Positions 1 through 32,082 of a DNA stretch of 32,082 nucleotides are shown one piece after another; within the stretch, counting starts at the first letter, position 1; every line of letters starts with the position of its first letter. Location: the NCBI GenBank assembly GCA_025964535.1, contig JAOPYX010000228.1, positions 1-32,082 on the forward strand, read 5' to 3'. The translations under genes were made by a program, and so were the position numbers. The notes below the pieces were generated by a model. The model made no database searches, had not been told where the DNA came from, and worked only from the letters and a program-made list of their open reading frames with translations. This DNA is from Actinomycetes bacterium. GTDB lineage: Bacteria; Actinomycetota; Thermoleophilia; Gaiellales; Gaiellaceae.

Positions 1-2
1 GG

Positions 3-407
3 ACCTACAACCTGGTCACGCCCGCCGCGCCGGCGATCGCGTCCGGATCGCGGTTCGGGGCGACGTGCAGCGCGCGCGGCCGCCAGATCGCGCAGGCGCG
101 CGTGACGTTGGACGGACTGAGCGCGAATGGGTCGCTCCACACCGATCCGCCGATCGTCAACGTGCGCCACTTCCCGCGGCTGGCCGCCGGGCGCCACGAG
201 GACCCGCAGGTCCACGAGCTGGTCCGCTCTCGCTCGCGGGATCGCAGCGTCTCGGAGGTCTGGGACGGCCCGGCCGAGCTGGAGCTGTTCGCGGCGCCGG
301 GGGAGGAGCACACCCTGCTGAGCCCGGTCGGGGTCTGCCGGGGCTACCGCTTCACCTTCGGCTACACCGTCGATGACCTCGAGACGGTCAAGGAGATGGG
401 GGCATGA
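3..407 (+). CDS. Acetoacetate decarboxylase-like protein, C-terminal part (cut by window edge)
   Basis: The frame is open from base 3 to the TGA at 405-407, so about 134 C-terminal residues are visible and the start lies outside the window. The stretch with NVRHFPRL, the WDGPAELELF block and the final GYRFTFGYTVDD strand match the C-terminal half of the acetoacetate decarboxylase (ADC) fold, where a P-x-l-x-G-x-a-x-L pattern precedes a closing beta strand. Family members decarboxylate beta-keto acids, or in the wider superfamily act as aldolase/dehydratases, through a Schiff-base lysine. That lysine would lie upstream of the visible part, so activity cannot be judged. The stop overlaps the ATG of the aldehyde dehydrogenase in ATGA, so the two are probably co-translated. 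Reaction and substrate are unknown. Confidence 0.72.
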   Translation, partial: TYNLVTPAAPAIASGSRFGATCSARGRQIAQARVTLDGLSANGSLHTDPPIVNVRHFPRLAAGRHEDPQVHELVRSRSRDRSVSEVWDGPAELELFAAPGEEHTLLSPVGVCRGYRFTFGYTVDDLETVKEMGA

Positions 408-1867
408 GCGCCACCGCGGAGGCGACCGCCGCCGTCGCGGGCGTCGAGGTCCCGACCGACCACTACATCAACGGTGAGCGCGTCGGCAGCACCCGCACCT
501 TCACCACCATCTCGCCGATCGACGAGTCGGTCCTGGCCGAGGTCGCGCGGGCAGGGGAGGCGGAGGTCGACCGCGCTGTGCGCGCCGCCCACGACGCCTT
601 CCCGGACTGGACGGCCCTGGGGGCGGCGGGCCGCGCCGAGCACCTGCACCGCCTCGCCGACCTGATCGACGCGAACGTCGAGCGCCTGGCGGCGGTGGAG
701 TGCGCCGACACGGCGATGCTCCTGCGCTCGCTGCGCGCGCGGGTCATCGCCCGAGGCGCGCTCAACTACCGCAACTACGCCGACCTAGCCGTCGCCTACG
801 AGGAGCGCGACTGGCACTCCAAGGGCACGTGGAACCGCGTGCAGCGGCTGCCCGCCGGTCCGGCCGCCGTGATCACGCCGTGGAACGCGCCGTTCATGTT
901 GTCGACGTGGAAGACCGCGCCGGCGCTGGCCGCGGGCTGCACGGTGGTGCTCAAGCCGGCCGAGTGGTCGCCGCTGAGCTGCTCGCTGCTGGCGTCGCTG
1001 GCCGACGAGGCGGGCATCCCGCCGGGCGTCTTGAACGTCGTGCAGGGCATCGGCGAGGAGGCCGGCGCCACGCTCGTCGCCCACCCGCTCATTCGCCGCG
1101 TGTCGTTCACCGGCTCGACGGAGACCGCCCGCTTCATCGGCGCGGCCGCGGCGCGCAACGTCGTGCCGTTCACCGCCGAGCTCGGCGGCAAGAACCCGTT
1201 CATCGTCTTCGCTGACGCCGACCTCGACGCGGCGGCCGCGAAGGCGGCCGGCCAGTACGACGACGCCGGTCAGGTCTGCCTGTCGGGCACACGGCTGCTG
1301 ATCGAGGAGCCGGTGCTCGAGGAGTTCCTGACGAAGTTCCACGCGGCGACCGACGCCCACGTGCTCGGCGATCCATGCGACGACGCGACGACCGTGTCGC
1401 CGTTGATCCACGCCGACCACCTCGCACGGGTCGAGGGCTTCGTGGAGCGCGCCCGCGCGGCCGGCCAGCGCGTCGTCCGCGGCGGGAGGCGGGCCGGTGG
1501 CCTCTTCTACGAGCCGACGCTGATCGAGCCCACCGGCAACGACGCCGAGATCGTGCAGAACGAGGTCTTCGGCCCGGTGCTGACCTACCAGACGTTCCGT
1601 ACCGAGGAGCAGGCCGTCGCGCTGGCCAACTCCACCAAGTACGGGCTCTCGGCCATCATCTACACGTCGTCGATGGGCCGGGCCGATCGCGTGGGCCGCG
1701 CGGTCCGCAGCGGCGTCGCGTGGGTCAACACGTTCCTCGTGCGCGACCTCACGGCGCCGTTCGGCGGCGTCGGCCAGAGCGGCATCGGGCGCGAAGGCGG
1801 CGACTACGCGCTCGACTTCTACTCCGACCTCAAGACGCTGCAGATCCTGGACGGCTCGGTGCGATGA
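404..1867 (+). CDS. NAD(P)-dependent aldehyde dehydrogenase (semialdehyde dehydrogenase type)
   Basis: 487 residues, normal for the ALDH superfamily. Visible active-site elements are the PWNAPF block with N161, the cofactor-binding LKPAEWSP block with K184, the FTGSTE nucleotide motif near 236-240, the general base in ELGGK (E259), the catalytic cysteine in GQVC (C292), and the late EVFGPV and PFGGVGQSGIGREGG motifs. The overall pattern most resembles 2-hydroxymuconic or 5-carboxymethyl-2-hydroxymuconate semialdehyde dehydrogenases, but substrate cannot be fixed from motifs. It oxidises an aldehyde to a carboxylate in the cytoplasm. It starts in the ATGA shared with the ADC-like gene and ends in the ATGA shared with the M20 gene, so the three form a tightly coupled unit in which an aldehyde from an upstream step is probably oxidised. 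Confidence 0.93.
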   Translation: MSATAEATAAVAGVEVPTDHYINGERVGSTRTFTTISPIDESVLAEVARAGEAEVDRAVRAAHDAFPDWTALGAAGRAEHLHRLADLIDANVERLAAVECADTAMLLRSLRARVIARGALNYRNYADLAVAYEERDWHSKGTWNRVQRLPAGPAAVITPWNAPFMLSTWKTAPALAAGCTVVLKPAEWSPLSCSLLASLADEAGIPPGVLNVVQGIGEEAGATLVAHPLIRRVSFTGSTETARFIGAAAARNVVPFTAELGGKNPFIVFADADLDAAAAKAAGQYDDAGQVCLSGTRLLIEEPVLEEFLTKFHAATDAHVLGDPCDDATTVSPLIHADHLARVEGFVERARAAGQRVVRGGRRAGGLFYEPTLIEPTGNDAEIVQNEVFGPVLTYQTFRTEEQAVALANSTKYGLSAIIYTSSMGRADRVGRAVRSGVAWVNTFLVRDLTAPFGGVGQSGIGREGGDYALDFYSDLKTLQILDGSVR

Positions 1868-3189
1868 GCCACGGGTGGGTCGACGACGCGGTCGCGGCGC
1901 AGGCGCCGTGGATGGACCAGCTGCTCGCCGAGCTCGTCGAGGCGCCGACGCTGCTCGGGCGCGAGGAGCCGGGGCAGGCGATCATGGCCCGCGCGTTCGC
2001 AGACTGCGGCCTCGAGCCCGCCGACGTCCCGATGGACGCGGGCGCGATCCGCGCCGACCCGCACCACTCGCCGTTCTCGTGGAGCGTCGCGGGCAAGCGC
2101 AACGTCGTGGCGACGTGGGCAGCCGACCCCGCAGGCCCGCCCGGGCGCTCGCTGATCCTCAACGGCCACGTCGACGTCGTCCCGCCGTCGTCCGTGGCGC
2201 TGTGGACCGCGCCCCCGTTCACCGCTCGCCGTGAGGGCGACTGGCTCTACGGTCGCGGCGGCGGCGACATGAAGGCCGGACTCGTCGCGATGACCGGGAC
2301 GGTGCGCGCGCTTCGGGCACAAGGCGTGCGACTGCGCGGCGACGTGCACCTGCAGTCGGTCGTCGAGGAGGAGTGCACGGGCAACGGCACGCTGCAGTGC
2401 CTGCTCGCCGGCGCCCACGCCGACGCCGCGATCCTCACCGAGCCTCACCACGACCACTTCACGGTCGCGCAAGTCGGGGTCCTGTGGTTCCACGTCGACG
2501 TGCGCGGCGTCCCGGCCCACGCGGCGCGCGCGTCGTCGCTCCGCCACAGCGCGCTCGACGCCGCCCAGCGCGTCCTCGCGGAGCTGAGCGAGCTAGAGGC
2601 CGAGCTGAACGCCGAACGTGGCGAGCACGAGTACTACAAGAACGTCGATCACCCGATCAACCTGAACCCCGGGATCGTCGCGGGCGGCGACTGGACCTCG
2701 ACCGTCCCCGCCGAGTGCACGCTCTCCTGCCGCCTGGCCCTCTACCCCGGCCAGGCCCCGGCGGACCTTCGCCGCCGCGTCGAGGCCGCCGTGGCCCGCG
2801 CAGCCGCCGCCGACCCGTTCCTCGCCGAGCATCCGCCGTCCGTCCGCTACGACGGCTTCAGCTGCGAGGGCTCGATCGTCGCCGAGGACGAGCCGGTCAT
2901 TGTCGCCCTCGCCGACGCCTACGCCGCGGTGCACGGGATGCCGCCGGCGCTCCGCGCGACCACGGCCACCACGGATGCGCGCCACTTCGTGCGCCACGGC
3001 ATCCCGGCCATCTGCTTCGGACCAGAGGCCGAGGCCATCCACGGCATCGACGAGCGGGTGTCGCTGCCATCGATGCGCGAGGTCGCGCGCGTGCTCGCGC
3101 GCTTCATCCTGTCGTGGTGCGGGGAGTCAAACGACGGGCCGCCGGCGACAGCGGCCCACAGAGGAGAGAGCAGTCATGTCCAGCGCTAA
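1864..3189 (+). CDS. M20 family metallopeptidase / deacylase (ArgE-DapE type)
   Basis: 441 residues. The ATG at 1864 was chosen because it overlaps the ALDH stop (ATGA); the frame is open further upstream but that part is antisense-like noise inside ALDH. Di-zinc M20 ligands are all visible: H102 in NGHVDVVP, D135 in GRGGGDMKAG, the EEE of VVEEECTGNG near 168-170, E193 in LTEPHH and H393 in AIHGIDE. The lid/dimerisation domain lies roughly between residues 200 and 320. Family members cleave N-acyl, N-carbamoyl or peptide bonds of amino-acid-like substrates, for example N-acetylornithine or succinyl-diaminopimelate. Placement after an ALDH and ADC-like gene argues for a catabolic rather than arginine/lysine biosynthetic role. 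The last 25 residues are low-complexity and not conserved-looking. Confidence 0.9.
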   Translation: MSHGWVDDAVAAQAPWMDQLLAELVEAPTLLGREEPGQAIMARAFADCGLEPADVPMDAGAIRADPHHSPFSWSVAGKRNVVATWAADPAGPPGRSLILNGHVDVVPPSSVALWTAPPFTARREGDWLYGRGGGDMKAGLVAMTGTVRALRAQGVRLRGDVHLQSVVEEECTGNGTLQCLLAGAHADAAILTEPHHDHFTVAQVGVLWFHVDVRGVPAHAARASSLRHSALDAAQRVLAELSELEAELNAERGEHEYYKNVDHPINLNPGIVAGGDWTSTVPAECTLSCRLALYPGQAPADLRRRVEAAVARAAAADPFLAEHPPSVRYDGFSCEGSIVAEDEPVIVALADAYAAVHGMPPALRATTATTDARHFVRHGIPAICFGPEAEAIHGIDERVSLPSMREVARVLARFILSWCGESNDGPPATAAHRGESSHVQR

Positions 3190-3269
3190 GCAGAGAGTGG
3201 CCATCCGGGTCGTCCACCGCCGTGCAGACCCCGATCACCGTCGCGCCACTTCACGCCCGGTCGCCGACC

Positions 3270-4559
3270 CTACGCCCGAGGGTGCCGGACGACCCAGCGG
3301 CCGTTCTGGATGACGCCGGTCACGACGTCATCGCGATCGAAGCACAGGCAGTCGCTCGGATCCTCGTCGAGGAGGGCGAGGTCGGCGATCATTCCGGGCT
3401 CGATCGCTCCGCGCGTGTCGTCGATGCCGAGCAGCCGTGCCCCCTCGATCGTGGCGGCGCGCAGGCAGTCGTGTGCCGGAAGGCCGCCTCGGCGCAGTGC
3501 GGCGATCTCTGCCAGATTGCGACCATGGGCACTGTGCTCCGCGGCGTCGCTGCCCAGTGCCACGGCCACGCCGGCCGACGACGCGATCGGCAGGACCTCC
3601 GCGAGACGCGGCGCAATCGCGAGCGTCTTCGCTCGATGGCTGTCGGGCATTTGCCCTTCGCGCGCCGACTGGACGGCGCCCTCGAGCACCGACATGGTCG
3701 GAACGAGGAACGTGCCCTGACGTGCCATCCGCCGGGCCTGTCGCTCGGTGAGAAGCGTGCCGTGTTCGATCGACGCAACCCCGGCGGCGAGGGCGTTGTC
3801 GAGCCCCTCGCCGCCGTAGGCGTGGACCATCACGCGGCGCCCTCGGACGGCGGCCTCCACGACAGCGGTGCTGAGCTCCGCCTCGCTCAGCTCCGGCGCC
3901 AGCGGGTCGTCGAAGTCTGAGGCGATTTCGCCGGTGGCGCAGAGCTTGATCCACTCGCCGCCTGCGCGAAGCACCTGTCGAACGACACGTCGCACGTCGT
4001 CGACGCTGTCCACGAGATGGCCGGGTCCGCCGGGCGGCGGGATTCGTCCATCGGCTGCCAGCTCGAGATCGAGCTCAGGGAGGTGGCCGTCGGCGTGGCC
4101 GCCGGTTCGCGAGATCATGACGACGGAGATCTGCAGGCTCGGTCCCTCGGCGAGCCCCCGTACCAGACCCGCGCGAAGCCCAGCGTCCGCGCCTCCGGCA
4201 TCCCGCGCGAAGGTGACGCCCGCCCGAACCGTGCGGCGGGCAGCGTCTGCTGCCTGCAGCGTGCGAACGCTGGCCGGCGTGGCGAGGATCTCGACTACGT
4301 CGGTCGACGACACAGCGAGGTGGGTGTGGCAGTCGACGACGCCGGCCATCGCGAAGACGCCGGCCATGTCGACATCGCGGGAGCCATCGCCGGCGACGCG
4401 CGGACCGACGGCCGTGATGCGACCCTCCTGAAGACGCACATCGACTGGGCCGTCGACGTGTCCGGTTCGGCCGACGACGTGCAGATCGCGAAGGACGACG
4501 GGAGGTGTCGCGGTCACGGTCGGATCGTGCCTGCTCATGCCGCCGTCCGCCGCGCGCAT
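3270..4559 (-). CDS. Metal-dependent amidohydrolase, copy 1
   Basis: 429 residues from the ATG at 4559; an ATG at 4538 (MSRHDP) is an equally plausible start and neither has a strong Shine-Dalgarno. Amidohydrolase superfamily elements: HxH in DCHTH (H78, H80), the bridging lysine in WIKLCATG (K205), H246 in MVHAYGGEG, H266 in IEHGT and D338 in LGSDA. These match the binuclear-metal imidazolonepropionase/Xaa-dipeptidase (prolidase-like) subgroup, which cleaves amide or peptide bonds of small substrates. It is the last gene of the leftward operon behind an ABC importer and a LysR, and it follows the LysR stop by only 26 bases. A close paralogue lies at 26894-28180, also beside an ABC importer, suggesting each hydrolase acts on what its importer brings in. 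Exact substrate is unknown. Confidence 0.92.
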   Translation of the reverse strand: MRAADGGMSRHDPTVTATPPVVLRDLHVVGRTGHVDGPVDVRLQEGRITAVGPRVAGDGSRDVDMAGVFAMAGVVDCHTHLAVSSTDVVEILATPASVRTLQAADAARRTVRAGVTFARDAGGADAGLRAGLVRGLAEGPSLQISVVMISRTGGHADGHLPELDLELAADGRIPPPGGPGHLVDSVDDVRRVVRQVLRAGGEWIKLCATGEIASDFDDPLAPELSEAELSTAVVEAAVRGRRVMVHAYGGEGLDNALAAGVASIEHGTLLTERQARRMARQGTFLVPTMSVLEGAVQSAREGQMPDSHRAKTLAIAPRLAEVLPIASSAGVAVALGSDAAEHSAHGRNLAEIAALRRGGLPAHDCLRAATIEGARLLGIDDTRGAIEPGMIADLALLDEDPSDCLCFDRDDVVTGVIQNGRWVVRHPRA

Positions 4560-4585
4560 CCCTGGCGCTCACGGCCAGAGACCTT

Positions 4586-5554
4586 CTATGGCGCGGGACG
4601 CTCGACGGTCTCTGCCGACTGCAGGTCGTGCACCTCGAGATCCGGCGCGGGATCAACGGCGGCGGACACGCGCGAAAGGACTTCGAGCATGGCCTTGACG
4701 GCCGGCGACCGCGCTCCTCCCGTGCGAAACACCGCGAAGATCCGGCGCTTGGGCGCCGGCTGGGCCATAGGTCGCACCTCGATGCCGGGGTGGATGGTCC
4801 GCATCGACAGCCTCGGCAGGAACGCCACGCCGACCCCGCCGGCGACCAGCGCCTGCGCGACGTGGTAGTCGTCGGTCTCGAACGAGATCCGAGGCTCGAA
4901 GCCGGCACTTCGGCACACGTTGACGGTGAACTCATGCACGGACGAGCTCGAGGTCGAGCCGACCCACGACTCGTCGGAGAGCTGCTCGAGGTCGATCGCC
5001 TCATCCGCGGCCGCCGGGTGGTCGGCCGGCACCATGATGTCCATCGGGTCTTCGAGCAGCTGGACCTGCTCGAGGGACTCGAAGCGAAGCGCGCGGACCG
5101 TGTCGTACTCGAACGTGAGCGCGAGGTCGAAGCCCCCTCCCACAAGCTGCGGCAGGTACTCCTCGGGCTCGCCTTCGGTCAGCGTGAGCTCGACCTCCGG
5201 GTAGAGCTTGTGGAACAGGCGCACGGCGTCTGCCATCACGGTTTCCGCGGCGGTGCGGAACGTCGCAAGACGCAATCGCCCTCCCTCCAGACCGGCGATG
5301 GCGCGGATCTCCGTCTCCGCGTCCTCGAGGCGTTGGAGGATGATGGCCGTGTGCTCGACCAGCGCCCTGCCCGCGTCCGTCAGCGTGACCGAGCGCGGGC
5401 CCCGCTCGACGAGGGCGACTCCGGCCTCACGCTCCAGCGTCGCGATCTGCTGTGAGATCGCCGAGGGCGTGTAGTTCAGCGCATCGGCCGCGGCGCTCAT
5501 GGATCCTTGCTCAGCGACCTCCAGTAAAAGGCGCATCCGGCGCACGTCCAGCAT
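4586..5554 (-). CDS. LysR-family transcriptional regulator 1
   Basis: 322 residues. The N-terminal winged helix-turn-helix is clear: it begins with MLDVRRMRLLLEVAEQGS, followed by SAAADALNYTPSAISQQI as the recognition region and FxxxG-like ALVERGPRSVTLTDAG. The remainder is a periplasmic-binding-like effector domain. The protein is a clear paralogue of the second LysR at 15260-16213; both contain the SSSVH segment, the FETDDYHVAQALVA segment and a GVAxLPRL motif. It lies 57 bases after the ATPase gene and 26 bases before the amidohydrolase, inside the leftward operon rather than divergent from its target, which is unusual for LysR genes. It probably controls the divergent promoters at 9602-9783 in response to the transported compound; this is inferred from position only. 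Confidence 0.93.
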   Translation of the reverse strand: MLDVRRMRLLLEVAEQGSMSAAADALNYTPSAISQQIATLEREAGVALVERGPRSVTLTDAGRALVEHTAIILQRLEDAETEIRAIAGLEGGRLRLATFRTAAETVMADAVRLFHKLYPEVELTLTEGEPEEYLPQLVGGGFDLALTFEYDTVRALRFESLEQVQLLEDPMDIMVPADHPAAADEAIDLEQLSDESWVGSTSSSSVHEFTVNVCRSAGFEPRISFETDDYHVAQALVAGGVGVAFLPRLSMRTIHPGIEVRPMAQPAPKRRIFAVFRTGGARSPAVKAMLEVLSRVSAAVDPAPDLEVHDLQSAETVERPAP

Positions 5555-5611
5555 TCGTGACCCAGCCTACCAACGGCATTTCCCGGAGGGCAATCGACAG
5601 CGGGTCCAACT

Positions 5612-6613
5612 TCACGCCGCTGCGTGCTCGTCGATGAGCGCGCCGGGGAAGTGGCACGCCGCGACGTGGCGTGGCTCATGCTCCTCCAACGGGGGGCGCG
5701 TGGTGGCGCAGAGCTTGCGATGGCGCCCGACCGGACAGCGAGGCTGGAGTGGGCAGCCCGTCAGCGGTGAGGGCATGTCGGCGTCATCGCGCACGATGGT
5801 GCGACGCTGTCGCGAGCGGCGGCTCGGGTCTGGAACTGGAGCTGCCTCGAAAAGTCCGACGGTGTACGGATGCAGAGGTCGCGAGAACAGCTGCTCACGC
5901 GACGCCGACTCGACTTGATGGCCGAGGTACAGCACGGCGACGCGGTCGCAGAAGTACTCCGCGACGGCGAGGTCATGGCCGATGAACACGTACGTCAATC
6001 CCAGCTCCCGCTGGAGGTCGCGGAGGAGGTTGAGCACCTGCGCCTGAACCGAGACGTCGAGCGCCGAGATGGGCTCGTCGAGGACGACCACTTCGGGTCG
6101 CAGCACCAGGGCGCGGGCGATGCCGACTCGCTGACGCTGCCCTCCGCTGAACTCGTGAGGGCGTCGGTCCATCATCTCGTTCGTGAGCCCGACGAGCTCC
6201 AGCGTCTCCCGGCCGCGCCGTCGGCGCTCATTGCGATCGCCTACGCCGTGGATCTCGAGCGGTTCGGCCAGGAGCTCGCCCACGTTCATCCTGGGATCGA
6301 GCGCGCCGCTGGCGTCCTGGAAGACGAACTGCAGCCGCCGGCGAAGGCGCCGCATGCGCTTGGCGTCCAGCGCACGCAAGTCGATGCCATCGAACGTGAT
6401 CCTCCCGGCCGTGGGCTCGATCAGGCGCAGCACGCAACGAGCGAGGGTCGACTTGCCAGAGCCTGACTCTCCGACGAGCCCGAAGGTCTCGCCGCGCCGG
6501 ACCTCGAAGCTGACGTCATCCAAGGCACGCACGACCTCGGCCCGTCGGCCGAAGGACGCGTTCGTGTGGAACTCCTTGGTCAGGTGCTCGACCGAGAGCA
6601 GGGCCCCGCTCAT
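5612..6613 (-). CDS. ABC importer ATPase, OppF/DppF type
   Basis: 333 residues from the ATG at 6613, which shares ATGA with the stop of the upstream ATPase; an open extension further upstream lacks family similarity. Walker A is GESGSGKST (48-56), the Q-loop is in VFQDASGALDP, the signature is FSGGQRQRVGIARAL, Walker B is VVVLDEP and the switch histidine is in FIGHDLAV. The C-terminal oligopeptide-transporter extension is present with four cysteines (GCPLQPRC, KLC, AACHFP), a pattern that binds an iron-sulfur cluster in some actinobacterial Opp ATPases. It pairs with the adjacent OppD-type ATPase to power uptake at the inner face of the membrane. Substrate class is peptide/nickel/other small solute, not further resolved. 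Confidence 0.95.
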   Translation of the reverse strand: MSGALLSVEHLTKEFHTNASFGRRAEVVRALDDVSFEVRRGETFGLVGESGSGKSTLARCVLRLIEPTAGRITFDGIDLRALDAKRMRRLRRRLQFVFQDASGALDPRMNVGELLAEPLEIHGVGDRNERRRRGRETLELVGLTNEMMDRRPHEFSGGQRQRVGIARALVLRPEVVVLDEPISALDVSVQAQVLNLLRDLQRELGLTYVFIGHDLAVAEYFCDRVAVLYLGHQVESASREQLFSRPLHPYTVGLFEAAPVPDPSRRSRQRRTIVRDDADMPSPLTGCPLQPRCPVGRHRKLCATTRPPLEEHEPRHVAACHFPGALIDEHAAA

Positions 6614-7644
6614 GTCCGCGCCTCCGACGGGTGGTGACAGGCGACGCGGCCTTCTTCGCGCACGGCGGCCAGAGGCGGGTCGATCGCCGCGCAGTCGGCG
6701 AGGGAACGACCGACGTGGCAACGAGCACGGAACGCGCATCCGGTCGGGAGGGCGACGAGATCAGGGGGACTGCCGGGGATCGACGGCAGCGGCCCGGTCT
6801 CGAGCCGATCCGAGCGGAGCATCGCCGCCAGCAGTGCCTGGGCGTACGGGTGCTGCGGCGCCGCGAAGAGCCGTTCGGTCGACGTCTGCTCCACGAGCCG
6901 TCCGGCGTACATCACGGCGATCGTGTCGCAGAACTCGGCTACCAGAGCGAGGTTGTGCGTGATCAGGATGACCGCCGTTCGTCGTTCGGCTACGAGGCGG
7001 TCGAGGAGTCCCAGTACTTGAGCCTGGGTCGTCACGTCCAGGGCGGTGGTGGGCTCGTCGGCGATCAGGACGTCGGGCTCGTTCGCGAGCGCCATCGCGA
7101 TGACGACACGCTGACGCATGCCGCCCGAGTACTCATGTGGGTAGGAGTCCACGCGCTGCGCCGCCTTCGGCACTTCGACTTCCCGCAGCAGCTCGATCGC
7201 GCGACGGCGAGCGGCCTTGCGCGAGAGGGCGCCACCGTGCAGGCGAAGCGCCTCCCCGAGCTGGCTTCCGATCGTCTTCACCGGGTCCAACGCCTGCATC
7301 GCGTCTTGGTAGATCAGCGCGATGCGCCGCCCGCGGATGCGTTGCATGGCGCGGTCAGGAAGATGCTCGATGTTCTGCCCGGCCAACCTGACCGTTCCCG
7401 CCACCACCTTCCCCGGCGGCTCGATGAGACCGAGGATGCTGAGCGCAAGCGCCGACTTGCCGCTGCCGGACTCTCCGACGATGGCCAGCCGCTCGCCGGG
7501 ATCGAGCGCGAAGCCGACGCCGCGAACGGCCTCGACGGTGCCACGCTTGGTCACGAAGTGGGTCTGAAGCCCGTCAACGGCGAGCACCGGCCCGAGGTCA
7601 GGCCTCTCGCAACGAGCGTCCTCGACCCGCGTGCTCGCCGTCAC
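6610..7644 (-). CDS. ABC importer ATPase, OppD/DppD type
   Basis: 344 residues starting at the GTG at 7644, which overlaps the permease stop as GTGA. The reading frame stays open far upstream into the permease gene, but similarity to ATPases begins only here. Walker A is GESGSGKSA, the Q-loop is in LIYQDAMQALDP, the signature is YSGGMRQRVVIAMALA, Walker B is VLIADEP and the switch region is LITHNLAL. The C-terminal four-cysteine oligopeptide domain is present (GCAFRARC, DCAA, ACHHP). It is the first of the two ATPases and forms a heterodimer with the OppF-type subunit encoded directly downstream. It is part of the permease-permease-ATPase-ATPase core whose binding protein is encoded divergently at 9784. 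Confidence 0.95.
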   Translation of the reverse strand: MTASTRVEDARCERPDLGPVLAVDGLQTHFVTKRGTVEAVRGVGFALDPGERLAIVGESGSGKSALALSILGLIEPPGKVVAGTVRLAGQNIEHLPDRAMQRIRGRRIALIYQDAMQALDPVKTIGSQLGEALRLHGGALSRKAARRRAIELLREVEVPKAAQRVDSYPHEYSGGMRQRVVIAMALANEPDVLIADEPTTALDVTTQAQVLGLLDRLVAERRTAVILITHNLALVAEFCDTIAVMYAGRLVEQTSTERLFAAPQHPYAQALLAAMLRSDRLETGPLPSIPGSPPDLVALPTGCAFRARCHVGRSLADCAAIDPPLAAVREEGRVACHHPSEART

Positions 7645-8669
7645 TGCGCGCGCCCCAGGCGAATCCGCGGATCGAGGATGCCGTACAAGCCATCGATGAC
7701 AAGGTTCACGACCACGTACGCCACGGCCGAGAGCAGGATGAAGGCTTGCACCACGCTGTAGTCGAGGCGCTGGATCGACTGCACGACGAACTGGCCCAGC
7801 CCCGGCCAGTCGAAGACCGTCTCGACCAGAACGCTGCCGCCCAGGAGGTCGGCGAACACCAGAGCGCTCGCGGTGAGCGTCGGAAGGAACGAGTTCGGCA
7901 GGGCATGCCGCGAGAACGCCGCCCAGCGACTCATCCCCTTGCCGCGGACGACGAGCAGGAACGGCTCGCGACCCATCTCGAGAAGGCTGCTGCGCAGCAG
8001 GCGGAAGAGGAAGCCGAACGAGAAGAAGCTGAGGCAGAACGACGGTAGGGCGAGATGCCACAGCGCGTCAAAGAACGTCGCCGGCTGCAGGGCCAGCAGT
8101 GTGTCGATGGTGTACAGGCCGCTCACGCTCGCCGGAGGGTTGATCGATGGGCTGATGCGACCTTCCGGGCCCGGGAACACTCCGAGCGTGTGCGAGAACA
8201 CGAGCAGCAGAAGGAGCCCCAGCCAGAACTGCGGCAGCCCGAGTCCGGCGAAGGCGACGCCTCGGGCGATCCGGTCGAGCAGCGGTCGTGAGCGGTAGGT
8301 CACCAGCAACGCGAGCACGACGGCCGCGCTGAAGGCCCATGCGAACGAGATCAACGCGAGCTCCACCGTGGCGCCTGCGCGCGAGAGGATGATCGACCGG
8401 ACGCTCGCTCCTGCGGTGAACGAGTATCCCCAGTCGCCCTGGACGAACGCCGAGATGTAGTGCCAGTACTGCTCTGGCAGCGACTGCGCGAGGCCCAAGC
8501 TGCGGCTGAGCGCGCGGACCTGATCTGCATCGGCATGCGGCCCGAGGATCAGACGGGCCGGGTCGCTCGGCACCGCGCGCAGGACCACGAACGAGATGAT
8601 CGACGCGCCGAGGACCGCGCTGAGCGCCCCCGCGAGACGCATCGCGAAGAACCGCAAGCTCGAGCGCAT
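7641..8669 (-). CDS. ABC importer permease, OppB/DppB type
   Basis: 342 residues from the ATG at 8669, inside the ATGA shared with the preceding permease gene. An N-terminal membrane helix (about residues 10-31) leads into SDPARLILGP, the usual DppB-type start. About six hydrophobic segments follow. The cytoplasmic coupling (EAA-like) loop is GREPFLLVVRGKGMSRW near residues 235-255, and the C-terminus ends with the family-typical GILDPRIRLG. It forms the inner-membrane channel together with the DppC-type permease. Gene order here is C, B, D, F rather than the commoner B, C, D, F. The four-base overlaps on both sides imply translational coupling across the whole transporter core. Confidence 0.94.
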   Translation of the reverse strand: MRSSLRFFAMRLAGALSAVLGASIISFVVLRAVPSDPARLILGPHADADQVRALSRSLGLAQSLPEQYWHYISAFVQGDWGYSFTAGASVRSIILSRAGATVELALISFAWAFSAAVVLALLVTYRSRPLLDRIARGVAFAGLGLPQFWLGLLLLLVFSHTLGVFPGPEGRISPSINPPASVSGLYTIDTLLALQPATFFDALWHLALPSFCLSFFSFGFLFRLLRSSLLEMGREPFLLVVRGKGMSRWAAFSRHALPNSFLPTLTASALVFADLLGGSVLVETVFDWPGLGQFVVQSIQRLDYSVVQAFILLSAVAYVVVNLVIDGLYGILDPRIRLGRAQ

Positions 8670-9601
8670 CAGCGCGCGTACCCCCCGCGAGGATCGAGGA
8701 CGTCGCGGACCCTGTCGGCGAGGAGATTGGCGGCGACCACCAGCAGCATGAGACCCAGGCCGGGGCAGACTGAGATCCACCATTGGCCGGTCAGGGTGTA
8801 GGGAAGGCCGTCGGTGATCATCGCTCCCCACTCCGGTGTCGGGATCTGCGCGCCGACGCCGATGAACCCGAGGGCGGCCAACGCGACGATCGAGTAGCCG
8901 AACGCGCCGGCCGCCTGCACGAGCAGTGTCGGCATCACGTGCGGTACCACGTGGCGTCGCGCGATCCGTCCTGGGGCGGCGCCGACGGCGCGCGCTGCCT
9001 CGATGAACGGAAGCTGTGAGACGCGCAGGACCTCGCTGCGGATGAGCCGCGCGTACCAGGGGATGGTGGACAACACGAGACCGGCGCACGCGCTGACGAT
9101 GCCGACGCCGAGGCCGATCGTGATCGCCATGGCGAGGATCAACGCGGGAAACGCCAGCAGGGCGTCCATCACGCGCATCGCCACGCTGTCGACAATCCCG
9201 CGTGCCAGGCCGGCGACGAGCCCGAGGGCGCCGCCGAGCAGCGCGCCGACGAAAACCACGGTGGCGCCGGCCGAGATGGAGATTCCGGCCCCGCGGATGA
9301 ACCGCGCGAAGATGTCTCGTCCGTTGCTGTCCGTGCCCATGGGATGGGCCGTTGACGGCGCGGCGAGCGAGTCAGCGAGGTAGGTCGCTGTGGGCGAATG
9401 GCGCCAAAGCGTTGGGCCGAGAACGGCCATGATCACCAGCGCGCCCAGGATGGAGAGGGCCGCGGCGATCTGGCGATCGGTCCGGAGCAGACGTCGAGGC
9501 CACGCGCGCCCGCGGCCGTCACCGACGCGGGGGGCTCGAGCCTCGTCTCGAGGCTCCTGGGACCCAGGGCGTTGCGGGGCATCGGGCAGCGCACCGCTCA
9601 T
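8669..9601 (-). CDS. ABC importer permease, OppC/DppC type
   Basis: 310 residues from the ATG at 9601. The frame is open for 74 more codons upstream, but that part is promoter DNA facing the divergent binding-protein gene and has no family features. A proline/arginine-rich cytoplasmic N-terminus precedes the first membrane helix near residue 45. The hallmark GTDSNGRDIFARFIRG block follows, then about five more helices and the coupling loop EAARAVGAAPGRI. The C-terminus ends with VRDVLDPRGG, typical of the family. It is the first gene of the leftward operon, so the promoter must lie in 9602-9783. No strong Shine-Dalgarno is seen before the ATG; GGGAT lies about 10 bases upstream. Confidence 0.92.
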   Translation of the reverse strand: MSGALPDAPQRPGSQEPRDEARAPRVGDGRGRAWPRRLLRTDRQIAAALSILGALVIMAVLGPTLWRHSPTATYLADSLAAPSTAHPMGTDSNGRDIFARFIRGAGISISAGATVVFVGALLGGALGLVAGLARGIVDSVAMRVMDALLAFPALILAMAITIGLGVGIVSACAGLVLSTIPWYARLIRSEVLRVSQLPFIEAARAVGAAPGRIARRHVVPHVMPTLLVQAAGAFGYSIVALAALGFIGVGAQIPTPEWGAMITDGLPYTLTGQWWISVCPGLGLMLLVVAANLLADRVRDVLDPRGGYAR

Positions 9602-9663
9602 CGCCCGATGATCCCAGCGGTCGCCGCGCCCGACCACCGACGTTCCTAACGGTGAGGGCCAGC

Positions 9664-9685
9664 TCGGCTTACCCACCGAAGCCGA
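9664..9685. promoter_or_regulatory. Inverted repeat in divergent promoter region
   Basis: A perfect 7-base inverted repeat, TCGGCTT-N8-AAGCCGA, lies 62 bases before the permease start on one side and about 100 bases before the binding-protein start on the other. It could be a regulator-binding site or a transcript hairpin. No protein can be assigned to it from sequence. Confidence 0.4.
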
Positions 9686-9693
9686 AGCAGAGC

Positions 9694-9712
9694 TTGCCCT
9701 CTCTATGAGCAA
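9694..9712. promoter_or_regulatory. Candidate LysR-type dyad TTGC-N11-GCAA
   Basis: A short dyad TTGC-N11-GCAA lies within the same divergent region, 71 bases before the GTG of the binding protein. Size and symmetry are like LysR operators, and both flanking operons encode a LysR protein. Half-sites are only four bases, so chance occurrence is possible. Confidence 0.35.
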
Positions 9713-9783
9713 ATCCATCGCCCAGCCAGACACCGTCCTCTTATCGTCCCGGCGCACGACCGGCCGACTGAGGAGCGATACCC

Positions 9784-11439
9784 GTGAGAACATCAGCGAC
9801 CAGGCTCCAGGGCGACGTGCCACGCCCGCGGCGCCGACGGGCGGCAGCCTACCGTCACGTGGTAGGGCTGCTCCTGGGCAGCACTTCGGTCGTGTTCGCC
9901 GCCGGCTGCGGCGACGCCAAGACGAGCGCCACGGCAGGGAAGAGCGCCATGATCATCAACATGGTGCGAACGCCGCATTCGTTGGATCCGGCGAACCAGT
10001 GCGATGCCGCGGACCCGCTCGCCGGCAACCTCTACAGCCGACTCGTGCAGTTCGGGACCAAGCCAGGTCCGGACGGGACGCTCCAGAGCGATCAGACCAA
10101 GCTCGAGCCCGATCTGGCCCGCTCATGGGACGTCAGCCACGATGGCCGAACGTACACCTTCCACCTCCGCTCCGGCGCCAAGTTCGGCAGCGGCCGTCCT
10201 GTTGACGCCGAGGCCGTCGTCTACAACTTCGATCGCGTTCAGAAGATGGGAGTCTGCAGTGCCTTCGCGGTCAGCACAGCCGACAACGGCAATGTGCGAT
10301 CCGTGCGCGCTCTGGACCCGACGACCGTGCAGATCAAGCTTCGGCGGCCGAATTCGTCGTTGATCCGCTCGTGGGCTACGCCGTCCTTGGGGATCGTCGA
10401 CCCCAGCGTCGTGGAGGCACACGGCGGAGTGGTCGCCGGCAAGCCGAACGAGTACCTCGCGACGCACGACGCGGGTTCGGGGCCCTTCATCATCAAGCGC
10501 TACCAGCCGAACCAGAGCCTCGTGCTCGTGTCCAACCCCACGTACTACGGTCCGAAGCCGAAGACCACGCAGTTGACCGTCAACTTCGTGTCGGCGGACT
10601 CGACGCTGCAGCTGCAGGCCTCCAACGGGACGGCCGACGTGACGATCGGCCTGTCCAAGCAGGGCTACAACTCCCTGCGATCCAACTCCAAGGTGCGACG
10701 CGTCGCATACACGGCGCGGACGACCGAGCAGGTCGTGCTGAACTGGGACAAGGCGCCGTTCGACCAGGTGCTCGTGCGCCGCGCCGTGGCGACCGCCGTG
10801 CCGTACGACGCGCTGATCAGCAAGGTCACGTTTGGCCTCGGCAAGGCGTTCTACGGCCCGATCCTGCCGGGGATGCCGTTCTACAACGCGCCTTTGAGCC
10901 AGCCGCTGGCCACCGACATCGCCAAGGCGAAGGACCTCATCCAGCAGTCGGGGGTCAAGACGCCGATCCCGGTCACGCTGGTCATCGATCAAGGCAATCA
11001 GGTCCACGAGCAGCTCGCGACCCTCCTCCAGGACACCTGGAACCAGATCGGCTTGAAGGTCTCGATCCGCAAGCTCGATCAGGCGGCCTACACGGACACG
11101 CTGTTCGGGAACAAGGCCCAGGCCACGCTCCGTACCGATTTCCCATTCGTAGACGATCCTGACTATTACCTCGGCTATGACCTCCAGTGCCAGAAGGGCG
11201 CCGAGAACACCGGCCACATCTGCGTGCCGTCGATCGATCGTGCGCTCCTCCGCGCGCGGCGCGCGCTGTCGGACGGCGACAAGCAGCACGCCTACGACGA
11301 GGTGACTCGCCTCTGGCGCGACAACGCCCCGAAGGTGTTCCTGTACCTGGAGCAGGACACGGTCGTGCTGTCGCGTCGCGTCGGCAGCTTCACGTTCGAC
11401 CCGACGCTGAGCAGCTTCGCCCAGCTCGGAGCCAAGTGA
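9784..11439 (+). CDS. Solute-binding lipoprotein, peptide/nickel ABC family (SBP family 5), importer 1
   Basis: 551 residues from a GTG at 9784, chosen for the GAGGAG Shine-Dalgarno at 9770-9775 with 8 bases of spacing. An arginine-rich n-region and a hydrophobic stretch lead to the lipobox FAAGC with lipidated C42, so the mature protein is anchored on the outer face of the cytoplasmic membrane. The family 5 fold is visible from MVRTPHSLDP, through the LEPDLARSWDVSHDGRTYTF block (residues ~103-122), to the end. It is divergent from the permease/ATPase operon that lacks its own binding protein, so the two halves form one importer. Its stop overlaps the hyuA start (GTGA), tying substrate capture to the hydantoinase-like enzyme. 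Confidence 0.93.
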   Translation: MRTSATRLQGDVPRPRRRRAAAYRHVVGLLLGSTSVVFAAGCGDAKTSATAGKSAMIINMVRTPHSLDPANQCDAADPLAGNLYSRLVQFGTKPGPDGTLQSDQTKLEPDLARSWDVSHDGRTYTFHLRSGAKFGSGRPVDAEAVVYNFDRVQKMGVCSAFAVSTADNGNVRSVRALDPTTVQIKLRRPNSSLIRSWATPSLGIVDPSVVEAHGGVVAGKPNEYLATHDAGSGPFIIKRYQPNQSLVLVSNPTYYGPKPKTTQLTVNFVSADSTLQLQASNGTADVTIGLSKQGYNSLRSNSKVRRVAYTARTTEQVVLNWDKAPFDQVLVRRAVATAVPYDALISKVTFGLGKAFYGPILPGMPFYNAPLSQPLATDIAKAKDLIQQSGVKTPIPVTLVIDQGNQVHEQLATLLQDTWNQIGLKVSIRKLDQAAYTDTLFGNKAQATLRTDFPFVDDPDYYLGYDLQCQKGAENTGHICVPSIDRALLRARRALSDGDKQHAYDEVTRLWRDNAPKVFLYLEQDTVVLSRRVGSFTFDPTLSSFAQLGAK

Positions 11440-13511
11440 CGGCGCCTGCGTCGCGAAACGCCGGGTTCCGCGTCGGCCTGGACATCGGCGGGACGTTCAC
11501 CGACTTCGCGCTGCTCGACGAGCGCACGGGCCGGCTGAGCCTGCACAAGCGGCTGACCACGCCCGAGGACCCGTCTCGGGGAGCGCTGGGAGGGTTGCAG
11601 GAGCTGCTCGATCGGGAGGGTCGCGACCTGGCCGACGGCCTCGCCGTCGTCCACGCGACCACGTTGGTGACGAACGCGGTGATCGAACGACGGGGCGCGC
11701 GCACGGGCATGCTCGTCACGCGTGGGTTCCGTGACGTCCTCGAGCTGGCGCGCGAGCAGCGGTACGACATCTACGACCTCTTCCTGGAGTTCCCGCCGCC
11801 GCTCGTCCCGCGTCCCCTTCGGCGAGAGGTCGACGAGCGGATGAGTCGTGACGGAACGCCGCTCCAGGACCTGGATGTCGAGCAGCTCCTCGAGCAAGCC
11901 GAGTACCTGGTGCGGGATGGCGTCGAGGCCATCGCGGTCTGCTTCCTGCACGCGTATCGCAACCCCGACCACGAGCAGCGAGCCGCCGCCGCTCTGCGAG
12001 ACGCCTACCCGAACGTGCACGTGTGCACGTCGGCGGAGGTCGTGCCCGAGGTCGGGGAGTACGAGCGCATGAGCACCGCCGTGTGCAACGCGTACGTGCT
12101 GCCGGTCGTCGACCGGTATCTGACGCGGCTGGAGGAGGGGCTCAAGCGCCGTGGGTTCGACGGGCAGTTCCACCTCATGCACTCTGGAGGCGGACTGCTC
12201 AGCGCGACGACCGCGCGTCGCCTGCCGATCCGCCTGCTGGAGTCGGGGCCGACGGCAGGGGCGATCATGGCGGCACACGTCGGACGCATCGTCGGGGCGC
12301 CGACGCTGGTGGCCTTCGATATGGGAGGCACGACGGCGAAGATGTGCGTCATCGCGGCCGATGGTCTGACGCGTGCCCCGGAGCTGGAAGTGGCTCGCCT
12401 CGACCGCTTCAAGCGGGGATCGGGGCTCCCGATCAAGACGCAGGTCGTCGACCTCATCGAGATAGGCGCCGGCGGAGGCTCGATCGCCCAGGCGGACAGT
12501 CTCGGACTGCTCGCCGTCGGCCCGCGCAGCGCCGGCGCGTCCCCTGGGCCTGCGTGCTACGGGTTCGGGGGCACGGACGCGACGGTGACGGATGCGTGCG
12601 TCGCGCTCGGCTACGTCGACGCGGAGCGCTTCGCCGGCGGCTCGATGCCGCTCGACGCCGGCGCCGCGCTCGAGGCGATCGACCGGCTCGGCGCCACGCT
12701 CAAGATGCAGGCGAACGTCGCCGTCGGTATCCACCGGGTGGCCTGCGAGCGGATGGCCAGCGCGGCGCGCGCCCACGTCATCGAGAGCGGCCTGGATCCG
12801 CGCGCTCAGCCGCTGGTCGCCTTCGGCGGCGCCGGCCCGTTGCACGCCGTGGCAGTAGCCCGCCTTCTCGGGGCGAGCGAGGTCATCGTCCCGCCGATGT
12901 GCGGCGTGGGATCGGCCATCGGCCTGCTCGCCGCGGGCGTGAGCTTCGACTACGCCCGCTCAGCTCCTGCCTCCCTCGCCGACGTGGACTGGGACGAGGT
13001 CACCCGCAACTTCGACGAGATGGAGCACGACGCGACGGTCAACATCATCGCCGATCGACCGTTGCGGTTCGAGCGGAGCTTGGAACTGCGCCTCACCGGC
13101 CAGTCGCACGACCTGGAGGTGCCTGTTCCAGCCGGCGCTCTCAGCGTCGAGGCCGCCGACTCCGTCCAGGCGGCGTTCAGGGCCGAGTACCGGCGTCGGT
13201 ACGAGACCGAGCCGCCGGCCGCGCCACCGCTGGCGATGACGTGGCGCCTGCGTGCATCCGCCCCGGAGCCGGACCTCCGCATCGTGCCGGTGGTGGGCGA
13301 CGTCGCGCCGGCTCGCAGCCGTGCAGCCTGGTTCGAGGCGACGGGCTACGTGGAGTCGGCGGTCGTCCAGCGAGCCCAACTCCGCGCCGGCGACACGGTC
13401 GCCGGCCCCGCGCTCGTCGAGGAATCGGAGACGACGACTGTCGTCGGACCGAGCGACCGCTGCGTCGTGGATGCACATCTCAACCTGCGAATCGAAGTAG
13501 GCCAGCAATGA
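11436..13511 (+). CDS. hyuA: Hydantoinase/oxoprolinase family protein, subunit A
   Basis: 691 residues from the GTG at 11436, which overlaps the binding-protein stop as GTGA. The N-terminal Hydant_A_N region starts with GLDIGGTFTD (14-23), an actin-like ATPase phosphate loop. The second nucleotide motif FDMGGTTAK lies at about 294-302, and the family motif FGGAGPLHA at about 463-471. Length matches HyuA and AcxB-type subunits. Family members use ATP to open cyclic amides such as 5-oxoproline, hydantoin or N-methylhydantoin, or to carboxylate ketones such as acetone and acetophenone; the two chemistries cannot be told apart here. No third small subunit typical of acetone carboxylase is present, which favours ring-opening hydrolysis. 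It is co-translated with hyuB (ATGA). Confidence 0.93.
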   Translation: MTAPASRNAGFRVGLDIGGTFTDFALLDERTGRLSLHKRLTTPEDPSRGALGGLQELLDREGRDLADGLAVVHATTLVTNAVIERRGARTGMLVTRGFRDVLELAREQRYDIYDLFLEFPPPLVPRPLRREVDERMSRDGTPLQDLDVEQLLEQAEYLVRDGVEAIAVCFLHAYRNPDHEQRAAAALRDAYPNVHVCTSAEVVPEVGEYERMSTAVCNAYVLPVVDRYLTRLEEGLKRRGFDGQFHLMHSGGGLLSATTARRLPIRLLESGPTAGAIMAAHVGRIVGAPTLVAFDMGGTTAKMCVIAADGLTRAPELEVARLDRFKRGSGLPIKTQVVDLIEIGAGGGSIAQADSLGLLAVGPRSAGASPGPACYGFGGTDATVTDACVALGYVDAERFAGGSMPLDAGAALEAIDRLGATLKMQANVAVGIHRVACERMASAARAHVIESGLDPRAQPLVAFGGAGPLHAVAVARLLGASEVIVPPMCGVGSAIGLLAAGVSFDYARSAPASLADVDWDEVTRNFDEMEHDATVNIIADRPLRFERSLELRLTGQSHDLEVPVPAGALSVEAADSVQAAFRAEYRRRYETEPPAAPPLAMTWRLRASAPEPDLRIVPVVGDVAPARSRAAWFEATGYVESAVVQRAQLRAGDTVAGPALVEESETTTVVGPSDRCVVDAHLNLRIEVGQQ

Positions 13512-15226
13512 ACGACATCGATCCGGTCACGCTGAAGATCATCTGGAGCCGTCTCGTGAACGTCGCCGAGGAGAGCTGGCTGACGATCTCGCGCACGGCG
13601 TTCAGCCTCATCATCAGCGAGTCCTACGACTTCGGGTGCGAGCTGCTGGACGCGGATGGCGAGTCGCTCGCCCACTCTCCGCGCTCGATGCCGGTCTTCA
13701 ACATCACCTTGTCGGTCGTCGCGCGACGCATGCTGGAGGTGCATCCGCCCTCGACGCTGCGCGACGGCGACGTGTTGATTACCAACGACCCGTGGCTGTG
13801 CGCGGGGCACCTCTTCGACTTGGCGGTGGTGACGCCGGTCTTCCGCAACGGTCGCCTGGTGGCGTTCTCGGCCTCGGTCGCGCACTGCACGGACATCGGC
13901 GGCATCCGCGACTCGCTCGCAGCGAGAGAGATCTATGACGAGGGGTTCCAGATCCCACCGATGAAGCTGCACCGCGCCGGAGTGCCGAACGAGGACCTCC
14001 TCACGCTCTTGGCGGCCAACGTACGCGTGAGCAACTTCGTGCTCGGCGACGTCCAGGCGCAGGTCACCGCGAACCAGGTCGGTGCGCAGCGGCTGCTCGA
14101 GATCATGGACACCTACGGGCTCGACGATCTCGTCGAGGTCGGGCGTGAGATCCAGGGTCGCTCCGAACGCGTGATGCGCGACGCCATCGAGGCGCTGCCT
14201 GACGGCACCTATCGATACGACGTGAGCTGCGATGGCGCCGGCGAGCCGCTGGTGCTTCCCGTGGCGGTGACGGTGGCCGGCAGCACCATCCACGTCGACT
14301 GGGACGGTGCGCCACCGCAGGTCGAGCGAGGCGGCGTCAACTGCACGCTCAGCTACATCACTGCGGATTGCATGTACATCTTGAAGTGCCTGCTGACGCC
14401 CGAGACGCCATCGAACGCCGGCTGCTTCCGCCCGTTCAGCGTCGATGCCCCCGCTGGAAGCGTCCTGAACTGTGACTACCCCGCAGCGGTCAACATGAGG
14501 ACGATGGTCGGCTGGTACGTGGCCCCCGCTCTGATGGGTGCGCTCGCTCAAGCTGATCCCGAGCGCGTCCAGGCCTTCACCGCCTTCCCGATGTGGGTGC
14601 TCGCCTATGGCCAGGATCCTCAGAGCGGCACGTTCAGCGATCACTTCGCGTGCGCGGGTGGCCAGGGCGCGGGCGCCAGTGCCGACGGCATGAACGCGAT
14701 CCTGTTCCCGACGAGCGCCGCGAACACGGCTGTCGAGCTCTTCGAGGCCCGGACGCCGCTCGTCGTCGACTACAAGGAGCTGCGCACCGACAGCGGCGGC
14801 CGGGGACGACATCGCGGCGGGCTTGGCACGCGCTTTGCCCTGCGCGTCCTCGAGGACCACGACCGCCCGGTGCTCGTCGGCTTCACACCCAACGGAGCGC
14901 TGGTCGATCCTCCGGCCGGGCCTGAGTGCGGAGGCCGCGGGCCGCGGGTGTCCATCTCGCTGCACGACGGCGACGAGGTCGTCGCCGACTGGGCGCTGAA
15001 CGGGCTTGCCGAGTTGTGCAGCACGCGGCAGCGCCTGGTCTTCGAGCTCGGCGGCGGGAGCGGCCATGGCCCCGCCGACGCGCGTCCGCTGGACGCCATC
15101 GAAGCCGACCTGGCCAATGAATACATCAGTGTCGACGGCCTGTCGGCCTACGGATGCTCGATGGAGGAGGGCCGTGTCGTGCGGAGCTCGGTGAGGATTA
15201 GCAGCGCTGAAGGTCAGACCCAGTAG
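13508..15226 (+). CDS. hyuB: Hydantoinase/oxoprolinase family protein, subunit B
   Basis: 572 residues starting in the ATGA shared with hyuA; the much longer open frame upstream only shadows hyuA. The N-terminus DPVTLKIIW is typical of HyuB. The conserved NDPWLCAGHLFD segment (93-104) and AHCTDIGG (125-132) correspond to the metal-binding and active-site blocks of the family, usually NDPY.GG.H..D and AHH.D.GG. C-terminal segments with FGGAG-like AGGQGAGASADG and RGRHRGGLGT are also family features. It forms the catalytic partner of HyuA in a cytoplasmic ATP-dependent amidohydrolase or carboxylase complex. The tryptophan and leucine-cysteine inside the NDP motif, and the cysteine following the active-site histidine, differ from the commonest consensus and may reflect substrate choice. 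Confidence 0.93.
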   Translation: MNDIDPVTLKIIWSRLVNVAEESWLTISRTAFSLIISESYDFGCELLDADGESLAHSPRSMPVFNITLSVVARRMLEVHPPSTLRDGDVLITNDPWLCAGHLFDLAVVTPVFRNGRLVAFSASVAHCTDIGGIRDSLAAREIYDEGFQIPPMKLHRAGVPNEDLLTLLAANVRVSNFVLGDVQAQVTANQVGAQRLLEIMDTYGLDDLVEVGREIQGRSERVMRDAIEALPDGTYRYDVSCDGAGEPLVLPVAVTVAGSTIHVDWDGAPPQVERGGVNCTLSYITADCMYILKCLLTPETPSNAGCFRPFSVDAPAGSVLNCDYPAAVNMRTMVGWYVAPALMGALAQADPERVQAFTAFPMWVLAYGQDPQSGTFSDHFACAGGQGAGASADGMNAILFPTSAANTAVELFEARTPLVVDYKELRTDSGGRGRHRGGLGTRFALRVLEDHDRPVLVGFTPNGALVDPPAGPECGGRGPRVSISLHDGDEVVADWALNGLAELCSTRQRLVFELGGGSGHGPADARPLDAIEADLANEYISVDGLSAYGCSMEEGRVVRSSVRISSAEGQTQ

Positions 15227-15259
15227 GTCGAGTGGTGATCCGCGCGGCGCGCGGAGATC

Positions 15260-16213
15260 ATGCGGCGGCGTGATGCGTCGATGAGCAACTCTCCGCGAAG
15301 CCGGCCTCCGTCGTTCGACGTGCGTCGGCTGACCGTGCTCCGTGAGGTGGCGCGCCGCGGCTCGATCGTCGCCGCCGCGGACGCACTCAACTTCAGCTCG
15401 TCGGCCGTCTCGCACCACATCCGGGCGCTCGAGGCTGAAGCCGGCGCCCCGCTCATAGAGCGCGAAAGCCGCACGCTGCTGCTCACCAACGCCGGGCAAG
15501 TGCTGGTCGACCACGCCGAGTCCGTGCTCGCGCAGCTTGCCGACGCGGAGGCCGAGATCAAAGCCATCGCTGGGCTTGGCGGTGGTCGCCTGCGGCTGGC
15601 GACCTTCCGAAGCGCCGGCGAGACGATCGTCGCGGAGGCGGTGACGTACTTCCGGCACCGCTTCCCCGATGTGCGGGTCAGCCTCCGCGAGGGCGATCCT
15701 GAGGAGTACCTATCGCTGATCAAGGGAGACCAGCTCGACATCGGGCTGACCTACGCCTACGACCGTCTCCGGCCTCCCTCCGCCGACGGGCTCGAGCAGG
15801 TCGTGCTGTTCGAGGATCCGTTCTGGGTCGCCCTTCCCAGCGACCACCGGCGTGCCGCCGACACCTGCGTACGCCTCGAGGACCTGGCGGTCGAGACGTG
15901 GATCGCCTCGACTCGGAGCTCGTCTGTGCACCGGTTCACCGAGAAGGTGTGCTCGGACGCGGGATTCGCTCCGCGCGTTCGCTTCGAGACGGACGACTAC
16001 CACGTGGCTCAAGCGCTCGTCGCGACGGGGCTTGGTGTCGCGCTCTTGCCGCGCCTGGCGACGCGCGTGCGCCACCCAGACGTTGCGGTGCGCCCGCTGG
16101 GTGGTGTCCCGCTCGTTCGCCGGATCATCGCCGCGCATCGCCCCGGCGGCGACCGCGCGCCGGCGGTGGCGGCGATGATGAAGGTCTTGACGGATCTCAG
16201 CGCGGAGCTCTAG
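15260..16213 (+). CDS. LysR-family transcriptional regulator 2 (paralogue of regulator 1)
   Basis: 317 residues from the ATG at 15260; an in-frame ATG at 15281 would give a 310-residue protein and fits family N-termini about as well. Helix-turn-helix: FDVRRLTVLREVARRGS then AAADALNFSSSAVSHHI. The effector domain shares SSSVH, FETDDYHVAQALVA and GVALLPRL with regulator 1, and both have a conserved AxxTFR-like LATFRSAGETI strand at its start. It lies 33 bases after hyuB on the same strand, so it is probably the last gene of the binding-protein-hyuAB operon. Regulators 1 and 2 thus sit at the distal ends of two operons driven from the same divergent region. Effector is unknown. Confidence 0.93.
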   Translation: MRRRDASMSNSPRSRPPSFDVRRLTVLREVARRGSIVAAADALNFSSSAVSHHIRALEAEAGAPLIERESRTLLLTNAGQVLVDHAESVLAQLADAEAEIKAIAGLGGGRLRLATFRSAGETIVAEAVTYFRHRFPDVRVSLREGDPEEYLSLIKGDQLDIGLTYAYDRLRPPSADGLEQVVLFEDPFWVALPSDHRRAADTCVRLEDLAVETWIASTRSSSVHRFTEKVCSDAGFAPRVRFETDDYHVAQALVATGLGVALLPRLATRVRHPDVAVRPLGGVPLVRRIIAAHRPGGDRAPAVAAMMKVLTDLSAEL

Positions 16214-16225
16214 CGCTTCGCCCGC

Positions 16226-17392
16226 TCAGATCGCGTCGCCGACGCCCAGCAGGCGGCGCGGCAGGGAGCCAAGCCGCTCGTAGCCACCGTCGGTGACCAC
16301 GATCGCGTCCTCGATCTGGAGGCCGGCCGTGCCGAGGAGGTACAGCGGCGTCTCCACGCAGCACGTCATGCCCGCCTCGACCGGCCGGTCCGAACCCGGA
16401 GCGATCAGCGGCGGCTCGTAGAGCTCGAGGCCGATGCCGTGGCCGCAGTGGCTGCGTTCGTAGTCATGCACACCTCCAGCGCGCACCGCTGCGACGGCCC
16501 GGTCAAAGAGGTCCGCGCCAGTCGCGCCGGGCCGCATCGCCTGAAGCGCCGCCTCCTCCCCGGCAACGAGTGCGTCGTGCGTCTCTTGCAGCCACGCCGG
16601 CGCGTCACCGATGACGGCGGTCCGGGCTAGGTCGGCCTGGTAGCCGTCCAGGACGCAGCCGACGTCGAAGCGCACGACATCGCCGAGCGTGAGCCGGCGT
16701 TCGGTTGGCGCCATGTCGACGAGCGCGCCGCGCTCGCCTATGCCGATGGAGCTCAGGACCGGTCGCGCGCCTTGCTCCGCCATGCCTTGGCGTGTCCAAC
16801 GCAGCAGGTCCAGTTCGGTGCTGCCCACGTCTGCGCGCTCGAGCGCGTGAACGATGCCTGCTTCGGCCGCCGCGTTCACCCGTCGAAGGGCCTCGATCTC
16901 GTCGTCGTCCTTGACGGCCCTCGCGTCTCGCCACAGGCCGGCGTCGACCACCACGGTCCTCGGCGCGAGCGCCTCGCAGAGGTCTCGAATGACGGAAGGG
17001 CGACCCCCGTCGTCGAGGATGACGTGCCCGCTCGCGCCTACGGCGTCGAGCGCCGTTCGGATCGCGTCGGGAAGCGACCGCTGTGCGCCGGCCGCGGTTC
17101 TGATCGGCTCCGGCACGGCTCCGCAGAAGGTGAAGAAGCCGTGCGCGATGACATCGTCGACCGGATGCTTCTCGGCGATCCACGCCAACTCGCTGACCGG
17201 TGCGACGACGCTGGTGGCGCCGGAGGGCCCGATCGCCACCCACACGGTCCCCATTCCGTAGAGCTGGTGCGGCTCTCCGGCGAGGCCAGTCAGCCACCGG
17301 ACGTTCGGCGCGTCGCAGGCCAGCGCGGAAGCTGAATCGGGAAGGCGCCCGATGATCCGTGCGATGCGGTGGTCGTAGGTGTGAGAAATCAG
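16226..17392 (-). CDS. M24 family metallopeptidase (Xaa-Pro aminopeptidase/creatinase fold) with a non-canonical start
   Basis: Creatinase-N plus M24 fold, 388 residues if started at CTG 17392. All five M24 metal ligands are present: D243 (FDVG), D254 (ADLART), H318 (GHGIG), E347 (VETPL) and E361 (QIEDA), so a metal-dependent peptidase/amidase is more likely than metal-free creatinase. The first ATG (17254) would begin after the family's conserved YDHRIARI and NVRWLTGL segments, which are encoded in frame upstream. Between the in-frame TAG at 17399-17401 and that ATG there is no ATG, GTG or TTG. An AGGAG at 17396-17400 (minus strand) lies 3 bases before a CTG and 6 bases before an ATT. The CTG overlaps the SDR stop as CTGA, mimicking other junctions here. 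Substrate is unknown. Confidence 0.85.
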   Translation of the reverse strand: MISHTYDHRIARIIGRLPDSASALACDAPNVRWLTGLAGEPHQLYGMGTVWVAIGPSGATSVVAPVSELAWIAEKHPVDDVIAHGFFTFCGAVPEPIRTAAGAQRSLPDAIRTALDAVGASGHVILDDGGRPSVIRDLCEALAPRTVVVDAGLWRDARAVKDDDEIEALRRVNAAAEAGIVHALERADVGSTELDLLRWTRQGMAEQGARPVLSSIGIGERGALVDMAPTERRLTLGDVVRFDVGCVLDGYQADLARTAVIGDAPAWLQETHDALVAGEEAALQAMRPGATGADLFDRAVAAVRAGGVHDYERSHCGHGIGLELYEPPLIAPGSDRPVEAGMTCCVETPLYLLGTAGLQIEDAIVVTDGGYERLGSLPRRLLGVGDAI

Positions 17393-18252
17393 TTGCTCCT
17401 AGGGCGCTCGATGCCCGGGAACTTGTCCAATCCGAAGATGTCGACCTCCGCTGAGCGCTGCTGGGCGAGCATCCCGCCGTCGACCGGCAGCACGACACCC
17501 GTGATGTAGTCGGCGTCGGACGAGGCCAGGAACGCGTAGGCAGCCACGAGGTCCGCGGGCACGCCGAGCCGCGCGAGGGGGATCGACGCTCCGCGCTTGA
17601 CACGTTCCGCATCGCTGCCCGAACCCGCGGGCGCGACGTCGATCGCCCCCGGCGAGACAGCGTTGACCCGGATGCCGTAGGGCGCGAGATCAAGCGCTAA
17701 CGCGCGGGTCAGGGCCTCGACGCCGCCCTTGGCCGCGTCATAGGCGGCGTTGCCGCGATGCGCGCGGGTCGCGCCGCCGGACGATGATCCGACGATCGCA
17801 CCGCCGCGGCGGCGAGCCATGATGCGCGCGGCGCGGTCCGCGCACAAATACATGCTCTTGAGGTTCGCCGTCAGGACGTGATCCCACCACTCCTCGTCGC
17901 CGTCGAGGAAGTGCCGCGACACATCAGTGGCGGCCGCGTTGTTGATGAGCACGTCGACATCACCCAGCTCGTCGCTGGTGACGGCGAACAGCCGATCGAC
18001 CTCCTCCGCGACGGCGACGTCGGCGGGCACCGCGATGGCGGTGCCGCCAGTGCCGTTGATGCCGTCCGCGACGAACGCCGCGCGCGCGCCGTCGATGTCG
18101 TTGACGACGACCCGCGCGCCCTCACCGGCGAACCGGGCCGCAACGGCGCGGCCGATGCCGCCGCCGGCGCCGGTGACGACGACGACGCGACCATCGAACC
18201 GCCTGGGGCCGCTCGGCATGGCAGGTGCGACGTCAGGCGTGTGCTCGGGCAT
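17389..18252 (-). CDS. Short-chain dehydrogenase/reductase (SDR) 1
   Basis: 287 residues. Classical SDR features: the nucleotide-binding TGAGGGIG (27-34), an acidic residue after the second strand (NDIDG), NNAA at 104-107, and a catalytic S158/Y171/K175 set in GSSSGG and YDAAKGG. The C-terminal YITGVVLPVDGG is the usual SDR closing motif. An additional ATG 11 codons in (MPSGPRR) is an alternative start. Family members interconvert alcohols and carbonyls with NAD(P). It is the first gene of the leftward unit reading from 18252 and is coupled to the M24 gene, whose Shine-Dalgarno lies within the last codons of this gene. Its promoter must lie in 18253-18462. Confidence 0.92.
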   Translation of the reverse strand: MPEHTPDVAPAMPSGPRRFDGRVVVVTGAGGGIGRAVAARFAGEGARVVVNDIDGARAAFVADGINGTGGTAIAVPADVAVAEEVDRLFAVTSDELGDVDVLINNAAATDVSRHFLDGDEEWWDHVLTANLKSMYLCADRAARIMARRRGGAIVGSSSGGATRAHRGNAAYDAAKGGVEALTRALALDLAPYGIRVNAVSPGAIDVAPAGSGSDAERVKRGASIPLARLGVPADLVAAYAFLASSDADYITGVVLPVDGGMLAQQRSAEVDIFGLDKFPGIERPRSN

Positions 18253-18295
18253 TGCCCATCACTCTCGCGTCGAGCTTGGCTCCTTGCCACAACGC

Positions 18296-18318
18296 TTGCT
18301 TGGGCCATGCGTAAGCAA
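18296..18318. promoter_or_regulatory. Candidate LysR operator TTGCTT-N11-AAGCAA
   Basis: A perfect 6-base dyad TTGCTT-N11-AAGCAA, which includes the LysR-type T-N11-A core, lies in the 210-base divergent region between the SDR 1 and dehydrogenase genes. The same outer half-sites and spacing (TTGCT-N13-AGCAR) recur at 28221-28243. It is therefore a good candidate operator for a window-encoded LysR, by inference only. A TTGACG at 18337-18342 could be a -35 element for the rightward unit, but no convincing -10 follows. Confidence 0.5.
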
Positions 18319-18462
18319 CTGCCCGCGGCGGGGCGGTTGACGACCTTCCTCGCCCTGAGCATCAGCAACGTGACTCGCTGGTGGGCACGCGCATCGGCCA
18401 GGATGCGGGGCGTCCAAGGCGTTGGCTCGCGGCGCCGTTCCGCACGATGAAACGAGGACGTG

Positions 18463-19401
18463 ATGTCGGAGACGCGCGAACCGCAGGTCGGCCTGCTGGG
18501 GCTGGGATCCATCGGCCAGCACTACTGCGTCAACCTGCTCAATCGCTTTCCGTCGGTGCTCGTGTTCGACCGCGATCCAGGACGGCTTCGAGCCGGTGCG
18601 GAGATGGGGGCCGAGCGCGTCGCCAGCCTCGGGGAGCTCGGAGAGCGCTGCGACTTCGTCGTCGTCTCGCTGCCCAACCCAGCCGCGGTGCGGCAGGCTC
18701 TTGGCGGTGACCAGGGACTCCTGGCCTCCGCCCGGCGCGGCGCGATCGTCGTCGACACCAGCACGGTGTCGCCGGAGGCCAACATCGAGATGTATGAGCA
18801 GGCGCGCGCCCGAGGTGTCGGCTATCTCGATGCGCCGGTCAGCGGCGGCGAGCCGCTCGAGGCCGGGGTGGATGGCGCGAAGGCGGCCTCGGTCACCTTC
18901 ATGGTGGGCGGCGACGAGCACGTCTTCGACAAGGCGACGCCGATCTTCGACGCGCTCGGCAAGTTCTGGTTCCACCTTGGTCCTGCCGGCAGCGGCAGCG
19001 TCGTCAAGCTGATCAGCAACCTGTGCTCGGGAATCCAGTTGCTCGTCGCGGCCGAGGCGTTCGCCCTTGGCGCCGCTTGCGGTTTCTCAGCGGAACGCCT
19101 GATCGAGGTGTTCGAGCGGACCGACGCGCGCAGCTACATCATGACCGACTACGTCGTGCCTCGGTTGAAGCGCGGCGACGTCGAGCCAGGCTTCTCGGTC
19201 GACCTCCAGGTCAAGGACCACCGGCTGGCCGAGGCACTGGCGCACGACCACACGGTGCCGCTGCCCTTCAATGCGCTGGCCCTGCAGACGTGGCAACGCC
19301 TTCGCGCTGACGGTCGCGGCGGGCGCGACATCGCCGACAGCTCCTACTTCATGACGCAGCAGATCAATCGTGAGCTCGGACGCGTCGGAGATCGCGCGTG
19401 A
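18463..19401 (+). CDS. NAD(P)-dependent beta-hydroxyacid dehydrogenase (3-hydroxyisobutyrate dehydrogenase type)
   Basis: 312 residues from the ATG at 18463, preferred over the GTG three bases upstream because GAGGA at 18454-18458 is four bases from the ATG and only one from the GTG. The Rossmann motif GLGSIG is at 13-18, the substrate-binding DAPVSGG block near residue 124, and the catalytic lysine region KLISNLCSG near 185. Length is slightly above the 290-300 usual for the family. Members oxidise beta-hydroxyacids such as 3-hydroxyisobutyrate, tartronate semialdehyde or glycerate derivatives. It is first in the rightward operon, coupled by GTGA to SDR 2, so two oxidoreductases are made together. 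Confidence 0.92.
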   Translation: MSETREPQVGLLGLGSIGQHYCVNLLNRFPSVLVFDRDPGRLRAGAEMGAERVASLGELGERCDFVVVSLPNPAAVRQALGGDQGLLASARRGAIVVDTSTVSPEANIEMYEQARARGVGYLDAPVSGGEPLEAGVDGAKAASVTFMVGGDEHVFDKATPIFDALGKFWFHLGPAGSGSVVKLISNLCSGIQLLVAAEAFALGAACGFSAERLIEVFERTDARSYIMTDYVVPRLKRGDVEPGFSVDLQVKDHRLAEALAHDHTVPLPFNALALQTWQRLRADGRGGRDIADSSYFMTQQINRELGRVGDRA

Positions 19402-20174
19402 GCCCCGCCGGGCGGCTCGCCGGCGAACGGGTGATACTGACCGGCGGGGCGGGAGGGGCCGGTGCGGCCGCCGCGCGTCTGTTCGCCGCCGAAGGCGCGC
19501 GCCTGTGCATCTTCGACGTGGACGTCGAGGCCGGTCGAGCGCTCGTCGACGAGTTGGTCTCCGTCGGGCACGAAGCGCGGTTTCACCACGTCGATGTGTC
19601 GGACGGGATCCAGGTCGGCGAGGCTGTCGCTCATGCCCTGCAGTGGCTCGGCGGTGTCGACGTGTTGTTCAACCACGCGGGGACGGTGATCGTGCGACGT
19701 CTCATCGACACCTCCGAGGAGGAGTGGGACCGCCTTATGGACGTCAACGTCAAGAGCATGTTCCTGACGTGCCGCGCTGTGCTGCCGAAGATGATGCAGC
19801 AAGGCCGCGGCGTGATCCTCAACACGTCGTCCATCTCCGGTCTCACGGCGAGCCCGCTCGAGAGCGTGTATTGCACGTCGAAGGGGGCGATCCTGCAGCT
19901 GACCCGCGCGATCGCCGTCGAGTACCGCGGCTACGGGATTCGCTGCAACGCGATCTGCCCGGGGTTCATCAGGACCCCTCATGGCCTCCGGGAGATGGAC
20001 GAGCTGACCCACGCGGGCGAGCCCGTCGGAGAAGCGGAGATCCGCGCCGCCCAAGGTCGTCTCTGCGAGCCCGAGGAAGTCGCTCGCGCCGCGCTGTCGC
20101 TCGTGAGCGCCGACATGGCGTTCGTCAGCGGCGCGCATCTGGTGGTCGACAACGCCTGGCAGGCCGCGACATAG
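19398..20174 (+). CDS. Short-chain dehydrogenase/reductase (SDR) 2
   Basis: 258 residues from a GTG overlapping the previous stop (GTGA). Nucleotide loop TGGAGGAG (15-22), acidic residue at the end of the second strand (FDVD), N-H-A-G at 92-95 in place of the usual NNAG, N117 in VNVKS, and S145/Y158/K162 as the catalytic set (SSISG, YCTSKG). The PGFIRTP segment after the sixth strand is typical of classical SDRs. It is not a close copy of SDR 1. It probably oxidises an alcohol generated in the pathway. A 155-base gap with hairpins follows before the FAD oxidoreductase. Confidence 0.92.
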   Translation: MSPAGRLAGERVILTGGAGGAGAAAARLFAAEGARLCIFDVDVEAGRALVDELVSVGHEARFHHVDVSDGIQVGEAVAHALQWLGGVDVLFNHAGTVIVRRLIDTSEEEWDRLMDVNVKSMFLTCRAVLPKMMQQGRGVILNTSSISGLTASPLESVYCTSKGAILQLTRAIAVEYRGYGIRCNAICPGFIRTPHGLREMDELTHAGEPVGEAEIRAAQGRLCEPEEVARAALSLVSADMAFVSGAHLVVDNAWQAAT

Positions 20175-20329
20175 ACCTCTGAAGCAGAGCCATAGGAACA
20201 GGGGCGCCCGAAGCGCAGGCCCTCTGCGACGCTCGTGGAGATGCACTCTCACCTTGACCTCGTCGTTTGCTGCCCAGCGTGCTCGCTGGACCGGATCATC
20301 GACGCTCCGTCGTCGGGGAGGGCGGTGGC
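20175..20329 (+). promoter_or_regulatory. Structured 155-base leader before the FAD oxidoreductase gene
   Basis: This is the only long gap inside the rightward operon. Right after the SDR 2 stop comes CTCTG-AAG-CAGAG (20177-20189); a second CTCTGC at 20222-20227 could pair with the same GCAGAG (20184-20189), giving two mutually exclusive pairings. A compact hairpin CCAGCG-TGCT-CGCTGG lies at 20274-20289. This may be an attenuator, a processing site or a secondary promoter region. I recognise no known riboswitch class. Confidence 0.3.
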
Positions 20330-21640
20330 GTGACCGCGCGCGCGTTCGACAGCGCCGCCAATGGATCAGCGTCGCTGCTCGATCATGCCGACGTCGTCGT
20401 CGTCGGCGGCGGGATCGCCGGCTCGGCGGCAGCCTGGGAGCTGGCCCGGCAAGGTGCGGAGGTCGTGCTCGTGGAGAAGGGGGACGTGGCCGACGAGCAA
20501 TCGGGGCGGAACCTCGGCTTCGTGCGGCAGCAGCTGCGCGACCCCGTGGAGCTCCCGCTGATGATCGCGTCGATCGACCGCTGGACGCGGCTCTCCGACG
20601 ACCTCGAGGCCGAGATCGAGTGGGTCGGGGGAGGCAACCTCGCGCTCGCAAAGGACGACACCGTGCTTGCCGCCTACCGAACTTGGGTCGACGGCGCAAA
20701 GGACTACAACTTGACCTCCGAGATCATCAATGACGCGGAGGTGCGCGCGCTGCTTCCTGGGATCGCGGGCGAGTGGGCCGGCGGCCTCTTCACGCCGGGT
20801 GACGGACAGGCCGATCCGGTTCGGACCACCAAGGCCTTCGCGAACGCAGCAGTCCGAGAAGGTGCGAGGCTTCGCACTCAATGCACCGCCAAGCGGGTGC
20901 ACGTCCAGGACGGCAGGGTTACCGGGGTGGAGACGAGCCAGGGCTTCGTCGGCGCCCGCACCGTCGTGTGCGCAGCGGGGATCTGGACGACCAGGCTCCT
21001 TGCGACATGCGGCGTGGTGCTTCCTCAGCGGGTCATGCGGTCCACGCTGACGCAGACCAACCCGGTTGAGCGGCTGACCGATGCCGCGGTCGTCGCCGGT
21101 GGTGGGACGTACTTCCGCCAGGCCGCCTCGGGCAGCCTTTTGATCAGTGACGGCAAGGCGGCGATCGACGTCACCCCGGACACGTTCAAGCACATGCGCA
21201 TGTTCCTTCCCATGTACCTGGCGAACCGCAGCCGCTTTCGACCTCGCCTCGGCTGGCAGGTGCTGAGCCCCGCGGTGCGTCGCAGACTGGCCGCTTACGA
21301 CCTCGGCGAACCCGAGGTCGACCAGCGCGTGGTCCGCTCGAGCCTGGCCAGTCTCGAGCGGCTCTTCCCGCGCCTTGGTCGGCTGCAGGCGACGCGGACG
21401 TGGGCGGGAAGGATCGAGGGAACGCCCGACGCGCTGCCCGTGATCGATGCGCTCCGCGACCCTCAGGGGTTGATCGTCGTGACGGGGCAGAGCAACCACG
21501 GGTTCGCGCTCGGCCCGATCTTCGGAGCGGTCGTCGCCGACCTCATCACGCAAGGTCGGTCATCGTTCGATCTGCATCCGTTCCGGCTCTCGAGATTTGC
21601 CGAGGGCGCGTACGGGCGGCCGCGGTCGTTGATCGCGTGA
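20330..21640 (+). CDS. FAD-dependent oxidoreductase, DAO family (amine/amino-acid oxidase type)
   Basis: 436 residues from the GTG at 20330, chosen because GGGAGG at 20317-20322 sits 7 bases upstream and the family-like sequence begins just after it. The FAD-binding GGGIAG (26-31) with the downstream acidic E49 in LVEKGD marks a DAO/glycine oxidase Rossmann fold. The late GQSNHGFALGP motif contacts the flavin in this family. Members oxidise secondary or primary amines and amino acids such as sarcosine, dimethylglycine, glycine or D-amino acids, passing electrons to oxygen or the respiratory chain. It couples (GTGA) to a threonine synthase-like PLP enzyme, which suggests an amino-acid-like intermediate. 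Confidence 0.92.
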   Translation: MTARAFDSAANGSASLLDHADVVVVGGGIAGSAAAWELARQGAEVVLVEKGDVADEQSGRNLGFVRQQLRDPVELPLMIASIDRWTRLSDDLEAEIEWVGGGNLALAKDDTVLAAYRTWVDGAKDYNLTSEIINDAEVRALLPGIAGEWAGGLFTPGDGQADPVRTTKAFANAAVREGARLRTQCTAKRVHVQDGRVTGVETSQGFVGARTVVCAAGIWTTRLLATCGVVLPQRVMRSTLTQTNPVERLTDAAVVAGGGTYFRQAASGSLLISDGKAAIDVTPDTFKHMRMFLPMYLANRSRFRPRLGWQVLSPAVRRRLAAYDLGEPEVDQRVVRSSLASLERLFPRLGRLQATRTWAGRIEGTPDALPVIDALRDPQGLIVVTGQSNHGFALGPIFGAVVADLITQGRSSFDLHPFRLSRFAEGAYGRPRSLIA

Positions 21641-22911
21641 GTAAGGACATGCTGCAGCTCCTGAGCTGCCCTCGCTGTGGCGCGGTCGTGCCGCCGGCGG
21701 AACCCAGCCGCCATCTGGGCTGCTCTCGATGCAGAGCCGAGGGTGTGGGAGTCAACCTGGAGTGCATCCCGCCCACGTCCGGGCAGGTGCGGGCGGCGAT
21801 GGAGCAGCCGGTGAAGGACGTTCCCGCCGGGTTGTGGCGCTATGCGGCCGCGCTCCCGGTCGCGGCCGACGCCGCCGTCACGTTGGGAGAAGGCGGGACG
21901 CCCCTCATACCGATGCCAAGAGGCGCGGCGCGGATCGGCGTCGAGCGGCTCTTCGCCAAGAACGAGTCCGCCAACCCGACCTGGTCGCACAAAGACCGGT
22001 TGAGTTCCCTCACCGTGTCGGCGGCGGCGATCAGCGGAGCTCGGGCGGTGACGGCCGCCTCGACGGGCAACCACGGTGCGTCGGTCGCGGCCTACGCCGC
22101 GCGAGCAGGCATCCCCTGCGTGATCTTCACGCTGGCCAGCGTCCCCGAGACGATGAAGACGCTGATGCAGTCCTACGGTGCGCACGTCGTCGCGCTCGAC
22201 ACGCTCGAACAGCGCTACGCGGTGATGGGCCAAGGCATTGAGCGCTTCGGGTGGTATGCCGCGACCAACGCGGTCTCGCCGCCGGTCGGGAGCGATCCCT
22301 ATGGCGCTGATGGCTACAAGACGATCGCCTACGAGATCTTCGAGGAGATGGGACGCGACGTTCCCGAGTGGATCGTCCTTCCGGTCGCTGTCGGCGACTG
22401 CCTGCGAGGCATCGTGCGCGGATTCCAGGATCTCGTGGCCGCCGATCTCACCACGAGGATCCCGAGGGTCGCGGCGGCCGAGGTCTTCCCCATCATCGGG
22501 CGGGCGCTCGATGGCGGGTCGTTGACGGACGCGGCGGCGACGCGGCCGACTGCCGCGTTCTCCATCGCTACGCCGTATACGACGTTCCAGGCAGTCGAGG
22601 CTGTGCGCGCGGCCGACGGAGTCGCGGTCACGGTGGGAGAGGCGGAGTTGCTCGAGATGCAGTTGACGCTCGGGCGCGAGGGACTGTTCGCCGAGGGTGC
22701 GTCGTGCGTGGCGTTCGCGGGCGCAGAGCGACTGGTGCGCCTCGGCACCATCCGCCCGGACGATCGCGTCGTCTGCCTGTTGACGTCGTCGGGCCTCAAG
22801 GATCCCTTCGCCAACCGCGACCGGCTGACCGCCGTGGCGCACATCGAGCCGACGCTGGACGCGTTCATCCAGACGCTTGATGATGCGACCGCTGCGCGGC
22901 TGACGGCGTGA
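21637..22911 (+). CDS. Threonine synthase-like PLP-dependent enzyme with N-terminal zinc ribbon
   Basis: 424 residues from the GTG overlapping the FAD gene stop; the open frame upstream is a shadow. An N-terminal CPRC (C11, C14) and CSRC (C29, C32) form a four-cysteine zinc ribbon, a feature of one threonine synthase branch. PLP fold type II follows: the Schiff-base lysine in SHKDR (K119), the phosphate-binding STGNHGAS loop and the late SSGLKDP, which resembles the threonine synthase TGxGLKD motif. Beta-replacement or elimination on an O-activated hydroxy amino acid is the family chemistry. In this catabolic setting a dehydratase or lyase role on a hydroxy amino acid is as likely as threonine synthesis; sequence alone does not decide. 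Confidence 0.87.
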   Translation: MSKDMLQLLSCPRCGAVVPPAEPSRHLGCSRCRAEGVGVNLECIPPTSGQVRAAMEQPVKDVPAGLWRYAAALPVAADAAVTLGEGGTPLIPMPRGAARIGVERLFAKNESANPTWSHKDRLSSLTVSAAAISGARAVTAASTGNHGASVAAYAARAGIPCVIFTLASVPETMKTLMQSYGAHVVALDTLEQRYAVMGQGIERFGWYAATNAVSPPVGSDPYGADGYKTIAYEIFEEMGRDVPEWIVLPVAVGDCLRGIVRGFQDLVAADLTTRIPRVAAAEVFPIIGRALDGGSLTDAAATRPTAAFSIATPYTTFQAVEAVRAADGVAVTVGEAELLEMQLTLGREGLFAEGASCVAFAGAERLVRLGTIRPDDRVVCLLTSSGLKDPFANRDRLTAVAHIEPTLDAFIQTLDDATAARLTA

Positions 22912-22930
22912 GGTCGTCGTGGAGGTCGTG

Positions 22931-24349
22931 ATGGGCACTCCCGCGGACGCCTCCGCGTCGGCATCCCAGCTCGGGCTCGCCGATGTCGACGCGATCGCGC
23001 TCGGCCGCCTGTCCCAGGAGCTCGCCACGGCTTGGCACGGCTTCCGCCGAGCCCGCTCGGGCCAGCCGGACGGCGGGGAGGTGCTCGAGGGGCTGCTTGA
23101 AGAGGGGCTGCCGGAGGGAGGGGTGCCCCTGACGCAGGCGATCGACGATGCCATGGCGGTGCTGGACAGCAGCCTGGCGCAATCCCGCCCGCGGTTCTTC
23201 GGCTTCGTGGGTGGCTCCGGTCTGGAGAGCGGCGTCCTCGCCGACGCGCTCGCTGCGTCGTTCGACATCAACATGGCCTCGTGGTCTGCGGCGGCGACGC
23301 TGATCGAAGAGCAGGCGATCGGATGGCTCGCGGCCTTCATCGGGTTTCCCGCCGGTGACGGGCACTTCACCAGCGGCGGAACGGTGTCGACGGTTTCGGC
23401 GCTGGCCGCCGCTCGCCAGCGCGTCGCTCCCGAATGTCGCGCGCTCGGGACCGGTCATCGGCGCTTCGGGATCTACTGCTCGCGCGAGGCGCACGCTTCG
23501 GTGGGGAGGGCGGCAGAGCTGCTGGGCGTGGGCAGCGCCGCCGTGCGCGCGCTGCCGCAGGGCCCCGAGCGCGGCGTAGTCCCGAGAGCGGTCGCCGAGG
23601 CGATCGACGCCGATCGCGCAGACGGCAGTACCCCGCTGGCTGTGGTGGCGACCGCGGGTACGACGCTGACCGGGGCCATCGACCCGCTCGATGCGTTGGC
23701 CGATATCTGCGCGGCCCGCGGCGTATGGCTTCATGTTGACGGGGCGTATGGCGCTCCGGCTGCCGCAACTCGCTCGGTCGCCGCGAAGTTCGTCGGCCTG
23801 GAGCGCGCGGACTCGGTTTCGCTCGATCCGCACAAGTGGCTGTATCTGCCAAAGGCCTGCGGCGCGCTCCTCATCCGCGATCCGCGCCTGCTCGAAGCGA
23901 CGTTCGGGCATGAGAAGTCCTACATGCCAGACGGCGAGGAGCTGTCGAACGCGGTCGATCGTACGTTGGAGTACTCACGGCCGTTTCGCGCGTTCAAGCT
24001 CTGGCTGGCGTTTCGCGTTCACGGTGCCGATGCCTTCCGGGCCGCGATCGAGCGCAACATCGCCCACGCTCGCCTCCTCTATGCGCTCGTGCAGCAGCAT
24101 CCCCGTCTCCGCGCCGTCGCCGGTCCGCCGGCCCTTTCGATCGTGCCCTTCCAGCACGTGCCCGAGGAGGAGGGGGTCGACCTCGACGCGCACAACGCGG
24201 GCATCGTGCGCCGGCTCCAGCGTGAGGGCCGGGTCTGGGTGGCGTCCGCCGTCGTCGACGGCCGCGTGACGATCCGTCCGTGCTTCGTGAACTTCCGCAC
24301 CGTCGACGAGGACGTCCACGCCCTGATCGACGAAGTGTGCCGAGGATGA
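22931..24349 (+). CDS. PLP-dependent group II decarboxylase (glutamate/aromatic amino-acid decarboxylase family)
   Basis: 472 residues from the ATG at 22931, supported by GGAGG at 22921-22925 five bases upstream; a GTG at 22919 would add four residues. The fold-type I decarboxylase pattern is clear: the HFTSGGTVS phosphate loop, the stacking histidine in SREAHAS (H188), ATAGTTLTGAIDP, the LHVDGAYG aspartate (D270) and the Schiff-base lysine in DPHKWLY (K302). Members decarboxylate L-amino acids such as glutamate, aspartate, tyrosine or 2,4-diaminobutyrate, or in some cases act as amine-forming oxidative decarboxylases. It ends the rightward operon, and a hairpin region follows. Substrate is unresolved, but an amino-acid intermediate downstream of the FAD and PLP enzymes is a sensible inference. 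Confidence 0.93.
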   Translation: MGTPADASASASQLGLADVDAIALGRLSQELATAWHGFRRARSGQPDGGEVLEGLLEEGLPEGGVPLTQAIDDAMAVLDSSLAQSRPRFFGFVGGSGLESGVLADALAASFDINMASWSAAATLIEEQAIGWLAAFIGFPAGDGHFTSGGTVSTVSALAAARQRVAPECRALGTGHRRFGIYCSREAHASVGRAAELLGVGSAAVRALPQGPERGVVPRAVAEAIDADRADGSTPLAVVATAGTTLTGAIDPLDALADICAARGVWLHVDGAYGAPAAATRSVAAKFVGLERADSVSLDPHKWLYLPKACGALLIRDPRLLEATFGHEKSYMPDGEELSNAVDRTLEYSRPFRAFKLWLAFRVHGADAFRAAIERNIAHARLLYALVQQHPRLRAVAGPPALSIVPFQHVPEEEGVDLDAHNAGIVRRLQREGRVWVASAVVDGRVTIRPCFVNFRTVDEDVHALIDEVCRG

Positions 24350-24375
24350 CGACGTCGTCGGCACGCACAGCACCT

Positions 24376-24409
24376 TGTGCACCACCGCCCTCCTCCGCCG
24401 AGGTGCACA
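24376..24409. terminator. Hairpin in convergent intergenic region
   Basis: A perfect 8-base inverted repeat TGTGCACC/GGTGCACA encloses an 18-base loop. It lies 26 bases after the decarboxylase stop, before the stronger hairpin. It may contribute to termination; there is no T-tract. Confidence 0.4.
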
Positions 24410-24445
24410 GCCGGTACGTCCCCCGTGCCGGCGAAGGGGCAGGCG

Positions 24446-24476
24446 ACCGGATGCGGCACGGACATCCGCATCCGGT
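24446..24476. terminator. Strong bidirectional hairpin terminator candidate
   Basis: A perfect 11-base stem, ACCGGATGCGG paired with CCGCATCCGGT, encloses a 9-base loop. It sits midway between the convergent decarboxylase and DMFase-like genes, so it could serve both strands. No U-run follows on either side, which is common for actinobacterial terminators. Confidence 0.65.
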
Positions 24477-24512
24477 GCGTCTGTCCTGGGGCAGCGTCAG
24501 AAGCTGGGGCGC

Positions 24513-26771
24513 TCAGACTGCGTCATCGGACGCGAAGCGGTCGAGCGCGTTGCCGGTGAGTCGCCCCACAGTGCTGGCGGCGACCGACAGCGCACCGGCC
24601 CATGAGATCGAGCCGGTGGCCAGGACCGCACCGCCGCCCGCACGCCGCTGCAACGTCAGATCGGCGCGAACGAGGGGGTCGATCGTGCCGCCCTGGCGGG
24701 AATTGCTGCGCATGACCTCCTCGACCGCGCGCTGGTAGAGATCGCAGAAGCCGGTCGCGCTGGCGAGCACGTGCGTCTCGCGGTCCGGCGCCAGCTCGAG
24801 GTCGGCGCGGTCGATCTCGTGTCCGGCAGCGCCACCGAGGATCAGCCCGGCGGCTCCGATCGGCTCCTCGCCGATCCCCTCGAAGAGGTACGCGACGTCG
24901 GCCCCACGGCTTCGTTCGGTCCGGACATAGGGGCGAGCGCGGCCCATACCCACGGCGGTGAAACCGACGCCGACCGCACGCTGCGGTGGGCGGCCGCGCA
25001 GGCGCCACAGGCCGCCGGGCGCACCATTGCTCGCCATGTGGCACTCGCCTGGCGCCGACGTCCAGCCGCGCGTCCCGGTGTGTCCGCGGCGCACCTCGAT
25101 GCCCGGCACGGGACCATCGACCCGGCCCGTCACCCAATACAAGCCATTGCCGCCGAGGTAGAGCGCGCGCCCGCCGGTGTCGAGGAACGTCTCGAGCGCG
25201 TCGAGCATCTCTTGTGACCAGTACTCCGGGTGGCTGCCGGTGACCACGACGCGATATGGGTCGAGCGCATCCGCGCCCTCCGCATGCAGGACGTGATCGG
25301 TGAGCACGTCAAACGGTGTTCCCCGGTCGGTCAGCCAGTGGACGATGCAGAGATCCGCCGCGAGTCCATCCGGGCAGTCGTAGCCGGCGAGGGTGTAGTC
25401 CGGACGGAGGTTCGCGATCGGGCGGCGCTCGCTGGAGAAGGCGACGCCGCTGCCGTCGGCGTGGCAGTCGTAGAGGCTGCGCAGACCGTGCCTGGCGGCG
25501 TAGGCCCCGGCGGCGTCGACCGGGCGTTCGAGCGGCTCCGGCAGGTCGCCCGAAAGGTTCGGGTTGATGTTCGCGTACGCGAGATAGCGGAACGTCGGCA
25601 TGAGCAGCGCCACACGCGCACGGGGCCGTCCGGGCCTCGGCGTGACGAATAGCGGGACGTGGTCCTCGTGCTCGCCGGCGCGCACCCGGGCCGCGTAGAC
25701 GCCACTCGGCAGTTCCGGGTCGAGCCTGACCGTGACCGCCGTCGGCCATCGGGCGTCGGAGAGATCGTCGCTATGGAAGTGAATCGCCCCGTAGTGGTCT
25801 GGGCGCAGGCGCGGGTCGGTCTCCTCGCCCGTGAAGCGCCAGCCGGTGACCGCGCGGGTGGGAGCGTTCACCAGTTGCGCGGCGCGAGTGCACGGACCGC
25901 GGTCGGTCACCCAGTCGGTGTGGGCGCCGACACGGACACCGAGATCCCAGCTCCCGAGCACCGCGACGCCGTGCTCGACGGGGGCGTGTGCCGCGAGCGC
26001 GAGCGCGAGGAGCTCGGCGTCTCCGGGTGCGGCAGCGAGCACCTTCGGCGCCTCCAGCTTGCCGTCGAAGTGCTCGACCCCGGCCGCCTCGCGCGCCGAC
26101 CAGCCGGCAGCGGCGATCGTCAGCGTCGGGCCGGCGCCGATCGGTCCCGGCGCACGCCGGCCATCCACGCGCGACTCCCAGAGGGTCGGGACGCCGCCGA
26201 CCACGGGCGCCGCGAGCAGTGTGCAGGCGCCGTCCGCGGCGAGCCGTACGGCAAGGACGTGCCAGCAGGCTCGGCTCAGAGCGGCGGTGGCCCGCAGCAC
26301 GAGCACGCCATCCACGCTCCGGTGCTCGAACACCGGAACTCCGTCGTCCAGGAGCATCTGCCAACCGTGGCCGGCGTCGGCGTCGAACGCCGCCAGCAGT
26401 CCCTGGCGCCCGACCGGACGCGTCGCCTGGACAATCGTCGTCAGCGACAGCGCCTCGGGTGCGGACCACGTGCCTGACGCCACGGCGCACGAGCCGAGCC
26501 GGAGCGGATGTGGGGCGAGCGCCAGATCGGTCGCCAGCGGCGCAACCGGCTGCTGCACAAAGCCGGGACCGGCGGGACCGCGATGCCCATGCACGAGCCG
26601 CACGAGCTCCACCGACGCAGGGGCGCCGGTCGTGCTGCTGAGCTTCAGCTCGACCGTCTCGCCCGGTCGCGCACTGAGCCGATCCCAATAGCCGACCAGT
26701 TCGTCCACAAGCGAAGTCTGCCCCGCCCGGCGCCGCACCGGGCCGCGATCGCTGAGGGTCAGGCCCAGCAT
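24513..26771 (-). CDS. N,N-dimethylformamidase large (beta) subunit-like protein
   Basis: 752 residues from the ATG at 26771; a GTG at 26708, just before the family-like ELVGYWDRLS segment, is an alternative start. The N-terminal YWDRxSxRPGE pattern, a LamG-like beta-rich middle (about 110-245) and a large C-terminal catalytic domain match DmfA2-type proteins. Known DMFase uses an iron held by two tyrosines and a glutamate; here SHPEYW (H514, E516), SLYDCHADG (Y434) and FRYLAY (Y396/Y399) fall at the expected spacing. Known enzymes hydrolyse dimethylformamide to dimethylamine and formate and need a small subunit, which is not encoded in this window. Many homologues act on unknown amides. It lies 122 bases downstream of the amidohydrolase gene and may be co-transcribed with it. 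Confidence 0.85.
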   Translation of the reverse strand: MLGLTLSDRGPVRRRAGQTSLVDELVGYWDRLSARPGETVELKLSSTTGAPASVELVRLVHGHRGPAGPGFVQQPVAPLATDLALAPHPLRLGSCAVASGTWSAPEALSLTTIVQATRPVGRQGLLAAFDADAGHGWQMLLDDGVPVFEHRSVDGVLVLRATAALSRACWHVLAVRLAADGACTLLAAPVVGGVPTLWESRVDGRRAPGPIGAGPTLTIAAAGWSAREAAGVEHFDGKLEAPKVLAAAPGDAELLALALAAHAPVEHGVAVLGSWDLGVRVGAHTDWVTDRGPCTRAAQLVNAPTRAVTGWRFTGEETDPRLRPDHYGAIHFHSDDLSDARWPTAVTVRLDPELPSGVYAARVRAGEHEDHVPLFVTPRPGRPRARVALLMPTFRYLAYANINPNLSGDLPEPLERPVDAAGAYAARHGLRSLYDCHADGSGVAFSSERRPIANLRPDYTLAGYDCPDGLAADLCIVHWLTDRGTPFDVLTDHVLHAEGADALDPYRVVVTGSHPEYWSQEMLDALETFLDTGGRALYLGGNGLYWVTGRVDGPVPGIEVRRGHTGTRGWTSAPGECHMASNGAPGGLWRLRGRPPQRAVGVGFTAVGMGRARPYVRTERSRGADVAYLFEGIGEEPIGAAGLILGGAAGHEIDRADLELAPDRETHVLASATGFCDLYQRAVEEVMRSNSRQGGTIDPLVRADLTLQRRAGGGAVLATGSISWAGALSVAASTVGRLTGNALDRFASDDAV

Positions 26772-26893
26772 GCCGCGTGGCCAGGTGTCGGTGGGCGCGG
26801 CCCTCGCCGTTCCGCCTTCTTCACCCAGTACAGGATGAGCAGAACCGTTCTCGGGACGGCTCGGGGGGTGCGCTCACTGGAGCCGTACCGGGG

Positions 26894-28180
26894 TCACGAC
26901 GCCCGCTGGTCGGTCGCGGCCGGCGTGCAGGAGAACCGTGCGTGCGCGACGATCGTCCGTCCGCCCTGTAGCACGCCTGTCACGACGTCATCGCGATCGA
27001 ACAGTAGGCCGTCGCTCGGGTCCTCGTCGAGCAGGACCAGGTCGGCCGCCATGCCCGGCTCGATCGCGCCCCGCTCGTGGTCGACGCCGAGCAGCCGTGC
27101 GCCCTCGATCGTCGCGGCGCGCAGGCAGTCGTGCGCCGGCAGCCCGCCACGTCGCAGTGCGGCGATCTCGGTCAGGTTGCGTCCGTGCAGACTCCGGTCG
27201 ACGGCGTCGCTGCCGAGGGCGATCGACACCCCGGCGGCGTGCGCGACGCCCAGGACGTCGCGCAGATGCGGCTCGACGGCCAAGGTCTTGGCCTGGATGT
27301 GCGGTGGAACGTCGCCGGCCCGGGCGAGCCGCGCGTCGCGCTCGAGGACCGACATCGTCGGTACGAGGAACGTTCCCTGCTCGGCCATGCGGCGTGCCTG
27401 TCGTTCGGTGAGCAGCGTGCCGTGCTCGACTGACGCGACGTCTGCCTCCAGGGCGTTGTCGAGTCCCTCGCCGCCGTAGGCGTGGACCATCACGCGACGG
27501 CCGCGGATGGCCGCCTCGGCGACGGCGGTCCTGAGCTCGTCGGCGCTAAGCTCGGGTGCCAGTGGGTCGTCGTGGTCGGATCCGATGCCGCCCGTCGCGC
27601 AGAGCTTGATCCAGTCGCCCCCGGCGCGCAGGATCTGGCGCGCGACGCGCCGCATGTCGTCGACGCTGTCGACCAGGTGGCTGGGACCTCCCCGCGGTGC
27701 CACGCGTCCATCCGGTCCCAACTCGATCTCGAGGCCGGCGAGATGGCCGTCGGCGTGACCGCCGGTGCGGGAGACCATCACGATGGAGACCTGCAGGCCG
27801 GGCCCGGGGACCAACCCGTGCGCGATCCCGTCGCGCAAGCCGGCGTCGGCGCCCCCGGCGTCGCGCGCGTAGGTGACGCCCGCGTGCAGGGTGCGGCGTG
27901 CGGCGTGCGCGGCTTCAAGTGCGCGGGTGGTGTCCGAGCGGCGCAGGTTCGTCGACAGGTCGAGTGTCGAGAGCGTCAGGTGGGTGTGGCAGTCGATGAC
28001 GCCCGGCAGCGCAAAGACGCCGGCCATGTCGATTTCGGTCGCGCCGTCGCTGATGCTCAGATGACGGCCGACGTCTTCGATGCGCCCATCGCGCAGGCAG
28101 ACATCGAGCGGGCCGTCGACATGACCGCTGCGGGTGACGATGCTCAGATCACGCAAGGCCAGCGGAGGCGATGACGACAT
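26894..28180 (-). CDS. Metal-dependent amidohydrolase, copy 2
   Basis: 428 residues. It is a strong paralogue of the 3270-4559 gene along its entire length, with blocks such as RTGGHADGHL, VMVHAYGGEGLDNAL and RGGLPAHDCLRAATIEGA identical. Metal and catalytic residues are complete: H65/H67 (DCHTH), K192 (WIKLCATG), H233 (VHAYGG), H253 (VEHGT) and D325 (LGSDA). The C-terminus is about 12 residues longer than copy 1. It cleaves amide or peptide bonds of an unknown small substrate. It faces the second ABC importer across the 28181-28440 promoter region and leads into the DMFase-like gene, so copy 2 probably has its own transport partner and its own induction signal. Confidence 0.93.
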   Translation of the reverse strand: MSSSPPLALRDLSIVTRSGHVDGPLDVCLRDGRIEDVGRHLSISDGATEIDMAGVFALPGVIDCHTHLTLSTLDLSTNLRRSDTTRALEAAHAARRTLHAGVTYARDAGGADAGLRDGIAHGLVPGPGLQVSIVMVSRTGGHADGHLAGLEIELGPDGRVAPRGGPSHLVDSVDDMRRVARQILRAGGDWIKLCATGGIGSDHDDPLAPELSADELRTAVAEAAIRGRRVMVHAYGGEGLDNALEADVASVEHGTLLTERQARRMAEQGTFLVPTMSVLERDARLARAGDVPPHIQAKTLAVEPHLRDVLGVAHAAGVSIALGSDAVDRSLHGRNLTEIAALRRGGLPAHDCLRAATIEGARLLGVDHERGAIEPGMAADLVLLDEDPSDGLLFDRDDVVTGVLQGGRTIVAHARFSCTPAATDQRAS

Positions 28181-28220
28181 GCGACGATTATGGCCCGCGG
28201 CGATGGGGCGTCCCGCACGA

Positions 28221-28243
28221 TTGCTGGGCGCGACCCGTAGCAG
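28221..28243. promoter_or_regulatory. Candidate operator half-sites TTGCT-N13-AGCAG
   Basis: In the 260-base divergent region between amidohydrolase 2 and importer 2, TTGCT-N13-AGCAG repeats the half-sites and spacing seen at 18296-18318, with one outer base changed. The same region also holds the palindromes CTTCA-T-TGAAG (28314-28324) and GAGATCTC (28324-28331). The site is 41 bases from the amidohydrolase start and about 200 bases from the binding-protein start. Confidence 0.38.
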
Positions 28244-28440
28244 GACCGCGCGGCGATAACGTTCGCACCGGCGACGGCGGCCGGCGCGTGTCGCGTCCTG
28301 CGCGCTGCTGTGGCTTCATTGAAGAGATCTCGGCAACTGGGATGTCGGACCTCGTGAGACGCTTCGCCCATCAGGCCAAGCGGCTCATACGCGCCGAGTC
28401 GGACGCCCATAACAACTGCCACCCCGGGCCGGGAGAACTT

Positions 28441-30111
28441 ATGAATGAGTACCACACGCGGTTCACGCGGACGACATCGCAGAGCCACGGCTCACGCCTA
28501 GCACTTGTCGTGACCGTCGTCGCTGTGCTCGCCCTGGGTGGGTGTGGTGGTGGGTCCTCGCCCTCGTCGCCGACCACGACCCAGTCCGTGGTGCGCGCAT
28601 TGCCGGCGTCGACCAAGGACGTCGACACGATTACCTGGGATCTCCCGCATGGAGAGCCCGGCTCCATCGACATCTTGAATGGCTACGACTACAGCCCGGA
28701 TCTCGTCATCGCTAACCTCTGCGACTCCCTCGACCGGTTGAACCCCGACTTCACCGTCGCGCCGGGCCTTGCCGTCTCTCGCTCACAGCCCGACCCTCTG
28801 ACGCTGATCTACAAGATCCGTAGCGGGGTGAACTTCTGGGACGGCAAGCCGCTGACCAACGTCGACGTGGCATGGAGCCTGGGTCGCAACCTCAGTCCGG
28901 ACGCCCCGTCGCACTTCCTATACGCGAGTGTCAAGTCGATCAAGGCGACCGCGAACAACACCGTCACGATTCGATTCAGCAAGCCCGACGAGCTGTTCGC
29001 GAAGGAGATGTTCTCCTCGGTCGGCGCGGTGATGGAGAAGGCCTTCTCCATCAAGCAAGGCAAGAGCCTCGGTACGGCCAAGGGCAGCATCATGTGCAGC
29101 GGTCCGTTCAAGCTCGCAAACTGGACCCCGGGCTCGAGCATGACCCTGGTTCGCAACGAGGCCTACTGGGACCCTCAGTGGAAGGCGCGGTCCAGGATGA
29201 TCAAGCTCAAGTTCATCACCGTGTCCAGCCCGCTCACCCAGGGCCTGAAGTCCGGCGAGCTCGACGGTGCGTATGAGATCCCGCCGACGTCGATCACCTC
29301 GCTGCAGTCCATCTCGACCGGCAAGCTCTACTACGGTCCCTCGCATCAGTACCTCGCGCTGTCGGTCGTCCGGCCCGACGGTCCGTTGGCCAGCACGAAG
29401 CTTCGGGACGCCGTCTTGAAGGCGATCGATCGGCCGGCCCTGGCTTCCTCGGTGTTCCATGGCGCGGCACGCGCGAACTACACGGCGCTGGCGAGCACTT
29501 CGTGGGATCCCAGCGCTCTGCCGGCGTACGAGGCTGCCTACAAGCAGTTCGAGACCGCCAACTCGTACGACACCACTGCTGCGAAGCAGCTCGTGAAGGA
29601 GAGCGGCTACTCAGGGCACACGTTGAGCCTGGTCACGCTCTCGGGTGACGACACGCAGTCAGCGGTGGGGCAGTTCATCCAGCAGCAGGCCGCCAGCATC
29701 GGCGTCAAGGTCAAGATCAATGCCCTGCAGCCGCTCGAGTACTCCAATCTCGCCTTCACCGCGGCGACCCGCAAGAGCAACGATCTGCTGCTGTCCTCGA
29801 ACTACAACCAGTCCGCCGACCCGCTCGAGCAGCTTTCGTTCAACTACCTCCCCGGTTCGCCGTTCAACTACACGAACTACAGCAACCCGGTGGTGACCAC
29901 CACCCTGAAGAAGGGGACGACCATCACCGAGAACGCGCGCCGCGCACAGGCGGTCATCGCCGCGCAAGCGGTGTACGAGAAGGATTACAAGTCAAGCGCA
30001 CTGGTCACAACGGACGAGGTGAGTTTCGTCAACAAGCGGCTCACCGGGGCCATCACCTCCTTCGCGTACATGTTTACCCCGTCGCTCGCCAAGCTCGGCG
30101 CCGCGGGCTGA
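28441..30111 (+). CDS. Solute-binding lipoprotein, peptide/nickel ABC family (SBP family 5), importer 2
   Basis: 556 residues from the ATG at 28441, with GGAG at 28432-28435 five bases upstream. The frame is open for 90 codons before this but only across promoter DNA. A signal peptide with a hydrophobic core ends in the lipobox LGGC (C35), followed by a glycine/serine-rich linker. The SBP family 5 signature is visible in the LNPDFTVAPGLAVS region and in GVNFWDGKPLTNVDV. It resembles importer 1's binding protein in fold but not closely in sequence, so it probably binds a different ligand. It is the first gene of a binding protein-permease-permease-ATPase operon. Confidence 0.93.
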   Translation: MNEYHTRFTRTTSQSHGSRLALVVTVVAVLALGGCGGGSSPSSPTTTQSVVRALPASTKDVDTITWDLPHGEPGSIDILNGYDYSPDLVIANLCDSLDRLNPDFTVAPGLAVSRSQPDPLTLIYKIRSGVNFWDGKPLTNVDVAWSLGRNLSPDAPSHFLYASVKSIKATANNTVTIRFSKPDELFAKEMFSSVGAVMEKAFSIKQGKSLGTAKGSIMCSGPFKLANWTPGSSMTLVRNEAYWDPQWKARSRMIKLKFITVSSPLTQGLKSGELDGAYEIPPTSITSLQSISTGKLYYGPSHQYLALSVVRPDGPLASTKLRDAVLKAIDRPALASSVFHGAARANYTALASTSWDPSALPAYEAAYKQFETANSYDTTAAKQLVKESGYSGHTLSLVTLSGDDTQSAVGQFIQQQAASIGVKVKINALQPLEYSNLAFTAATRKSNDLLLSSNYNQSADPLEQLSFNYLPGSPFNYTNYSNPVVTTTLKKGTTITENARRAQAVIAAQAVYEKDYKSSALVTTDEVSFVNKRLTGAITSFAYMFTPSLAKLGAAG

Positions 30112-30120
30112 GACGCGCCC

Positions 30121-31101
30121 ATGATCGTGGCGATGGGAGCGCAGCCTGCCCGGTCTCGCCATCTCGTGATGGCGAACCGGTGGCTGTTCGGTCCGCTTCT
30201 CACCGTTCTCGTGTCGTCTTTCGTGATCTTCGTGGCGCTCTCGGGTGCCCCTGGTGATCCGGCGGTGCGCCTGCTGGGCGGCCACCCGACCGAGATAGCG
30301 TTGACGGCGGAACGACATCGGCTGGGGCTAGATCGATCTATTCTGGTTCGATACTGGGACTGGTTGACCGGTGCCGCGCACGGAGACTTCGGCACCTCGA
30401 TCACCTACCGAACCGACGTCGCTGGGCTCCTCGAGCCCCGGATCGTGACGACGCTGCTGTTGACGTTGATGGCCGGTCTGCTCATCGTGGTCTTCGGCAT
30501 CGGCATCGGCATCGTGGGCGCCGTCTTCCGGCCGGCGGGGACTGGCGTCACCTCGTTGACCTCGGTCGGGATCGCCGTGCCGGCCTATGTCGCGGCGCTC
30601 GTCCTCGTCAACGTCTTTGCTCTGAAGCTAGGGTGGTTTCCCGCGATCGGCGGTGGTCAAGGCTTGGCCGATCGGATCTGGCACCTGACGTTGCCGGCGA
30701 TCTCCTTGGCCATCGGATACGCCGCCTACGTCGGCCAGGTCACGCAGAGCGCGTTGAGAGCCGAGCTGGGTGCCGAGCACGTCCAATCGGCCCGTGGACG
30801 AGGCATTCCCGCATGGTCGACGTTCCGGCGGCATGTCCTCCGAAATGCCGCGGCACCGATCATCACCGTCTCCGGGTTGTCGTTGGCGGCGCTGGTCGCC
30901 GGAGCGGTCGTCGTCGAGAGCGCATTCGGCATCGATGGCATCGGCTCGTTCCTCGTCACCAGCGTGTCGGCCAAGGACTACAACGTCGTCCTGGCGATCA
31001 GCCTGCTGTTGGTCGTCGTGTTCGTCGTGGTGAACACCCTCGTCGACGCGGTCAACATCGTCCTGGATCCCCGAGCGCGGACGATGCAGGACCGGCCATG
31101 A
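30121..31101 (+). CDS. ABC importer 2 permease, OppB/DppB type
   Basis: 326 residues from the ATG at 30121, nine bases after the binding-protein stop; an in-frame ATG at 30133 or 30169 (MANRWLF) could also start it, since no clear Shine-Dalgarno precedes the first. About six membrane segments are present, the first at roughly residues 22-42 followed by GAPGDPAVRLLGG. The cytoplasmic coupling loop is AEHVQSARGRGIPAWSTFRRH near residues 219-239, and the C-terminus ends with NIVLDPRARTM. It forms the channel with the DppC-type permease that follows, with which it shares an ATGA overlap. Confidence 0.93.
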   Translation: MIVAMGAQPARSRHLVMANRWLFGPLLTVLVSSFVIFVALSGAPGDPAVRLLGGHPTEIALTAERHRLGLDRSILVRYWDWLTGAAHGDFGTSITYRTDVAGLLEPRIVTTLLLTLMAGLLIVVFGIGIGIVGAVFRPAGTGVTSLTSVGIAVPAYVAALVLVNVFALKLGWFPAIGGGQGLADRIWHLTLPAISLAIGYAAYVGQVTQSALRAELGAEHVQSARGRGIPAWSTFRRHVLRNAAAPIITVSGLSLAALVAGAVVVESAFGIDGIGSFLVTSVSAKDYNVVLAISLLLVVVFVVVNTLVDAVNIVLDPRARTMQDRP

Positions 31102-31961
31102 TCGCCACGCTTCCGCAGAGCGTTCGCCTGAGGCTTCGGCACAGGGCACGAACGCGATGGCGAGATCCCGTGCTCATTGTCGCCGCGCTGGTCGGCGTCG
31201 GGCTCGTCGTGATGGTCATCGCCGCGCCATGGCTCGCGCCTGAGGCGCCTCAGCAGACGAACATCCTTGCCCCCAACGCGCCCGCGTCGGCCCAGCACCT
31301 GCTCGGCACCGACGCGCTCGGCCGCGACCTGCTGAGCCGCCTCATGTACGGCGGACGTCTGAGCCTGCTGGCGCCGGCGCTCGTCGTCGTCATCGCGACG
31401 ACCGTGGGCACTGCGCTCGCGGTGTCGGCCGCTTGGTTCGGTGGGGCGTTCGACTCCTCCGTCACCCGGGTGATGAACATCCTGTTCTCCTTCCCGAGCC
31501 TGATCCTGGCGGTGCTCGCGGTCGCGGCATTCGGCTCGGGCGTCGTGGCACCGGTTCTCGCTCTGTCGGTCGCGTACATCCCGTACGTCGGCCGCGTCGC
31601 ACGATCGTTGGCCTTGCGGGAGCGGAACCTGCCCTACGTCGAAGCGCTGGTGCTGGCCGGGGTGCCGACGTGGAAGATCTGTGCCGGCCACATCACCGCA
31701 AACCTCCTGCCGGTCATCCGCGCGCAGGCGCTCATCGCTTTCGGCTCGGCGCTGGTGGACTTCGGCGCGATCTCCTTCCTGGGGCTGGGCGTGCAGCCGC
31801 CGACGGCCGAGTGGGGGTTGATGGTCGCCGACGGGCGCAGCGCGCTGCTCAGCGGCACTCCCCAGGAGTCGCTGTACGCTGGCGGCTTCATCGTCCTGAC
31901 CGTCGTCGCGTTGAACGTCGTCGGGGAACGGCTGGCAGCTCGAGCGGAGATGTCGCGATGA
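31098..31961 (+). CDS. ABC importer 2 permease, OppC/DppC type
   Basis: 287 residues from the ATG at 31098 inside the ATGA shared with the preceding permease; upstream open frame is a shadow of that gene. A basic N-terminus and first membrane helix (about 26-46) precede the hallmark GTDALGRDLLSRLMYGG. The coupling loop is VEALVLAGVPTWKI, and the SFLGLGVQPPTAEWG segment near residues 228-242 is typical of DppC. Around five further membrane segments follow. It ends in another ATGA with the ATPase gene, so the transporter genes are translated as a block in the order SBP-B-C-D. Confidence 0.94.
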   Translation: MIATLPQSVRLRLRHRARTRWRDPVLIVAALVGVGLVVMVIAAPWLAPEAPQQTNILAPNAPASAQHLLGTDALGRDLLSRLMYGGRLSLLAPALVVVIATTVGTALAVSAAWFGGAFDSSVTRVMNILFSFPSLILAVLAVAAFGSGVVAPVLALSVAYIPYVGRVARSLALRERNLPYVEALVLAGVPTWKICAGHITANLLPVIRAQALIAFGSALVDFGAISFLGLGVQPPTAEWGLMVADGRSALLSGTPQESLYAGGFIVLTVVALNVVGERLAARAEMSR

Positions 31962-32082
31962 CCGAACGTCCGCTCCTCGTCGCCCGCCACCTGTCGCTGT
32001 CCATCCCCAGCCGGGACGGAGCGCGCCGAGTCCTCAACGACGTCAACTTCACCATCGAGGCGGGAGAGGCCCTCGGACTCGT
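31958..32082 (+). CDS. ABC importer 2 ATPase, N-terminal fragment (runs off the window)
   Basis: The ATG at 31958 overlaps the permease stop as ATGA. Only about 41 residues are visible: a first beta strand (LLVARHLSLSIP), then RRVLNDVNFTIEAGEALGL, which is the standard lead-in to Walker A of an OppD/DppD ATPase (usual form: vNl.v..GE.lgLVGESG). The window ends just before the Walker A glycine loop, so nucleotide motifs cannot be checked. Position directly after the two permeases makes the ATPase assignment firm; whether one or two ATPases follow cannot be seen. Confidence 0.85.
   Translation, partial: MTERPLLVARHLSLSIPSRDGARRVLNDVNFTIEAGEALGL

Follow-up and report, generated by a model that had tools for sequence, protein, structure and literature searches.

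The window, a stretch of 32,082 nucleotides, carries on its minus strand two co-directional genes, an SDR oxidoreductase gene and, downstream of it, a gene for an M24 metallopeptidase. The M24 reading frame has no canonical start codon at its natural beginning. The features of this junction are as follows.

17389..18252, minus strand: upstream SDR oxidoreductase gene (PF13561, E 6.6e-59), whose TGA stop at 17389-17391 overlaps the M24 start
17399..17401, minus strand: in-frame TAG, the upstream bound of the M24 frame, from the sequence and the ORF translation
17396..17400, minus strand: AGGAG, a Shine–Dalgarno-like motif within the SDR gene, of a kind with a chance rate of 6.8%
17390..17392, minus strand: CTG, the favoured start, which forms CTGA with the upstream stop (overlap counts; genus-fixed CTG of an RpoD-family gene)
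17387..17389, minus strand: ATT, the rival start codon, giving a TGATT junction 6 nt past AGGAG (spacing; mycobacterial reporter data, PMC4633059)
16226..17392, minus strand: M24 metallopeptidase gene from its inferred CTG start, 388 codons plus stop (PF00557, E 3.7e-40; conserved metal ligands; open frame to the TAG)
17255..17392, minus strand: N-terminal segment of 46 codons, missed by gene calling with ATG, GTG and TTG (log-odds +6.6; aligned motif)
17252..17254, minus strand: first canonical in-frame start, ATG, from the ORF listing; its product of 342 aa would lack the N-terminal segment

Other genes in the window encode hydantoinase A/B, a solute-binding protein, a LysR regulator, an FAD oxidoreductase and a PLP decarboxylase, a neighbourhood that points to amide or amine breakdown. 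On the plus strand, at 9859-15226, the gene for the solute-binding protein is followed by those for hydantoinase A and B, joined by GTGA and ATGA overlaps. These genes adjoin the LysR regulator and the SDR–M24 pair. By its gene content, the region with its SDR–M24 neighbours is probably an amide/oxoproline breakdown cluster.

The two reading frames overlap out of register. In the M24 frame, the minus strand reads TAG GAG CAA CTG ATT TCT CAC ACC TAC GAC CAC CGC; across the same junction, the SDR frame reads CGC CCT AGG AGC AAC TGA TTT. The TAG closes the M24 frame three codons upstream of the N-terminal segment. Re-reading and translation confirm the original prediction that no ATG, GTG or TTG occurs on the minus strand between this stop codon and the ATG at 17252-17254, and the longest ORF with one of these starts begins in this frame at 17254. 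The motif AGGAG was likewise correctly placed, with gaps of 3 nt to CTG and 6 nt to ATT, as was the geometry of the junction, in which CTG and the SDR stop form CTGA and a start at ATT would form TGATT. These two codons are the sole fits to a natural M24 start.

The 46 codons that conventional gene calling skips have the character of coding sequence. Codon usage was modelled on 340 long ORFs from this genome. By that model they score a log-odds of +6.6, and the remaining five frames range from -22 to -0.4. In an alignment with four full-length M24 proteins, residues R9, L24, N30, V31, R32, L34 and G36 of the segment are invariant, and the motif N-V-R-x-L-x-G is invariant across the aligned M24 N-termini. 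A Thermoleophilia homologue (L036) has its Met start only a few residues from the first M24 codon in the alignment. Coding signal and homology with M24 N-termini together uphold the earlier claim that conserved family features lie upstream of 17254. The predicted structure of the N-terminal part of the protein is of low confidence and is left out of the argument. Translation from the internal ATG at 17254, with the upstream 46 codons untranslated, is what standard gene callers would choose, this being the first canonical start. The upstream coding signal and conserved motif argue against such a start; moreover, no Shine–Dalgarno match precedes 17254, and truncation there would remove the beginning of the N-terminal domain. 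We regard it as improbable.

The remainder of the protein is well preserved. The PF00557 catalytic domain is matched at 138.3 bits (cut-off 23, E 3.7e-40), and the columns of the metal ligands, D243, D254, H318, E347 and E361, are invariant, so that all five M24 ligands (D, D, H, E, E) are present. Because these catalytic ligands are intact, the gene itself looks intact rather than dead. The protein gives no match to the creatinase/prolidase N-terminal domain of Pfam at E <= 1e-3, though the NVRxLTG motif aligns, and it reaches no NCBIfam equivalog cut-off.

The frequency of missing canonical starts can be gauged from an 862 kb sample of the genome. Gene prediction there gave 889 genes, and 802 of these have a closed 5' end. 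Among the latter, only 27 have no canonical start near the coding boundary, a rarity that puts the M24 case beyond mere chance. Many of these 27 are frameshift-like or spurious; in several the coding signal carries on in another frame, and some are weak calls. Within the sampled regions, the coding signal switches frame in L146 (9798-10901, minus strand), L100 (4983-5894, plus strand), L143 (314-2074, plus strand) and L145 (1-830, minus strand), which suggests that the draft contains broken genes or frameshift errors. Three of the 27 stand out as conserved proteins with a noncanonical natural start: the M24 protein, a LutA/LldE-like protein (L095:1267) and an RpoD-family sigma factor (L106:5692). 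The only candidate for their natural start is CTG or, in the M24 gene, CTG or ATT.

Several lines of evidence bear on the choice between these two codons. Stop/start overlaps in the 862 kb comprise 93 cases of ATGA, 84 of GTGA and 27 of a stop codon joined to ATG. Overlaps of the form NTGA, which have the same geometry as the CTG junction, thus make up about 87% of the stop/start overlaps. The window itself holds six NTGA junctions and one TGATG; the GTGA at 11436, for example, has GGAG 4 nt upstream. The likeness of CTGA to these other junctions, to which the original prediction had drawn attention, is real. The same prediction named CTG and ATT, on the SDR stop, as candidate starts, which is still the best reading; a choice of ATT by spacing alone would not be decisive. 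Shine–Dalgarno-like matches of at least 5 nt lie within 18 nt upstream of 6.8% of phase-matched positions inside genes, and at that chance rate AGGAG argues only modestly for a ribosome-binding site. Spacing was rejected as a means of deciding between CTG and ATT, being too weak for this purpose: such matches are common and their spacing varies.

A start at ATT (17389-17387), which would be a rare start of the infC kind at good Shine–Dalgarno spacing, nevertheless has arguments in its favour. The motif AGGAG lies 6 nt upstream, and the aligned gap is 5 for ATT against 2 for CTG. A gap as short as that of CTG occurs in only 1 of 45 ATGA or GTGA junctions with a match of at least 5 nt, which counts against CTG. 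Start-codon selection in mycobacteria, at a Shine–Dalgarno-led position, gave 9.8% of reads for ATT and 0.03% for CTG (PMC4633059); with a Shine–Dalgarno sequence, ATT initiates well there and CTG does not. Mycobacteria belong to the same phylum, and the inactivity of their CTG counts against a CTG start. In Escherichia coli, CUG gives less stable initiation complexes than any other NTG codon, whether AUG, GUG or UUG (PMC11497404). Other observations weigh against ATT. Overlaps of a stop codon with ATG are about seven times rarer than NTGA in the sample, and the only other case of a stop codon joined to ATT is an unconvincing start. The genus yielded no ATT start, and its infC has TTG. Codons for Ile (ATT or ATC) are frequent in second position after NTGA starts in this genome, so that ATT is expected as codon 2. 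On balance, the M24 gene probably starts at the CTG lying on the stop codon of the preceding gene, a reading we hold to be roughly twice as likely as ATT; the ATT start is a less likely but serious rival.

The natural near-cognate start of E. coli infC is ATT. The infC genes of the window's genus start with TTG, as do most of those in the order (regions L151-L168), and the analogy therefore has no local counterpart. infC was accordingly unusable as an internal ATT control. The suggestion in the original prediction that such a start can throttle translation or make it depend on IF3 finds no support here, and would be speculative for M24. In most genomes of the order, the TTG is conserved as TTG AGG CC, with ATG or GTG in a few, and TTG may be the conserved rare start for IF3 autoregulation in this order.

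The two other conserved genes extend the comparison beyond the window.

L106 (G000:C56) 5692-5903, plus strand: RpoD-family sigma-factor gene, with homologues L173-L189 and L197-L226
L095 (G000:C45) 1267-1971, plus strand: LutA/LldE-like gene with a CTG start, from the same genome as the window (orthologue comparison)

Within the window's genus, the sigma-factor gene has a CTG start in each of the 14 genomes that yielded it, the start being scored as the codon before a T/S-Q-N-x-L motif. Outside the genus, 20 RpoD-family loci from ten genera of the family were scored at the aligned codon, and 19 carry TTG and one GTG; two further loci, missed by the motif, also have TTG. In the genus, in-frame stop codons lie 1-25 codons upstream, and the next canonical start is a TTG at codon +5 or +8. 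One representative, G007 (L186), has no ATG, GTG or TTG in the 50 codons that follow. Codon 1 is invariantly CTG, whereas the internal Leu codon 6 is CTT, CTG, CTC or TTG, and a motif of the GAAAGGA type upstream of the gene is relatively conserved. The simplest reading is a CTG start fixed across the genus, since the 14 genomes are independent assemblies. At the position where the LutA/LldE-like gene has CTG, an orthologue of 61% identity (G070, L170) carries GTG and another of 45% identity (L171) carries ATG. The LutA/LldE-like gene itself has no Shine–Dalgarno motif; the sequence TAGACT lies 10 nt upstream.

With CTG fixed in the sigma-factor gene, CTG starts in this genus are probably real rather than products of sequencing error. 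A broader proposal, that CTG is a routine start codon in the genus, fixed by evolution (in the sigma factor and in single genes such as LutA and M24), which would imply initiation more permissive of CUG, is tentative and less likely than not. An altered initiator tRNA was considered and rejected: of 16 genomes of the genus, 13 have an intact anticodon stem-loop, GGG-CTCATAA-CCC, identical to that of sister genera. It is absent from three incomplete drafts.

A different origin of the anomaly would be a true ATG or GTG codon, the C arising by assembly or sequencing error or by a recent strain-level mutation in one population. The source is a draft MAG, 76.6% complete and in 360 contigs, in which a search found no 16S sequence, and several sampled genes contain frameshift-like breaks; a single base change would restore an ordinary ATGA or GTGA junction of the kind found elsewhere in the window. 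Against this, a single-base error precisely at a start codon is improbable a priori, the composition of the contig is consistent with its genome, and the sigma-factor CTG is kept in 14 independent assemblies, so that errors are not a general explanation. Error or mutation at this one codon seems a minority possibility, of perhaps one chance in five. Contamination of the contig was considered and rejected, as its composition fits that of the genome.

No M24 orthologue of more than 41% identity was found in roughly 540 genomes plus GTDB contigs. The sets searched overlap, and comprise 101 relatives, 396 genomes of the phylum, 103 of the family, 129 of the order and 36 of another order, with the GTDB contigs. 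With no such orthologue, orthologue comparison shows neither conservation of the M24 codon nor an error in it. The M24 gene (16226-17392, minus strand) is absent from other genomes of the genus, its best match having about 40% identity, and was possibly acquired horizontally.

We propose that M24 is the second gene of an SDR–M24 pair and is translated from a near-cognate codon on the SDR stop, CTG being favoured; taken as a whole, this has about an even chance of being correct. (i) A 30S subunit or ribosome terminating at the SDR UGA would restart on the overlapping codon. (ii) The restart would use ordinary initiator tRNA, perhaps with the help of AGGAG. (iii) The product from CTG 17392-17390 would begin fMet-Ile-Ser-His-Thr-Tyr-Asp-His-Arg. 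(iv) Synthesis of M24 would be coupled to that of SDR, and (v) its output would probably be weaker than from ATG. Initiation at the CTG or ATT codon, coupling and reduced efficiency are what we infer from the observed sequence features. Both bacteria and archaea use termination–reinitiation at overlapping gene pairs (Huber et al. 2019, PMC6728339), as established for ATGA and TGATG pairs rather than for CTGA. The position of a Shine–Dalgarno-like motif directly before the SDR stop could also be taken to indicate an SDR–M24 fusion produced by programmed -1 frameshifting. The junction has no X-XXY-YYZ slippery heptamer, AAC would have to slip onto CAA at GAGCAACTGA, and a plain start-codon explanation is enough; frameshifting is highly improbable.

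Gene calling limited to ATG, GTG and TTG leads to such genes being annotated short, M24 by 46 residues. Taken alone, the M24 gene is a modest fresh case of the known near-cognate starts. More surprising is the sigma-factor CTG, which is fixed throughout the genus. Its contrast with the TTG or GTG of all sister genera examined provides a clean natural test of the use of the weakest NTG start, and of whether selection holds the translation of a gene low. If true, regular use of CTG in the genus would stand in contrast to mycobacteria, where CTG is reported to be nearly inactive.

The M24 gene and its start can be set beside four known systems. The protein resembles MEROPS family M24 (Xaa-Pro peptidase/creatinase-like) in its PF00557 domain, five metal ligands and N-terminal NVRxLTG motif, but the best homologues of the window gene are only about 40% identical. 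As with E. coli infC-type near-cognate starts, a conserved protein N-terminus lacks a canonical start codon in frame; the infC of this order, unlike that type, mostly starts with TTG, and M24 gives no sign of IF3 autoregulation. The SDR–M24 junction shares with ATGA and TGATG pairs (PMC6728339) co-directional genes and a start overlapping the upstream TGA, by 4 nt as CTGA or by 1 nt as TGATT. It differs from them in that the start is CTG or ATT rather than ATG, GTG or TTG. The leadered ATT and TTG starts of mycobacteria (PMC4633059) likewise represent Shine–Dalgarno-led near-cognate initiation in Actinomycetota; CTG is inactive there, whereas it is fixed at the RpoD-family start in the window's genus.

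Follow-up and report, generated by a model that had tools for sequence, protein, structure and literature searches.

The DMFase-like gene and its neighbors

The window (the whole stretch of DNA that was analyzed, 32,082 nucleotides) contains an open reading frame on the minus strand that runs from ATG to stop and encodes a protein resembling the large subunit of dimethylformamidase (DMFase). This gene and its neighbors are listed below; the names of domains I to III are those of PMC7686228.

24513 to 26771, minus strand: DMFase-large-subunit-like protein, 752 residues; Ig-like domain I, pentraxin-like domain II, ThuA/GATase-like domain III
26894 to 28180, minus strand: amidohydrolase (PF01979, E 2.4e-44), directly upstream; related to the Xaa-Pro dipeptidase model NF051886, below its cut-off
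28171 to 30111, plus strand: SBP_bac_5, substrate-binding protein of the Opp/Dpp/Nik type, divergent from the amidohydrolase
30121 to 31101, plus strand: importer permease 1 (BPD_transp_1)
30633 to 31961, plus strand: open reading frame with importer permease 2 (BPD_transp_1 at residues 259-435)

The protein scores 271.4 bits against the Pfam model DMFA2_C (PF20254), whose curated cut-off is 27, and its residues 26-750 match 6lvb_A in a phmmer search (E 1.8e-103). Judged by these scores, the match to the DMFase family is far above chance, and they bear out the large-subunit layout proposed in the initial annotation. A sequence match was also found to 8huy_A (E 3e-93). The solved structures matched by sequence are of two kinds only, the Paracoccus DMFase large subunit and an N-acetyl-(R)-beta-phenylalanine acylase (8HUY), each 33% identical to the window protein. 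Residues 1-22 have a pLDDT under 50 in the predicted structure, and translation may in fact begin slightly downstream of the start of the open reading frame.

The amidohydrolase neighbor and its importer, both named in the initial annotation, are present: the amidohydrolase lies on the same strand as the DMFase-like gene, and the binding protein and two permeases run divergently from it. The true start of permease 2 is probably downstream of position 30633. No ATPase of this importer was found on the contig, whose end (32082) cuts the importer off. The contig also encodes an aldehyde dehydrogenase, an ArgE/DapE-type deacylase, an M24 peptidase-like protein, a DAO-family oxidase, and PLP enzymes. 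Positions 3270-15226 of the window contain another amidohydrolase, similar in type to the first, LysR, a complete Opp-type importer, and HyuA/HyuB, which are caprolactamase/hydantoinase-like and score below the equivalog cut-offs; this is a second amide-catabolism block on the contig. We infer that the contig serves the breakdown of amides or peptide-like compounds.

Predicted fold and active site

An AlphaFold2 model of the protein (48 sequences) has a pLDDT of 90.7 and a pTM of 0.92. Compared with 6lvb_A, it has the three-domain fold of the large subunit (VIA Z 53.5, rmsd 2.3 Å over 722 residues); the comparison with 8huy_B gave a Z of 51.7. DMFase and the acylase are the only whole-chain matches among those listed from the PDB. 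The other matches are to pentraxin and laminin-G folds for domain II and include one ThuA-like protein for domain III.

In Paracoccus DMFase, the iron ligands are Y399, Y440, and E521, and mutants at H519, N547, and E657 are inactive (PMC7686228). We read the corresponding columns from an 87-row alignment, in which L034 (partial) and L077 account for the gaps at the six catalytic columns. All of the following lie on the minus strand:

25575 to 25577, minus strand: Y399, predicted iron ligand, equivalent to DMFase Y399; Y in 86 of 87 rows, gap in the remaining one
25470 to 25472, minus strand: Y434, predicted iron ligand, equivalent to DMFase Y440; Y in 85 of 87 rows, two gaps
25224 to 25226, minus strand: E516, predicted iron ligand, equivalent to DMFase E521; E in 85 of 87 rows, two gaps
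25230 to 25232, minus strand: H514, catalytic histidine by alignment, equivalent to DMFase H519; H in 85 of 87 rows, two gaps
25146 to 25148, minus strand: N542, oxyanion residue by alignment, equivalent to DMFase N547; N in 85 of 87 rows, two gaps
24816 to 24818, minus strand: E652, proposed general base, equivalent to DMFase E657; E in 85 of 87 rows, two gaps
25587 to 25589, minus strand: R395, at the position of DMFase S395, near the iron; the sole Arg in its column among 87 rows

Thus, all six iron-ligand and catalytic residues of DMFase are kept, and each column has the same letter in every row that covers it. The three motifs on which the initial annotation relied occur in the translated sequence and in the alignment as F394-R-Y-L-A-Y399, S432-L-Y434-D, and S513-H514-P-E516-Y-W, and the two-tyrosine, one-glutamate site that it expected is conserved as Y399, Y434, and E516. 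Convergence of these three residues, for which a structural comparison with Paracoccus DMFase had been proposed, is favored indirectly by the superposition of the model on 6LVB and by the conserved positions. An orphan or decayed gene was ruled out, because all domains and all catalytic residues are kept.

Two substitutions set the predicted pocket apart from that of DMFase. R395 replaces Ser or Thr and is peculiar to the window protein; in the model it lies in a predicted helix four residues before the ligand Y399, and for this reason it may face the site, where it may contact a charged group. The other is R688, which replaces DMFase F693, a residue that narrows the DMFase pocket (PMC7686228).

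The same and related genomes also encode distant DMFA2_C proteins that are shorter and have HDEYW instead of HPEYW (L023 at G000:C134, L008, L010, and L014). At the DMFase positions, these proteins retain Tyr, Tyr, Glu, His, Asn, and Glu, and the superfamily as a whole may therefore share the site; the His and one Glu are not an independent result, because these four were selected from 18 loci by an H-x-E-Y-like pattern.

The small subunit in the genome and among relatives

As the initial annotation had noted, no small subunit is encoded nearby: a hidden Markov model (HMM) built from relatives gave no match at E 0.01 among window open reading frames of at least 40 residues. The gap between the DMFase-like gene and its upstream neighbor is 122 bases, which leaves no room for a small-subunit gene directly upstream. 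This HMM was grown from a domain upstream of the large-subunit gene in L003 that matches the DMFase small subunit 6lvb_B (E 2e-12), and it was applied to 82 loci, namely L003, L004, and the 80 top-ranking members, by similarity to the query, of a set of at least 583 relatives. Because of this ranking, the fractions given here describe the sample and are not family-wide. A small-subunit gene lies directly upstream, on the same strand and within about 120 bases, in 32 of the 82 loci; it was not found upstream in 48, and two have too little upstream sequence. Two DMFase-large-like genes stand side by side in L028:6562-11226 (divergent) and in L060:398-5948 (tandem).

A branch with an SH-aLRT support of 100 divides a phylogenetic tree of 87 rows into sides of 49 and 38 rows, and all 32 rows with a small subunit fall on the 49-row side. 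The window protein is among the 38 rows on the opposite side, 36 of which lack the small subunit and two of which are undecided. The same split was obtained with a support of 99 in a second tree of 86 rows, for which five nearer relatives were added and six long or partial rows (L073, L071, L034, L077, L028b, and L060b) were removed. A long-branch artefact joining the window protein to L073 was rejected, since the placement did not change in this second tree. Three changes of small-subunit state are needed on the tree, which is unrooted. The 8HUY acylase belongs to a group of 11 rows without the small subunit, where it groups with L087; this group is nested within the 49-row side, opposite the window protein. 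Its single-chain state is therefore independent, because its branch lies among small-subunit-bearing enzymes.

On the one hand, the term "orphan" had implied that something expected was missing. On the other hand, the window protein sits within a large branch devoid of the small subunit, and a single-chain member of the family, 8HUY, is already in the PDB. Thus, the absence is normal for its kind, and the single-chain reading first proposed for the gene gains support from both the branch and the precedent.

We then extended the comparison to whole genomes with a 32-row small-subunit profile. It gave matches at 1e-42 and 1e-38 in the positive-control genomes and none at E 1 in the genome of the window, whose assembly is 76.6% complete, so that genome-wide absence is unproven. 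No small subunit was found at E 0.001 in 31 of the 35 genomes (completeness not given) behind loci on the window protein's side of the tree; three of the 31 gave weak matches, with E from 0.015 to 0.96. The remaining four genomes contain six small subunits, each beside its own large-subunit gene. All 10 small-subunit loci checked in the genome-wide test lie directly upstream of their own large-subunit gene (four genes are shared with the 82-locus set). Since the small subunits found adjoin their own large-subunit genes, nothing suggests one acting in trans for the branch of the window protein. A small subunit hidden inside the chain was also considered and rejected: the side without it has no extra insert, and the two length differences seen relative to the side that bears it are short and in the direction opposite to an insert.

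One alignment column, that of DMFase W473, follows the small subunit. Trp is found there in 31 of the 32 covered rows that have a small subunit and in 8 of the 51 that lack it, among which Arg (28) or His (10) prevails; the window protein has Asp (D468) where relatives lacking the small subunit mostly have Arg or His. Among loci fetched later, L120, which has a small subunit, has Trp, and L119, L122, and L123 (His) and L124 (Arg) have none in the fetched stretches. With three independent pairs on the tree, too few to test, this link is only a lead.

The suggestion that the enzyme is coupled to an importer is supported by two relatives in which the DMFase-like gene closes a complete Opp/Dpp operon. 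In L035, it is the last gene after a binding protein, two permeases, and two ATPases; in L124, its frame opens directly after the stop of the last ATPase open reading frame. Opp genes are also near the DMFase-like gene in L122 and L123. Among the 80 top-ranking of at least 583 relatives, an Opp binding protein was found in 8 of 35 loci on the window protein's side (four of them from Caldilineaceae) and in 0 of 45 others. The corresponding counts are 8 of 48 loci without the small subunit and 0 of 30 with it (Fisher p 0.02); across three independent pairs, the expected direction occurred too rarely, and an association with the small-subunit state therefore lacks phylogenetically independent support.

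L043:7494-8981 and L083:7489-8973, from two close relatives placed on a different branch of the tree, each encode a related amidohydrolase directly upstream of a DMFase-like gene that lacks a small subunit. As a conserved partner the amidohydrolase was rejected: among the 80 top-ranking of at least 583 relatives it is directly upstream only in these two and elsewhere in the fetched flanks in seven further loci.

In 7 of the 32 small-subunit loci, a BPD_transp_2 (branched-chain-type) importer permease carries the small-subunit domain as an in-frame fusion at its C terminus. The fused genes, listed here, lie directly upstream of the large-subunit gene:

L003:2-1474, permease/small-subunit fusion
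L034:1303-2937, permease/small-subunit fusion
L061:7368-8951, permease/small-subunit fusion
L081:7328-8965, permease/small-subunit fusion
L089:7308-8960, permease/small-subunit fusion
L093:7411-8979, permease/small-subunit fusion
L097:6813-8948, permease/small-subunit fusion

Two further long open reading frames, in L074 and L092, show no Pfam domain. The fusion suggests that the enzyme docks on the importer, and it is more unusual than the window gene itself.

A probable single-chain amidase and its alternatives

The window protein shares with the DMFase of Paracoccus sp. DMF (6LVB; EC 3.5.1.56) the whole-chain fold, the three iron ligands, and the catalytic H, N, and E. It differs in sequence (33% identity), in its side of the family tree, in having no small subunit on the contig, and in having Arg in place of both F693 and S395. 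With the N-acetyl-(R)-beta-phenylalanine acylase (8HUY, 8I59, and 8I5A), which acts on an N-acyl amino acid going by its deposited name, it shares the fold, the six residues, and the single-chain type, for which 8HUY is a solved precedent; unlike the window protein, that acylase belongs to a separate branch, nested among small-subunit-bearing enzymes. The acetamiprid amidase AceAB of Pigmentiphaga sp. D-2 is likewise DMFase-related, acts on a large substrate, and, in contrast, has two subunits; no DMF activity is reported for it in the available part of the source (PMC11573777).

We put at roughly 0.7 the probability that the window gene encodes a single-chain DMFase-like metal amidase. In domain III, Y399, Y434, and E516 would bind a mononuclear metal center, most likely Fe(III), which would serve as the Lewis acid toward the amide carbonyl and a bound water. 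E652 would be the base, N542 the oxyanion residue, and H514 essential, as proposed for Paracoccus DMFase. The enzyme would need no chain of another kind and would probably be a homodimer. Its substrate would be an N-substituted amide taken up through an Opp/Dpp-type importer, and what it releases would probably pass to the co-directional amidohydrolase.

Two phenolates and a carboxylate favor Fe(III), and the ligands and second-shell residues of the window protein are all those of the iron enzyme. Both points speak against a single-chain amidase that uses the same mechanism with another metal, such as zinc, which we regard as unlikely, even though sequence does not fix the metal and the identification of iron by X-ray fluorescence covers Paracoccus DMFase only (PMC7686228).

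Independence from a second chain cannot be assumed from sequence, because the Paracoccus large subunit expressed without the small subunit is inactive (PMC7686228). This, together with the incomplete assembly, would fit a two-subunit enzyme of the DMFase or AceAB type with its small-subunit gene in the unsequenced quarter of the genome. Such an enzyme is improbable: partner small subunits lie directly upstream in 32 of 32 and in 10 of 10 loci (four shared), the window gene is on the side of the tree where none was seen, and the Trp typical of small-subunit rows (31 of 32) is Asp in its product. Equally improbable is a formamidase or DMF-type solvent hydrolase restricted to small substrates, which would fit the DMFase-like fold and catalytic residues, since the protein is off the DMFase side of the tree, has Arg in place of the pocket-narrowing F693 (PMC7686228), and has, like some relatives, an Opp/Dpp-type importer beside its gene, implying a solute that needs import, while AceAB, close to DMFase, acts on a large substrate according to the part of the source available (PMC11573777).

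A broader and doubtful idea is that the DMFase family is organized around import. One side would use the small subunit as an adaptor that docks the enzyme on its importer and that in some cases is fused to a permease of the branched-chain type. The side of the window gene, which would have lost the small subunit or never had it, would use Opp/Dpp importers and form an undescribed class of stand-alone two-Tyr, one-Glu metal amidases, and R395 of the window protein, by the iron, would anchor the carboxylate of an N-acyl amino-acid-like substrate. In the open-licence PMC literature, we found no paper on 8HUY, on DMFases without the small subunit or their broad separate branch, or on the permease fusion seen at 7 of 32 loci.

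The best-described member of the family in the literature consulted is DMFase with its two subunits, of which the large one shows no activity by itself. The broad branch without the small subunit provides natural proteins for asking what that subunit does, whether the strained two-Tyr, one-Glu iron site works without it, and to which amides these enzymes were adapted before synthetic solvents existed. For mutation, the Trp/Arg column at DMFase 473 offers a concrete site.
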